From Pseudomonadota bacterium (GTDB taxonomy: Bacteria; Pseudomonadota; Alphaproteobacteria; Acetobacterales; Acetobacteraceae): DNA of 53,176 nucleotides. The stretch is from contig JAJZFA010000049.1 in the NCBI GenBank assembly GCA_021805565.1, positions 1 through 53,176 of the forward strand. The letters are read 5' to 3'. The translations under genes and the position numbers were made by a program. The notes under the pieces are model-generated. The model searched no databases. It saw only the letters and a list, made by a program, of their open reading frames with translations, and was not told the origin of the DNA. This document shows positions 1-53,176 of the stretch, piece by piece (positions within the stretch are counted from its first letter, which is position 1; each line of letters opens with the position of its first letter).

Positions 1-194
1 GGTTGCGCGGATCAACCAACGCCACGAACGCAGACGCGGTGCCATTGACTCCCGCTTCCGCACTCAGCGACGGGAGGCGCCCTCATGATCGAGCAAAAAA
101 CATGCCAAGTAATTCGACTCTGTCAAACTAAGAGGTGGAAGCTGTGAGTGGAATCGGGAACCGCGCGAATACGGCGGCATCGGTCTAAGGTCTG
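1..194. other. Left-edge stretch without a confident gene
   Basis: This stretch lies downstream of the leftward aminotransferase gene. One plus-strand frame is open from base 2 to a TGA at 86-88 and could be the last 28 residues of an Arg-rich protein that starts outside the window. A 20-codon ORF begins at 85 (ATG) just after a GGGAGG motif and ends at 147. Neither resembles a known family and both may be chance. Confidence 0.3.
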
Positions 195-2051
195 TTATCG
201 AGCAACCGACTGCGTATGCTCGCCAGAGAACGTCAGTTCGGTGTCATTCTCGAAATCGGAGACCGGCTTCGCGTCATCGAGTTGATGGCTCGCCTTCGTC
301 GCGATGCCGGCTTCGATGGCGGTCGGCGTATATGACGCCGCGCGCCCGCGATCCGGAAACCCCCGATGGCTCCACATCTCGCGCAGGACGCGGCGCTTGA
401 TCGATCGGTTGGTCACCGCCGCGTCGGCCCACCACCAGCCATCCCGCTGCATGGCCTGACCGGCGGCAACGAAGGCGATGGCCACGGCATCGAAATCGGC
501 ATCGGAGAAGTTCAGGCTGAAAATCAGCCGCCCGGTGCCGATCCAGCTCAATGCGAGACCTTCGGCCCGCAGATAGTATTGCAACATCCAGTTGTAGCGC
601 GACGGTTGCGCATAACAAACGGTCCAGATCGAGGACAAATTTTCGATCTTCACCGGTACTCCCGCGGCGTGCAGGCGGCTGTTCAAATCGCGTGCCCGGC
701 TGTCCCAGACATCGTCCAGGTTCTTGTACAGCACCGAAACGTCCGCCGATTCGATCCGCTCCAGAAACACCGACATCGCCCCCATGACATAAGGGTGCGC
801 GTTGAATGTTCCGCGGGCGAAGCATACATCCACGGGCCTGTGTTCGTTGAATCGTTTCATCAGGGCGCCGCGCCCGCACAGCACGCCAACTGGAAGCCCG
901 CCGCCCAGTGTCTTACCGTAAGTAATCATGTCGGGCTGCACGCCGAAATACTCTTTCGCGCCGCCAGGCGCCAGCCGGAAGCCGACAAACACCTCATCGA
1001 AAATCAGCACGATCCCGCGCTCGTCGCAGACACGCCGCAGCTTGTTCAGCCAGTCCGTATAAGCGGTTCGATCGAACCCGGCCTGCCGTCCGCTGTCCAC
1101 CAGCGCCGAATCCGACGGGGCGGCGACATTGGGATGCAGAGCCTGCAGCGGATTGACCAGAACGCAGGCGATGTCGCGCCGCCGCCGCAAAACGTGCAGC
1201 GTCCGTTCAGACATGTCGGCCAGCGTATAAGTTTCGCGCGCCGCCGACGGGTTGCCGATCCCCGGCTGCACATCGCCCCACCAGCCGTGATAGGCGCCGC
1301 AAAACCGCACCAGATGGGACCGGCCGGTGTGATAGCGGGCGAGCCGGACGGCCTGCATGACCGCCTCGGTGCCCGACATATGAAACGATACCTCATCCAG
1401 GCCGGATATGTCGCGCAGCCTGGCAACATTATAGGCCACGGCCGGATGATAGGCTCCAAGAACAGGCCCAAGGCCGCGCACCAGATCGGCGCCCCGGTCG
1501 ATGCAGTCCTTGTAGAAATCGTGCCCGAACAGATTGACGCCATAGGAGCCGGTCAGGTCGTAAAACACATTGCCGTCCAGGTCGGTGACGGTCACGCCCG
1601 ACGACGACGCCAGAAACGATCCGGACGGAAGATGCCGGCGCACCAGCCGGCTGAACTGAAACGGCACCCGATAGGCGGCGGTGAACCGCAGATCGGAAAT
1701 GCCATTTGCGGCATCCGCCGTCATCGCCTGGGTTTTGGGGAAGCGCCGGCGGTAAAGGTCCGCAAGGCGCATAAATCCGTCCCGCCGCCGGATAACGACA
1801 TCGGCGGGGGCGTCGTCGGCGCTGAAAAAGCGGTCTTCGCCGTAATCGTAAGACGGAATCAGGGCGGCGATCCGCCTTGCCATGCGGGAATGCCCGGTCA
1901 ACGACCGGTGCTTGGCCAGCGACAGGTCCAGGCGCGCCTTGATCCGGCGGACCGGCAGCAATACCGCGGCGGCCCCGCCGCCAGCGTATAACAATGTCAT
2001 AAACATATGCGCGAACACCGCCCCGCCGCTGTGATAGGGCACTGATCCCAT
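195..2051 (-). CDS. Class-III PLP aminotransferase, glutamate-1-semialdehyde aminomutase-like
   Basis: This is a fold-type I PLP enzyme related to glutamate-1-semialdehyde aminomutases and omega-aminotransferases. Read from the ATG at 2051 it is 618 residues. About 130 extra N-terminal residues, with a short hydrophobic stretch near 17-34, precede the catalytic domain, and about 80 follow it. Visible motifs are the cofactor-phosphate region HMSGTEA (about 224-230), the PLP-ring Asp in FDEVFVGFR (Asp352) and the Schiff-base Lys in YGKTLGGG (Lys380). At over 600 residues it is much longer than the roughly 430 of HemL, and a HemL role in tetrapyrrole synthesis is unlikely. It sits head-to-head with a phosphatidylserine decarboxylase, and the two chosen start codons overlap, so one start is probably further inside. 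Alternative Met starts lie at 2006 and 2000. The substrate is unknown. Confidence 0.8.
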   Translation of the reverse strand: MGSVPYHSGGAVFAHMFMTLLYAGGGAAAVLLPVRRIKARLDLSLAKHRSLTGHSRMARRIAALIPSYDYGEDRFFSADDAPADVVIRRRDGFMRLADLYRRRFPKTQAMTADAANGISDLRFTAAYRVPFQFSRLVRRHLPSGSFLASSSGVTVTDLDGNVFYDLTGSYGVNLFGHDFYKDCIDRGADLVRGLGPVLGAYHPAVAYNVARLRDISGLDEVSFHMSGTEAVMQAVRLARYHTGRSHLVRFCGAYHGWWGDVQPGIGNPSAARETYTLADMSERTLHVLRRRRDIACVLVNPLQALHPNVAAPSDSALVDSGRQAGFDRTAYTDWLNKLRRVCDERGIVLIFDEVFVGFRLAPGGAKEYFGVQPDMITYGKTLGGGLPVGVLCGRGALMKRFNEHRPVDVCFARGTFNAHPYVMGAMSVFLERIESADVSVLYKNLDDVWDSRARDLNSRLHAAGVPVKIENLSSIWTVCYAQPSRYNWMLQYYLRAEGLALSWIGTGRLIFSLNFSDADFDAVAIAFVAAGQAMQRDGWWWADAAVTNRSIKRRVLREMWSHRGFPDRGRAASYTPTAIEAGIATKASHQLDDAKPVSDFENDTELTFSGEHTQSVAR

Positions 2052-2919
2052 GACTGTCCGTTCGGCGATAATGAATATTGTGCAGCAGGAGCATTTGAAC
2101 TTCCTGCTGACCAACCGTATCCCGCGCCGCCTGGCAACCCGGTTCGTTGGCTGGTTCAGCCGGATCGAGCAGCCGTTGATCCGGGACCTGTCGTTACTGA
2201 CATGGCAATTTTTCGCCGGTCTCGATCTGGCCGAGGCGAAGGAAACCCGGTTCCGCAGCATGCATCATTGCTTCACCCGTACATTGAAGGATGGCGCTCG
2301 GCCGCCCGATCCGGACCCGCATACCGTGGTCAGCCCGTGCGACGCGATCGTCGGCGCGTCGGGGACGGTCAGCGACGGATTGCTGCTGCAGGTCAAGGGC
2401 TTCGCCTACCGGCTGGACGACCTTCTGGGCGATGCAGACTACGCGGCGACATTCCAGAACGGCCGCTACGTCACGCTTCGGCTGACTTCGGCCATGTATC
2501 ACCGCTTCCATGCGCCACACGATTGTTCGGTTGCATCGGTGTCGCATTTCCCAGGCGATACCTGGAATGTAAATCCCGTCGCGCTGAAGCGGGTCGAGCG
2601 GCTGTTTTGCAAAAATGAACGCGCGGTGATCCGGACCCGGCTGACCGCCACCGACCATCCCATCGCATTGGTGCCGGTTGCCGCGATACTGGTGGCGGGT
2701 ATCCGGTTGCGGTTTCTGGACATCGCGCTTCGTTCGCCCGAACGGATCCGGCGGACCTATTCTTGCGATGCATCGCTCCGCAAGGGCGAGGAGATGGGCT
2801 GGTTCGAACACGGTTCGACCATCGTTCTGTTAGCGCCGGACGGGTTCCGGCACTGCGCGGGTGTGACCGAGGGGACGACGATTCGCGCGGGCCAGCCGCT
2901 GCTTCGCCTGCCAGACTAA
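2050..2919 (+). CDS. psd: Phosphatidylserine decarboxylase proenzyme
   Basis: This enzyme converts phosphatidylserine to phosphatidylethanolamine at the inner membrane. It is made as a proenzyme that cleaves itself to form a pyruvoyl group. The 289-residue product shows the expected triad: Asp98 in SPCDA, His151 and His154 in YHRFH, and the self-cleavage Gly-Ser-Thr at 255-257 (HGSTIV), where cleavage would precede Ser256. The length fits the 280-320 residue E. coli-like class. The start at 2050 overlaps the divergent aminotransferase start; an internal ATG at 2071 is an alternative and neither has a strong ribosome-binding site. The PE it makes is the substrate of the PmtA-like enzyme encoded 3 kb to the right. 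Confidence 0.9.
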   Translation: MTVRSAIMNIVQQEHLNFLLTNRIPRRLATRFVGWFSRIEQPLIRDLSLLTWQFFAGLDLAEAKETRFRSMHHCFTRTLKDGARPPDPDPHTVVSPCDAIVGASGTVSDGLLLQVKGFAYRLDDLLGDADYAATFQNGRYVTLRLTSAMYHRFHAPHDCSVASVSHFPGDTWNVNPVALKRVERLFCKNERAVIRTRLTATDHPIALVPVAAILVAGIRLRFLDIALRSPERIRRTYSCDASLRKGEEMGWFEHGSTIVLLAPDGFRHCAGVTEGTTIRAGQPLLRLPD

Positions 2920-3332
2920 CGTCAGAATCGGCAAATAAGTGGGTCAGTACGCCGATAAAGCTTGCTGCTAACGGGTCGGCGGCACCAAAAAAACGACCGA
3001 TCCTGACAGGGTATATCACTGAATCGGCACGTATTCGGCGCCCAGGCCAGATCGGCGATTGCCGGCGCCGGAGCGTCCGATCCGGTGCCGCCGCAACGGG
3101 CGGCGGTTGTGGCGCCGGCTGCCTGTCCGGCGGCGGCGCAGGGTGAAACAATCTCACAAGCCGCATATCGCATCCGGGCGGACTGAGACTTTCTTTTCCG
3201 GCCGCGAGGTCCGGTATCCGGTCTGGCGGGCCCGGCCGAAATCTGGTCACAATCGGGACGTGGGGTCATCGCGAAAGAATACGAATTTGGAAATGCGGTC
3301 CAAACGGCATCCGTCCGCCAAACCGGTCTGAC
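2920..3332. other. Intergenic gap of 413 bases
   Basis: No convincing gene is seen. The short open frames here have no family features and no ribosome-binding site. The gap holds one copy of the dispersed repeat at 2943-2966. Confidence 0.6.
2943..2966 (+). repeat. Dispersed repeat, copy A (partial)
   Basis: This is a shortened copy of a sequence found again at 21381 and 40404. The shared core is GTCAG, three or four variable bases, then CCGATAAAGCT. It lies just downstream of the psd stop codon, and similarity to the other copies fades after the core. Confidence 0.6.
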
Positions 3333-4343
3333 ATGCGGCGGCCTCTGGCAAGACGCGACCTGACCGGCCTTGTCCTCGCCGCCACGGTGTTGGCCGGGTG
3401 CGACGCCCGGATTGCACCGTCCGGATCGCCGGCGGAGCAACCAGCCGAAACCGCCGGCCGTTTCGTCATGCCGGACGGTACGGCGCTGCCCTATCGTCAG
3501 TGGCTTCCAGATGGCTCCCCATCGGCCGTTGTGCTGGCCTTGCATGGGATGAACGATAGCCGCGATGCGTGGGAATATCCGGCACCCGCCTTCGCCGCCG
3601 CCGGGATGGCGGTCTTTTCGCCCGACCAGCGTGGCTTCGGTGCGACCCCGACCCGCGGCTTCTGGCCCGGTACGAACGGTTTCATCGCCGACGTACGGGC
3701 GATGATCCGGTTGCTGCGCGATCGTTATCCGCATACCAAATTAGTTCTGATGGCGGAAAGCATGGGGGCCGCGGCGCTGATGGTGCTGGCCACGCAGCCG
3801 GATCCACCAGCTGTCGATGGTTACGTGCTGGTCGCCCCCGCCGTATGGGGCCGGTCCAACATGAATGTGTTCATGCGGGGCGCGTTATGGCTGGCGAACA
3901 GGACGATGCCCGGACTGCGGCTCAGCGGCAGCGGATTCGTCAAGGTCACCGCGAGCAATAACCGTCAGGCACTGATCCGCCTATCGACGGATCCCCTGAC
4001 CATCCACGAAACGCGCGTGGATGCGATCGAGGGGCTTGTCGATCTGATGGATCAGGCCGAACTTGCCGGCCGGTCGTTTCATGCGCCCGCCCTGTTTTTA
4101 TATGGAGGTCATGACGAACTCGTGCCAGCCCGCGCCACCGCTCGGGTCTGGCGCGGGTTGCCGGCCGATCCGGTGCTGGCGTTCTACCCAAACGGATATC
4201 ATTTGTTGTTGCGCGATCAGGACCGTGCGGTGCCGATTGGCGATATCCTGGCCTGGATCCGCAATCCGAACGCTTTGCTACCGTCCGGTGCCCAGGCCGC
4301 GGCGGCGGCTTGGCTCGCGGCACCCGATAATGGTGCCGATTAG
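3333..4343 (+). CDS. Alpha/beta-hydrolase lipoprotein, monoacylglycerol-lipase-like
   Basis: A 336-residue serine hydrolase of the lysophospholipase/monoacylglycerol lipase type. The N-terminus is a lipoprotein signal: basic residues, a short hydrophobic core, then the lipobox VLAGC with Cys23 as lipidation site, so it should be membrane-anchored outside the cytoplasm. The nucleophile is Ser143 in AESMGA, with the first Gly of GxSxG replaced by Ala. Asp261 (GGHDELV) and His290 (NGYHLLL) complete the triad. The oxyanion motif LHGMNDS (about 70-76) is intact. It stands alone, with 400 bases upstream and a convergent gene downstream. The substrate is probably a membrane-derived lipid ester, by inference. 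Confidence 0.85.
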   Translation: MRRPLARRDLTGLVLAATVLAGCDARIAPSGSPAEQPAETAGRFVMPDGTALPYRQWLPDGSPSAVVLALHGMNDSRDAWEYPAPAFAAAGMAVFSPDQRGFGATPTRGFWPGTNGFIADVRAMIRLLRDRYPHTKLVLMAESMGAAALMVLATQPDPPAVDGYVLVAPAVWGRSNMNVFMRGALWLANRTMPGLRLSGSGFVKVTASNNRQALIRLSTDPLTIHETRVDAIEGLVDLMDQAELAGRSFHAPALFLYGGHDELVPARATARVWRGLPADPVLAFYPNGYHLLLRDQDRAVPIGDILAWIRNPNALLPSGAQAAAAAWLAAPDNGAD

Positions 4344-4547
4344 CGTGACTACCTGGGCTCGCTTACCCCGGTTCGCGTGCGCGATCTGGGTCTGCGGGCG
4401 GTGTGCAATGAAAATTCCTGAACGATTGAAGGCACACCGGCACTTATCGCTTCGGATAGCAGGGTCGGGCATACCCTATGCCGTTGTTTGCCCGGGCAGC
4501 AGCGGCCCTGGCGATGCCGCCGCCGTCGTGTTCGTTTCAGCCGGTTG

Positions 4548-5177
4548 TCAATACAGTCCGGCAATATCATCTTCGTGATTCGCCGGCAACATGGCGGCCA
4601 GCCCGCCGCCACGCGCGAGTTGCAGCGGCGCTCGGTAATACAGTTTGATGTCGTGAAACGGATCGGTGACGATTTTGGTCATCCATGCCAACCCGGTCAG
4701 AAGATCCCGCGTTACGAACAACTGCACTGTCCGGAACAGCAAGCCGCTTAGTCCGACCGCCAACCACAAATATCCCAAATGCCGCACGAACTGCATCCAT
4801 GTCACAGCCGGGACCACCAGTCCCAGCATGGCTGGATCGAGCAAAAGCACGGCCGGCGATAGCGCCCAGATCGTCATCAAAACAATCTTGCGACGGATAT
4901 TGTAACCAATCTTAACTGCTTCCTTGTATGCGTCGGTCGCCTGATTGACAGAGTCATAGTCTCTTGGTTCGAAGAAGAAATGGCCAATTTGCCGGCTGGT
5001 CATCGACACCAGCCAGCCGATCAGAGCAGACAGCCATGGGTCGATGTACGCCAGCAGATAGGCCAGGACGAAACTGACCGCGCTGACCAGGTGAAGAGAC
5101 TGGTTGACCAAGCTGTGGTGATAGTACCGATGATCGTCCCATCGCTGAATTCTGAGCGTTTCGAAGAAGCTGGTCAT
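4548..5177 (-). CDS. Multi-pass membrane protein, possibly Mpo1-like
   Basis: A 209-residue protein with about four hydrophobic segments (roughly residues 30-60, 95-125 and 130-155) and a hydrophilic C-terminus. The N-terminal HRYYHH and later HFFFEPRD resemble the His-rich HxxxN and GHxxFE patterns of the Mpo1/DUF962 group of fatty-acid-oxidising membrane proteins. The match is partial and I cannot confirm it. It follows the PmtA-like gene on the same strand by 120 bases, so co-transcription is possible and a lipid-related role would fit. It is more safely described as an uncharacterised membrane protein. Confidence 0.65.
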   Translation of the reverse strand: MTSFFETLRIQRWDDHRYYHHSLVNQSLHLVSAVSFVLAYLLAYIDPWLSALIGWLVSMTSRQIGHFFFEPRDYDSVNQATDAYKEAVKIGYNIRRKIVLMTIWALSPAVLLLDPAMLGLVVPAVTWMQFVRHLGYLWLAVGLSGLLFRTVQLFVTRDLLTGLAWMTKIVTDPFHDIKLYYRAPLQLARGGGLAAMLPANHEDDIAGLY

Positions 5178-5297
5178 CGCGGTTCCTTACGGCTGGCAGG
5201 GTCTGAATTTGATTTGGATGGACACTCAGTGTCGATGGTTTCACGAGCAGCTTTGCCGACATGCCGACGCACGGATCGCCGGCGCCGCACTAACGGA

Positions 5298-5966
5298 TCA
5301 TGGACGATCCGGCCCAATATCGTTCAGGCGCACGTATCGCAGCAGCCAGAAGTGCCCGAATGGCCGCAATGCCCGGCGTTCCAGCAGGCGAATCGACTGG
5401 GATTGTTCCGCCCAGTGTTCGTATCGCGACCACGGAAATTCCGTGCGAAAGCCAAGCCTTGTGGTCAACGGCATAAGCCATTTTTCCAGTGTGCCGCGCA
5501 GGCCGGTTTCGGCCCCGATGCGGGTTGTCAGGATGATTTCTCCACCCGGACGGACAACGCGGGCAAACTCATCCATCGCCTTTTCGGGGTTCGGAATGGC
5601 GGTAACGACGTATTGCGCCACGACCACATCGAACGACCCATCCGAAAGGGTCAAATTCTCTGCATCCATGACCTGCAAAGCCTCGACATGGGTCATGTTC
5701 TGGCGCCGGACGCGGCCCCGCGCCTTTTGCAGCATGGGTTCGGAGATATCGATGCCGAACACGCGCGTTCCCTTGCCATAGCCCGCCAGCGACAGGCCAG
5801 TGCCGACGCCGACTTCCAGTATCCGTCCGCCCACCGCCTCGGCCGCCGTGACCGCCGCGCGTCGGCCCTGCCGGAACACCGGTCCGAACACAAGGTCGTA
5901 CACCGGCGCCCACCGGTCATAGGCCCCGGCAACCTGTTCCGTGTCCATCGTGGTGGTTATCGCCAT
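5298..5966 (-). CDS. pmtA: Phospholipid N-methyltransferase, PmtA-like
   Basis: A 222-residue class I SAM-dependent methyltransferase. Motif I is LEVGVGTGLSL (about 50-60), followed by the acidic FGIDIS (about 70-75) and the post-motif VRPGGEIILTTR. The N-terminal YDRWAPVYDLVFG is typical of the Rhodobacter-type PmtA/UbiE-like group, which methylates phosphatidylethanolamine stepwise to phosphatidylcholine. The length of just over 200 residues fits that group. With the psd gene nearby this would give a PS to PE to PC route. Another small-molecule methyltransferase role cannot be excluded. The start is the first Met; a second Met lies six residues in. Confidence 0.75.
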   Translation of the reverse strand: MAITTTMDTEQVAGAYDRWAPVYDLVFGPVFRQGRRAAVTAAEAVGGRILEVGVGTGLSLAGYGKGTRVFGIDISEPMLQKARGRVRRQNMTHVEALQVMDAENLTLSDGSFDVVVAQYVVTAIPNPEKAMDEFARVVRPGGEIILTTRIGAETGLRGTLEKWLMPLTTRLGFRTEFPWSRYEHWAEQSQSIRLLERRALRPFGHFWLLRYVRLNDIGPDRP

Positions 5967-6380
5967 GGCTTTGTCTCCGGATCGTTGAAATACGCTCTCA
6001 TTCGCCTGGTCTGGACAAAACCGAATTCAGCATCGCCGCCAGGGGACGCTTGTTATTACAGTACGATGACCTGGGAGCCGGCTGTCGAACGCATTGACGG
6101 GGCTAGCGATTCGTCTGGCGGGTCATGTACCATTCCGTTCCGGCAACCCAGCGATTCCATCCGGCATTCATGCCATGGAACGACCGCGTTCTCGACCCTA
6201 AAAAATATAGAAATCCATTACAGTTTTGTGGCGTTTCGCAAAGCTGGGCACCGGCTGGCCGGCAGCACTTCCGTAACGATGGCAGACCGAACCGGCCAGA
6301 TCGCAGCCGCGGCCGCGATTCCGGAGAGATTCGGACTTATGCCATGGTCGCCGCCCGAACCGGTCGGGATAACCCGTGCA
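5967..6380. other. Intergenic gap of 414 bases
   Basis: This lies between two leftward genes. Open frames crossing it are shadows with no family features. It is somewhat richer in A/T around 6195-6235 and could carry the pmtA promoter. I see nothing else. Confidence 0.5.
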
Positions 6381-7841
6381 CTATGTGATGTTTTGACCTT
6401 GTATCCGCGTCGCGATGCCTGAACGCACCTGCGATCCCCAGCGGCGCTGCCCGGTCAGAAACGACACCCAGCCCAAAGCGGCGCCACTGTGTCGTATGAC
6501 CTGGAACGTGAAAGGCTCGATCAGCGCGGCGACAATAGCCCAGACAATATTTTCGCGCGCCATGTCGCCCAGCCAACGCCGGTAAAGCATCAACGACCAA
6601 AGATAGAACAGCAAATCGAGTCCGATCTTCGCGGCGATCACCCCGGCAACCGGAGCCACCACCCCGGACTGGCCGCCCACCGCCGCGCCGGCCAGCAAAG
6701 CGATACTGGTCAGCCCGTAAATCGGCTGCACGGTATCGAATGCCTTCACCGGCAGCATCCGCGTCCCCAGACGGCCATAGTCCGGATTGCCGACCATATG
6801 GCGATACCAGAACTGCGTTTGCAGGAAGCCGCCGAACCAGCGCCGCCGTTGCGTTAAAAACGAGCCGATCGACGCCGGCGCATCGGTGCGCGCCCGGGCA
6901 CCGCCAATCACGCCGGTACGCCAGATTAAACCGTTTGCCACGGCGAAATCGCGCAACCGGTGAGTCAGTTCGTAATCCTCCACCAGACAGTCGGGGTCGA
7001 AACCGCCCACGTCCAGCACCGCCTGACGGCGATACGCGGCGAACGCGCCGGAAATCAGCAGCAATCCGTCCTGCCGCGCCCAGGCATAGCGCGACAAAAA
7101 ATTGCGCATGTATTCGTAAGTCTGGAACCACTCGAAAAACCGCCCGCTGACCGTTGGGGCGCAAACCGGAAACAGCACGCCGGTCGCCGCCGTCAGCGCC
7201 GGATCGTCCGCGAAGCTCCGGCCCATCGCCGCGACCGCGCTTTGTTCCAAAATAGTATCGGAGTCCACCGTCAGCACCATTTCGGTGCGCAACCCCGCCA
7301 TCGCCGCGTTCAGCGCGCGTGCCTTCCCGCCATGCGGAAGTCTCAGCCAGCGCAGCGACGGATAGCGCCCGGACGGCGCGCTCAGTTCGCCCAATGCCGG
7401 CGCGGCCAGGCCATAGTCGCGCGTCAGCAGGGTGGCGGTGCCGTCGTCCGATCCGTCGTCGGCGATCACGATGGCGTCGGGCGGCCGCGTTTGCGCGAAC
7501 AGCGCGGCCAAGGTCGCGGGCAGCACCGCCGCTTCGTTGCGCGCCGCCACGATAACGCCCAGGGTCGGGTAAACCGGCGGTTCTTCTTCTCCGGATCGCC
7601 GCATCAGCGGCAGGGTCTGCACGAACACGAAAATCAGCAGCGCGGTATCGTAGGCGATATAAGCCAGCCCGACCGACCATGCGAAAACCCCACCGGAGCC
7701 GAACGCGCGGGCGAACAGCACGACCCAAAGCAGCGTCGCGAAACCATGGATCAGCACGGCCCGCACAGGCGTTGGCGGAGGGCTATGGCGTGGCGAAACG
7801 GCGTGACGGATCCGGTCCAACTCGGCGATGACAAGGCTCAT
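6381..7841 (-). CDS. Membrane GT2 polysaccharide synthase-like glycosyltransferase
   Basis: A 486-residue processive-type family 2 glycosyltransferase. Two hydrophobic segments (about 28-45 and 55-80) precede the catalytic domain, and several more follow residue 360. The GT-A motifs are complete: the nucleotide-binding DDGSDDGT (128-135), DSD at 193-195, the base region VEDYE (287-291) and QRRRW at 331-335, which marks chain-forming synthases such as PgaC, NodC or hyaluronan synthase. No PilZ domain is visible. The first 50 codons of the longer frame are low-quality, so the start is placed at MSLVIAEL. No export or modifying genes flank it, so the polymer is unknown. Confidence 0.85.
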   Translation of the reverse strand: MSLVIAELDRIRHAVSPRHSPPPTPVRAVLIHGFATLLWVVLFARAFGSGGVFAWSVGLAYIAYDTALLIFVFVQTLPLMRRSGEEEPPVYPTLGVIVAARNEAAVLPATLAALFAQTRPPDAIVIADDGSDDGTATLLTRDYGLAAPALGELSAPSGRYPSLRWLRLPHGGKARALNAAMAGLRTEMVLTVDSDTILEQSAVAAMGRSFADDPALTAATGVLFPVCAPTVSGRFFEWFQTYEYMRNFLSRYAWARQDGLLLISGAFAAYRRQAVLDVGGFDPDCLVEDYELTHRLRDFAVANGLIWRTGVIGGARARTDAPASIGSFLTQRRRWFGGFLQTQFWYRHMVGNPDYGRLGTRMLPVKAFDTVQPIYGLTSIALLAGAAVGGQSGVVAPVAGVIAAKIGLDLLFYLWSLMLYRRWLGDMARENIVWAIVAALIEPFTFQVIRHSGAALGWVSFLTGQRRWGSQVRSGIATRIQGQNIT

Positions 7842-8177
7842 GCGGCTATTTTCGATCTCGCTGCGGACGGGATAAGCATTCGCGGTTGTAAATGGTGCGG
7901 CGCGGCGAATGTTGCACCCATGACACCGGGCAATAGGGTGAATGCGGTCGAATGATTGCCTGTTCCAAAATTGTGCTTGGGCGGCGGCCATCGCCTCATG
8001 TCATGACCGGGCTTGGCTACGTGAATCGGTGGTCTTTGCCTCATGTCCTGTGCGTTTGCGAAAATCGAGAATGTCGCGGCAAAGAAACAGCATTGAAAAT
8101 ACTAAATTTTTCCGCCGCGTAAGTCCGCTGCACAATGATGTCTGCATTTGCCGCTTTTTTGTGCTTTAACAGGTGCT

Positions 8178-8474
8178 ATGGATCGACAGGACATCATAGC
8201 GCGGTTGCGGGAGAACGAGGCGACACTACGGGCACGGGGCGTGGCTCATGCCGCGTTGTTCGGCTCGCGTGCGCGGGGCGACGCCAGACCGGACAGCGAC
8301 ACCGACATCATGATCGAGATCGATCCTGACTCTCATGTGGGCGTGTGGGAGTATGTCGGATTGAAGGAATACATCTCTGGCCTGTTCGACGGCTCGGTCG
8401 ATGTAGTGGATCGTGAAGCCCTGAAACCTTATGTCGCTCCCGCCGCGACCGCGGATGCGATTTATGCCTTTTGA
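8178..8474 (+). CDS. MNT-type nucleotidyltransferase, MntA-like antitoxin
   Basis: A 98-residue minimal nucleotidyltransferase. The Pol-beta signature GSRARGDARPDSDTD sits at 29-43 with its two metal-binding Asp residues, and a third acidic position is in VDVVD (74-78). Proteins of this kind are usually the antitoxin of HepT/MntA modules, where MntA AMPylates the HepT toxin. The start at 8178 is preferred because CAGGT lies just upstream and the ten earlier codons look non-coding. The expected hepT is missing; only a 33-codon ORF overlaps the 3' end. Confidence 0.8.
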   Translation: MDRQDIIARLRENEATLRARGVAHAALFGSRARGDARPDSDTDIMIEIDPDSHVGVWEYVGLKEYISGLFDGSVDVVDREALKPYVAPAATADAIYAF

Positions 8475-8565
8475 TACCGCCGCCGTGCGTCGTTGGCTCA
8501 ACGTGCGGGAGATTGCGCGAAGCTACAACCTCCGCAACAGCACGATTATGAGGCTGGCGGCATAA
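8464..8565 (+). pseudogene. 33-codon ORF overlapping mntA, possible HepT relic
   Basis: The ORF starts with an ATG inside the last codons of the MNT gene and ends after 33 residues at TAA 8563. Its position is where hepT normally starts, and WLNVREIARSYNLRN distantly recalls the C-terminal region of HepT toxins around the RNase motif. The RX4-6H active site is absent. It could equally be chance coding. Confidence 0.25.
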
Positions 8566-8625
8566 GAAGCTACGGTGCCGAATGCCGAAACCGTTGCAGC
8601 GTCCTTTATACGCCAGCTCGCTATT

Positions 8626-8650
8626 TACCAAAATTTGGTATATATTGGTA
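8626..8650 (+). promoter_or_regulatory. parDE operator palindrome with extra half-site
   Basis: TACCAAA-A-TTTGGTA (8626-8640) is a perfect 7-bp palindrome around a single base. A further half-site TTGGTA follows at 8645-8650, 20 bases before the parD start. The area is strongly A/T-rich and TATATT at 8641 could be the -10 element. ParD-type antitoxins usually autorepress at such sites; that this one does so is inferred. Confidence 0.6.
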
Positions 8651-8670
8651 ATATAAAACAGGTGCATGGC

Positions 8671-8922
8671 ATGACCAAAAACACTTCTATTTCCCTCGGC
8701 GATCACTTCGCCGGCTTCGTCGACGGCCAGCTTGCGCACGGCCGCTACGGCTCCGCCAGCGAGGTCGTCCGCGCCGGGCTGCGCCTGCTCGAAGAACACG
8801 AAATCAAGCTTGCCGCCCTTCGCGCCGCACTGATCGAGGGCGAAAACAGCGGCCCGCCTCAGCCCTTCGACCGAACCGCGTTTTTCGCTCGGATGCACGG
8901 CTCGAAGGCGCGGGATGGGTGA
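8671..8922 (+). CDS. parD: ParD-family antitoxin (CopG/Arc fold)
   Basis: An 83-residue type II antitoxin. The N-terminal half is a ribbon-helix-helix DNA-binding domain (MTKNTSISLGDHF, then GRYGSASEVVRAGLRLLEE, about 1-45). The charged tail would wrap the toxin. Its ORF overlaps the parE start by 8 bases, the usual coupled arrangement. The chosen Met follows the palindromic operator; the frame is open further upstream to 8575, but that part crosses the operator and is not protein-like. Confidence 0.9.
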   Translation: MTKNTSISLGDHFAGFVDGQLAHGRYGSASEVVRAGLRLLEEHEIKLAALRAALIEGENSGPPQPFDRTAFFARMHGSKARDG

Positions 8923-9223
8923 TTACCGGCTTTCCCCGCGTGCCGACCTGGATCTTGAGGAAATCTGGCGCTATTTGGCAACACGTTGGTCGGCCGCGCA
9001 GGCTGACCGGTATGCCGATGCACCGATCGACATGATGGAGGTGTTGGCAGCCGATCCCGCGAAAGGCCGCGAGGTGGAGGATATCGGCCCCGGATACCGC
9101 CAGCAGGCGGTGGGGTAGCACTTGATCTTCTACCGGCAGGCCGGCCATTTCATAGAGACCGTCCGTGTCCTGCACCAACGGATGGACGTATCCGCTCACC
9201 GTAGGGATTGCCCTGATCCATGA
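8915..9223 (+). pseudogene. parE: ParE-family toxin with an in-frame amber codon
   Basis: Reading from ATG 8915 gives a typical RelE/ParE-superfamily toxin: DYRLSPRADLDLEEIWRYL, AADPAKGREVEDI and GYRQQAVG. Codon 68 is TAG (9116-9118). The same frame then continues with HLIFYRQAGHFIETVRVLHQR and MDV to a TGA at 9221, giving the family's normal length of about 102. Homologues usually read VGSHLIFY here, so a Ser TCG-to-TAG change would explain the stop. The truncated 67-residue form lacks the C-terminal strands needed for activity. The reading frame is otherwise undamaged, which suggests a recent event, a sequencing error or suppression. Confidence 0.85.
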
Positions 9224-9813
9224 CCTCGCTGAAGCCCGGACCGATAAGACGCTACACCCGCGTCGCTTCCATCCTGCACTGGGTTGTGGCCGCGTTAATC
9301 GCCATAAACGTCGCGCTCGGGCTGACGGCGGAGTTGTTTCCCGAAGACTGGATCCGCCCCGCGATCGACCTGCATAAGTCGATCGGCCTGACCGTCCTCG
9401 GCTTGGCGCTGCTGCGGATTTTGTGGCGGCTTTCGCATCCGGCTCCGCCGCTTCCCGGTACATATCCGCGTCTGGAAAAGATCGCCGCGCATGCGGCGCA
9501 TATCCTGCTCTATGCACTGATCCTGATGCTTCCAGTGTCCGGATGGCTGCACGATTCCGCGTTCAAGGACGCGGCTTCCCACCCGCTGCAACTCTTTTGG
9601 GTTATTCCCTGGTTCCGTATCGGAGCGATCGCGTCGCTGGATCCGGTCGCCAAAGAAGCGATGCATAGCCGGTTCTACGCCGTGCATGTCTGGTCGGCCT
9701 ATGTTCTGTATGGACTAGTCGCGCTGCACATCCTGGGCGCGCTGAAACACCAGTTCATAGACGGCGAGCCGGAATTGCAGCGGATGCGCATCGGGCGGTT
9801 GCCCACTGGTTAG
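9220..9813 (+). CDS. Cytochrome b561, di-heme membrane protein
   Basis: A 197-residue four-helix membrane protein of the bacterial cytochrome b561 family, which passes electrons from ubiquinol in the inner membrane. Candidate heme ligands are His20 (ILHWVV), His52 (DLHKSIG), the His of AAHILLY and the C-terminal His residues in VHVWSAY and LHILGALKH. Its ATG overlaps the last codon of the full parE frame (ATGA), although the two are functionally unrelated. The last 12 codons lie in the first unit of a 38-bp tandem repeat that runs past the stop codon. Confidence 0.85.
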   Translation: MTSLKPGPIRRYTRVASILHWVVAALIAINVALGLTAELFPEDWIRPAIDLHKSIGLTVLGLALLRILWRLSHPAPPLPGTYPRLEKIAAHAAHILLYALILMLPVSGWLHDSAFKDAASHPLQLFWVIPWFRIGAIASLDPVAKEAMHSRFYAVHVWSAYVLYGLVALHILGALKHQFIDGEPELQRMRIGRLPTG

Positions 9814-9869
9814 GGCAGCGGATGCGCATTGGGCGGCTGCCCACTGGTTAGGGCAGCGGATGCGCATTG
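9778..9869 (+). repeat. 38-bp tandem repeat, about 2.4 copies
   Basis: Unit one is 9778-9815, unit two 9816-9853, and the third breaks off at about 9868. Units one and two differ at two positions. Unit one contains the 3' end and stop codon of the cytochrome b561 gene, so the array looks like a duplication of that gene end. The third unit runs straight into an IS630 transposase remnant. Confidence 0.8.
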
Positions 9870-9897
9870 CGCGACCGGAGGCAAACAACTCACGCGC

Positions 9898-10041
9898 TCT
9901 CTACACATCGTCCATAATACGGTTCGCAAAATCCTTGCCCGTAACAACGTCGAACCCCATAAAATGCGTTGCGACCCCGGTCGGCGCGACGAGGAATTCG
10001 AGACGAAAATGGCGGATGTACGCTGCGTTTATCGCGAGGTG
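9898..10041 (+). pseudogene. IS630-family transposase remnant
   Basis: About 48 codons read SLHIVHNTVRKILARNNVEP, HKMRCDPGRRDEEF and ETKMADVRCVYREV. This matches the helix-turn-helix end and start of the catalytic region of IS630-type transposases, which typically read NTVRKIL, then PHKIRYYLERRDPEFE, KM and VY. The catalytic DDE part is not seen and the frame degenerates after 10041. It marks an old insertion. Confidence 0.7.
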
Positions 10042-10244
10042 ACGGTTCCGCGCGCGCCCATGAGTACAAACGTCATGGAACAATCAGCCGGCTCCGGGAG
10101 CAGGCAACTTTCGCAACAGGTCTATTGAAACCCTGGCTTCAATACTGGCCGGTCAGCCTGTGAGCAAATTCAGTTGCTTATGTTCTATGTCGGTATCGGA
10201 ACCGTAAACTCTGGCTGGAAATGCCGTATTTCATCGGCATTTTT

Positions 10245-10628
10245 TCAAACACCGCGACCGAAAACACCTGCATCGATGTGCAAAGCGATGCCTCGATCTC
10301 CGGGTGTTTGCACACAATGCCGGCCAGAACATAAACCGACACGGCGATCCAGATTTGTGGTTTGACGGCGTGTTCGGACGTGCCGGAGACACGCGTAATT
10401 GGCCGATGCTACTTGGTTCATATGAAAAAATTCGACCTGCCAACGGCTCTCGCGCAGCTTGCCGACGGTAAGCGTCGGCAGCCCGGTCTGGTTGGTAAGG
10501 GACGCCAGCGCCTTTCGGGTTTCCAGGTCGCTGAACCGGACGCGGCACAAATGGGCGGGGTAGCCCTGGCTGGACCGGGCACCGTTCAGCGCGATGGTGG
10601 TCAGCGATATCGCCAAACCAGCCACCAT
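10245..10628 (-). CDS. Hypothetical small protein, possibly secreted
   Basis: A 127-residue ORF starting 20 bases after the stop of the LLM oxidoreductase on the same strand. The N-terminus MVAGLAISLTTIALNG could be a short signal peptide. The middle (HLCRVRFSDLETRKALASLT) reads like real protein with a hydrophobic/charged alternation, while the last 50 residues are rich in Arg and Cys and look poor. No family is recognised. It may be a decaying gene. Confidence 0.35.
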   Translation of the reverse strand: MVAGLAISLTTIALNGARSSQGYPAHLCRVRFSDLETRKALASLTNQTGLPTLTVGKLRESRWQVEFFHMNQVASANYACLRHVRTRRQTTNLDRRVGLCSGRHCVQTPGDRGIALHIDAGVFGRGV

Positions 10629-10648
10629 ACGTCGCGTCGACCCGTTGC

Positions 10649-11500
10649 TTATCCCGTTTGACGGATCAGGGTCGCCCAGCGATCCAGGATCGGCAGCACC
10701 TCGTCTTCTTTCGCCGCCGGCAGGCTGGGTGTCACCCGGATAATGCCCAAATCCCGGTAGCGCTTCAGCGTATCCGCATTCTCCCCCGCCCCAAAAATCG
10801 AGACTGGGCAAGACGCCGGGTCGCGGCCGGCTTCCTTCAGCATCGCATGGAATTTCGGCACGGTCTCGAATGCATCGCCATACCCAGCCCGTCCGGCCAG
10901 CGGAATCCAGCCTTCGCCATAGCGCACCGCGCGGCGGGCGCCATGCGGGAACGCGCCGCCGACAATCACCGGAGGGTGCGGCTGCTGGACAGGCTTCGGC
11001 CATGTCATCATCGGGCCGAAATTGACGAATTCGCCGGCGTATTCCGGCTTCGGCTGCGTCCAGATCGCCTTCATCGCCTCCACCCGTTCTCGCACCAGTT
11101 TTGCCCTGGTCGCGAAGTCGGTGCCGTGGTCTTCCATTTCCTCCGCGTTCCAGCCCACGCCGATACCGAACAGGAAACGGCCGCCGGATACCTGATCGAT
11201 CGACGCCACCAGTTTCGCCGTCTGGATCGGATCGCGCTGGTTCACCAGACAGACGCCAGTGCCGATTTTCAGCGTCGTGGTCGCCGCCGCCGCCGCCGTC
11301 AGCGTCACGAACGGGTCCATCACATCGTAATATTGCTTGGGCAGATCGCCCCCGCCGGGCCAGGGCGAGCGCCGCGACAGCGGAATATGCGAATGTTCAG
11401 GGGCCCAGACCGACTCGAATCCGCGGTCCTCCAGCGCCTTCGCCAGCGCGGCGGATGTCATCGAATAGTCGGTGAAAAACATCGAAGCGCCGAAATGCAT
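10649..11500 (-). CDS. LLM-class flavin-dependent oxidoreductase
   Basis: A 283-residue luciferase-like monooxygenase fold protein, close to the group often labelled F420-dependent TIGR03619. Recognisable parts are MHFGASMFFTDYSM, FESVWAPEHSHIP (about 29-41), the flavin-site SGGRFLFGIGVGWN (about 104-117) and VIVGGAFPHGARRAVRYG. Members reduce or oxygenate small molecules with FMN or F420. Start Met at 11500 is chosen because the 32 earlier codons lack coding character. The gene is divergent from efp, with a 164-base gap. The substrate is unknown. Confidence 0.8.
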   Translation of the reverse strand: MHFGASMFFTDYSMTSAALAKALEDRGFESVWAPEHSHIPLSRRSPWPGGGDLPKQYYDVMDPFVTLTAAAAATTTLKIGTGVCLVNQRDPIQTAKLVASIDQVSGGRFLFGIGVGWNAEEMEDHGTDFATRAKLVRERVEAMKAIWTQPKPEYAGEFVNFGPMMTWPKPVQQPHPPVIVGGAFPHGARRAVRYGEGWIPLAGRAGYGDAFETVPKFHAMLKEAGRDPASCPVSIFGAGENADTLKRYRDLGIIRVTPSLPAAKEDEVLPILDRWATLIRQTG

Positions 11501-11664
11501 GGCCCGTCTCCTGTTGCGTTCCAGCCAGTGTGCCACGCAACCGGCCGGATGACCAACGGGCCGGGCGAGGGCGCGCCAAACGATGCCGGCCGACAACCTT
11601 GCCCCCGGCCGTATCAGGGTCTAGAAGCCCGCACCATTTCAAATTCCATCGAACGGACCAACCC

Positions 11665-12231
11665 ATGAAGCAGCAGGCGAACCTGATCCGCGCCGGCCAG
11701 GTGATCGAGCACGAAGGCCGTCGCTGGACGGTGCTGAAACAGCAGATCATCTCGCCCGGCAAGGGCGGCGCCTTTATCCAGGTCGAAATGCGCGACCTGA
11801 AATCGGGCAACAAAACCAATGAGCGCTGGCGCACCGCCGATACGGTGGAGCGCCTGACAACGGAAGAAAAAGAGTACACCTATTCCTACGCCGACGGCAC
11901 CAATCTGGTGTTGATGGACCCGGAAACCTATGAGGAAACTCATGTTCCCGCCGACCTGATGGGCGACGCGGCGCCGTTTTTGCAAGACCAGATGAAATTG
12001 GTGGTCGATCTGGTGGAAGGCGAGCCGGTCATGATCCACCTGCCCAGTTCCGTCGTGCTGGAAGTGGTGGAAGCCGACCCGGTGGTCAAAGGTCAGACCG
12101 CCTCGTCGTCGTATAAACCCGCCAGGCTATCCAACGGCGTGAAAGTGAACGTGCCGCCGTTTATCGAGGCGGGCGAGCGCATCGTGGTCCGCACCGAGGA
12201 CTCCACCTATGTGGAGCGCGCGAAAGGCTGA
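11665..12231 (+). CDS. efp: Translation elongation factor P
   Basis: A 188-residue EF-P of exact family length. Domain I carries the tip loop SPGKGGAF with Lys33, the residue that is lysylated or otherwise modified in many bacteria to rescue ribosomes stalled at polyproline. Domains II and III follow, ending in the conserved GERIVVRTEDSTYVERA. The stop codon TGA overlaps the ATG of the next gene by one base, which implies translational coupling. No modification enzyme lies in the window. Confidence 0.97.
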   Translation: MKQQANLIRAGQVIEHEGRRWTVLKQQIISPGKGGAFIQVEMRDLKSGNKTNERWRTADTVERLTTEEKEYTYSYADGTNLVLMDPETYEETHVPADLMGDAAPFLQDQMKLVVDLVEGEPVMIHLPSSVVLEVVEADPVVKGQTASSSYKPARLSNGVKVNVPPFIEAGERIVVRTEDSTYVERAKG

Positions 12232-13058
12232 TGGCCTTCCGTCTTTCCCCCCATCTGACCGTTATGGCCAACGCCGCACAGAAGGCGGCAAAGCGCCTGT
12301 TACGCGACTTCGCGGAAGTGGAACAGTTGCAGGTCAGCATGAAGGGACCGTCCGACTTCGTGTCCCAGGCCGACATCCGCGCCGAACAGACGTTGAAGGA
12401 AGAACTCACCAAGGCCCGTCCAGGCTATTCGTTCCTGATGGAGGAATCCGGCGCGTCCGGTTCCGATAACTGGACGTGGCGCTGGATCGTCGATCCGCTG
12501 GACGGTACCACCAACTTCCTGCACGGCATGCCGCACTGGGCGATCAGCATCGGGCTGGAGCGCCGCCTGCCCGATGGCGGTTCGGAAATCCACGCCGGGC
12601 TGATCTACGCGCCCGCGGCCGACGAAATGTTCTGGGCCGAAAAAGGCACCGGCGCCTTCATGAACGAACGCCGCCTGCGCGTCTCCGCTCGGCGGGAGCT
12701 CACCGAGGCGGTGTTCGCCACCGGCATTCCGTTCGGCGCGGTGTCGTCGATGCGTCAACGCGCGTTCAGCCGGACACTGCCGATGCTGATGCCGCATGTC
12801 GCGGGTATCCGCCGGTTCGGCGCGGCGGCGCTGGATCTGGCCTGGGTCGCGCATGGCCGGTTCGATGGATACTGGGAACTCGGCATCAAGCCCTGGGACA
12901 TCGCGGCCGGCGAACTGCTGGTGCGCGAGGCAGGCGGATACGCGACCGATGTGGGTTCGGGCGACCCGCTGGCCACCGGCAACATCGTCGCCGGAAATAC
13001 GCATTTGCATGCGAAGTTGCGCGCAACAGTCGCCGAAGGCATGCAGCAGCCGGCCTAG
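12231..13058 (+). CDS. Inositol-monophosphatase family protein (SuhB-like)
   Basis: A 275-residue Mg-dependent sugar-phosphate phosphatase. The metal-binding signatures are complete: MEESGASG (about 68-75), WIVDPLDGTTNFLHG (about 84-98) and GIKPWDIAAGELLVREAGG near residue 220. Enzymes of this family act on myo-inositol-1-phosphate and related substrates, and SuhB also acts in rRNA antitermination. The start overlaps the efp stop (TGATG), a gene order that is common in alphaproteobacteria. Confidence 0.9.
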   Translation: MAFRLSPHLTVMANAAQKAAKRLLRDFAEVEQLQVSMKGPSDFVSQADIRAEQTLKEELTKARPGYSFLMEESGASGSDNWTWRWIVDPLDGTTNFLHGMPHWAISIGLERRLPDGGSEIHAGLIYAPAADEMFWAEKGTGAFMNERRLRVSARRELTEAVFATGIPFGAVSSMRQRAFSRTLPMLMPHVAGIRRFGAAALDLAWVAHGRFDGYWELGIKPWDIAAGELLVREAGGYATDVGSGDPLATGNIVAGNTHLHAKLRATVAEGMQQPA

Positions 13059-13162
13059 CATACCGTGCCATACCGGCAGCCCGGCCGCCGCGATCCGGAC
13101 CGGCGGCGGTCCCGGTGGATAGACTTTTGCCGATCCGGCGCGAAACCGGTGTTGAGTCTCCG

Positions 13163-14341
13163 ATGAAACGAGTGTCGCCGCGGCCATGGATTATTCTCGC
13201 GGCGCTGTCGCTCGCGCGCATGGCGTTCGGGTACCAGTTCCAGACGGTCGCGACGCTCGCCACCGATCTGATGCGGCGATTCGGCCTTAGCTATGCTCAG
13301 CTCGGTAGCCTGATCGGCGCCTATATGCTGATGGGCGTCTTTGTCGCCCTGCCGCTGGGATTGCTGGGCCGCCGCTTTGGCGATCGCTGGGTCATGGGCC
13401 TGGGCCTGGCGCTGATGACCGCCGGCGCTTGTGTCGGCGCGTGGTCGGACGGCCCTTCCGGCATAGCGCTAGGCCGCACGCTGGCGGGGGTCGGCGCCGT
13501 GGCGATGACCGTGCTGCAGGGCAAGATTATCGCCGATTGGTTCGCCGGCCCGCGCTTCATGCTGGGCATCGCCATTTCTGTCTGTGCCTATCCGATCGGC
13601 ATGGGAATGGCTCAGATCGTGTTGCCGCCGGTCTTGGCGCATGCCGGCCTGCACGCCGCTTTTCTGACCGATGCCGCCGCGCCGGCGGTGAGCCTGGTGC
13701 TGTTTCTGTTGGCGTTCCGCGAACCGGCGCATGCCGCGGCGATACCGCGCCGATTCTCGTTTCCCGGCCGCCGGGAATGCCTGTTGCTGACGGTCGCGGG
13801 CGGGGTCTGGATGACTTATACCGCCAGTTTCGGGGCCTATGCATCCTATTTGCCCAGCAGTCTGGCGTTCCGGGGTTATGGACTGGGTATAACCGCTATC
13901 GTCATGACCCTTATTGCCTGGGGCAATGTGCCCGGAACGCTCGCGGGCGGGAATCTGGCCGCCCGGTTTGGCGGATTCCGGATTTTTCTGACCGGAACGC
14001 TGGCGCTGACCATCGGCATGGCCGGGTCCGCACTGACCGGTGTGCCGGTGGCATGGGCTGTCCTGGTCGGGGTTGGCGGGTCGATCCAGCCGGGTGTGAT
14101 CATGGCGGTCGGCACGTTGTCGGTTCGGCCGGACAATCGCGCCGTGGGCATGGGGCTGTTCTACACGATCTATTATGCCGGCGGTGCCGCGGTGCCGGCG
14201 GTGTGCGGCATCGCGGCGGATTACGCGGGCCGCCCGTCAGGTGGGTTGCTGGCGGCGGCGGCGATATCGGCCCTCGCGATTCCGCTGTTCGTGCTGCATC
14301 GCGCACTGACGCCACACGCAAGGATGCTGGTGCGGGCGTAA
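13163..14341 (+). CDS. MFS transporter, CynX/NimT-like
   Basis: A 392-residue, 12-segment major facilitator. Helices follow a regular pattern from about residue 8, and the loop 2-3 region GLLGRRFGDRW (about 65-75) is the family's charged motif A. It starts 104 bases after the SuhB-like gene on the same strand and may be its distal operon partner. An upstream extension of the frame lies wholly inside the previous gene and is not coding; MKRVSPRPW at 13163 is the sensible start. The substrate is not predictable. Confidence 0.85.
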   Translation: MKRVSPRPWIILAALSLARMAFGYQFQTVATLATDLMRRFGLSYAQLGSLIGAYMLMGVFVALPLGLLGRRFGDRWVMGLGLALMTAGACVGAWSDGPSGIALGRTLAGVGAVAMTVLQGKIIADWFAGPRFMLGIAISVCAYPIGMGMAQIVLPPVLAHAGLHAAFLTDAAAPAVSLVLFLLAFREPAHAAAIPRRFSFPGRRECLLLTVAGGVWMTYTASFGAYASYLPSSLAFRGYGLGITAIVMTLIAWGNVPGTLAGGNLAARFGGFRIFLTGTLALTIGMAGSALTGVPVAWAVLVGVGGSIQPGVIMAVGTLSVRPDNRAVGMGLFYTIYYAGGAAVPAVCGIAADYAGRPSGGLLAAAAISALAIPLFVLHRALTPHARMLVRA

Positions 14342-14353
14342 CGGCTTGGCCGG

Positions 14354-14545
14354 TCACCCCGGTTTTTGCCCCGTTTCATGACCAGGCCTGGCCGATCCTA
14401 AAAGAATTGACGCCCCGAGCTGCGTCCGGGTCTGGCCGGGTCCCCCACGAAGTTGCGCCCCGAGCCGCGAGCGGGTCTGGCGGTCATCCGCGGAGTTACG
14501 CCCTGTGTCATGGCCGGGCTTGGCCCGGCCACCCACGACTTTGTT
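14354..14545 (-). repeat. Degenerate tandem repeat with GRAKPGHDT-type coding shadow
   Basis: Three diverged units of about 50-60 bases, at roughly 14354-14410, 14411-14475 and 14476-14545, each contain a variant of CATGGCCGGGCTTGGCCCGG. The minus strand reads MGGRAKPGHDTGR, then related copies, a false protein familiar from repetitive intergenic DNA in alphaproteobacteria. A single related piece (TCATGACCGGGCTTGGC) also occurs near 7998. These are probably palindromic mobile-repeat relics rather than a gene. Confidence 0.6.
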
Positions 14546-14683
14546 GCGTTCGGATCCGAAAAGTACAGCTGGCCGAATCAGCCCCGGCTATGACAGAAGG
14601 CAACCCAGGCCCGATGTTGTCCACCTGACCGGCATCCGTCACCGTTCTTGACATATTTCCTAAATTAGCTTAATATTCCAGGA

Positions 14684-15415
14684 ATGGAAACCTCGCCACC
14701 GCCCCGTTCGGCCATCGACCTCATGCCGACGCTGTATTATCAACTCGTCTATACCCTGATGGACATGTTGCCGCCGCCGCTGGATGACACGCCCGCCGGA
14801 GTGCGCGCCAGAAATCTGACCGCCATCGCCAAAGTCGCATCGTTGGCCCCGGTCAACGCCGATGAGGCCGATATCGCCAGCCACTGCATCGCCTCCCGCG
14901 CGCAGGCCGAGGAAATGCTGCGGCTGGTTCGCAAGAACGACCATGACCCCGAATTGATGGTAAAACTGAACGTACAGTACGCCTCGATGATGCGGCTATG
15001 GATGGCGGTTCACGCTCGGCTGCGGCAGGCGCAGGCGGAGCGCCGCAAGCGCGATGCCGATCCCGTGACGGAGAACGCGGACGCCTGGGCGCGGTATATC
15101 GCCGAACGATCGATGCTGGATGTGGTGCTGGCGCAGCCCGAAGCCGAACCGGTCGCGGCCCCGGTTGCCGCACCGGTCAAGGCTCCGGCCGCCGCGCCGG
15201 CCGCGCGTGCGAACCCAGGGATCGAACAGAACGTATCAGAAAATGCGACAAATTCTCATGGTGTGGCTTTTGAGACGCCGTTGAACGGCCAGTTCCCAAC
15301 CGCCGAGCCCGCTGGATCGAGGGTAGAAAACTTTCGCAGGATATTGCTCGAGACGATGCGTCCGTTCCGGGAAGAGGCTGAAAAGGCACTGGGGCTAGAC
15401 GGAACGAAGGACTAA
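14684..15415 (+). CDS. Hypothetical protein with Ala/Pro-rich linker
   Basis: A 243-residue protein that I do not recognise. Residues 1-125 look helical and soluble (TAIAKVASLAPVNADEADIA, then an Arg/Gln-rich helix around 100-125). Residues 150-180 are an Ala/Pro linker (EPVAAPVAAPVKAP), followed by a C-terminal helix with FRRILLETMRPFREEAEKAL. There is no signal peptide. The gene is isolated, with a convergent TSUP gene 46 bases downstream. The upstream bases 14655-14680 are A/T-rich and could hold its promoter. Confidence 0.75.
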   Translation: METSPPPRSAIDLMPTLYYQLVYTLMDMLPPPLDDTPAGVRARNLTAIAKVASLAPVNADEADIASHCIASRAQAEEMLRLVRKNDHDPELMVKLNVQYASMMRLWMAVHARLRQAQAERRKRDADPVTENADAWARYIAERSMLDVVLAQPEAEPVAAPVAAPVKAPAAAPAARANPGIEQNVSENATNSHGVAFETPLNGQFPTAEPAGSRVENFRRILLETMRPFREEAEKALGLDGTKD

Positions 15416-15461
15416 CCGCGTGCCCGGCGTCCCATGCGCGCACAATGACCGCCGGACAGGC

Positions 15462-16250
15462 CTAAAGCAGCAGTCGCCCGCCGACCCCACACAAAACCAG
15501 GGCCAGAACGGTTCGCAACACGCTGTCGGGAATACGTCCGGATAGATAGCTGCCGACCACGATTCCGGGAATCGACCCGCTGAGCAGCGAGCCCAACAGC
15601 GGCCAGTCCACCGAACCCAGCCACCAGTGCCCCATTCCGGCCAGCAGGGTCAGCGGCACGGCGTGAGCGATATCCGATCCGACGATGACCGAAAGCGGTC
15701 GCCGTGGGTACAACAGCAGCAGCGCGGTAACTCCGATCGCTCCCGCCCCAACCGACGAAAGCGTGACCACGCCTCCGATCGCCGCCCCGGTGACGACTGT
15801 CAGCATGGCGGCCTGTCGCGGTGCGACCCGATCGAGAATCCCAGCGGTAAAGCGAAGAAAATACTGCCGGAAGATCAGCGACAGCGCCGTCAGCAGCAGC
15901 ATCGTTCCCAGCATCGGCGCGATATAGCCCCCGCTTCCGTCGCCTGCCGACCCGCGATGGGAAAGTGCCAGCAACGCCAGGACGGCCGCCGGCACGCTGC
16001 CCGTCGCCAACCGCCGGACGATCCGCCAATCCACCGTATGATTCAGGCCATGAACGAGTGTGCCCACCGACTGGGTTGCCGATGCATACAACAAGTCGGT
16101 TCCGACGGCAGTGGCCGGATGGACACCGAATCCCAACACCAGGATCGGGGTCATCAGCGATCCGCCGCCCACCCCGGTCTGTCCGACCAGCAAGCCAACG
16201 CAAAATCCGGACAGCAAAAGCGCGGGGTTAATGGCGGCAATCCAACTCAT
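15462..16250 (-). CDS. TauE/SafE-type (TSUP) membrane permease
   Basis: A 262-residue membrane protein with about eight hydrophobic segments. The N-terminal signature GQTGVGGGSLMTPILVLGFG (about 23-42) is the TSUP family hallmark and a second related repeat, GGVVTLSSVGAGAIG, lies near 155-170. Family members export sulfite, sulfoacetate or related anions, and the actual substrate here is unknown. No sulfur-metabolism gene is adjacent. Confidence 0.9.
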   Translation of the reverse strand: MSWIAAINPALLLSGFCVGLLVGQTGVGGGSLMTPILVLGFGVHPATAVGTDLLYASATQSVGTLVHGLNHTVDWRIVRRLATGSVPAAVLALLALSHRGSAGDGSGGYIAPMLGTMLLLTALSLIFRQYFLRFTAGILDRVAPRQAAMLTVVTGAAIGGVVTLSSVGAGAIGVTALLLLYPRRPLSVIVGSDIAHAVPLTLLAGMGHWWLGSVDWPLLGSLLSGSIPGIVVGSYLSGRIPDSVLRTVLALVLCGVGGRLLL

Positions 16251-16731
16251 TCAACATCATCCATTCTTACGTGATGGCTCATACCATTCGATGTCCGGGA
16301 CGCGGCCATCGAGCCAATGCGGAGCACGATACCGAAGGCCCCGGTGCATTGCCTTATCAGGCGCCTGAAAGTCCCGCCACTCCCCGTTCGGCGGGAGCGA
16401 ACGTTCATCCGGCCAGCCACGATTCGGGCCAGATTTTTCTGAACGGCAGCAAATATGAGAAATTTCTTTCGCATTCCTCCGCTAACGTCCGTCTTTTGAG
16501 GATGAAATTCCCACCCGCCAGCCTGCCGCACTAGCGAGACAGTCTGGCGCGCGCAAACCGGCGTGTCCGACTGCCCGGGCGCCGATCCGAAGCCATGTCG
16601 GTCTGCCTTTTGCGGCCGCGAACGATTCCCCGTGATGCGGGCGAACCGGCGGGGAACCCGGACGGGCAGTCCATGCGTTTCCCTTGCATCGCCGCCGATT
16701 TCCGCGGCGTGCAATCAAGGAAAATCCGGCC
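16251..16731. other. Intergenic gap of 481 bases
   Basis: An open frame of about 155 codons on the minus strand crosses the gap, but it has no family similarity, is rich in Arg and Gly and has no ribosome-binding site, so I treat it as chance. The last 30 bases contain AAGGAAAA, the ribosome-binding site of the next gene. Confidence 0.5.
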
Positions 16732-17067
16732 ATGAATAAAATATGGGCAGTTACATTCGCGTTGGCACTGGGTTCGGCTCCGCTGTCGGCGTCGCTCGCC
16801 GCGAGCGGGGACGCATCCGTGTCAGGTACGCCATCCGGGTCGATGGGCGGCGCTGGAACGGCGCCTAATGGCAGCGGCGGGGTCGGCATGCGTTCGTCCA
16901 ATACCGGTGTAGCCGCGACCGGCGCATCGCCTGACTTTGGTTCCAAGGGGGGCAGCGCCGGCGGCGGAATGGGCGGCCCGGGCGGCGCGTCTGGCGGCGG
17001 TGCGGCCGGTGGCGCTTCTGGCGCAGGTGGCGCAGGTGGTGGCGGTGCGGGCGGAGGCGGCAAGTAA
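16732..17067 (+). CDS. Secreted glycine-rich low-complexity protein
   Basis: A 111-residue protein with a clean signal peptide (MNKIWAVTFALALGSAPLSA, cleavage probably after SLA near residue 23). The mature part is almost entirely Gly, Ser and Ala, ending in runs such as GGAGGGGAGGGGK. Such proteins are common in acetic-acid-type bacteria and their roles are unproven. A ribosome-binding site (AAGGAAAA) precedes the ATG, and a strong hairpin follows the stop, which supports a real monocistronic gene. Confidence 0.75.
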   Translation: MNKIWAVTFALALGSAPLSASLAASGDASVSGTPSGSMGGAGTAPNGSGGVGMRSSNTGVAATGASPDFGSKGGSAGGGMGGPGGASGGGAAGGASGAGGAGGGGAGGGGK

Positions 17068-17069
17068 GC

Positions 17070-17111
17070 GAACCGGGCCGGGGAGGTTCCGTCTCCGGCC
17101 CGTCTCGGTTC
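17070..17111 (+). terminator. Hairpin after the glycine-rich gene
   Basis: GGGCCGG (17075-17081) pairs with CCGGCCC (17095-17101). An outer GAACCG...CGGTTC pair extends the stem with an internal loop. There is no strong T-tract. It starts two bases after the stop codon, so it probably ends that transcript. Confidence 0.5.
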
Positions 17112-17207
17112 ATCAGGACAGTCCGCGACAGCCCAAACCAGTTGCGGCAAACGGACCGTCTCAATCCATCGCAGGATCCCCGGCGGCACATCTTTGCTCT
17201 CACCGAA

Positions 17208-17410
17208 GAATTTCGACATGGCGGCGCTTGTATACACCATTAGGTGGTGTAATATAAATTTTACCCTCAGGGGTTGTAAAAAGACGGAAGGCTTAAATAA
17301 AGTTATATGAGTTCCGTCGTTCTTTGTTCATGTTAAGGTCGTATTTTGTTCAATCGTTAATCATCGTGATTTTTCATTAACGACTGCACACCGCGTGAGC
17401 ATCGCGCCTC
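17208..17410. other. A/T-rich island
   Basis: This is a stretch of markedly low GC inside a 475-base gap between the glycine-rich gene and tRNA-Val. It includes AATATAAATTTTA, TTAAATAAAGTTATA and ATTTTTCATTAACG. No protein or RNA structure stands out. It may hold promoters or be foreign or bent DNA. Confidence 0.5.
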
Positions 17411-17542
17411 CCCACGATCGGACATCGCTCAGGTTTTCGTGGACTGGGATGCAGCGCTGAAACGTTCATCCCACCCATCGTGGCCGGTTGGCGTGTCACG
17501 CTCATCCGGACGTTCCATTGATCGCAAAGGTTGGGAAAAGGA

Positions 17543-17617
17543 TGGTGGGCGCGACAGGGATTGAACCTGTGACCCCCGCCGTGTGAAGGCGATGCTCTAC
17601 CGCTGAGCTACGCGCCC
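17543..17617 (-). tRNA. tRNA-Val(CAC)
   Basis: A 75-base cloverleaf on the minus strand with encoded CCA. The acceptor stem GGGCGCG pairs with CGCGCCC and the D-stem GCTC with GAGC. The anticodon stem TCGCC/GGCGG holds the loop TTCACAC, giving anticodon CAC, which reads GTG. The T-stem ACAGG/CCTGT holds TTCAATC. All stems pair, so it should be functional. Confidence 0.95.
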
Positions 17618-17815
17618 ATCCGTTGCCGGCCGTCAGTGTTCCTAGCGGCTCTCCCGAAGCCTCGCAAGCCCGATAGTCCATCGTTGGAGTCCACCGGCTC
17701 GATAACAACAGGCGTGTCCGGCTTTCCGGTGAGCGGGACGATGCCGGCCGATAATCGAACAGGCTGGTTCCGCTCGCCCCTTGGTGTCAGTCGCCGCACC
17801 GCTCATATCCGCCCG

Positions 17816-18526
17816 ATGCACGCCCTGCCCGACGCATTCGCCACCGCCGCCAGCGGCGATACCCCGACCGTCGCCAGCGGCGATACCCCGACCGTCGCCA
17901 GCGGCGATACCCCGACCGTCGCCAGCGGCGATACCCCGACCGCCGCCAGCGGCGATACCCTGACCGCCGCCAGCGGCGAGGCAAACGCCTGCCGCCTCTG
18001 CGAAGGGATTTTACCGCTTGGTCCGCGTCCTGTGTTCCGCGTCTCCGCGACCGCGCGCATCCTTATCGTTGGCCAGGCGCCAGGAACGAAAGTGCATATG
18101 ACGGGTGTTCCGTGGAACGATCCATCCGGCGACCGGCTGCGCGATTGGCTGCTGCTGGACCGGGACCAGTTCTACGATGGCACAAGGATCGCCATCGTGC
18201 CGATGGGACTGTGCTATCCCGGCCGTTCGCCAAATGGCGGCGACCTGCCGCCCAGGCCGGAATGTGCACCGTTATGGCTCGACCGGTTTATCCCGCTGAT
18301 GCCCGGCCTGCGCCTGACGCTGCTGGTTGGATCGTATGCGCAGCGGCATCGGCTGGGCACGGGCGCCATGACCGACCGGGTAAGGCGATTCCGGGACTTC
18401 GGGCCGTCAATCGTCCCTCTTCCGCATCCGTCCTGGCGGACAACGGTGTGGCAACGACGCAATCCCTGGTTCGGCGAAGAACTGCTGCCGGTCGTGCGCC
18501 AAGCGGTCGCGGCGGCGATTGAATAG
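17816..18526 (+). CDS. Uracil-DNA glycosylase-family protein with repeat linker
   Basis: A 236-residue protein of the UDG superfamily (PF03167 type). The catalytic region begins after a CRLC pair with the core ILIVGQAPGTKVHMTGVPWN and continues with the family patterns DPSGDRLRDW, PMGLCYPG and the C-terminal PLPHPSWR, whose His is the conserved active-site position. Its role would be removing damaged bases from DNA. Residues 12-57 are made of six copies of an ASGDTPTV-like octapeptide encoded by a 24-bp minisatellite. Such a linker is unusual for the family. The start at 17816 places this linker behind ten unique residues. Confidence 0.8.
   Translation: MHALPDAFATAASGDTPTVASGDTPTVASGDTPTVASGDTPTAASGDTLTAASGEANACRLCEGILPLGPRPVFRVSATARILIVGQAPGTKVHMTGVPWNDPSGDRLRDWLLLDRDQFYDGTRIAIVPMGLCYPGRSPNGGDLPPRPECAPLWLDRFIPLMPGLRLTLLVGSYAQRHRLGTGAMTDRVRRFRDFGPSIVPLPHPSWRTTVWQRRNPWFGEELLPVVRQAVAAAIE
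17849..17986 (+). repeat. 24-bp in-frame minisatellite
   Basis: Units start at 17849, 17873, 17897, 17921 and 17945, and a partial sixth starts at 17969. The first three encode ASGDTPTV, the fourth ASGDTPTA, the fifth ASGDTLTA and the sixth ASGEANA. The first units are identical at DNA level and later ones diverge by one or two bases. Since 24 is a multiple of three, copy-number change would alter linker length only. Confidence 0.9.
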
Positions 18527-18646
18527 CGCATCGCCACGAACCGCGGTTCTTATGGTGCCCACGGGCATACCCGACCGGCCAGGGCCGCGTGTCCGCGGCC
18601 GTCATCCGAACCGCCATAAATGCACCGCGGTTCGCCGGGCGCTGGA

Positions 18647-19429
18647 TTACCGGCCCGTAAACACGGGCTTGCGTTTTTCCTTGAACGCCTGAACGGCCTC
18701 GCGGTGGTCCTCCATTTGCGAACACCTTGCCTGATTGAAGGCCTCCATATCCAGGGAGTCGGCGAAGCCGCCGGTTTCGGCCGCGGCCAGATTTTTCTTT
18801 GTGTAGCCCAGCGCCACATGCGGCATCGATGCGATCCGGCGCGCCATTGCCATGGTGGCCGCGAACAGATCGGCATCGTCCACAACCTTGTTGACCAGGC
18901 CGATATGCAGGGCCTCCTCTGCGTCGATCATCTCGCCGGTGTAGAACAGTTCTCGGGCCTTGGCGGTGCCGACAAGGCGCGTCAGCGTCCAGGTGCCGCC
19001 CCAGTCGCCGGACAGGCCGATCTTGATGAAGCCGGTGCCGAACCGGGCAGACCGGGCGGCGATGCGGATATCGCAAGCCGCCGCCATGCTCAGGCCGGCG
19101 CCAACGGCGACGCCGTTGATCATGCCGATAATCGGTTTCGGCGTGTTGTGCATCAGCATGGGGATACGGCCGGACAGCGCAATCCCGGCGGCGCGTTCCT
19201 CGAACACCTTGGCCGAACGGCTGCCCATGGTCTTCACGTCGCCGCCGGCGCAGAAACCGCGGCCGGCACCGGTCAGCACGATGCAGCCGATGGCGTTGTC
19301 GGCACCCAGGCGGGTCAGCGAATCCAGCAGGCCCAGCCGGATGTCGTCGGACAGGGCGTTCAGGTTTTCAGGGCGGTTCAGGGTCAGGACGGCAACGCCA
19401 TCTTCGACGGCTTCGATCAGATCGGGCAT
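18647..19429 (-). CDS. Enoyl-CoA hydratase/isomerase family, PaaG-like
   Basis: A 260-residue crotonase-fold protein. The oxyanion-hole segments are present (GRGFCAGGDVKTM around 57-69 and NGVAVGAGLSMA around 105-116). The two Glu residues of classical hydratases are replaced (Ser114 and a hydrophobic residue near 134). Instead Asp142 in GLSGDWGGTWTL matches the catalytic Asp of PaaG-type delta-isomerases. It may thus shift double bonds or hydrolyse a ring-opened acyl-CoA rather than hydrate. It is transcribed away from the LLM gene, with a 98-base divergent gap. Confidence 0.8.
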   Translation of the reverse strand: MPDLIEAVEDGVAVLTLNRPENLNALSDDIRLGLLDSLTRLGADNAIGCIVLTGAGRGFCAGGDVKTMGSRSAKVFEERAAGIALSGRIPMLMHNTPKPIIGMINGVAVGAGLSMAAACDIRIAARSARFGTGFIKIGLSGDWGGTWTLTRLVGTAKARELFYTGEMIDAEEALHIGLVNKVVDDADLFAATMAMARRIASMPHVALGYTKKNLAAAETGGFADSLDMEAFNQARCSQMEDHREAVQAFKEKRKPVFTGR

Positions 19430-19527
19430 GGATTATCCTCCGGGTCGGTTCCGGACACATTGCCGTGGCATGCCGTTGCCCGCAACATCGTCGCCGGGAT
19501 CGTCCGTTACCCGATGGGAAGACCGCC

Positions 19528-20514
19528 ATGACGCTGACCCTGGAAACACGTTTGCGAATCGGCATCCAGACGATCCACCGCCGGACGGAGCCGGCCGACG
19601 GACTTTGGCTGCCGCGGATCGACGATCTGGTTGCCCTGGTGAAACTGGTCGATGACAGCGGCTACGATTCGCTTTGGGCGGGAGACCACATCTCATTCCC
19701 GCTGGCGATCTTCGATCCGCTGCTGCAACTGGCGCAGGCCGCGGTGGTCAGCCGTCGCCTGATGTTCGGCACATCCGTGCTGCTGCTGCCGTTGCGTCAC
19801 CCGACACCGGTCGCCAAGCAGGTTACGACGCTGGATCACCTGACCGAAGGCCGCTTTATCCTCGGTGTCGGCGTCGGCGGGGAATTTCCCCGCGAATATG
19901 CCGCCTGCGACGTGCCCCACGGCGAGCGCGGCGCCCGGCTGGCCGAAGCTGTGACGGTACTGCGGAAATTCTTCAGCGGGGAACCGGTCACGCACCATGG
20001 CAAGTTTTACGGCCCGTTTGAGGATGTGCCCATGAAGCCGCCGCCGCGTCAGCTGAACGGGCCGCCCATCTGGTTCGCTGGCCGCCGGGACGCTGCCCTG
20101 CGCCGCATCGGGCGCCTTGGCGACGGATATCTGTCCTACGTCGTATCGCCGGACATGTATCGGGCCGCGCTGGCCACGATCGGCGAAGCAGCGGTGCTGG
20201 CCGGCCGCGATCCGGCGCCGTTCGGAACCGGGCATCTGTTGTTCACCCGCCTGGACCGCACGTATGAAGAAGCACTGGACCACGCCACCGAAACCCTGAG
20301 CGTGAGGTACGCGATGGATTTTCGGAAAGCCGCCGAACGATATTGCGCGCTGGGCACGCCCGCGATGGTAGCGGAACGGATCCGCGCATTTTACGCGGCG
20401 GGGGTGCGCCACGTGGTGTTGGACCTGATCGGGCCGTACGAACAAAAGCACGACCAGATCGCCTGGTTCGCCCAGGAGGCGATGCCGCTGCTGGCGGACC
20501 TGACGGCGGGTTAG
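19528..20514 (+). CDS. LLM-class flavin-dependent oxidoreductase
   Basis: A 328-residue luciferase-like protein, a second LLM enzyme only distantly similar to the one at 10.6 kb. Signature parts are YDSLWAGDHISFPL (about 44-57), a GTSVLLLPLRHPTPVAKQ strand, EGRFILGVGVGGEFPREYAA (about 109-128) and GPPIWFAGRRDAALRRIGRLGDG. It should bind F420 or FMN. The start ATG at 19528 follows GGGAAG. It is convergent with the SDR gene four bases downstream. Confidence 0.85.
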   Translation: MTLTLETRLRIGIQTIHRRTEPADGLWLPRIDDLVALVKLVDDSGYDSLWAGDHISFPLAIFDPLLQLAQAAVVSRRLMFGTSVLLLPLRHPTPVAKQVTTLDHLTEGRFILGVGVGGEFPREYAACDVPHGERGARLAEAVTVLRKFFSGEPVTHHGKFYGPFEDVPMKPPPRQLNGPPIWFAGRRDAALRRIGRLGDGYLSYVVSPDMYRAALATIGEAAVLAGRDPAPFGTGHLLFTRLDRTYEEALDHATETLSVRYAMDFRKAAERYCALGTPAMVAERIRAFYAAGVRHVVLDLIGPYEQKHDQIAWFAQEAMPLLADLTAG

Positions 20515-20518
20515 CGCC

Positions 20519-21265
20519 CTACAGCGACTGGCCGCCATCGACGACCAAGGTCTGGCCGGTGACCCACGACGCCAGCGGCGACGCCAGGAACATGACGACG
20601 TTCGCGACTTCCTCCGGCGTGCCCATCCGGCCGAACGGGATCGACCCCAGCGCGGCCCCGTACAGCTTTGGATTTTCCGTCTTCCGCTTGTCCCAGACAC
20701 CGCCGGGAAACTCGATTGATCCGGGCGCGACACCGTTCACCCGAATGCCGTTGGGCGCGTACATCGCCGCTTGGGTGTTGGTGTAATGGATGACAGCCGC
20801 CTTGATCGCCCCGTACGGCGGCTGCCGCGCCGCCGCGCGCAGGGCGGAGATCGAGGATGTGTTGACGACGCAGCCCTTGGAGGCCTTCAAAAACGGCAAG
20901 GCCGCCTGCGTGGCATGCACGATCGCGAGCATGTCGATTGCCAGACTGGCGGTCCAGGCCGCTTCGTCGTCGGCCGATCCGAACGCCGAGGCGTTGTTTA
21001 TCAGGATATCGATACCTCCCAAAGCGGCGGCGGCTCCGGCGATATAGGTCTGTATCGCCGCCGCGTTGCCCAGGTCGGTGGCCGCGGCATGGGCGATGTG
21101 CCCGTGTGCCGCAATCTCGGTCCGGGTCGTTTCCAGCGCACCGGCACCGCGGGCGCAAATCGATACATCGGCGCCGGCCGCGGCCAGGCCCAGTGCGATG
21201 GCGCGCCCGATCCCCCGGCTGCCGCCGCACACGATGGCCTTGCGGCCGGTGAAGTCGATGGTCAT
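20519..21265 (-). CDS. Short-chain dehydrogenase/reductase (SDR)
   Basis: A 248-residue classical SDR. It shows the cofactor motif GGSRGIGR (14-21), the NNAS motif (about 90-93), the active-site pair in PPYGAIK (Tyr and Lys) and the C-terminal GQTLVVDGG. It is probably an NAD(P)-dependent alcohol/ketone oxidoreductase of the FabG-like kind, with unknown substrate. Upstream lies a gap of about 200 bases with dispersed-repeat copy B. Confidence 0.9.
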   Translation of the reverse strand: MTIDFTGRKAIVCGGSRGIGRAIALGLAAAGADVSICARGAGALETTRTEIAAHGHIAHAAATDLGNAAAIQTYIAGAAAALGGIDILINNASAFGSADDEAAWTASLAIDMLAIVHATQAALPFLKASKGCVVNTSSISALRAAARQPPYGAIKAAVIHYTNTQAAMYAPNGIRVNGVAPGSIEFPGGVWDKRKTENPKLYGAALGSIPFGRMGTPEEVANVVMFLASPLASWVTGQTLVVDGGQSL

Positions 21266-21380
21266 CGCAAGCCCCCGTTATGGTGGACGGATCGAACACC
21301 GCTTTGGTCAATCGCGCAACGTGGAACGCCGCAAACCGGCCCCGTTGTGCAGGGTTTAGGGCAGCATCGGCCATACGTGC

Positions 21381-21434
21381 GTCAGCACGCCGATAAAGCT
21401 GCCCGCTCAAACAAAGACCAAGGGTATGCTTGGC
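21381..21434 (+). repeat. Dispersed repeat, copy B
   Basis: Fifty-four bases align with copy C at 40404 with about ten substitutions and no gaps; copy A at 2943 shares the first 20 or so. All three copies lie between genes. Confidence 0.75.
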
Positions 21435-21469
21435 GCCGCAATCCGAAGCGATAATTGTCGAGCAGGCCC

Positions 21470-22372
21470 TTAGTCCGGCTGTCCCGCAACCGTCAGCAAT
21501 GCGGTCAGAACGTTGCCGTCGCGCAGCAATTTGACTTCGACGGCCGAACCGATCGGCGCGTTGGCCAGAAACGCGCGCAAGGCCTGCGGACCCGAAGTGC
21601 CGACCCCATCCAGCGCCAGAAGCACGTCGCCCACTTTCATACCGGCGGCATCGGCCGGCCCCCCCCTGGTAACGCTGACCACCATCCGGCCAGACGCCTG
21701 ACCCGCTCGCGCGACCAGCGGATCCGGCACTGTGATTGGCTGCAAGGCAACACCGAGCCAGGCGCGCCGGTTGGGGGACGGCGACGGAATCTGGGACACG
21801 GCCGCCACGGGTGCCGCCTGCCTTGCCCCCAGCAGGCGGCCGATCAGCGCGCTGGGTATAACAAAGGCTTCGTGGTTCGGTCCAGGCGACACCAGGCCGA
21901 TCAGGCGGCCGCCGGCGTCCAGCACCAGATTGCCTGGATCGACATGCTCGTTTGGCAGGTCTAGCACTGGTGCAAGTCCGTCGGCGAACCGGGCGAACCG
22001 GTGGATGACGGTCAGACGCATGGTGGGGGATGCTTCGCCGTCGGCGCCAAGCACGATCGCCAAATCGCCGGTCTGGGCCGTGGCGACCTCGGGGTTTCCG
22101 GCCGGCCAGGGCGATTCCAGCCGTAGCACCGCAAGATTGGTCGCGGGATCGCGAGGACCGGGACGAGCGGCGATCAGCAGGCGATTGGACAGGACAACGG
22201 TGTAGCTTTCAAGAACCGGAAGCGCCTGATCGGTCGTTACAAGCGTGTCGCCCTGACAGATCAGGCCGGTGACATGCCGGTTCGGCCCCACGCGGATCGC
22301 GCTGAGCAACGGTGCGGCGGATGCAACGATACGTGAAAGTGCCTCCGAAAACGCCGCCAGGGTTTGCGTCAT
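21470..22372 (-). CDS. HtrA-like protein with degenerate protease domain and PDZ
   Basis: A 300-residue protein with the HtrA layout: a trypsin-like domain (about 1-180), a linker (185-203) and a PDZ domain (204-297, AWLGVALQP, then AGMKVGDVLLALDG). Compared with DegP-type proteases all three catalytic residues are lost. The VTNNHV His is Gln49 (VTTDQA), the DLA Asp is Asn79 (TNLAVLRL), and the GNSGGAL segment is reduced to GN-LVLD at 148-152, so the nucleophile is gone. No signal peptide is visible. It is probably a PDZ scaffold or sensor, not an enzyme. The intact reading frame argues against random decay. Confidence 0.85.
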   Translation of the reverse strand: MTQTLAAFSEALSRIVASAAPLLSAIRVGPNRHVTGLICQGDTLVTTDQALPVLESYTVVLSNRLLIAARPGPRDPATNLAVLRLESPWPAGNPEVATAQTGDLAIVLGADGEASPTMRLTVIHRFARFADGLAPVLDLPNEHVDPGNLVLDAGGRLIGLVSPGPNHEAFVIPSALIGRLLGARQAAPVAAVSQIPSPSPNRRAWLGVALQPITVPDPLVARAGQASGRMVVSVTRGGPADAAGMKVGDVLLALDGVGTSGPQALRAFLANAPIGSAVEVKLLRDGNVLTALLTVAGQPD

Positions 22373-22700
22373 CGTCCCGGCCTTCCGGGGAACGGCCGGC
22401 GGCCGGGTCGCCAGTATCTGAACACCATCGCTTCCTGCCGATCGAACCCGACATCGCGTCGAGGTAACATACCCGTGATATTATCTGCCCGACGTTAAGT
22501 CCATGATTACCGCACCGAGTAGCGGACATCGGGGGTCGATCGTCCGGCCGCGTTTCGCTTGCGTCTTGGCCAGACACCGCCAGCGGGGCCAGGCACGCGG
22601 GACAGTCGGCCGTCTGGCGTCCCATGGATATGGAGCGGCTCGCCGGCCCGGTCGTCGCGCGGGTCGAGTCCAGGGGTGGCGAGCCTGAATTCGATTGCGC
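22373..22700. other. Intergenic gap of 328 bases
   Basis: The gap lies upstream of the HtrA-like gene and downstream of an MFS gene. Open frames that cross it are extensions of shadows. It probably contains the HtrA-like gene's promoter around 22440-22500. I see nothing else. Confidence 0.5.
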
Positions 22701-23861
22701 TTAATTCGTCCTCAGCCGCAACGGCAGCAGAAACGTGGCTGCCACTGTCGCCGCGGCACCGCACAGCAGAAAGACGTCCAATGCCGGCAATACGCCCAGC
22801 AGCGGCGCGGTTACGGTGGGTGCCGCTGCTTGCGCCAACAACACCGGCACCGCCAGCCATCCCAATCTCTGAGCGTAACCAGCCGGTCCGAAGATCGCCA
22901 GCGGCAGCGTGCCTCGATTGATGGTCATGATGCCATTGCTCATGCCGTACAGTAACGCGAACGTCGCGGCGGCATACGGCCCGCCCGGCAGTAGCGCGCA
23001 GGCACCTATAGGAAACAGCAAAGCCCCGATCCGAGCCTTGGTCAGCAGACCGATGCGCGGTCCGATGGCATATTCCAGTAGGCGACCCGCCACCTGTCCT
23101 GGCCCGATCGAGGCGGCGACGCCCACAGCCTGCGCCGGCGTCAGATCGATCCCGCGCAGCAGCGCCAGGACATCCACCGCGATGACCGACGTGATGAACC
23201 AGCGCAGTGCGAAGAACCCGCTTAGCAGAACCATTGCCCGCCACTCGGTGGGCGAACGGCCTGCATCGCCGGCAGCGGCCGCCGCGTGCGGCCGGGGCGG
23301 TGCGTGCGGTATCAGCAGCCAAACCATCGGCAGGTTGACCGCCAGCATCAGTCCCGCATACGTCAGTAACAATCCTCGCCAGTGCAGCGCACCGATCAGC
23401 GCCGCACCCAGCGGCCAGAACACAGTGCTGGAAAATCCCGCCACCAGCGTAATCCCCGTGATGCTCGGCCCGGCTTCCTGCCCCAACAGTCCGCCGACCG
23501 TCGCGAAGGCTGCGTCGTACAGCCCCATCGCCATGCCGGCGCCAATAATTGTCCACCCGCAATACCACACCGTCAGGTTGGGTGTGAACGCCAGCACCGC
23601 CTGCCCGGTGGCGATCACCAGAATACTGGCGAGCAGCGCCCCACGCCCGCCATGCCGGTCGATCCACCGGCCCACTTTAGGCGCGCAGGCGCCAGCCACC
23701 AGCAGCGACCAGGAAAACGCCCCAAGGATATGAAGCCCGGACTGGTCCAGACTTTTGCCAACCGGTCCGGCGACGATCGCCGGCAGATAGAACGTCATGC
23801 CCCAGGACAAAGTCTGGTTGATACCCAGTACGGCGCCGAGGCGGAAACGGGATGCGGCCAT
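22701..23861 (-). CDS. MFS transporter
   Basis: A 386-residue, 12-segment facilitator. The N-terminal FRLGAVLGINQTLSWGMTFY and the loop motif GRWIDRHGGRGAL (about 63-75) are typical of the oxalate/formate-like or NNP-like carriers. Its 5' end lies near the divergent esterase promoter, 104 bases away. The substrate is unknown; a pairing with the esterase would suggest an ester or acid. Confidence 0.85.
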   Translation of the reverse strand: MAASRFRLGAVLGINQTLSWGMTFYLPAIVAGPVGKSLDQSGLHILGAFSWSLLVAGACAPKVGRWIDRHGGRGALLASILVIATGQAVLAFTPNLTVWYCGWTIIGAGMAMGLYDAAFATVGGLLGQEAGPSITGITLVAGFSSTVFWPLGAALIGALHWRGLLLTYAGLMLAVNLPMVWLLIPHAPPRPHAAAAAGDAGRSPTEWRAMVLLSGFFALRWFITSVIAVDVLALLRGIDLTPAQAVGVAASIGPGQVAGRLLEYAIGPRIGLLTKARIGALLFPIGACALLPGGPYAAATFALLYGMSNGIMTINRGTLPLAIFGPAGYAQRLGWLAVPVLLAQAAAPTVTAPLLGVLPALDVFLLCGAAATVAATFLLPLRLRTN

Positions 23862-23965
23862 GTCCGGATTATCCGCCGGATCGGGCTGTGCAACAATCCA
23901 TCGCGCGATGTTGTCCAGACCGGGGGCGCCGTTGTACAGTCGGGAAAACCAATGGAGGCGTCCTC

Positions 23966-24838
23966 GTGCATCGTGCGCCCTGCGACTATACCGTCGCCGA
24001 TTTCGACTATGTCGAACATCAGGATGGACCTCAGCGCCTACGGCTGTTCATGCCGGTCGGAACCGGGCCGTCTCCCGTCGTCGTGGATATCCACGGCGGC
24101 GCGTGGTGCAAACAAGACCTGAAGGATTGCGAACCGCGCGACCTTACCCTGGTTCGCTCGGGCATCGCCGTTGCGGCGGTGAATTTCCGCCACGCCGGAT
24201 CGGGCTATCCGGCGTCCCTGGAGGATATCAATTATGCCATCCGCTGGCTGAAGGCCCATGCGGGCCAATTCGGCCTGCGTGCCGATGCGGTCGGCCTCTG
24301 CGGCCAAAGCAGTGGCGGCCATCTCGCCATGCTGTCGGCGATGCGTCCGGCCGATCCGCGTTATATCGCCGTGGCTTTGCCAAATTTAGGCGCTTTGCCC
24401 GGCGGCGCGGCGGCAGATGCCTCCGTCAAGGCAGTGGCGATGCTATGGCCCGTTATCAATCCGCTGTCGCGCTATCGCAACGTGGTGCGCCTGCGCGATG
24501 CCGGCAATCCGCCCGCCTGGGTCGGCGATCTTCCGGATCGCCACGATCTATACTGGAAAACCGAAGCGGCCATGGCGGAGGGCAATCCGATGCTGATCCT
24601 GGAGCGCGGGGAGAACGCGGTTCTGCCGCCGGCCCTATGGGTGCAGGGCAGGCCCGACCCGGTGCACGATTATCGCGACCCGGAAGCGCGTTTCGACGGG
24701 AACGAACCAGAACGGTTTGCGCACACCTACCGTCAGGCCGGCGGATCGCTGGACCTGCTGTATATCGACAATGCGGCACGCGAAACCGGGGCGTCGCACG
24801 ATCCGGTTGCCGCGTTCTTCCTGCGCCACCTAACCTGA
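23966..24838 (+). CDS. Alpha/beta hydrolase, carboxylesterase-like
   Basis: A 290-residue hydrolase of the BD-FAE/HSL-like class. The oxyanion motif is VDIHGGAWCK (about 37-46) and the nucleophile elbow is CGQSSGGH, the Ser of GxSxG. The His is probably in GASHDPV near residue 280. The start is a GTG at 23966 with GGAGG 8 bases upstream; earlier codons overlap the opposite gene's start region. The last 9 bases overlap the end of the convergent MFS gene. Confidence 0.8.
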   Translation: MHRAPCDYTVADFDYVEHQDGPQRLRLFMPVGTGPSPVVVDIHGGAWCKQDLKDCEPRDLTLVRSGIAVAAVNFRHAGSGYPASLEDINYAIRWLKAHAGQFGLRADAVGLCGQSSGGHLAMLSAMRPADPRYIAVALPNLGALPGGAAADASVKAVAMLWPVINPLSRYRNVVRLRDAGNPPAWVGDLPDRHDLYWKTEAAMAEGNPMLILERGENAVLPPALWVQGRPDPVHDYRDPEARFDGNEPERFAHTYRQAGGSLDLLYIDNAARETGASHDPVAAFFLRHLT

Positions 24839-26161
24839 CCGGATCGCCCGCGAACGCGGACGCCGGAGGTCCAGCATCGCCAGGGCGGCGGGGATCGTTG
24901 CCGCGATGCGGAACGTGGTCTGGAACGCTGCCATGAATCCGTTTGGCGTGGCTGGCCCAAGGCTTTGGAAAATCAGCATCAGGACCGTGGCACCCGTGAC
25001 GGTGCCGATACTGCGCGTCGCCATCCCAAGTGCGCCGGCCACGCCGCGGTTGCGAGCGGGGACAACGGCGGTGACGATATCGAAATAGGCGACCTGGAAC
25101 AGCCCCATGCCGACACCCTGAACCGCCATCGACAGGACCAGAACCGGCAGATCGGCGCCGCTGCCGGACAACGAAATGCCAAACAGTCCGGCGCTGCTAA
25201 GGATGGACCCGGCCAACGCGATCAGCCGCGGTTTATAGTGTTGTGCCAGCCAACCGGCCACCGGAGCGGCCGCGATGGTGCCGGCCGGCGATGCCGCCAG
25301 GATCAGCCCGGCCACTGGGAGCGACAGTCCGGGAATTCGGCTGAGGTAGAACGGCGCCAGCAGCATGATGGAGAACGCCGACAGGTTGATCAACGCGTTG
25401 CCGAGATTGATGACGGCGAAGTCCGCATTCCGGAACAACCCGAAATCGATAATCGGCTTCGGCACCCTGTGTTCCTGCCGGTAAAACAGCCAGAACCCTG
25501 CCGCGGCCAGGATCGCGAAGACCGCTGTTGGCAGTCCCGGCGGACGCAGCCGGTTCAGCGCCAGCAGCATGAAGCTGAGTGCCGCGGCTAAAAGCAGGCC
25601 GCCGGCCGCGTCGAACGGTTCTCGCTCGCCGCGCACCGGCCGGGGCAGCGTCCATGTCAATAAAAATGCGGCCGCGGCAACCGGGGCCCTGAAGGCGAAC
25701 ACAGCGCTCCACCCGAAGCGTTCGACCAGCAGACCGAACACCGACGGACCCAGTGCGCTGCCGATTCCGAACATGGTCATGTAGATGGCCAGGACACGGG
25801 TTCGCCGGTCTTCAGGGTAGAGGCTGGTGGCCAGGGCCGGGCCGCAGGACAGGATCAGCCCGGCACCGATGCCCTGCACGACGCGAGCGGCCAGCAGTGC
25901 GGCGTAGTCTGGCGCCAGGGCGCAGGCTATGAACGCCAATGTGCTGACAGCGGTGCCGGCCAGGAAAACCCGGCGGTACCCCAGCAGATCGCCGACCCGG
26001 CCGAAGCTCAGCATTAAGGCGGTCTGTGTCAGCACATAGCTGACGACGATCCACTGGATCATCGGGATCGGCAGATGGAAATGCGCGACGATGGCCGGAA
26101 AGCCGATATTAACCGCCGAATCCAGCGGCACGACAGCGGTGCCGAGTCCGACGATCAGCAA
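24830..26161 (-). CDS. MFS transporter, DHA2 (EmrB/QacA) type
   Basis: A 443-residue carrier whose N-terminus carries the DHA2-type pattern TAVVPLDSAVNIGFPAI and motif A (FGRVGDLLGYRR, about 53-64), with LAARVVQGIGAG (motif B) near 95. About 13 or 14 segments fit. It begins 17 bases after the molybdenum-hydroxylase gene and should be co-transcribed with it, suggesting uptake or export of that enzyme's substrate. The assignment of direction is not possible from sequence. Confidence 0.85.
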   Translation of the reverse strand: MLIVGLGTAVVPLDSAVNIGFPAIVAHFHLPIPMIQWIVVSYVLTQTALMLSFGRVGDLLGYRRVFLAGTAVSTLAFIACALAPDYAALLAARVVQGIGAGLILSCGPALATSLYPEDRRTRVLAIYMTMFGIGSALGPSVFGLLVERFGWSAVFAFRAPVAAAAFLLTWTLPRPVRGEREPFDAAGGLLLAAALSFMLLALNRLRPPGLPTAVFAILAAAGFWLFYRQEHRVPKPIIDFGLFRNADFAVINLGNALINLSAFSIMLLAPFYLSRIPGLSLPVAGLILAASPAGTIAAAPVAGWLAQHYKPRLIALAGSILSSAGLFGISLSGSGADLPVLVLSMAVQGVGMGLFQVAYFDIVTAVVPARNRGVAGALGMATRSIGTVTGATVLMLIFQSLGPATPNGFMAAFQTTFRIAATIPAALAMLDLRRPRSRAIRSG

Positions 26162-26178
26162 CGAAACGACCGGATGTT

Positions 26179-28452
26179 TCAGCGGCCGGGACCTTGCATG
26201 GCGTGCCAGACCCGTGACGCCGAGGCAGGGCCGTTCAGCCCGGTAACGCCCACCGCGTCGGCGATGGCGTTCGCGATCGCCGGGAACAGGGCAATGGCAC
26301 CGGCCTCGCCGCAGCCCTTTACGCCCAGCGGATTGGTCGTGCAGCGCGTGGCCGAGAAGGTCAGATCGAAACTGGGCAGGTCTCCGGCGCGAGGCATGGC
26401 GTAGTCCATGAAACTGCCGCTCACCGGCTGGCCGGACTCCGGATCGTACGCCGCATGCTCCATCAACGCCTGTCCGGCCCCCTGGGCAATAGCGCCATGC
26501 ACCTGCCCGGCCGCAATCATCGGATTAACGAGAACGCCGTAGTCATCCACAGCGGTCAGGCGTTCCAAGGTGACGGCGCCGGTATCCGGATCGACCTCGA
26601 CCTCGGCGATGTGGGTGCCGTTGGGGAACGTCATCGCGTCCCGCGTCCAGCGATGATAGGTGTCGAGAGTGCCAGGGTGGCGCGCGGCCAGGTCCAGAAG
26701 GCCGATGGTTCGGTCGGTGCCGGCGACCCGAAATAAACCCTCGCCGAATACGATGTCGGCTTCGGCCGCTTCCAACGCCTGGGCCGCCAGCGTCTTGCCC
26801 TTCGCGACAATGATCCCGGCGGCCCGCCAGATCGCGGTTCCCCCCATATAGGTGGCGCGGGAACTGCCATGGCCGCCGCCCATCGCGATAAGGCCGGTGT
26901 CGCCCTGTTTCAGCCGGACGATGGCGTTTGCCAGGCCAAGCCGATCCGCGACAATTTGCGGCATGGTGGTCTCGTGGCCCTGACCGATGGTCTGGGTTCC
27001 CACGATCAGCGAGACCGTTCCGTCCAGTTCGAAGCGAATCTCCACGTTTTCCGTGGGCAAGCCCCCGGTCGCCTTGATGTGGCAGGCCAGCCCGATGCCG
27101 CGCCGCTTGCCAGTTTTTTCGCTGGCCCGGCGCCGTTCCGGGAAGCCGGCAACCCCGGCGTTGGTCACTGCCCTGTCGAATGCCGCCCGGAAATCGCCGC
27201 TGTCCACACTGAAGTTCAGCGCATTGATCATCGGCGTATCCGCCACAAAATTGCGGCGGCGCAAGTCGATGCGGTCGAACCCGCATTGGCGTGCCGCCGC
27301 ATCGATCAGGCATTCCATGATGTTGACCGCCTCGCCGAAGCCAGGACCGCGTGTCACGCCGGTCGGGGTGGTGTTGGTCAACACCGCGCGCACACGCAGG
27401 CCGATGGCTGGGATGGCGTAAACGGTGCCCTGCAAATGCGGATACTGGTTGGTCTGCACGCCGCCCGCGCCGCCCGCCATATACGCGCCCAGATTGGCGA
27501 CGCTGTCCACGTGCAGCGCCGTGAACCGGCCCTGGGCATCCAGCGCCAGGGTTGCCGTGGCGACATGATCCCTGGCCTGATGATCCGACAAAAATGTTTC
27601 CGCCCGCGTGGCGATCCACTTCACCGGCCGGCCCGTGCGGCGCGCGGCCCACAGGATCAGTGCGTGTTCGGCATACGCGAAATTCTTCGCGCCGAAGCCG
27701 CCGCCGACATCGGGCGCGACGAAGCGAACCATCGTGGGGTCCACGCCAAGCACCATGGCGGCGATATCGCGGTTGCCATGGATATTCTGACTGGAAACAT
27801 GCAGCGTATAGCTGCCATCGTAGAGTCCGACCGCGCCGCGCGGTTCCATCGGGTTGGTGGCGACCCGGTGGTTGTCCAGCACGATCCTGACAACATGCGC
27901 CGCGGTTGCGATGGCCGTTGCTGCCTGGGCGGTCTGGCCCCATGTCCAGTCGATGCACAGATTGCCCGGTACAGCGGCGGTCAACAGCGGTGCATCCGAT
28001 TGCAGCGCGTCTGTGCCGCGCGTGACGGCCGCCAGCGGCGCATACGTGACGGCGATCCGTTCGGCGGCGTCCAGTGCCTGATTTTTCGTTTCCGCCACGA
28101 TGAGCGCCACTGGTTCGCCGGCATAGCGCACCGTATCCACGGCCAGCAGCGGTTGCGGCAGGAAGCGGAACGGTTCGCCGGTCTGGACGTTGGCCTCGAC
28201 GGTTGGATGCAGCGGCGACAGGCGGTCTGCCGCGGCCTCGCGGGCGGTCAGCACGGCAAGAACGCCAGGGGCTTGAAGGGCTGCCGCCGTATCGATGGCG
28301 TCGATCCGGGCGTGTGCGTGCGGCGAGCGGAGGAACACGGCATGGGCCTTGTTCGCGAACGGCAGGTCGTCCAGATAAACGCCTCGGCCGGCGATGAAGC
28401 GGGCATCTTCCCGCCTGCGCGGGGAATCCCCGATTATGGCTCGGTCGCTCAT
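26179..28452 (-). CDS. Molybdenum hydroxylase large subunit (CoxL/XdhB-like), orphan
   Basis: A 757-residue aldehyde-oxidase/xanthine-dehydrogenase family large subunit binding molybdopterin cytosine dinucleotide. Family marks include the N-terminal SPRRREDARFIAGRGVYLDDL, VVGGGFGAKN-type APDVGGGFGAKN (about 250), GQTIGQGHETT-like TIGQGHETT, and the catalytic Glu in GVKGCGEAGAI near the end. The CoxL active-site loop (AYRCSFR or AYRGAGR) is replaced by TRGPGFGEA, so it is not a CO dehydrogenase. The [2Fe-2S] and FAD subunits that normally complete these enzymes are not encoded nearby. Start Met at 28452 is preceded by GGGAGGAAA. It is divergent from the FCD regulator. Confidence 0.9.
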   Translation of the reverse strand: MSDRAIIGDSPRRREDARFIAGRGVYLDDLPFANKAHAVFLRSPHAHARIDAIDTAAALQAPGVLAVLTAREAAADRLSPLHPTVEANVQTGEPFRFLPQPLLAVDTVRYAGEPVALIVAETKNQALDAAERIAVTYAPLAAVTRGTDALQSDAPLLTAAVPGNLCIDWTWGQTAQAATAIATAAHVVRIVLDNHRVATNPMEPRGAVGLYDGSYTLHVSSQNIHGNRDIAAMVLGVDPTMVRFVAPDVGGGFGAKNFAYAEHALILWAARRTGRPVKWIATRAETFLSDHQARDHVATATLALDAQGRFTALHVDSVANLGAYMAGGAGGVQTNQYPHLQGTVYAIPAIGLRVRAVLTNTTPTGVTRGPGFGEAVNIMECLIDAAARQCGFDRIDLRRRNFVADTPMINALNFSVDSGDFRAAFDRAVTNAGVAGFPERRRASEKTGKRRGIGLACHIKATGGLPTENVEIRFELDGTVSLIVGTQTIGQGHETTMPQIVADRLGLANAIVRLKQGDTGLIAMGGGHGSSRATYMGGTAIWRAAGIIVAKGKTLAAQALEAAEADIVFGEGLFRVAGTDRTIGLLDLAARHPGTLDTYHRWTRDAMTFPNGTHIAEVEVDPDTGAVTLERLTAVDDYGVLVNPMIAAGQVHGAIAQGAGQALMEHAAYDPESGQPVSGSFMDYAMPRAGDLPSFDLTFSATRCTTNPLGVKGCGEAGAIALFPAIANAIADAVGVTGLNGPASASRVWHAMQGPGR

Positions 28453-28521
28453 CGATCCGGTTTCCTCCCGGCCGTTAGTTTGGGCGGGGCAAAGGGAAGC
28501 TGCAAGGGAGCGTGCCTGTGC

Positions 28522-28544
28522 GTCCATGTCCGCCTCGCATGGAC
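28522..28544. promoter_or_regulatory. Inverted repeat between hydroxylase and regulator genes
   Basis: GTCCATG (28522-28528) and CATGGAC (28538-28544) are perfect 7-bp arms separated by nine bases. They sit in the middle of the 133-base divergent spacer, 42 bases before the regulator start. It could be the operator of the FCD-GntR protein, though the geometry differs from the usual TNGTNNNACNA of FadR sites, so this is tentative. Confidence 0.4.
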
Positions 28545-28585
28545 ACCGCGAAATGCGATCGGGTATAGTTGCCCAATAACACGGA

Positions 28586-29380
28586 ATGCCGATGCCGAAC
28601 GACGCGGATGCAACGAAAAACCCAGCTTCCATCCAGCGCCTGGGCCTGGGTCTGGCGGCGGCCGATCGCCCCGGCCCCGTTCGGACGCGGCGCGTGTTCG
28701 AGGATATATGTGAGCGTATCCGTAACGAGCTGATTTCTGGCGCGCTGAAACCAGGCGACCGGCTGGCATCCGAACGGGAACTGGCCGAGAGTTATGGCGT
28801 CAGCCGCACCGTCGTGCATGAAGCCCTGATCATCCTGGAAATCGCCGGCATTCTTAAGCTGCGCAAAGGACGTAGCGGCGGGGCCTTCGTCACCGACCTC
28901 AGTCCGGACCTGTTTACCAGGTCATTTCGCGATATGCTGGATTTCGGGCAGGTTTCGCTGGCCATGCTGCTGGAGGCTCGCGCGATCATCCAGGTCGCGG
29001 TCGTGCAAACCGCCTGTGTTCGCGCGACGGAGCGGGATTTCGCCCGACTGGAGCAGAATATCGATGAAACCGAGGCCTTGACGTTGGCTGGACGTTTTGA
29101 TGAAAGAACATTCAAGGCGATCGAATTCAACGTTATCCTGGCCGAGACGGCTCACAACAAAGTTTTGGCGACGGTTGTCGAGGCGTTGTCCTCGGTTTTG
29201 CGTGGCTTCGTTGCCTCGGCCGGTCCGCAGCCGCATGACCCTGTTATCGCGTCGCGGCGCACGTTGCTGGCGCGTATGCGCGATCGCGATCGGCAAGGAG
29301 CGGCGGCGTCCATGACCGAACACTTCGACGGGCTGAACCGACACTTGTTGGGAGCCGACGGCGCGGACCGGCGGGATTAA
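28586..29380 (+). CDS. GntR-family regulator, FCD/FadR subfamily
   Basis: A 264-residue repressor. The winged HTH occupies about residues 35-105 (LKPGDRLASERELAESYGVSRTVVHEALIILE, with recognition helix SRTVVHEAL). The C-terminal all-helical FCD domain runs from about 120 to 255 with metal/ligand-type His and Asp residues (SVLRGFV, DRDRQGAAASMTEHF). Such proteins sense carboxylates or CoA-linked intermediates. It lies between two divergent operons, so it likely controls the hydroxylase-MFS unit and perhaps the acyl-CoA genes. It is convergent with the DUF35 gene, eight bases downstream. Confidence 0.88.
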   Translation: MPMPNDADATKNPASIQRLGLGLAAADRPGPVRTRRVFEDICERIRNELISGALKPGDRLASERELAESYGVSRTVVHEALIILEIAGILKLRKGRSGGAFVTDLSPDLFTRSFRDMLDFGQVSLAMLLEARAIIQVAVVQTACVRATERDFARLEQNIDETEALTLAGRFDERTFKAIEFNVILAETAHNKVLATVVEALSSVLRGFVASAGPQPHDPVIASRRTLLARMRDRDRQGAAASMTEHFDGLNRHLLGADGADRRD

Positions 29381-29387
29381 ACCGGCG

Positions 29388-29807
29388 TCATCCGTTCGGG
29401 CGTGCGGCAAAAAGCGGCCCGTCGGTGTAAAGGAGCGTCACGATCTCCACCGGCGTATCCAGCTTCGGCGCTTCGTCCGATAGCAGCCGGGTGGCAATGC
29501 GCAGGCCCTCCTGAAGATCCACGATTCCCACCCGGTACGGAGCTTCGTCCCGGAATATCGCGGGTGCGGCATGGATCATGGTCTGCGCATACAACCGGCC
29601 GTGTCCCGACAGCCCAGTCCAGCGGGTCCGCGTACTCCAGCAATGCGGGCAGAACGTCTTCGGCGGGAAGCTGAGCTTGCCGCAATCTTCGCAAACCGTC
29701 GTTTCCAGCCGGCCTTGTGCGACGCTGTCCCAGAATCGCTGGGTGAATGCCGTGACGCGGGGTGGATAAGCGCGGACCCGATCGACCCGTACGATGTCCA
29801 GCGTCAT
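29388..29807 (-). CDS. DUF35 OB-fold/zinc-ribbon protein
   Basis: A 139-residue protein with the two-part DUF35 layout: an N-terminal rubredoxin-like zinc ribbon with Cys39, Cys42, Cys53 and Cys56 (CEDCG, then FCPHC), followed by an OB fold (GRLYAQTMIH, then APYRVGIVDL) near 70-110. DUF35 proteins bind CoA esters and form complexes with thiolase-like or MaoC partners, including the ChsH2-Ltp2 steroid retro-aldolase. Its ATG overlaps the stop of the thiolase-like gene (ATGA), which fits a two-protein complex. Here it is a free-standing protein, not fused to MaoC. Confidence 0.88.
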   Translation of the reverse strand: MTLDIVRVDRVRAYPPRVTAFTQRFWDSVAQGRLETTVCEDCGKLSFPPKTFCPHCWSTRTRWTGLSGHGRLYAQTMIHAAPAIFRDEAPYRVGIVDLQEGLRIATRLLSDEAPKLDTPVEIVTLLYTDGPLFAARPNG

Positions 29808-30997
29808 TGCACGGCCTCCAGGATATGAACCATCGCGGCGTTGTAATTCCCTAGTTCGGCACTCGTCATTCCCAGCCGGGCACCTTCGACCTGACGCGCA
29901 CCCGCCCGGCCGCGTAACTGATCCGCGATTTCGACAAAACTGTAGAACGGGGTGACGTACGCCGGATGTCCGCGCGATTGCAGTCCGCCAGAGGTGCAGA
30001 TGGGGATGCGCCCGCCCAGGGAGGTCTGCCCTTCCGCGCATTGCCTTGCGCCCTGACCGCGCGGTACCAGCCCAAAGGCTTCGCTGGCGAGCACTTCGAC
30101 GATGGTGCATGGCGCGTACAGTTCGGCAACGTCGATGTCGGCCGGCGTAATGCCGGCTTGCGCGAACGCCGCCCGTCCGGCGGTCTGCGCGGCGATCAGC
30201 GCGATCATGTCGTTCGGTACTTCGTTGATCTGGTGCGCGCCTTCGTGGAAAAAACTTTGGCCGCGCAGTCTTGCGTATGGGCGCCCGGTCGCCCGCGCGA
30301 CATCTTCCGACGCCAGCACGATACAGACCGCGCCGTCTGCCCGGCCAGGAACTTCATACAGACCCAACGGTTCAACGATCGGCGCCTGTGCCAGCACCTG
30401 TTCCAGCGTGATCGGCTTGCGATATTGTGCGATTGGATTCAGCACCGCATGCGCCCGGTTTTTCACCGCGACCGTTGCCAGTTCCTCGCGCGAGGAATTG
30501 AATTCATGGATATAGCGCGCCGCATCCATCGCGTACCAGGAAATCGGGGTGAACCCGAACGGAACATGGAAATCCACGTCGCCGGTGGTGCGCATGGAGC
30601 TCATCATGTGATCGGCGGACGACGTTGCGGTCTCGAAATTGACTCCGAGCGCAAGCGCGACCTTGGCCTTGCCGAGGCGAATTTCATCGACAGCGCCCTG
30701 GAACGCCAGCGCCGCGGTCATGCCGTTACCCATGATCTCGGCGACCGAACCTGCGCACGGCAACCGCAGATAATTCGCCATGAATGTCGCGAAATACTTC
30801 TGCTGTGTGTACGGCCGGGCAAGCGAGAAAATCATGGAGCCGATATCGGATTTATCGACCCCGGCATCGGCCATTGCCTCCATGACCAGCTTGGCCAGCA
30901 CCTCGTGCTCCAGGACCGCGGGGACAACGCCCGGCGCGGTCTGCCACTTTCCCACAGGCAGCGCGGCGGTCCCCAGAATGGCGACGGCTTCTGTCAT
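29804..30997 (-). CDS. Thiolase-like protein without catalytic Cys, Ltp2-type
   Basis: A 397-residue SCP2-thiolase-family protein. The N-terminal half has the usual layout (LAKLVMEAMADAGVDKSDIG, FATFMANYLRLP). Where thiolases have the nucleophilic Cys (ENACASGSTA), this protein reads AEIMGNGMTA with Met89. The C-terminal GHP motif is kept (GGLQSRGHPAYVT). Cys-less members paired with DUF35, such as Ltp2 and DitF, act as retro-aldolases or acetyl transferases, not thiolases. It is transcribed just ahead of its DUF35 partner. It starts at MTEAVAILG, 48 bases after the frame opens, with AGGAGGA upstream. Confidence 0.85.
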   Translation of the reverse strand: MTEAVAILGTAALPVGKWQTAPGVVPAVLEHEVLAKLVMEAMADAGVDKSDIGSMIFSLARPYTQQKYFATFMANYLRLPCAGSVAEIMGNGMTAALAFQGAVDEIRLGKAKVALALGVNFETATSSADHMMSSMRTTGDVDFHVPFGFTPISWYAMDAARYIHEFNSSREELATVAVKNRAHAVLNPIAQYRKPITLEQVLAQAPIVEPLGLYEVPGRADGAVCIVLASEDVARATGRPYARLRGQSFFHEGAHQINEVPNDMIALIAAQTAGRAAFAQAGITPADIDVAELYAPCTIVEVLASEAFGLVPRGQGARQCAEGQTSLGGRIPICTSGGLQSRGHPAYVTPFYSFVEIADQLRGRAGARQVEGARLGMTSAELGNYNAAMVHILEAVQ

Positions 30998-31025
30998 GGT
31001 TGTCCTCCTCCCGTTCGATAACGTC

Positions 31026-31063
31026 TTGACAGCGCTATCGCACACTTCTAGCTAAATGGCTAG
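31026..31063 (+). promoter_or_regulatory. Candidate promoter with overlapping inverted repeat
   Basis: TTGACA lies at 31026-31031. About 17 bases further the -10 region is overlapped by the inverted repeat CTAGC (31048-31052), six bases, GCTAG (31059-31063). It is between the divergent thiolase-like and ligase genes. A repressor bound there would block the rightward promoter. The -10 match (TAGCTA) is weak, so it is a hypothesis. Confidence 0.4.
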
Positions 31064-31105
31064 GCCAAATAAATATGCCGTGCCGCATACCGGAAGCGGA
31101 TGGCC

Positions 31106-31135
31106 GGCGTGCGGACGGGCGGCGTGCGGACGGGC
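31106..31135 (+). repeat. Exact 15-bp tandem duplication in the ligase leader
   Basis: The unit GGCGTGCGGACGGGC is present at 31106-31120 and again at 31121-31135 without a mismatch. It ends directly before the ligase ribosome-binding site (GGAGGAAG, 31136). A copy change would move the leader but not the reading frame. Confidence 0.75.
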
Positions 31136-31145
31136 GGAGGAAGAA

Positions 31146-33290
31146 ATGGTGGCTTCGGAGCGCGGTATCTACACGCGGCGAGATCTCGAACGGCTGATAA
31201 ATCCGCGCCGGGTTGCCGTGGTTGGGGCGTCTGAAACCCCCGGATCGTTCGGCCAGCGCACCCTGGCGAACATGGCGGATTTCTCTGGAGAGGTTTTCGC
31301 CGTCAATCCCAAATACACCGCCCTGCTCGGTCGTCCCTGCGTTCCGTCGATCGGGGCATTGCCTTACGCGCCGGATTGCATCGTCTTATGCGTGGGGCGC
31401 GAAATGGTGCCCGCCATGGTCGCGGCGGCGGGTGCCATCGGTGCCGGCGGCGCGATTGTCTATGCATCCGGCTTCAGCGAAACCGGCAAGCCGGAACGTA
31501 TCGGCGAACAGAACGATCTAATCGCGCTTTCGCATCGTACCGGTGTGCGTATCGCCGGGCCGAACTGCGTCGGGCTGGCGAACACAGCTTCGCGGGCGGG
31601 CCTGAATTTCATGCCGGATTACGCGAAAATGGGGCATCGCCGCGGACCGGTCGGAATCGTTTCGCAAAGCGGCGCGCTCGGCTACACGATACTACAGGCG
31701 ATGGGCCGCGGAATCGGGTTCACGCACTATCTCGCTGCCGGCAATTCCGCCGATGTCGATGTCTGCGACTATATCTCGTATTTGGCCGAGGATGACGATA
31801 CCAGGGCGATCGTTTGCCTGTTCGAGGGCGTGAAAGACGGCGGCCGCTTCCTTCAGGCGGCGCGCAGGGCGCGCGAGGCCGGCAAGGCGCTGATCGTTTA
31901 TAAAGCCGGCAACGGCGAGGCCAGCGGCAAGGCCGCACTGTCGCATACCGGAACGATGGTCGGCTCGTCGGCGGCATATCAGGCGGCGTTCCGCGAGGCC
32001 GGCTGCATCGCCGTGGACAATCTGGAATCGGTTCTGGAACGCGCGAATTTCTTCGCGAAAGCGAAGGCACCATTAAGCCGAAACGGCATCGGCGTTCTGT
32101 CAACGTCTGGCGGCGCGTCAGTGATCTGCGCCGATAAAGGAGAGGAATATGGCGTAAAGCTGCCGCCGCTGGCGCCGGCGACAGAAGCCGCGCTGAACAC
32201 GGTGGTTCCGGATTTCGGTTCGGTTGCCAATCCGTCCGACCTGACGGCCGAGGTGCTGAAGACCGCTGAAACATTCGGCTTCTGCCTCGACGCATTCGTC
32301 GCCGATCCTGGCTATAGCGCGCTCGTTATTCCCATGGTGTTCGCCCACAGCTCCGCGAGCGGCACCCGAGCGGTGCGGCTGAGCGAGACGGCGAAACGAA
32401 CCGACAGGCCGATCGCCGTGATCTGGATGAATGAATGGCTCGAAGGCCCTGGCAGCGAGGCGTTCGATAGCGACCCGCGCATCTCGACATTCCGCTCCGC
32501 CGATCGATGCTTCGCGACGCTACGGGCATGGTTCGATTGGCATGCGGCGAAGCCCATGTTGGCCCAGCCGCGCCTGACGCCGGCTGGCGCCGCTGCCGAG
32601 GCCCGGGCGACGATCGAAGCAGCCAGAACCAAGGGTCGGGCGCTTAACGAAGCAGATTCAAAACGGATCCTGGCGGCCTACGGTATCGCGGTGCCCAAGG
32701 AAATACTGGCAGCCGATCCGGAACAGGCGGCCGAGGCGGCGTCCCAAATCGGCTTTCCCGTGGTGGCCAAGATCGTATCCGCCGATATTCCCCATAAAAC
32801 CGAGGCCGGCGGCGTGCGGCTGTCATTGCGAACAAGCGATGAAGTCCGAGAAGCCGCAACCGCGATTCTTCGATCCGCGAAGGCGTACGCGCCGGCCGCG
32901 ATCATCAATGGAATCAGCATCCAGCAGATGCTGCCGCCCGGTATCGAGCTTGTGGCCGGAATCAAGCAAGACCGGCAGTTCGGGCCGCTGATCGCTGTCG
33001 GTTTTGGCGGTGTCGCCGTCGAACTGTTAAGCGACAACGCGGTTAGCCTCGCGCCGGTGGGAATGGAAGGGGCGCTAGCCATGCTGCGCCGTCTGAAAAT
33101 GTTCCCCCTATTGAATGGCTATCGCGGCGCGCCGACAGCCGATCTGGACCCTCTTGCCAGCCTGATTGTTCGCTTGTCGGAACTCGGATCGGACCTGCGC
33201 GACACGATCGACGAGATCGATGTCAATCCGGTCATCGTACGCCCAGACGGGGCCGTTGCGGCCGATGCGCTCGTTGTGTTGCAGGCTTGA
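31146..33290 (+). CDS. ADP-forming acyl-CoA synthetase (acd-like fusion)
   Basis: A 714-residue fused alpha-beta NDP-forming acyl-CoA synthetase. The CoA-binding Rossmann part is at 15-130 (RRVAVVGASETPGSFG). The succinyl-CoA-synthetase-like part follows with the phospho-His motif LSHTGTMVGS (His267). An ATP-grasp domain lies at about 480-714 (VVAKIVSADIPHKTEAGGV, GVAVELLSDN). It activates a carboxylic acid to its CoA ester at the expense of ATP, giving ADP and Pi. It would be the entry step for this island. GGAGGAAG precedes the ATG; the upstream 30 in-frame codons lie over promoter DNA and are not coding. MaoC starts within 10 bases. Confidence 0.92.
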   Translation: MVASERGIYTRRDLERLINPRRVAVVGASETPGSFGQRTLANMADFSGEVFAVNPKYTALLGRPCVPSIGALPYAPDCIVLCVGREMVPAMVAAAGAIGAGGAIVYASGFSETGKPERIGEQNDLIALSHRTGVRIAGPNCVGLANTASRAGLNFMPDYAKMGHRRGPVGIVSQSGALGYTILQAMGRGIGFTHYLAAGNSADVDVCDYISYLAEDDDTRAIVCLFEGVKDGGRFLQAARRAREAGKALIVYKAGNGEASGKAALSHTGTMVGSSAAYQAAFREAGCIAVDNLESVLERANFFAKAKAPLSRNGIGVLSTSGGASVICADKGEEYGVKLPPLAPATEAALNTVVPDFGSVANPSDLTAEVLKTAETFGFCLDAFVADPGYSALVIPMVFAHSSASGTRAVRLSETAKRTDRPIAVIWMNEWLEGPGSEAFDSDPRISTFRSADRCFATLRAWFDWHAAKPMLAQPRLTPAGAAAEARATIEAARTKGRALNEADSKRILAAYGIAVPKEILAADPEQAAEAASQIGFPVVAKIVSADIPHKTEAGGVRLSLRTSDEVREAATAILRSAKAYAPAAIINGISIQQMLPPGIELVAGIKQDRQFGPLIAVGFGGVAVELLSDNAVSLAPVGMEGALAMLRRLKMFPLLNGYRGAPTADLDPLASLIVRLSELGSDLRDTIDEIDVNPVIVRPDGAVAADALVVLQA

Positions 33291-33298
33291 AAGGAAAA

Positions 33299-33760
33299 AT
33301 GACCATGGCTGGACTTTTTATTGAGGAATTCGTCGTCGGCAGCGTGGCAATCAGCCCCGGACGAACCGTGACCGAAACCGATATCGTGTCGTTTTCCTGG
33401 GTGTCCGGCGACACCAATCCCATGCACACCGATGCCGAATATAGCGCCAAATCGCCAATCGGCCAGCGCATCGCGCATGGAGCGCTCGGTCTTTCGATTT
33501 GCACGGGCTTGAGCGCCCGGCTGGGATATCTGGATGGCACCGCCATCGCCGCGCTGGGCGTGGACGAATGGAAGTACTTAAAGCCCATATACCTGAACGA
33601 TACGGTGACTTTGCGAGCAACCGTGGTCGAAGCACGGACAACGTCCAAGCCAGATCGGGGCGTGCTGGTCCGCCGGATGGACTTGCTCAACCAGCACGGC
33701 GACCTGCTGCAAACCGGCCTGATGACAACGATGGTGCGTACACGCGCCGCCGCAAAGTAG
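33299..33760 (+). CDS. MaoC-like (hotdog) enoyl-CoA hydratase
   Basis: A 153-residue single-hotdog protein with the hydratase-2 signature: Asp38 and His43 in SGDTNPMH, then the Gly/His-rich GQRIAHGALGLS. It hydrates trans-2-enoyl-CoA to (R)-3-hydroxyacyl-CoA, or acts as heteromer subunit. Start ATG at 33299 follows AAAGGAAAA; a second in-frame ATG lies six bases later. It sits between the ligase (8 bases) and an acyl-CoA dehydrogenase (9 bases), clearly an operon. Confidence 0.88.
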   Translation: MTMAGLFIEEFVVGSVAISPGRTVTETDIVSFSWVSGDTNPMHTDAEYSAKSPIGQRIAHGALGLSICTGLSARLGYLDGTAIAALGVDEWKYLKPIYLNDTVTLRATVVEARTTSKPDRGVLVRRMDLLNQHGDLLQTGLMTTMVRTRAAAK

Positions 33761-33769
33761 GAACGCATC

Positions 33770-34924
33770 ATGGACGCCGTAAATCTGTTTGGTCTGACCG
33801 AACAGCAGCGGATGGTGCGCGCAAGCGTGCTGGACCTGCTGAGCAAAACGTTGCCATGGCCGCTCATCCGCGAGCTGGACGAAGCCCGGGCCTTTCCGCA
33901 TGCGGCCTATGATGCGCTCGCCAAGGCTGGCTTCATGGGCTTGTTCTACCCGGAGGAATACGGCGGCGCAGGGGGCAGCCACAAGGACTTCACCGCCCTG
34001 ATCGAAGCTCTTGGTTACTACTACACCGGCATTGCACAGGCCTATATGACAACAGTCATCTATGCCGGCATGCACGTGGTGAAGTTTGGGAGCCAGGATC
34101 TGAAAGCCGAGATCGTTCCGAAGATTGTCAGCGGCGATGTCAAGCTCGCTTTGGCCATGTCCGAACCCGGGACAGGATCGGATGTAGCGGGTATCCGGAC
34201 ACGGGCCGAACGCGACGGCGACGACTATATCCTGAATGGGCAAAAAGTCTGGATCACCTGTGCCCATGTCGCGGATTACCTCGTGGCGATTTGCAAGACC
34301 GACATTGCCGCCGAACGGCACCGTGGCATGAGCGTACTACTGGTGGATGCCAAGGCGCCCGGTGTGACGATCCGTCCGTTGAAAATGCTGGGACGCCGGA
34401 CCACCCACGCCAATGAAGTTTTTTTCGAGAATGTGCGTGTCCCGAAACGCTGTCTGCTGGGGGAGGAGAATGCGGCCTGGAAAAACCTGATGCACTGCCT
34501 TGGTGTCGAACGCCTGTGCCTTGCCGCTATCTCTGCCGGCCATTGCGCAAAGATAACCGAATATGCGACCGATTATGCCAAACAGCGGATACAGTTCGGC
34601 AAACCGATCTCGGATTTCCAGGCCATTCAGCATAAACTGGTGGATATGGCGATCATGACCGAGACCGCGCGCCAATCGATCTGGCGGGTTGCCGAACTGC
34701 TGGATGGCGGGCAACCCGCCGTCCGGGAATTGTCCATGGCCAAGATTATCTGCACCGACAACAATTTCCGCTGCGCGGACATCGGGCTTCAGGTAATGGG
34801 CGGCGCGGGCTACTCGGAAGAATACGATATGGCGATGTTCTTTCGCGATTCGCGCGTCGGACCGATCGGCGGCGGCAGCAATGAGATCCAGCGTAACGTC
34901 ATCGCCAAGCAGATGGGCATCTGA
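33770..34924 (+). CDS. Acyl-CoA dehydrogenase
   Basis: A 384-residue flavin-dependent acyl-CoA dehydrogenase with complete fold. It has the FAD/substrate signature AMSEPGTGSDVAGI (about 128-141), WITCAHVADY and the C-terminal GPIGGGSNEIQRN. At the position of the catalytic Glu in MCAD-type enzymes (IYEGT) this protein has Gly368 (IGGGS), so any base must come from elsewhere, as in isovaleryl- or long-chain-type enzymes. It would make an alpha,beta-unsaturated CoA ester for the MaoC hydratase upstream. Confidence 0.9.
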   Translation: MDAVNLFGLTEQQRMVRASVLDLLSKTLPWPLIRELDEARAFPHAAYDALAKAGFMGLFYPEEYGGAGGSHKDFTALIEALGYYYTGIAQAYMTTVIYAGMHVVKFGSQDLKAEIVPKIVSGDVKLALAMSEPGTGSDVAGIRTRAERDGDDYILNGQKVWITCAHVADYLVAICKTDIAAERHRGMSVLLVDAKAPGVTIRPLKMLGRRTTHANEVFFENVRVPKRCLLGEENAAWKNLMHCLGVERLCLAAISAGHCAKITEYATDYAKQRIQFGKPISDFQAIQHKLVDMAIMTETARQSIWRVAELLDGGQPAVRELSMAKIICTDNNFRCADIGLQVMGGAGYSEEYDMAMFFRDSRVGPIGGGSNEIQRNVIAKQMGI

Positions 34925-34942
34925 CAAGCGGAGGTCGATATC

Positions 34943-36262
34943 ATGCTTTCACACGAAGATAACGAAAAGCTGGTCCGCGTCGGCGCGGGGACCCCAATGG
35001 GCGATTTATTTCGCCTTTACTGGATACCTTTCTATCTCTCCAAGGACTTGCTGCCCGACGGCCAGCCAAAACGTGTCAAGCTGCTCGGCGAAGATCTCGT
35101 GGCCTTCCGCGATACTCGCGACCGGGTCGGCCTGATCGCCAATGCTTGCGCCCATCGCGGCGCACCTTTGATGTTCGGACGCAACGAAGATTGCGGCATT
35201 CGTTGCGTCTATCATGGCTGGAAATACGATGTGACCGGCGCGGTGACCGACATGCCGGCCGAACCGCCCACCAGCCGTCTGAAAGAACGTGTTAAAATCA
35301 AGGCCTATCCATGCCAGGAGCGTAATGGCGTGGTCTGGACCTATATGGGGCCGGATCGGGCGCCGCCGCCGCCGCTGCCGGACATGGAGTGGAACCTGGT
35401 CCCGGCGGACAATGTGGCCATTACGGTGCGGGTGCAGGAATGCAACTGGCTACAGGCGCTGGAAGGCGAAGTAGACTCGGCGCACGCCCCTATCCTCCAT
35501 GGTCGGATCGATTCCAAAGGCGCGATCGGCGACTGGATCGCGGCGCGCGACCTCAAGCCGATGTTTCAATGCCAGCGCCAGGATTTCGGCGTCAGCATCG
35601 CCGCGAGGCGCCAACTGGATAACGGCCTACGCTACTGGCGGGTGAACCAGTTTGTACTGCCGTTTTATTCGCTGGTACCGCCGCAATCGAAGTTCCCCGA
35701 ACTCAGCGGACACGCCTGGGTGCCGATGGACGACGAACACACCCTGTGTATCATGTTTTCCTATCACCCGGTGGAACCGCTGCTGGCACGAACCCGCGCC
35801 ATTTTCGATGAAGGACACAACGGCCGCGAAAGCGGACATGCCAGCCGTCACGCCTATGCTCAGAAAAGTACTACCACGCCCTACGCGGATTTTTGGACCA
35901 AATATAATCCGGAAACTGGGTTTGCGTTCGATTACGAGAGCCAGAAAACCACCTGGTTTTCCGGCCTGCCCGGCCTTTGGGTGCAGGATGCGGCGTGTCA
36001 GTCTGGACTCGCCCCGATCTATGACCGCGGGACCGAACACCTGTGCACCAGCGACGCCGGTATCGTCATGGTTCGGCGGGTATTGCTCGACAGCGCGAAC
36101 GACTATCGCCAACACCGCACCCGGCCGCCAGGAGTCGATGATCCGCAGGTGTTTATGGTGCGGGCGCTGTCGATCACGTTGCCGGACGGAACAGACTGGT
36201 CGGAAGCCGGCCGGCCATTCATCAAAGCTTCGTTGGGGAGTGATTTCGGCTATCGGCCTTGA
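34943..36262 (+). CDS. Rieske non-heme iron oxygenase, alpha subunit
   Basis: A 439-residue oxygenase resembling phthalate-4,5-dioxygenase-type and O-demethylase-type alpha subunits. The Rieske [2Fe-2S] site has Cys69-x-His71 and Cys88-x2-His91 (CAHRG, then CVYHGWKYD). The mononuclear iron site uses His181 and His186 in EVDSAHAPILH, with a C-terminal acid. No ferredoxin or reductase gene lies in the window, so electrons must come from elsewhere. It is 18 bases after the dehydrogenase and closes this operon. The CoA genes and this oxygenase together suggest an aromatic or polycyclic substrate. Confidence 0.9.
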   Translation: MLSHEDNEKLVRVGAGTPMGDLFRLYWIPFYLSKDLLPDGQPKRVKLLGEDLVAFRDTRDRVGLIANACAHRGAPLMFGRNEDCGIRCVYHGWKYDVTGAVTDMPAEPPTSRLKERVKIKAYPCQERNGVVWTYMGPDRAPPPPLPDMEWNLVPADNVAITVRVQECNWLQALEGEVDSAHAPILHGRIDSKGAIGDWIAARDLKPMFQCQRQDFGVSIAARRQLDNGLRYWRVNQFVLPFYSLVPPQSKFPELSGHAWVPMDDEHTLCIMFSYHPVEPLLARTRAIFDEGHNGRESGHASRHAYAQKSTTTPYADFWTKYNPETGFAFDYESQKTTWFSGLPGLWVQDAACQSGLAPIYDRGTEHLCTSDAGIVMVRRVLLDSANDYRQHRTRPPGVDDPQVFMVRALSITLPDGTDWSEAGRPFIKASLGSDFGYRP

Positions 36263-36277
36263 ACGGCGTCTGTCCGG

Positions 36278-36451
36278 TCAGTCGTTGTCGCCCGGCCGGT
36301 GGATCACCCCGAGCCGGGCCAGTGCTTCGATCCTGGCGGTGTGATAGCCCAGGATTTCGCACAGGATTTCACCGGAATGCTGGCCGAGCACCGGTGCTGC
36401 AACCGGATCCGCGAGCGGCGTGCAAGAAAGCCGGAATGACAGGGCAATGTT
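36278..36451 (-). pseudogene. CaiB/BaiF CoA-transferase, C-terminal remnant
   Basis: The minus strand encodes about 57 residues like the end of family III CoA transferases: LSFRLSCTPLADPVAAPVLG, QHSGEILCEILGYHTARI and EALARLGVI. The rest of a 400-residue gene is missing. It sits directly behind the Rieske gene on the opposite strand, so it is debris from an earlier arrangement. Confidence 0.7.
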
Positions 36452-36600
36452 CGGAACTGTTCCGCCGCCGGCGTGCTGGTGCTGATAACGACGATGGAAG
36501 GTCTGGATTGCATCCCCGCATCGGCGGGATAGCCGTTCATCGACATGTAGACGCTTTGCGCCTGGCCTATGGGGTCGAACCCCATCCGGTCTTTCAACGG

Positions 36601-36752
36601 CCAGTCGTGGAAGAAGCGTTGAAACAAATTCCGGTCCGGCGCCTGGGCGTTCCTCGGGATATCGCATCGGCGGTGGCGTTTCTGGCATCGGAGGAATCCT
36701 AGTTCATTACAGGGGCGGTCTCGACGTGAATGGCGGGATTTTCATGGCCTGA
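36601..36752 (+). pseudogene. Short-chain dehydrogenase, C-terminal remnant
   Basis: The plus strand encodes VVEEALKQIPVRRLGVP, RDIASAVAFLASEES, then TAG (36700-36702), FITGAV and, in another frame, VNGGIFMA before TGA 36750. This is the SDR tail (PLGRxGxPEEIAxxxxFLAS...ITGxxxxVDGG). One nonsense and one frameshift separate it from a functional end, and the N-terminal part is absent. Confidence 0.7.
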
Positions 36753-36839
36753 GACCGGTACCCACCGGTCGCCGGATGAATCAGGTCTGGAGGGTTGCCG
36801 GGCGTGCCTGACATCGAACAGTAAAAAAGGGAGGATATC

Positions 36840-38048
36840 ATGAAAACTAGCTTGTTCGGGTTTGCCGTTTGCGCGGCGGCTGCCTTGGTTTCGGCGGTGG
36901 CGGTGGCGGTGGCGGTGGCGATGGCGGCCGAGCCGCTGCGAATAGGATTCTTGACCGATATGAATGGCCCAAGTGCCATCAACGACGGTCCAGGTTCCAT
37001 CACGGCGGCCCGGATGGCAATCGCGGATTTTGGCGGTTCGGTGCTAGGACGCCCGATCGAATTGCTGACCGGCGATCATCACAACAAACCGGATGTGGGC
37101 CTGGCGACCGCTAAAGAATGGTACACTGTCAACGGTGTGGATGCCATCATGGATGTCAACAACTCAGCCGTAGCGCTTGGCATTCAGAGTCTGACCCGCG
37201 AGCTGAATAAAGTCTTTCTGATCACGGGCGCGTCGTCTTCGCTGCTGACCGGGAAGAACTGTACCCCAAATAGCGTTCAGTGGCTAACCGACACCTATTC
37301 CCTGTCGCGGGCGGCGGTGATGCCCACGATCGCCGACGGAGGCAAGAGTTTTTACTTTTTGACCGTTGATTATGCGTTCGGCCATGCACTACAGAAAGAC
37401 GCGACATCGGTGCTACAGGCAAACGGCGGAACGCTGGCCGGCGGTGCGTTGCATCCCTATGCGACAACCGATTTTTCGGCTTATTTGATCCAGGCTCAGG
37501 CGTCTGGCGCCCAGGTGCTGGTCTTCGCCGATTCCGGCCAGGACATGGAAAACGCCGTCAAGCAGGCGCAGGAATTCGGCGTCAAGATGCGCCTTGTTCC
37601 GTTGCTGATGCTGATCATGGACGTTCACAGTGTCGGTTTGGACGCGATGCACGGTACACGCTTCGCCGATGTCTTCTACTGGGATTCGAATGATAAAAAC
37701 CGGGCATGGTCGAAACGTTTTTTCGAGGCCGAACACCATATGCCGACGGCGCTGCAGGTCGATGCTTACCGAGCAACGATCCATTATCTGCAAGCGATCC
37801 AGACAGCCGGCACGACCGAGGCCGGGGCAGTGGTGAGGCAGATGAAAAAAGACCCAATCCACGATGTGCTCGGTGACGGCGGAACGATACGCGAAGACGG
37901 GCGGGTCATTCGCGACATGCATTATTACGAAGTAAAATCTTCGGCCGAGTCCAAATATCCCTGGGACTATTACCGCCTGATCCGGGATATTCCGGCTGCT
38001 CAGATTTACCGGCCATTGCCGGAAAGCGAGTGCCCCCTGGTCAGGTAG
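36840..38048 (+). CDS. Periplasmic substrate-binding protein, LivK-like type I
   Basis: A 402-residue ABC-type periplasmic binding protein of the branched-chain-amino-acid/aromatic-acid class (Peripla_BP_6 fold). The signal peptide (about 1-29) contains AVAVAVAVAM produced by a hexanucleotide repeat and is probably cleaved near MAAEPLRIG. The mature start LRIGFLTDMNGPSAIN is the usual first strand and ligand loop. It ends with a Cys-containing tail. No permease or ATPase genes accompany it in the window. It follows the catabolic genes, so a substrate related to that island is likely. GGGAGG lies 5 bases before the ATG. Confidence 0.88.
   Translation: MKTSLFGFAVCAAAALVSAVAVAVAVAMAAEPLRIGFLTDMNGPSAINDGPGSITAARMAIADFGGSVLGRPIELLTGDHHNKPDVGLATAKEWYTVNGVDAIMDVNNSAVALGIQSLTRELNKVFLITGASSSLLTGKNCTPNSVQWLTDTYSLSRAAVMPTIADGGKSFYFLTVDYAFGHALQKDATSVLQANGGTLAGGALHPYATTDFSAYLIQAQASGAQVLVFADSGQDMENAVKQAQEFGVKMRLVPLLMLIMDVHSVGLDAMHGTRFADVFYWDSNDKNRAWSKRFFEAEHHMPTALQVDAYRATIHYLQAIQTAGTTEAGAVVRQMKKDPIHDVLGDGGTIREDGRVIRDMHYYEVKSSAESKYPWDYYRLIRDIPAAQIYRPLPESECPLVR
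36894..36923 (+). repeat. Hexanucleotide repeat in a signal peptide
   Basis: GCGGTG is repeated four times exactly at 36894-36917, followed by the near-copy GCGATG. It encodes alternating Ala-Val in the hydrophobic core of the signal peptide. Confidence 0.85.
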
Positions 38049-38083
38049 GCCGGCAAACGAAGTCATGCCGATACGATCGGCCT

Positions 38084-38115
38084 CCACGGCTTTGCCCCCT
38101 AACGGCAAGCCGTGG
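38084..38115. terminator. Hairpin between convergent genes
   Basis: CCACGGCTTTGCC (38084-38096) pairs with GGCAAGCCGTGG (38104-38115), with one bulged base and a loop of about seven. It lies between the binding-protein gene and parE (topoisomerase IV), which converge here, so it can act in both directions. A T-tract is lacking. Confidence 0.5.
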
Positions 38116-38212
38116 TTCGCGCTCTCGCGCCGCGACGGGACCGGCGGTTTACGGTAAGCTTGGCAGCATTACCGGCGCGCTAACGTAGTCACCGTTCGTG
38201 CTGTCCTTGGGA

Positions 38213-40255
38213 CTACACGTCCACCTCTTCCACCGAACGCGCCCGATCCTGGATAAATGCAAAGCGCAGTTCGGGCCTTCGCCCCATCAAGCTTTCCACC
38301 AGATCGTTCGTCGCGGCGCGCATTTCCGGGACCGCCATCACCTTCAGCAGCGTTCGTTTCGCTGGGTCCATTGTCGTTTCCTTCAACTGGGCGGGTGGCA
38401 TCTCGCCCAACCCCTTAAAGCGACTGACCTCGACCTTGGTGCCGGCCTTAAACGCGCGCCGGACTTTCTGTTCCCGATCCGCATCGTTCATCGCATAGAC
38501 CGATTTCGCCCCCTGGGTTAGCCGGTAGAGTGGCGGCTGTGCCAGGTAAATATGGCCATGCCGCACCAACTCCGGAAGTTCCCGGTAAAAGAACGTTATC
38601 AGCAACGAAGCGATATGGGCACCGTCCACGTCCGCGTCCGTCATGATGATAACGCGGCCGTAACGCAGTTTCGTCCGGTCGAACCGCTCGCCGACCCCGC
38701 ATCCCAGCGCCTCGATCAGGTCTTTCAGTTCCTGGTTCTGTCGCAGCTTATCGGCCGACGCGCTGGCGACGTTCAGGATTTTGCCCCGCAGCGGCAGCAC
38801 CGCCTGCGTTTCGCGGTTGCGGGCCTGTTTCGCGGAACCGCCGGCGGAGTCGCCCTCCACCAGGAAGATTTCGGTTTCGGCGGCGTTCTCTCGGGTGCAG
38901 TCGGTTAGTTTGCCGGGCAGGCGCAGGCGCCGCGTGGGGGATTTTCGCGCGGTGTCTTTGTTTTCCTTGCGGCGAATGCGGTCCTCGGCGCGTTCGATGA
39001 CGAAGGACAGCAGGTTGTCGGCGGACGCCGGGTCGCCTGCGAGGAAATGGTCGAACCGGTCGCGGAGCGCGCCTTCCACCAGGCGGGATGCCTCGGCGCT
39101 GGTCAGTTTTTCTTTGGTCTGGCCTTGGAACTGCGGTTCGCGCAGGAACAGCGACAATTTCGCGGCCACGGGATCGAGCACGTCGTCGGCAACAATTTGG
39201 CCCGCGCGTTTGTTGCCGCGCTGGTCGCCCCAGGCGCGCAGTCCCTTGACCAAGGCGGTCCGGAACCCCGCTTCGTGCGTGCCGCCCTGCACCGTTGGAA
39301 CGGTATTGCAATAAGAGTGCAGGAACCCATCGCCTTGTTCCAGCCAAACGACGGCCCATTCCACCTTGCCGGTGGCTTCGCCGGGCAAGGCCGCTTCGCC
39401 GGCCCAGATGTGCGGCAGTACCTTCGCCAGATCGCCGATATCGGCCGCGAGACTGTCTCGCAGGCCACCCGGAAAGTGCAGCACGGCTTCGGCCGGCACA
39501 TCGTCCTTGCCGCCTTTCAGCAGCGCGGGCGCGCACGTCCATCTTATTTCCACGCCGCGAAACAGATACGCCTTAGACCGGCACAGCCGGTACAGTCTGG
39601 CCGGCACAAACGCCAAAGCGCCGAAGATTTCGGTATCTGGCTTGAAGCGGATGGACGTGCCGCGCCGGTTATGCACGGGACCGGCGGCGACCAGCTTCGT
39701 CGTGGGTTTGCCTTTGGCGTAGGATTGTTTCCATAACGCGCGATCGCGGGCGACCTCGACTTCCATGATTTCCGACAGCGCGTTGACGACGGAACTGCCG
39801 ACGCCGTGCAGGCCGCCCGATGTCGCGTAGGCTTTGCCGCCGAATTTTCCGCCGGAGTGCAAAGTCGTCAGAATCACTTCCAGGGCGCTGAGCGCTTTGA
39901 ATTTCGGGTGCGGATCGACCGGGATGCCGCGGCCGTTGTCGCGCACTGTCAGCCAATTACCATCTTCCAGCGTTACGTCAATGAAGCTGGCATGGCCCGC
40001 CACGGCCTCATCCATCGCGTTATCGAGAATTTCCGCCGCCAGATGATGCAATGCCGCTTCGTCGGTACCGCCAATATACATGCCGGGGCGTTTGCGAACC
40101 GGTTCAAGTCCTTCCAGTACCTCGATATCCTTGGCGGAGTAGTCGGAATCGTCGCGCGCCGACTGCGGCCGCCGGGTGTCTGGATCGGTCTTTACCGGTT
40201 TCGCAAGCGGCTTTGGCGCGGGTTTGGCCGAGCCTGTGCCGAACAAATCGTTCAT
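38213..40255 (-). CDS. parE: DNA topoisomerase IV subunit B
   Basis: A 680-residue type IIA topoisomerase ATPase subunit. The GHKL ATPase core carries VRKRPGMYIGGTDE, the Mg-binding Asn in ILDNAMDEA, DNGRGIP and GLHGVGSSVVNAL. The TOPRIM domain shows the family-defining EGDSAGGSA and the DADVDGAH triad. It works with ParC to decatenate daughter chromosomes. The DADVDGAHI and short C-terminus fit ParE rather than GyrB. The first 35 residues are a Pro/Lys-rich extension. A 3'-convergent gene and a repeat-bearing gap flank it. Confidence 0.95.
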   Translation of the reverse strand: MNDLFGTGSAKPAPKPLAKPVKTDPDTRRPQSARDDSDYSAKDIEVLEGLEPVRKRPGMYIGGTDEAALHHLAAEILDNAMDEAVAGHASFIDVTLEDGNWLTVRDNGRGIPVDPHPKFKALSALEVILTTLHSGGKFGGKAYATSGGLHGVGSSVVNALSEIMEVEVARDRALWKQSYAKGKPTTKLVAAGPVHNRRGTSIRFKPDTEIFGALAFVPARLYRLCRSKAYLFRGVEIRWTCAPALLKGGKDDVPAEAVLHFPGGLRDSLAADIGDLAKVLPHIWAGEAALPGEATGKVEWAVVWLEQGDGFLHSYCNTVPTVQGGTHEAGFRTALVKGLRAWGDQRGNKRAGQIVADDVLDPVAAKLSLFLREPQFQGQTKEKLTSAEASRLVEGALRDRFDHFLAGDPASADNLLSFVIERAEDRIRRKENKDTARKSPTRRLRLPGKLTDCTRENAAETEIFLVEGDSAGGSAKQARNRETQAVLPLRGKILNVASASADKLRQNQELKDLIEALGCGVGERFDRTKLRYGRVIIMTDADVDGAHIASLLITFFYRELPELVRHGHIYLAQPPLYRLTQGAKSVYAMNDADREQKVRRAFKAGTKVEVSRFKGLGEMPPAQLKETTMDPAKRTLLKVMAVPEMRAATNDLVESLMGRRPELRFAFIQDRARSVEEVDV

Positions 40256-40614
40256 GCTGTGTTCCCAACTTTCCGCCGCACCCTACACGGCGGCGGGCGG
40301 ATTCGGCAACTGGATTGAGGGGAGGCAGGCCAGGATCGGTGGTGGCAGCGACACGGAACAGTGTGGGTCGCAGGATGCTGAGGCAACGCTCGCGAATAAA
40401 TCCGTCAGCCCACCGATAAAGCTGCCCACTTAAACAAGGCCACAGGGCATGCTCGGCCCGGCAACCCGGAAATCTCGGCGGATGTCCGGCCAAGCCTATC
40501 ATTAGCGGCCACCGAAGTATCGCGATGGAGGGTGGGATATTGCGTTCCAGTCGCAACGGACATTCCGCCCGATCAATGATCGGCCGCGCTACGAACAGCC
40601 GTAGCCGCAACGAA
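40256..40614. other. Intergenic gap of 359 bases
   Basis: The gap lies behind the coupled small gene and ahead of parE. No gene is evident. It contains dispersed-repeat copy C (40404-40457) and presumably the parE promoter. Confidence 0.55.
40404..40457 (+). repeat. Dispersed repeat, copy C
   Basis: It aligns end to end with copy B (21381-21434), with about 44 of 54 bases identical by eye. Shared blocks are CCGATAAAGCTGCCC, AAACAA and GGC at the end. Confidence 0.75.
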
Positions 40615-40917
40615 TTAAGCGGGCCAGCCGCTGCCCACCCGCAGCCGGTTCCCACCCGCGCCGTCCATTGCGTTGCGCAACCCAGACAACAGCGCCACCA
40701 CGGATGGTGCGGCCCGGGCCGGACGACCCGCTGCCGCCCGTTCCGGGGTTTGGTAAAACCAGCGCAACGGACGCATATCGGTGTTCGCCCGCGCCACGGT
40801 GAACACACCCGTTCCGGTCTGGATGGCGAGATCGTTGTCCCGGACAACGATCCCTCCCTCGACTTCCCATAGTTTCAGGCAATCCAGCAGCAATCCCCGA
40901 AGCTGCGCGTCGGTCAC
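40615..40917 (-). CDS. Hypothetical protein coupled to the hydantoinase gene
   Basis: A 100-residue protein starting with GTG that overlaps the hydantoinase stop codon (GTGA), so translation is likely coupled. It reads TDAQLRGLLLDCLKLWEVEG, then IVVRDNDLAIQTGTGVFTVAR and WFYQTPERAAAGRPARAAPS. I do not recognise a family. The first 65 residues look well folded, the tail is Arg/Gly-rich. It may be a small regulatory or accessory subunit. Confidence 0.6.
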   Translation of the reverse strand: MTDAQLRGLLLDCLKLWEVEGGIVVRDNDLAIQTGTGVFTVARANTDMRPLRWFYQTPERAAAGRPARAAPSVVALLSGLRNAMDGAGGNRLRVGSGWPA

Positions 40918-42341
40918 AGGCGAGGCGCCGCCAGCATGTCGGGCGCCATCCGGCGGTGCTGCCACTGTCCATCGTCCAGGCTGCCTTTGAAAACACCATT
41001 CTCCACCACGACTTTTCCGCGCAACACCGTCAGGCTCGGCCATGCATCCATGGTGCGGCCCTCCCACGGTGTGTAATCCGCCTCATGCAGATCCTCCGCC
41101 CGGATAACCCGCCGGTCCGCCGGATCGAGCACGCAAATATCGGCATCCGATCCGGCCGCGAGCGCGCCTTTACGCGGATACAGGCCCATGATTTTCGCCG
41201 CGTTGGTGGAAACAAGATCGACAAAGCGCTTTAACGAATAGCCGCGTTTGCCGACCATTTCGGTATACATCAGCGCCACCCGCGGCTCGACGCCGGCGTT
41301 GCCGCCCGTGGTATCGTCGATGCGCGATCCTTGCAGTTTCTGCTTTAAGGTGCAGCAGATTTCATCGGTCGCGACGCAGTTGATGGATCCATCCAGCGTG
41401 CCTTGCCACAACGCCGCATGATCCTCCGGACCTTTCAGCGACGGGTAGGTGTGATAGATTTGCCCGTTCGGCTTTTTATAGTCTTCGCTGGAGTAAAGCA
41501 TATACTGGTGCAAAGATTCGCCATAGATCGGCACGCCGCGCAACCGAGCCTCGCGGATAGCGGAAACGCCGGTGGCAGCGGAAACGTGCATCATATACAG
41601 GGCGGTTCCGGGAACTTTCTCGGCGAGCCGGATGATCCGCCGGAACGATACGTCTTCGGACAGCGTATTGTGGACTTCGGCCATATGTTCGAACCCGGTG
41701 CGGCCCTCGCGAATCAATTTGCCGTACATGTGCATAACAATATCGTTGTCTTCCGAGTGAATAACCCCCAGCCCCCGATTTGCCGCCAGAACCTGAAATA
41801 TTTCCCAGATATCGCCGAAATCGACCATTCTTCCCTTGCGGCTGGGGGTGATATCGGTGGTGAAAATCTTGACCGTGGGAAAGCCCGACTGGATCGCTTC
41901 GCCAATCTGGCCGGGTAAATCGATCGGCAATGCGCCTTCCACCATCAAATGCTGGGCGTAATCGCACGCGGTATGGCCCTTCCAGTCGCGTTCCCGGTTT
42001 TCGATGGCGTCCCGGACATCCTTGCCCTGGGATGCGCGCGTAAAATCGATCATCGTGGTGGTTCCGCCATGCACCGCGGCTATGCTGACAACATCGGGCG
42101 GGGCGGTTTCGGTTGGGATTCCATCGGGGCCTGGAAGGTGCCATTTGCAATGCACATGCGGATCGATTCCGCCGGGCATAACGATTTTTCCGGTCGCGTC
42201 GATTACGCGGGTACCCTCCGGTACGGAAATGGCGCCGGGCGCGGCGATGGCGGCGATTGTCCCGCCGGCGATTAAAATGTCATGCGCGCCGACACCCTGC
42301 GGCGTTACTACGGTGTCGCCACGGATCACCAGATCGATCAT
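40914..42341 (-). CDS. hydA: Dihydropyrimidinase / D-hydantoinase
   Basis: A 475-residue amidohydrolase opening dihydropyrimidine or hydantoin rings. The binuclear zinc site is complete: His62 and His64 (PHVHCKW), carboxylated Lys158 (PTVKIF), His195 (VIHSED), His252 (MMHVSA) and Asp326 (ATDEIC). The CCT after Asp326 and the C-terminal VVENG match the D-hydantoinase family. Start is MIDLVIRGD; the frame is open 83 codons further upstream over the divergent spacer but this is not coding. It is divergent from an FAH-family gene (130 bases). Confidence 0.92.
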   Translation of the reverse strand: MIDLVIRGDTVVTPQGVGAHDILIAGGTIAAIAAPGAISVPEGTRVIDATGKIVMPGGIDPHVHCKWHLPGPDGIPTETAPPDVVSIAAVHGGTTTMIDFTRASQGKDVRDAIENRERDWKGHTACDYAQHLMVEGALPIDLPGQIGEAIQSGFPTVKIFTTDITPSRKGRMVDFGDIWEIFQVLAANRGLGVIHSEDNDIVMHMYGKLIREGRTGFEHMAEVHNTLSEDVSFRRIIRLAEKVPGTALYMMHVSAATGVSAIREARLRGVPIYGESLHQYMLYSSEDYKKPNGQIYHTYPSLKGPEDHAALWQGTLDGSINCVATDEICCTLKQKLQGSRIDDTTGGNAGVEPRVALMYTEMVGKRGYSLKRFVDLVSTNAAKIMGLYPRKGALAAGSDADICVLDPADRRVIRAEDLHEADYTPWEGRTMDAWPSLTVLRGKVVVENGVFKGSLDDGQWQHRRMAPDMLAAPRL

Positions 42342-42471
42342 CGCTTGCTCCCTTGCACTGTCGGTTTCATCGTCGCCTGTCCCGGTGTCATCGGCAAGAC
42401 GGGGCCGGCGGCGACTTGCGGCGCCATCCGGCCCGCCGTATCGGTATCGCCTGGGAAACAGGAGCGTCGTC

Positions 42472-43305
42472 ATGAAATTACTGAGCTTCCGCCGTCCGGA
42501 TGGCACCGAAAGCTGGGGCATCGTTAAGAATGAGGGCGTGATCGATCTGGGATGCCGCGCGCCGGGATTGAAGCACGCGTTGTGGGCCATGACATCCCTG
42601 GCCGAGGAAGCCGCGAGGCACGCGGATTTTCAACTGGCGGACCTGACCTTGTTGCCGCCGATTCCCGATCCGGACAAAATCCTGTGCGTCGGGCTGAATT
42701 ATATCAGCCACATCAAGGAAGGCGGACGCGAACCGCCGCCGAAGCCGATTATTTTTACGCGCTATCCGAATTCTCAGGTTGGGCACGGTCAGGCGATGGT
42801 GCGGCCCAAGGCCTCGGAAACCTTCGATTATGAGGGCGAACTGGCGGTGGTCATCGGGCGCCGCTGCCGGCATGTGAAAAAGGCGGACTGGCAGAGCGTG
42901 GTGGCGGGCTATTCCTGTTATAACGATGGGTCGATCCGGGAATGGCAGCGGCATTCCTCGCAGTTCATTCCGGGCAAGAATTTCTACAAATCCGGGGCGT
43001 TCGGCCCGTGGATCGTCACGCCAGATGAAATGGGCGACCCGACCAAAGCCCATCTCATGAGCCGGCTGAACGGGGTGGAACAGCAGCACGCCACCATCGA
43101 CGACCTATGCTTCGATATCCCGTCGTTGATCGAATACTGTTCCACATTTACGCAGTTGGAAGCCGGCGATGTGATCGCCACTGGCACCACGGGCGGGGTA
43201 GGGGCTTATCAGACTCCGCCGCTGTGGATGAAGCCCGGCGACACGATCGAGGTGGAAATCGGCGGGATCGGGATTTTGCGCAATCCCATTATCGGGGAAG
43301 ATTGA
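42472..43305 (+). CDS. Fumarylacetoacetate-hydrolase (FAH) family protein
   Basis: A 277-residue protein of the FAH superfamily, which cleaves C-C bonds in beta-diketo or oxalocrotonate-like acids or decarboxylates oxaloacetate. The metal-binding core is DYEGELAVVIG (about 121-131), preceded by LNYISHIKEGG and followed by GTTGGVGAYQTPPLWMKPGDTIEVEI. It begins at MKLLSFRRP with AGGAG in front. The upstream open frame overlaps the hydantoinase and is not coding. It might act downstream of ring cleavage, but there is no partner gene to prove it. Confidence 0.88.
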   Translation: MKLLSFRRPDGTESWGIVKNEGVIDLGCRAPGLKHALWAMTSLAEEAARHADFQLADLTLLPPIPDPDKILCVGLNYISHIKEGGREPPPKPIIFTRYPNSQVGHGQAMVRPKASETFDYEGELAVVIGRRCRHVKKADWQSVVAGYSCYNDGSIREWQRHSSQFIPGKNFYKSGAFGPWIVTPDEMGDPTKAHLMSRLNGVEQQHATIDDLCFDIPSLIEYCSTFTQLEAGDVIATGTTGGVGAYQTPPLWMKPGDTIEVEIGGIGILRNPIIGED

Positions 43306-43417
43306 TCCGGCGCGCGGTTTCGCGGGTTGGGAAAGTTTAACCGGCTCAACGATAGTGCGGACCGGCGCGACTTCGATAAGCCATCGTTTTGCCAGAGTCT
43401 GGTAATACCAGCCCACA

Positions 43418-45220
43418 ATGCCGCGTCCCGCCCCAACCGTTCCCAGTTTCTATTCGCCGCACCCGGCGAGCGGACTGGGCCTGCCGGCGCCCGCGGTTCC
43501 GTCGCGTAAGCGCCGGGTCTTTTTCAGGCTGCTGCGGTGGGGTTTCATCGCATCGGCCTGGCTGACGCTGGCGGCGGCAGCGATGGTGCTATGGTATGCC
43601 CGCGACCTGCCGCGGCCGGAAACCGCCCTGGATGCCGTCCGGCGGCCCAGCCTGACGCTTCAAGACCGGTCGGGCCATATCGTCGCCACGTTCGGCGATC
43701 TGGTCGGCGAACCGTTGCGGCTGAAGGAATTTTCGCCCGTTCTGCCCATGGCAGTCGTGGCGGTGGAGGATAGGCGGTTCTGGCATCACGGGGGCCTCGA
43801 CCCCATAGGATTGCTGCGCGCGGCTTGGGTAAACATAACGTCCGGCCGTGTGGTGCAGGGCGGGTCCACGCTGACACAGCAAGTGGCGAAAACCCTGTTC
43901 CTGACCAATGCCCGCACCACCAAGCGCAAGGTGCAGGAACTACTGCTGACGCTGTGGCTGGAACGCCATTTCAGCAAGGCGGAGATCCTCGAGATTTACC
44001 TCAACCGGGTGTACCTCGGATCCGGCGCATGGGGCATGGATGCGGCGGCGAAGACGTATTTCGGCGTGTCGGTCCGGCGGGTGACGCTGGCGCAGGCGGC
44101 GGTGCTGGCCGGATTGCCGCGCGCACCGTCGCGGTTCAATCCGCGTGCCAATCCGGACGCGGCCCTGGCGCGGGCGAAGGATGTTCTGGCGGCGATGGTA
44201 ACTGCCGGGGCGATCGGTGCCGAGGAAGCTCAACAGGCGGCCGCGCAAATCGTGTTTCCGCCCAGTCCGGCCGCTCCCGGATGGTTCGCCGATTGGGTGG
44301 CGGAGCAGTCGGGGGCGGTGCTGGCGCCCGATGCCGACGCGGTGCTGCGAACCACGCTGGATAACCGCGACCAGGCGGTAGCGGAGAACCGGATGGCCGC
44401 GCTGCTAAATGGTCCAGGTGCGGCGGCGCAGGTAAGCGAGGGGGCAATCGTCATCCTTGACGCCGCGACGGGGGCGGTGCGGGCAATGGTCGGCGGCCGG
44501 AATTTTGGTGCCAGTCCGTTCAACCGGGCGGTCCTGGCGCGTCGCCAGCCCGGATCGGCGTTCAAACCGTTCGTGTGGCTGACTGCGCTGGAAGCGGGCA
44601 TGACGCCGGACGATACGGTTTTGGATGGGCCGATCCGCATTGGCCCCTGGAGCCCGGCCGATTCCAACCATCGCTACCTTGGCAAAATTACCTTGGAAGT
44701 GGCGTTGGCGCAGTCGGTAAACACGGCGGCCGTGCGGATTTTGCTTCATTCGGGGGGCGCCAGGGCCGTCGCTGCGACGGCAGCCCGTTTAGGCATCGCG
44801 GATCGATTGCCGATGGATGCGTCGTTGGCATTGGGCACCGGGGAGGTCGGTCTGCTGGAATTGACCGCCGCTTATGCGCCGTTCTTCAACGGCGGCTACC
44901 GGGTGGTCCCTTACGGACTCGATCGGATGCCGCACCGGCCGGAGCCGGTCATCGACCCCGCCGTGGCCAGGATGATGGCGCGAATGCTGGGGGCTGTCGT
45001 CAGCGACGGCACCGGGCGCGCGGCGGCGGTGCCAGGACGCGTTGTGGCCGGCAAGACGGGAACAACACAGAATTCGAAAGATGCCTGGTTCATCGGAGCG
45101 GTGAACGGGACATTGATCGGCATCTGGCTGGGCAACGACGATAACCAGCCGATGAAAGGCGTTATGGGCGGCGGTTTGCCTGCGCATTTGTTCCACGATA
45201 TCGCCATGAGCGTTGAATAG
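43418..45220 (+). CDS. Bifunctional penicillin-binding protein, class A
   Basis: A 600-residue peptidoglycan synthase. A basic N-terminal region with one membrane segment (about 41-60) leads to the GT51 glycosyltransferase domain: EDRRFWHHGG with catalytic Glu117, GGSTLTQQVAKTLFL, RKVQELLLTLWLE and KAEILEIYLNRVYLGSG. The transpeptidase part has SAFK with Ser380, SVN (433-435) and KTGT (546-549). At 600 residues it is shorter than PBP1A and closer to PBP1C/2D-type enzymes. It has no close operon partner. Confidence 0.93.
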   Translation: MPRPAPTVPSFYSPHPASGLGLPAPAVPSRKRRVFFRLLRWGFIASAWLTLAAAAMVLWYARDLPRPETALDAVRRPSLTLQDRSGHIVATFGDLVGEPLRLKEFSPVLPMAVVAVEDRRFWHHGGLDPIGLLRAAWVNITSGRVVQGGSTLTQQVAKTLFLTNARTTKRKVQELLLTLWLERHFSKAEILEIYLNRVYLGSGAWGMDAAAKTYFGVSVRRVTLAQAAVLAGLPRAPSRFNPRANPDAALARAKDVLAAMVTAGAIGAEEAQQAAAQIVFPPSPAAPGWFADWVAEQSGAVLAPDADAVLRTTLDNRDQAVAENRMAALLNGPGAAAQVSEGAIVILDAATGAVRAMVGGRNFGASPFNRAVLARRQPGSAFKPFVWLTALEAGMTPDDTVLDGPIRIGPWSPADSNHRYLGKITLEVALAQSVNTAAVRILLHSGGARAVAATAARLGIADRLPMDASLALGTGEVGLLELTAAYAPFFNGGYRVVPYGLDRMPHRPEPVIDPAVARMMARMLGAVVSDGTGRAAAVPGRVVAGKTGTTQNSKDAWFIGAVNGTLIGIWLGNDDNQPMKGVMGGGLPAHLFHDIAMSVE

Positions 45221-45394
45221 CTCCGTGGAATTGTGTCGGAAATATTTACAAATCCATTTCACGTCATTGTGATCGTCTCTTTTATCACATTAATATTGTT
45301 ACCAAATTATTTCTGGCATGCGGCATGCATCAATGATTTCTAAGCCTGCCTGGGGAAGCAGGCGATACCGGGGTAAATGGGGAGCAGGGGGCCG

Positions 45395-45586
45395 ATGGGG
45401 ACTGAAAATCGACCACTCCGGCGGTGGATGCTCCTTGGCATACCGGCATTGATCGGGTCAGCGATATATCTGCTGCACATAATGCCTGGAGGCATTCTGA
45501 CCGTCCTCACCGTGTGGATCATGGGATCTTTCCCGGTCGGGCTACTGATCGGCAACTGTATCCTCAGTGAGCCACCCCCAAAATGA
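45395..45586 (+). CDS. Small two-segment membrane protein
   Basis: A 63-residue ORF with two hydrophobic segments (about 10-27 and 30-54, ending SFPVGLLIGNCILSEPPPK). A GGGAGCAGGGGG ribosome-binding site is directly in front of the ATG at 45395; an earlier ATG at 45377 is less likely. The A/T-rich DNA upstream (45245-45320) and the small hairpin GCCTGC...GCAGGC (45344-45363) suit a promoter and leader. No function is known. Confidence 0.55.
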   Translation: MGTENRPLRRWMLLGIPALIGSAIYLLHIMPGGILTVLTVWIMGSFPVGLLIGNCILSEPPPK

Positions 45587-45725
45587 TATCCGCTCCGCGG
45601 TGCTTTAACAGATTCCCATCGGCACGAGAGACGACGACGTTATCGTAGCATGGCGTCATGCAGCATTGGCAAAGCCGCCTTGCAGCAGCCTGGTAAACGT
45701 GTTCCCCCAAGGGTCGGGCGAGAAG

Positions 45726-46631
45726 CTACGATGGAGGCGATGCCGACGGACGGTTCTCGTTTGGGTCGTGGCCTGCCTGCCTCAAAACTACGTCGTTGAC
45801 GCCATTGGACGCCTCGGTGGCGACGATGATCGCGACATCGCCCCAATACCGGTTCAGCGAGCCGGCCGGAATTTCATTCAACTGTACAACACGGCCGCGT
45901 TCGCCGCCGCCGGCCGCGGCAACGATCCACTGAATTTCGACCCGCTCCTTTCCGCCAGGGACTGGAACGACCTTTACCTGGCCTTGCACAGTGAAATCCG
46001 CTCCCGTGGGCGTGGTCAGCACCACCGGTCCCAACAACGCAAGCCTGGCGCGCATCTGAAGCGTTAGCGCCGCGTCGCCATCGCCGGGCGCGCCGGTGAC
46101 ATCCGATACCAGCACCTTGGCAGGCCGGTTATAAAGACTGCCAGGATCGGCTTTGTCGTGCACCACCCGGATACTGGTCAACACCGCACCGATTCGCGGC
46201 CCGGCCTCGATCGCCACTTGCTTCAGCAGTGTTGGATCTGCGTTCGCCCATGCCTGAAGCGGGATTTTCTCGCCTTGTGCGGTGCCTTGTTCCTTGCCCT
46301 GAGGGTCCTGCACACTGAACACCGGTGTCACCGAACCGCCATTTTGTTCCGATCGGGTGATCACGCGCCATTCGTATTTGTGCGGTGCCCGCACAATGGC
46401 CGGCACGTCCACGGCCTGCAACGACTGGGCGATCTGTTCCGCCAGTTCCTGGTTCGCGGCATCGGGCAGCAACGTGTCGGTTCCTGGCGGTATGGCCAGC
46501 ACAGGTGTCAGCGGCTGCGCCAGTCGCCGGGCGGTGGCCCCGGGATTGCCGATGAATGGTTCCGGAAGGTCGCCGCATGCGGCGAGAAATAGACATAGTA
46601 ACAGGGTCAGGCGGGCAACACAGACGATCAT
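45726..46631 (-). CDS. Hypothetical lipoprotein
   Basis: A 301-residue lipoprotein read from MIVCVARLTL: hydrophobic segment followed by the lipobox LAAC, with the lipidated Cys at about residue 19. The mature part is Pro/Ala-rich with no recognised domain; it includes LTPVLAIPPGTDTLL and RYWGDVAIIVATEAS. The frame is also open from a GTG at 46709 overlapping the PgeF stop (GTGA), which would add 26 residues in front of the signal. The lipobox spacing favours the shorter form. It is co-oriented with pgeF, so a cell-envelope role is plausible. Confidence 0.75.
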   Translation of the reverse strand: MIVCVARLTLLLCLFLAACGDLPEPFIGNPGATARRLAQPLTPVLAIPPGTDTLLPDAANQELAEQIAQSLQAVDVPAIVRAPHKYEWRVITRSEQNGGSVTPVFSVQDPQGKEQGTAQGEKIPLQAWANADPTLLKQVAIEAGPRIGAVLTSIRVVHDKADPGSLYNRPAKVLVSDVTGAPGDGDAALTLQMRARLALLGPVVLTTPTGADFTVQGQVKVVPVPGGKERVEIQWIVAAAGGGERGRVVQLNEIPAGSLNRYWGDVAIIVATEASNGVNDVVLRQAGHDPNENRPSASPPS

Positions 46632-46705
46632 GCGGCTGTTTGAAGCAGATGCCAGGGGGCGCTGGAAGAGTCTTTCGCACCGCACTGGCATGGCGCCGGA
46701 TGGTT

Positions 46706-47485
46706 TCACGCCGGACGAATCACCGATATCTGGTGTCCGATCGGCCCGGCATTCCGCAGTGTCCGGCGGCGATGGCTGAAGAAGCTATCCTCTCCGGCCA
46801 GTGTGTCGAAGCCGGTCACGATGACGTGGCCCACACCCGCCACTGCAAGGCGCTCGGCACAATAACCGGCAAGGTCGAATTGCCAGCGCCCGTCGCGCTG
46901 ACCGGGTGCAAAAAATCGCGAACCGGCATCGTCCCGCCCCAGCACTGCATCCCTCAGGTCGGGTCCGACCTCATACGACGCCTGACCGATACATGGTCCG
47001 ACCGCCGCGGCGATATCGCCCACGGCCACCCCGAGGGCGGTCATGGCATCGATCGTCGCCTCCAACACCCCCGCGACGGCGCCGCGCCATCCGGCGTGGG
47101 CGGCGCCGACGATCCGGCCGCTTGCATCCGAAAACAGCACCGGGGCGCAGTCGGCGGTGACGATCCCCAGCGCCAGGCCAGGCAGACTGGTCACCATGGC
47201 GTCCGCCTGCCGGCCCTGGCCCGGCGCCCACGGTTCGGTCACGGTCACGACCCTGGTGCTGTGCACCTGGGTTAGGCCCAACAACCGATCCGGACCGGTA
47301 TCCAGCGACCGGGCAACGCGGCCGCGGTTTTCCAGGACGGCGGCCGGATCGTCCGGGCTTGACAGGCTGCAATTCAAGCTGCTGAACGGGCCGGTGGACA
47401 CACCGCCCCGGCGGGTGAAGAACCCGTGCGGCGCCGGCATCGTGTCCGCGGTGAGCGATTCCGCCATCTGGGTGGTCTCCGCCAA
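46706..47485 (-). CDS. pgeF: Peptidoglycan editing factor PgeF (laccase-fold)
   Basis: A 259-residue YfiH/DUF152 copper-oxidase-fold protein. Signature residues are GLTQVHSTRVV, ADCAPVLFSD, AAHAGWRGAVAGV, GPCIGQASYEVG and the C-terminal DSFFSHRR. The His and Cys residues build the metal-binding active site. PgeF removes misplaced L-Ser-containing muropeptide precursors in E. coli; other members act on purine nucleosides. It ends within 4 bases of the lipoprotein frame. Confidence 0.92.
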   Translation of the reverse strand: MAETTQMAESLTADTMPAPHGFFTRRGGVSTGPFSSLNCSLSSPDDPAAVLENRGRVARSLDTGPDRLLGLTQVHSTRVVTVTEPWAPGQGRQADAMVTSLPGLALGIVTADCAPVLFSDASGRIVGAAHAGWRGAVAGVLEATIDAMTALGVAVGDIAAAVGPCIGQASYEVGPDLRDAVLGRDDAGSRFFAPGQRDGRWQFDLAGYCAERLAVAGVGHVIVTGFDTLAGEDSFFSHRRRTLRNAGPIGHQISVIRPA

Positions 47486-47571
47486 AAATTCGGTGCGTGC
47501 GGTGTGCGCATTGTGCAGCTACCGGTCAACCGGTGTTACGCTGCGTGCGCCAGCAAACCGGGAGAAACGCG

Positions 47572-48456
47572 ATGATCGGAATCGACTGGGGCACCACACG
47601 CTTTCGTGCATTCCGCATCGGCCGCGACGGCGCGATCCGCGACCGGCGGGCCGGCCCCAAGGGCATCCTGAACGTGCCTGACGGACGCTTCGGCGAAACG
47701 CTGCGCGACGAAATCGGGCCTTGGCTGGCCGCGGGGGAAGATAAGGTCATTCTGTCTGGCATGATCGGCAGCCGCCAGGGTTGGTTGGAGGCGCCTTATC
47801 TGCCATGCCCCGCCGGCCCGTCCGAACTGGCCGGGGCGCTGATCGATATCGGCTTCGACTGGGCTCGCGTGAAGCTGGTACCGGGACTGTCAGGCACAGA
47901 TCCATCCGGCGTGAGCGAGGTCATGCGTGGCGAGGAAACGCAGGTTCTGGGCGTTCCGGCGCTGCTGCGCGATGGCGGGATTGCTTGCCTGCCGGGCACC
48001 CACTCCAAATGGGTGCGAATTAAGGACGGCCGCATCGTGGGATTCACGACGCACATGACCGGCGAAGCATTCGGCGCCTTGCGTGGCTATACCATCCTCG
48101 GCCGCACGATGCGCGACGGCCCCGCCGACGGCCCGGTCTTCGATGCGGGTGTTGCCCGTTCGGCCGATCCGGGGGGATTGCTGCACCATGTATTCGGCGT
48201 CCGCGCCCAAGCCCTGTCGGGACGGCTGACCGAGACCGATGCGCCGGCCTATCTGTCCGGCATCCTGATCGGACACGAGGTACGGGCGGCCCTGGCGCAG
48301 GCGGCGGGATCGGTGGTGCAGGTGATCGGCGCCCCAGAGTTGACGGCGCTGTATGCCGCCGCCATCGCGGCATGCGGCGGGTATGCGGAACGCCACGACG
48401 GCGAGGCCGCCGCCCGCGGCCTGGCCTTGATCGCGGAGCAGGCACAATGGAACTGA
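47572..48456 (+). CDS. dgoK: 2-dehydro-3-deoxygalactonokinase
   Basis: A 294-residue sugar kinase phosphorylating 2-keto-3-deoxygalactonate at O6. Family marks are the N-terminal MIGIDWGTTRFRAF (phosphate-binding), SGMIGSRQGWLEAPY, VPGL, MRGEETQVLG and PGTHSKWV. It begins after GGGAGAAACGCG. The gene overlaps dgoA by 10 bases. Galactonate dehydratase and transporter genes are not in the window. Confidence 0.93.
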   Translation: MIGIDWGTTRFRAFRIGRDGAIRDRRAGPKGILNVPDGRFGETLRDEIGPWLAAGEDKVILSGMIGSRQGWLEAPYLPCPAGPSELAGALIDIGFDWARVKLVPGLSGTDPSGVSEVMRGEETQVLGVPALLRDGGIACLPGTHSKWVRIKDGRIVGFTTHMTGEAFGALRGYTILGRTMRDGPADGPVFDAGVARSADPGGLLHHVFGVRAQALSGRLTETDAPAYLSGILIGHEVRAALAQAAGSVVQVIGAPELTALYAAAIAACGGYAERHDGEAAARGLALIAEQAQWN

Positions 48457-49067
48457 GCCGTTTTCTGGCGCGCTGTCCCATGGTCGCTATTCTGCGCGGC
48501 ATCCGGCCGGAGGAGGCGGTACCCGTCACTGCCGCGCTGGAGGCGGCCGGGTTCGCGATTGTCGAGGTGCCGCTGAATTCACCCGATCCGCTGATCAGTG
48601 TCGCTGCCCTGGCACGAGAATTCGGTGGCCGGATGCTGATCGGCGCGGGAACGGTCATGACCGGGGCACAGGTGTCGGATATCGCCGCCGCCGGGGGCCG
48701 GTTGATCGTAACCCCGCACGCGTATGCAGCCGTGGTCCGTACCGCGAAACGGCTGGGTTTGCTGGCGGTGCCCGGCTTCTTCACCCCAGCCGAGGCGTTC
48801 GCCATGCTTGCGGCTGGCGCCGACGCGCTGAAGCTGTTTCCGGCCGAGGGCGCCAGCCCGGCCATGCTACGTGCGATGCGGGCAGTGCTGCCCGCCGGGG
48901 CGATGGTCCTGCCGGTGGGCGGTATCGATGCATCTAACATGCGGGCATGGCGTTCGGCCGGGGCCGACGGGTTCGGGATTGGGTCCGCAGTGTATAAACC
49001 GGGCGATACGGCGGCTCAGGCCGGTGCTAAGGGTTCGGCACTGATCGCAGCGTATGCGGCCGGGTGA
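48447..49067 (+). CDS. dgoA: 2-dehydro-3-deoxy-6-phosphogalactonate aldolase
   Basis: A 206-residue class I aldolase of the KDPG/KDPGal family, splitting the phosphorylated sugar acid to pyruvate and glyceraldehyde-3-phosphate. Glu40 in IVEVPLNSPDP is the catalytic acid and Lys129 in ALKLFPAE is the Schiff-base Lys. The LNSP motif suits galactonate rather than gluconate. Its ATG lies within the dgoK end, so the two are coupled. Confidence 0.93.
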   Translation: MELSRFLARCPMVAILRGIRPEEAVPVTAALEAAGFAIVEVPLNSPDPLISVAALAREFGGRMLIGAGTVMTGAQVSDIAAAGGRLIVTPHAYAAVVRTAKRLGLLAVPGFFTPAEAFAMLAAGADALKLFPAEGASPAMLRAMRAVLPAGAMVLPVGGIDASNMRAWRSAGADGFGIGSAVYKPGDTAAQAGAKGSALIAAYAAG

Positions 49068-49613
49068 CGGACAGGGCGCATACCGCCAGCAACCGCCTCA
49101 AGTTCGACGCCATGACAGCCTGTAACACGCTGGTTGCCACGACCCCCAAGCTGTCCGCGGCCACGATTGTCCGCGCGTTATAGAACTGCCCGAACCCATC
49201 GTCGGCGACCGGTTTGGCGTCTGCGGCGCGCTGCTGGGCGGCGGTGCCGCCGGATGCTGCTCGCAAGGCGGAAGGGAATCATCGATGCTATGGACGGATC
49301 CAGGCCGCTGATCCCCCAAGGCGATACTATGATTTTGGGTTGAAAGGCGGCATCGTCACGGGCCGCGATGCAGAGCGAAAAATTTCATGCGCCGTTGCTT
49401 TTTGGTCTCGCTTGAACCCAGCGGAGCCAGGATTGGGCCGGGAGCGACTATCCCGGCAATCGTGGCGCTCGCGCACTTGGAACCGCTATCGGATTGCCAA
49501 CCTTCTTGACTCGCGGGAAGCCGGTGCGTAGAAACCGCGTCTTCCGCCAAGCTGCCTCAGGGATTCAACTCCCTGGAACGCATTGGCTTCTTAACGTTGT
49601 GATCGAAGAACGC
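49068..49613. other. Gap of 546 bases between dgoA and rpsT
   Basis: A minus-strand frame at about 49080-49266 reads FYNARTIVAADSLGVVATSV, a hydrophobic piece that may be the remnant of a membrane protein; I cannot assign it. The second half carries the candidate rpsT promoter and leader. Confidence 0.4.
49506..49534 (+). promoter_or_regulatory. Candidate rpsT promoter
   Basis: TTGACT (49506-49511) and TAGAAA (49529-49534) are separated by 17 bases, about 80 bases before the rpsT start. The -10 match is moderate. Confidence 0.4.
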
Positions 49614-49883
49614 ATGGCCAACACAGCATCCGCGCGTAAGCGCATTCGCCAGACCGTAACCCGCACCGCGCGCAACCAAGCGCGTAAGTCCCGTATGCGT
49701 ACCTTCATTAAGAAGGTGGAAGCCGCGATCGCCGGCGGTGACAAAACCGCGGCGGCGGTGGCCCTGCATGACGCTCAGCCGGAGATGCAGCGGGCTTCGG
49801 GGAAGGGCGTGATTCATGCCAATACCGTGGCACGTAAATTGTCCCGGCTATCTGCCCGGATTAAGTCGCTACCGGTGGGATGA
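49614..49883 (+). CDS. rpsT: 30S ribosomal protein S20
   Basis: An 89-residue S20, a basic helical-bundle protein binding 16S rRNA near its 5' domain. The N-terminus [20 protein letters not shown] and the end [18 protein letters not shown] match the family closely, with typical length of 85-90. The ATG at 49614 follows GAAGAACGC. The rpsT-dnaA order is seen in many alphaproteobacteria. A hairpin follows immediately. Confidence 0.97.
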
Positions 49884-49895
49884 TCGTGTACGTTG

Positions 49896-49915
49896 GCCGG
49901 TCTTGTTAGACCGGC
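49896..49915 (+). terminator. rpsT terminator-like hairpin
   Basis: GCCGGTC (49896-49902), loop TTGTTA, GACCGGC (49909-49915): a perfect 7-bp stem 12 bases after the rpsT stop, without a clear T-tract. Confidence 0.6.
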
Positions 49916-50292
49916 TGCCCATAATCGGTTGCAGCCATTCCTGAAAGTGTATTCTAAATAGTGTTCCAGTATTAAATGTATTGGGATTTTGTTTTAGTCT
50001 GATGCTTTGTGTGTAGGTTTGTGCTGCGATGATCGGTAGTGTAGCCGTGTAATGTTCTTTCGTTTATTGATTTTGGGTCATCCAGGCCTAAATTTTTTAT
50101 TGCCTCCATCCTGAACCCTGACATACTTGGGTCTGCAAGCCCGATACAGCGATAGCGGAAATTCAATCATCGTTCGCGATGGGGGGGTATCTGCATTCGG
50201 GGGGCTAAGATGGGGCGGGGCATGGCCGCGAACGGTCAGCCGGACGACGATATGAACCTAGCGACGCTACGCCAATGCGGGGGAACTCTGGG
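49916..50292. other. A/T-rich dnaA upstream gap
   Basis: Roughly 49940-50115 is strongly A/T-rich (for example TTTTGTTTTAGT, CTAAATTTTTTATTG), unlike the flanks. I see no clear consensus DnaA boxes (TTATNCACA) in it, so it is not called as an origin. It should hold the dnaA promoter. Confidence 0.5.
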
Positions 50293-51753
50293 ATGGCCAC
50301 GACTGAGCCTGAGATCGTGGAAATGCCGGATCTGGCAGGACAATGGACCCGCATCAAGGGGCGCTTACAAGCCGATGTGGGGGAAGTCGAATATCGCACA
50401 TGGCTCCGTCAAATAACTTTGGCCGATCTGGATGGCGATGAGATCACCGTGACTTTGCCGACTCGGTTCCTGCGCGATTGGGTTTCGTCGCGTTATGGCG
50501 ACCGGCTTCGTGCGATGTGGCAGTCTGAAAACCCGTCCATCCGCCGGGTCGATATCCGCGTCGGCGCTGGGCTTCCGCGCCAGACGCCTTTAATGACGGA
50601 AACTCCTTTCGTTCCGTCTCATCCAGTGGAAGACCTCAGGCGTGAGCCACCCGTACCTGCTCGTCCTGTCGTGGGAGTTGCCACCCCAGCTTGGCAGGAC
50701 GATCGCAGCGAACCGCGATCCGACCTCGCGGCGCCGCTCGATGCCCGTTTCACGTTCGAGGGTTTTGTGGTTGGTAAACCAAACGAATTTGCGTATGCCT
50801 GCGCGCGACGCGTGGCCGAACGTCCGTCCAGTCCTGGTTTCAACCCGCTGTTCCTGTACGGCGGCGTCGGATTGGGTAAAACTCATCTGATGCATTCGAT
50901 CGCGTGGGAGCTGACGGATCGGACCAATAATCCGGTCTCAGTCGCCTATATGTCGGCCGAGAAATTCATGTACCGCTTCATTGCGGCGATCCGCAGTCAA
51001 TCGACCATGGAATTCAAGGAAAATCTCCGCAGCGTCGATGTTTTGATGATCGACGATCTTCAATTTCTGATTGGTAAAGATAATACACAAGAGGAATTTT
51101 TCCATACATTTAATTATTTGGTCGAGCAGGGTAAGCAAATTGTCGTTTCGGCCGATAAGTCGCCGTCGGACCTTAACGGGTTGGAGCAGCGGCTGCGCAC
51201 ACGGCTTGGCTGCGGCATGGTCGCTGACCTGCATTCCACGACCTATGAGCTGCGGATTTCAATCCTGGAAGCAAAGGCGGCGCGAGCCGGCGTCGATGTG
51301 CCGGCAAAGGTGCTGGAGTTCCTGGCCCACAAGATCACCTCCAACGTCCGGGAACTTGAAGGGGCGCTGAACCGGCTGGTTGCGCATGCCAATCTTTTCG
51401 GGCGGCCGGTTACGCTGGAAACAACGCATGAAGTGCTTCACGACATTCTAAAAGCGCACGACCGGCGCGTCACGATCGAAGAAATCCAGAAGAAGGTCGC
51501 GGAACATTACAGTATCCGGCTGACCGACATGTCGTCCGCTCGACGAGCCCGCGCGGTTGCCCGTCCGCGCCAGGTTGCGATGTATCTCGCCAAGCAATTA
51601 ACCAGCCGAAGTCTTCCAGAAATTGGCCGCAAATTCGGTAACCGCGACCATACGACCGTGATGCACGCGGTTTCCCGTGTCACTGAATTAATGGAACGCG
51701 ATGGGACGTTCGCCGAGGATGTCGAATTGCTCCGCCGACTGATGGAGTCTTAG
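50293..51753 (+). CDS. dnaA: Chromosomal replication initiator DnaA
   Basis: A 486-residue initiator with all four domains. Domain I (about 10-85) starts WTRIKGRLQADVGEVEYRTWL. A Pro-rich domain II linker spans about 100-150. The AAA+ domain III has Walker A GGVGLGKTH, Walker B VDVLMIDDLQFL and sensor regions (VVSADKSPSDL). Domain IV ends with the DnaA-box-binding helix EIGRKFGNRDHTTVMHAV. Start ATG at 50293 follows a G-rich stretch; an upstream ATG at 50275 would add six residues. Confidence 0.97.
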   Translation: MATTEPEIVEMPDLAGQWTRIKGRLQADVGEVEYRTWLRQITLADLDGDEITVTLPTRFLRDWVSSRYGDRLRAMWQSENPSIRRVDIRVGAGLPRQTPLMTETPFVPSHPVEDLRREPPVPARPVVGVATPAWQDDRSEPRSDLAAPLDARFTFEGFVVGKPNEFAYACARRVAERPSSPGFNPLFLYGGVGLGKTHLMHSIAWELTDRTNNPVSVAYMSAEKFMYRFIAAIRSQSTMEFKENLRSVDVLMIDDLQFLIGKDNTQEEFFHTFNYLVEQGKQIVVSADKSPSDLNGLEQRLRTRLGCGMVADLHSTTYELRISILEAKAARAGVDVPAKVLEFLAHKITSNVRELEGALNRLVAHANLFGRPVTLETTHEVLHDILKAHDRRVTIEEIQKKVAEHYSIRLTDMSSARRARAVARPRQVAMYLAKQLTSRSLPEIGRKFGNRDHTTVMHAVSRVTELMERDGTFAEDVELLRRLMES

Positions 51754-51762
51754 CGTCCCATT

Positions 51763-51779
51763 CGGTTCAGGTCGAACCG
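51763..51779 (+). terminator. Hairpin after dnaA
   Basis: CGGTTC (51763-51768), loop AGGTC, GAACCG (51774-51779), ten bases after the dnaA stop codon. No T-tract follows; it is a modest candidate terminator. Confidence 0.45.
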
Positions 51780-51832
51780 GAACCAGTTTGCCTCAGCTCG
51801 GCCTTGCGCATTTTCGGGTTCTGGGCAGGCGG

Positions 51833-52084
51833 TCAGCGGATCGCCCAGAAGATTTCCTCAGCAGCGATGATTTCGGGTCCCGGATCGATTGAGAATTTGG
51901 CCGGGCCGAGCGGTTCTGACGCGACCCATCGTTCCTTCCAGAGCGACCAATAGAGTGTGAACTCGCTTGCAATAATGACCCCCTGAGGGAGATTTTTCGC
52001 GTCCAATCGCTGGAACGTGTCAACAACTTTGATACACCTGGGTTTGGAATTTAAGCTCGTTTGTTGATCGTCGCTTGAGTGGTT
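51833..52084 (-). pseudogene. C-terminal remnant of an unknown protein
   Basis: A minus-strand frame of about 83 codons without a clear start reads CIKVVDTFQRLDAKNLP, QGVIIASEFTLYWSLWKERW and ends EEIFWAIR at TGA 51833-51835. It has good codon character and hydrophobic alternation, but its 5' part is cut off close to the IS3-type element. No family is recognised. Confidence 0.35.
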
Positions 52085-52305
52085 TCACGATTGGCAGGTT
52101 CACTGGCGCCATCGTTTTGTGCCTGGCTTTTCAAGGATCGAACCGTTTTCATGCGTGGGTCCGCGTGGCGTTACGTAACGGATCGCAATAGAGCCAGATG
52201 ATGAGGCGTAGAGCAAATGGCGGCGGACAGTGTCGATACCGGTCACGGTGCCGGAACGGCGGAAGGCAGCCGGCGGTTCGATGACCGCGGAGATCGGGTC
52301 ATCGT

Positions 52306-52908
52306 TCAGGCGGTGTGTTTCGGCGTGGGCGGGTTGATCCATGCGGTGGTCGGTTTAGCGGGCGGAACTGGCGGTTTTTTCGCGAAGCGTCGCGGGTTTT
52401 GGCGAAATGCCTGGTCAAGGGTGACCTGACGGGCCGCGTGAACGGCATCGATCTGGCTGTAACGCGCCTGGTCCGGGGTCATAAGACCGATCCCGGCGTG
52501 GTGATGATCCTTGTGGTACCAACCGAAGAACGCACGGCAGAAGCTTCTGGCGTCCTCGATGCAGCCGAAGCGTTTGGGAAAGCGTGGCTGGTATTTCAGC
52601 GTTTTGAAGTGGCTTTCGGAGAAAGGATTATCGTTTGAGGTGTGCGGCCGGTTGTGCGAACGGGTGATGCCGAGGTCCGCCAGCAAGAACGCGGTGGCCT
52701 TCGCCTTCATCGGCGCGCCGCGATCGGCGTGGAGCGTGAGCTGACCGGGCGGCACATTGTGTTTCGTGATCGCATCGTCGGACAGCGGCTGGAACAAAGT
52801 GGCTGTTTCCGCGTCGGTGACGCGCCAGCCCACCACACGGCGGCTGAAGATGTCGAGGATGACATAGAGATAGAAGTAACTCCACTTCGCCGGCCCCATC
52901 AGTTTGGT
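52306..52908 (-). pseudogene. IS3-family transposase, 5' part cut off by an IS5-type element
   Basis: The minus strand encodes the C-terminal rve/DDE domain of an IS3-type OrfB. It opens with TKLMGPAKWSYFYLYVILD (first Asp in LDIFSRRVVGW), then LHADRGAPM (second Asp) and NDNPFSESHFKTLK (Glu), ending at TGA 52306. OrfB normally continues upstream of TKLMGPAKW with WSWDI and its helix-turn-helix part. Here the sequence changes abruptly at about 52908 into another element, so the gene is interrupted. It is unlikely to move by itself. Confidence 0.85.
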
Positions 52909-53176
52909 GGGAACCTCTAAAAATCCCTCTTCCCAACCGCCGCGAATCTCGATTCAATAAGGCAACCACCCTCCGCGCCTGATGGGATTGGTGATGCACC
53001 AGCCTGGCTTCTTCGACCTCGGCCGCCGCTACGACAGCCTCGACGCCAGGCCCGATCCGCTCGTGGCGATCAACCGCCTGGTCCCTTGGGACAGCTTCCG
53101 CGACAGGTTGCGCGCGGCCCTCGAACAAGCAGGCCAGCGCAAGACGGCCGAGGCGCGCAAGTCCGCCGCCGGGCGC
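52909..53176 (+). mobile_element. IS5-family element, left end
   Basis: From about 52909 the sequence changes from the IS3 transposase to GGGAACCTCTAAAAATCCCTC, a plausible left inverted repeat, then a short leader and an IS5-type transposase start. The element continues beyond the window, so its other end and any target duplication cannot be seen. Confidence 0.6.
52994..53176 (+). CDS. IS5-family transposase, N-terminal part
   Basis: Sixty-one codons to the window end read MHQPGFFDLGRRYDSLDARP, then DPLVAINRLVPWDSFRDRL and RAALEQAGQRKTAEARKSAAG. This is the N-terminal DUF772-type domain of IS5 transposases. An in-frame ATG at 52982 is an alternative start. The frame is open to the edge with no sign of damage. 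Confidence 0.8.
   Translation, partial: MHQPGFFDLGRRYDSLDARPDPLVAINRLVPWDSFRDRLRAALEQAGQRKTAEARKSAAGR

Follow-up and report, generated by a model that had tools for sequence, protein, structure and literature searches.

A thiolase-like protein without the nucleophilic Cys and its DUF35 partner: a possible third form of a known carbon–carbon cleaving enzyme

The window analyzed here, a stretch of DNA of 53,176 nucleotides, encodes a module that would activate a carboxylic acid with CoA, dehydrogenate and hydrate it, and cleave it in a retro-aldol reaction, the last step by a thiolase-like protein (THL) that lacks the nucleophilic Cys and belongs to a clade outside Ltp2 and IpfD. We regard this reading as evenly poised, with the reaction, the roles of the residues, and the order of the steps inferred from gene content, conservation, residues, and phylogeny. 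More tentative, and in our judgment short of an even chance, is the broader proposal that Cys thiolases gave rise, independently of the Ltp2 type, to a third class of CoA retro-aldolase with the thiolase fold, the THL clade, whose site is built from Tyr294 and His344 (plus Cys297 and Arg342), and that this enzyme is the hallmark of a widespread acid-catabolic pathway, as yet undescribed, in which the CoA-activating enzyme varies.

In the proposed route, the carboxylic acid would become a CoA thioester through an ADP-forming ligase (in other THL loci CaiB-type CoA-transferases are frequent beside it or in its place), an acyl-CoA dehydrogenase (ACAD) would desaturate the acyl-CoA, and a MaoC-type hydratase would convert the product to a 3-hydroxyacyl-CoA. 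THL and its DUF35 partner would then cleave this intermediate to a ketone or aldehyde and a short acyl-CoA, with Tyr294 as the predicted base and His344, or perhaps Cys297, as the proton donor. A Rieske oxygenase, a part-time member of the set, probably hydroxylates the ring that bears the carboxylate, which is likely aromatic. If THL is a retro-aldolase, then cleavage without a 3-hydroxyacyl-CoA dehydrogenase would extend far beyond steroids and ibuprofen, and the thiolase fold would have arrived at retro-aldol cleavage separately in 2 lineages. The five-gene set is compact, so it can be directly expressed and assayed, and its broad spread offers many hosts for a substrate search.

Organization of the locus

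All 10 proteins of the region contain the domains that the initial annotation had claimed for them (Pfam/NCBIfam scan). Four forward-strand genes had been described as one tight operon. An NDP(ADP)-forming acyl-CoA ligase (c. 31146–33290; CoA_binding_2, Succ_CoA_lig, ATP-grasp_5), a MaoC-type enoyl-CoA hydratase (c. 33299–33760; MaoC_dehydratas), an ACAD (33770–34924; Acyl-CoA_dh domains), and a Rieske oxygenase alpha subunit of the LigXa_C/phthalate-dioxygenase group (34943–36262; Rieske and LigXa_C) are separated by 8, 9, and 18 bases when the likely start codons are assumed. The ligase reading frame opens at 31056 (744 aa) with its probable start at 31146, and the MaoC frame opens with a TTG at 33287 with the start taken at 33299. 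Divergent from this operon, with 148 bases between the likely starts of THL and the ligase, the reverse strand encodes THL (29804–30997, 397 aa; Thiolase_N/Thiolase_C_1 in Pfam) and the DUF35 protein (29388–29807, 139 aa; zf-ChsH2 and OB_ChsH2_C), which has a rubredoxin-like Zn ribbon (C39-x2-C-x10-C-x2-C) and an OB fold. The two genes share 4 bases (ATGA), the DUF35 start lying within the THL stop, so the overlap and divergence noted before are confirmed, but the description of THL as Cys-less holds for the nucleophile position (Gly92) only; other cysteines are present, among them the invariant Cys297.

On the far side of the DUF35 gene, a GntR/FCD regulator (28586–29380, forward strand; GntR and FCD domains) is divergent from a MoCo-binding hydroxylase large subunit (26179–c. 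28452, reverse strand; MoCoBD_1/2, Ald_Xan_dh_C), beside which lies an MFS transporter (24830–26161, reverse strand; MFS_1). No FAD or Fe-S subunit of a molybdenum hydroxylase was found among the 10 proteins scanned, and the genome itself contains several further molybdenum hydroxylase homologs. A periplasmic binding protein (36840–38048, forward strand; Peripla_BP_6) starts 577 bases past the oxygenase gene and is therefore probably outside its operon.

Conservation of the gene set

Gene neighborhoods were compared at 80 loci, the best 80 of 145 THL-encoding stretches from one scan of representative genomes, which include 45 from Betaproteobacteria, 20 from Alphaproteobacteria, and 9 from Actinomycetes and are not independent, 29 of the 80 being from Comamonadaceae. 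Neighbors were counted by tblastn with queries from the window or a relative (E ≤ 1e-15, at least half of the query), which misses unrelated enzymes, and 22 of the loci span less than 17 kb. In 79 of these 80 other loci a DUF35 gene adjoins that of THL in the same orientation, an adjacency better than chance, with the neighboring ParE gene, taken as control, adjoining in 0/80. ACAD and MaoC are linked to this pair in 35/80 loci, and the five-gene set of ligase, MaoC, ACAD, THL, and DUF35 is present in 21. The core of the grouping that the initial annotation had proposed thus recurs in other genomes, and we found no description of it in the literature searched; the set is apparently widespread yet uncharacterized.

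Conservation does not extend over the whole island as first drawn. That island had included the regulator with the divergent hydroxylase and carrier, and the binding protein after the operon; all of these genes exist, but the hydroxylase is a large subunit only, and it and the MFS carrier each occur in 0/80 THL loci, were rejected as members, and probably lie outside the conserved module. An FCD regulator homolog of at least half length is found in 46/80 loci (9 with at least 45% identity), and a homolog of the binding protein, which is only weakly associated, in 5/80 (1 with at least 45% identity). Within the window's own lineage, THL was found in only 4 of the 118 genomes searched, its own genome counted. 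In a first look at a possible mobile-element explanation, the flank 3' of ParE in 12 congeners yielded no DUF35, THL, ligase, MaoC, or oxygenase. In 1 of these 12 (L121) an MFS homolog with 53% identity adjoins ParE, and weak matches to MFS, SDR, LLM, or ACAD turned up in other ParE flanks.

Active site and ancestry of the thiolase-like protein

Motif comparison finds both thiolase cysteines absent from THL. The nucleophile of the CxS/CASG motif is replaced by Gly92, with Gly in 80/80 loci, and, as also in Ltp2 and IpfD, the HDxF His by Tyr294, which aligns with Tyr294 of TcLtp2 and opens the motif Y294-A-P-C297; the GHP His is retained as His344. Some sources name THL an acetyl-CoA acetyltransferase, a label contradicted by this active site. 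Tyr294, Cys297, Arg342, and His344 are identical in 80/80 loci, an invariance that is partly selection within the scan patterns (PI[AS]WYAMD and E[LIV]YAPCTI) because the loci were chosen by them, whereas Gly92, Arg342, and His344 lie outside both. The constancy of these 4 residues argues for catalysis by THL and against its being a non-catalytic scaffold or other acyl-CoA-binding protein, with the operon a β-oxidation fragment that enzymes encoded elsewhere complete, a reading that draws on the loss of both cysteines and on 8 other thiolase-like matches in the genome (1 of the 7 motif-read ones has CASG/HDCF intact) and that we consider quite improbable.

The AF2 model of THL (mean pLDDT 85) matches the folds of Sal and Ltp2, with BbsAB (7pxp, 7pyt; benzoylsuccinyl-CoA thiolase) and 6esq (archaeal acetoacetyl-CoA thiolase) among the best matches. 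In the tree, the THL clade falls with the true thiolases, beside BbsB and acetoacetyl-CoA thiolase and apart from Ltp2/IpfD (100/100 split), and a grouping of THL with the Ltp2 type is rejected (p-AU 0.0046 and 0.0011) in a tree with long branches, without Sal, and for clades named after the first tree was seen. This position, together with the retained His344 and an SDR homolog in 9 of the 21 five-gene loci, would fit a Claisen-type enzyme without Cys, which would cleave a 3-oxoacyl-CoA with water or another nucleophile, decarboxylate, or transfer an acyl group after an SDR from elsewhere had oxidized the 3-hydroxyl. We think this unlikely, though it deserves weight. The nucleophile is Gly throughout and the HDxF His is Tyr, whereas BbsB and 6esq keep both the Cys (ACSAG and ACASG) and HDxF; 5 of the 9 SDR matches are over 5 kb away from THL; and a search of the 35 ACAD and MaoC loci, with 4 of the genome's own 7 PF02737 matches as queries (1 of these in one count), turned up no PF02737-type 3-hydroxyacyl-CoA dehydrogenase. 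The lack of this dehydrogenase favors direct cleavage of the 3-hydroxyacyl-CoA, as the retro-aldol reading has it.

The enzymes placed upstream of THL retain recognizable sites. The ligase combines CoA-binding, Succ_CoA_lig, and ATP-grasp domains with the phospho-His of the NDP-forming type, His297 in the numbering of the 744-aa frame and present in 23/23 loci, and scores below the curated NCBIfam cut-offs. MaoC has D42/H47 in 34/34 loci. In the ACAD, the usual C-terminal catalytic Glu is Gly or Ala and Glu247 is invariant (FadE3 alignment; 44 loci), which we take to be an isovaleryl-CoA-dehydrogenase-like site.

Comparison with known systems

The nearest parallels are the steroid side-chain aldolases TcLtp2-ChsH2(DUF35) and CtSal-Shy(DUF35) (6ok1, 9myr), described in PMC12329534 and PMC11321319. 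Like these, THL has a thiolase fold, a DUF35 partner, Tyr at the HDxF His position, and a predicted role after a hydratase, and it shares with TcLtp2 the Gly at the nucleophile position. The motifs differ: Ltp2 has Y-D-H-F with Tyr344 and Sal has Y-D-C-Y with Gln352, the second catalytic residue being Tyr344 in Ltp2 and Cys304 in Sal (PMC12329534), whereas THL has Y-A-P-C with His344. Shy carries its DUF35 and a MaoC domain in one fused protein, whereas in the window the two are separate genes in place of an igr-type fusion. ChsH2 presumably has the same fusion. The steroid-type logic that the initial annotation had invoked is partly supported. The CoA-thioester route, the missing nucleophile, the Tyr at the aldolase position, the ACAD and MaoC linkage, and the failure to find a PF02737 dehydrogenase in those 35 loci speak for it; kinship to Ltp2 and likeness in motif are not supported, YDxF and the second catalytic residues being absent from THL. 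A steroid or bile-acid side-chain cluster was rejected on gene architecture, THL motif, and tree.

The ibuprofen genes ipfABDEF on plasmid pIBU218 of Rhizorhabdus wittichii MPO218, with propionyl-CoA as product (PMC9195938, PMC11347016), likewise couple a CoA ligase, a Rieske oxygenase, a thiolase-like protein, and a separate OB-fold DUF35 (IpfE). They differ in their AMP-binding ligase and alpha/beta dioxygenase, where the window has an NDP-forming ligase and a single alpha LigXa_C oxygenase; the ipfABDEF block, as annotated, lacks a MaoC gene; and at the sites where THL has YAPC and His344, IpfD reads YDAF and Tyr. That THL is an ordinary Ltp2/Sal/IpfD aldolase whose substrate is a steroid side chain or arylalkanoate accords with the similar gene types, including those of the ibuprofen plasmid, the fold matches to Sal and Ltp2, and the common Tyr294, but given the AU tests, the differing motif, the unfused MaoC, and the single ACAD gene, we hold it to be very unlikely.

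Two traits once thought to set the locus apart do not do so. BbsA is an unfused DUF35 partner, as are that of the archaeal acetoacetyl-CoA thiolase complex and IpfE, the product of a separate ipf gene. FCS1, an NDP-forming feruloyl-CoA synthetase, acts on ferulate (PMC6388921) and, with the 3-hydroxypropionate/4-hydroxybutyrate-CoA ligases (9y43, 8wzu), shares the window ligase's superfamily and phospho-His.

The Rieske oxygenase

The oxygenase matches 7fhr, presumably RO-CH34 of Cupriavidus metallidurans, over its full length and retains the residues of the Rieske center and the iron ligands. The nearest known enzymes also include the 7fjl and 9ina groups, which appear to be the C. testosteroni KF1 dioxygenases for phthalate and isophthalate, and the carboxylate-binding pair of PDO is given as R207 and R244 (PMC12445078). 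R233 is the counterpart of R244 in the oxygenase, but Ala200 stands in place of R207, so phthalate itself is an unlikely substrate. An oxygenase with at least 50% identity is linked to THL in 13/80 loci.

A conserved catabolic module around a thiolase-like protein and its DUF35 partner

Among the genes at 24830-38048 is a catabolic module that is real, conserved, and apparently uncharacterised. ORF reading and domain searches bear out the reading frames and domains of the initial annotation. NDP(ADP)-forming acyl-CoA ligase, MaoC enoyl-CoA hydratase, acyl-CoA dehydrogenase (ACAD), and Rieske oxygenase form a tight block (the start codons judged likely leave 8, 9, and 18 bases between genes), and divergent from it lie the thiolase-like protein (THL, 29804-30997, minus strand, 397 aa) and the DUF35 gene (29388-29807, minus strand), which share an ATGA overlap. 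An FCD regulator is convergent with DUF35 and divergent from a molybdenum hydroxylase large subunit and an MFS carrier. A periplasmic binding protein lies 577 bases past the oxygenase, followed by ParE.

A protein search scored 7,998 candidates, of which 3,242 are THL relatives at E <= 1e-20; the 120 matches listed are 68-100% identical, with sources including Sphingobium, Bradyrhizobium, Roseomonas, Burkholderia, Rhodococcus, and Microbacterium. From one scan of representative genomes we took the best 80 of 145 stretches encoding THL relatives and counted neighbours by tblastn (E <= 1e-15, at least half of the query covered). DUF35 is present in 79 of 80 loci, in all 79 adjacent to THL on the same strand. 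Matches to ACAD occur in 54 loci (44 at >=45% identity), to MaoC in 45 (32 at >=45%), to the ligase in 23 (all >=40%), to the oxygenase in 15 (13 at >=50%), and to FCD in 46 (9 at >=45%). Ligase, MaoC, ACAD, THL, and DUF35 occur together in 21/80 loci, in carriers including Humitalea, Paraburkholderia, Nocardia, and Hydrogenophaga. They are also together on annotated plasmids of Roseomonas gilardii, Achromobacter xylosoxidans A8, and Pacificitalea manganoxidans, with no oxygenase match within the 25 kb stretches searched. Extra queries drawn from annotated relatives found a CaiB-type CoA-transferase in 61/80 loci (36 at >=45% identity), an FAD_binding_2 oxidoreductase in 41, and a nitroreductase in 21.

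The wider island does not hold together as a unit: the window's molybdenum hydroxylase and MFS carrier gave no tblastn match in any of the 80 loci, as was also true of the ParE control, and the binding protein matched in 5 (1 at >=45% identity). In a quick 81-row tree of THL, scored on the 58 loci of >=17 kb plus the window, ligase presence needs at least 8 changes and oxygenase presence at least 6, so that both look like partners exchanged repeatedly around a fixed THL-DUF35 core.

An unusual active site

Aligned true thiolases (6esq, 7yvy, BbsB) carry the nucleophile in ACASG or ACSAG, followed by HDxF and GH; at the corresponding sites the window's THL has GNGMT, YAPC, and GHP. Gly92, Tyr294, Ala295, Pro296, Cys297, Arg342, and His344 are identical in 80/80 loci and in a 45-row alignment, the invariance of YAPC being partly selection, since it was one of two scan patterns used to pick loci. 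PMC12329534 describes the retro-aldolase TcLtp2 as working through Tyr294, within YDHF, together with Tyr344; in CtSal the working residues are Tyr302 and Cys304, both in YDCY, and Gln352 stands where TcLtp2 has Tyr344. A pairwise HMMER alignment pairs Tyr294 of TcLtp2 with Tyr294 of THL and leaves a gap near Tyr344/His344; lining up the GG of the two proteins puts Tyr344 on His344, as MAFFT also does. IpfD, from an ibuprofen plasmid, has YDAF and Tyr at position 344. THL thus combines the aldolases' base with the thiolases' GHP histidine, with neither catalytic cysteine in place; its invariant Cys297 lies one residue past the Sal Cys304 position. The kinship to Ltp2 proposed in the initial annotation gives way to a distinct clade.

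Nor are the unfused DUF35 and ADP-forming ligase distinctive, both being already known. The ipf genes (PMC9195938, PMC11347016) pair a thiolase-like protein and unfused DUF35 with a CoA ligase and Rieske oxygenase. The novelty lies in THL forming a distinct clade, with an unusual active site and an operon of this breadth; the available text of open-licence PMC papers yielded no description of the gene set or clade. A related arrangement recurs on plasmids of Variovorax, Delftia, and Burkholderia plantarii (L093:15001-24847, L094:15001-20928, L095:12001-17304), where a Rieske oxygenase sharing 58-67% identity with the window's, a CoA transferase, and OB-fold/DUF35 protein accompany a thiolase-like protein that is instead Ltp2-type (Y[ED]xF, Tyr at position 344). 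A reductase lies beside the oxygenase in 2/3 and an FAD-dependent oxidoreductase is present in 2/3. This cluster could break down a ring acid by a CoA-dependent retro-aldol route. The ibuprofen plasmid pIBU218 (L096:10939-14557) has a second set of lipid-transfer protein, OB-fold protein, enoyl-CoA hydratase, and CaiB, in which the motif is of true Ltp2 type (YDHF, Tyr at position 344).

A proposed reaction and the apparent competence of its enzymes

If the module's substrate is activated with CoA, desaturated, and hydrated, the 3-hydroxyacyl-CoA would then be cleaved directly, with no oxidation step. A PF02737-type 3-hydroxyacyl-CoA dehydrogenase was found in 3/80 loci and in none of the 35 with both ACAD and MaoC, which fits such cleavage and makes the retro-aldol chemistry of the initial annotation more plausible than its main rival, Claisen-type chemistry by THL. 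SDR homologues occur in 9 of the 21 five-gene loci, less than 5 kb from THL in 4. We prefer retro-aldol cleavage by THL-DUF35, giving it roughly an even chance. Aldehyde dehydrogenase homologues were found in none of the 21 five-gene loci (10/80 overall), a scarcity that weakly hints at a ketone product.

The other enzymes look catalytically competent from their conserved residues. Ligase His297, which corresponds to a transient phosphorylation site in the superfamily (PMC6388921), is kept in 23/23 loci. MaoC D42/H47 are kept in 34/34. ACAD keeps Glu247 in 44/44 and has Gly or Ala in 44/44 where FadE3 has its C-terminal Glu, presumably the catalytic Glu shift of isovaleryl-CoA dehydrogenase. 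The oxygenase, which matches 7fhr over its full length, keeps what we take to be its cluster ligands and D-x2-H-x4-H residues in 13/13 loci and Asp349, taken as the third iron ligand, in 12/13; the equivalent of phthalate dioxygenase R244 is kept and that of R207 is not. The island contains no reductase for it, and two linked-reductase homologues lie elsewhere in the genome.

A probably accessory island

THL occurs in 4/118 genomes of its own lineage, the window's counted (E <= 1e-100), one other being of the same genus. That congener matches FCD, DUF35, THL, ligase, MaoC, ACAD, and oxygenase in the window's order, with short ligase (462 aa) and oxygenase (307 aa) ORFs. At the 3' flank of ParE, none of the 12 congeners read has DUF35, THL, ligase, MaoC, or oxygenase, and one has an MFS homologue (53% identity). 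Given this rarity and these flanks, the island is probably accessory, and the ParE region (38213-40255 and its 3' flank) may be a variable site. The same accessory stretch may extend upstream to take in the LLM flavin monooxygenase, SDR, MFS, and BD-FAE esterase at 19465-24838.

None of the neighbours scanned is an FAD or Fe-S subunit for the molybdenum hydroxylase large subunit (26179-28452), of which the genome encodes five further homologues elsewhere (43-49% identity). Beside THL in a Variovorax locus (L057:8964-9956), a single ORF fuses a flavin reductase domain to an FCD regulatory domain; the cluster that holds it (c15) is present in 12 loci.
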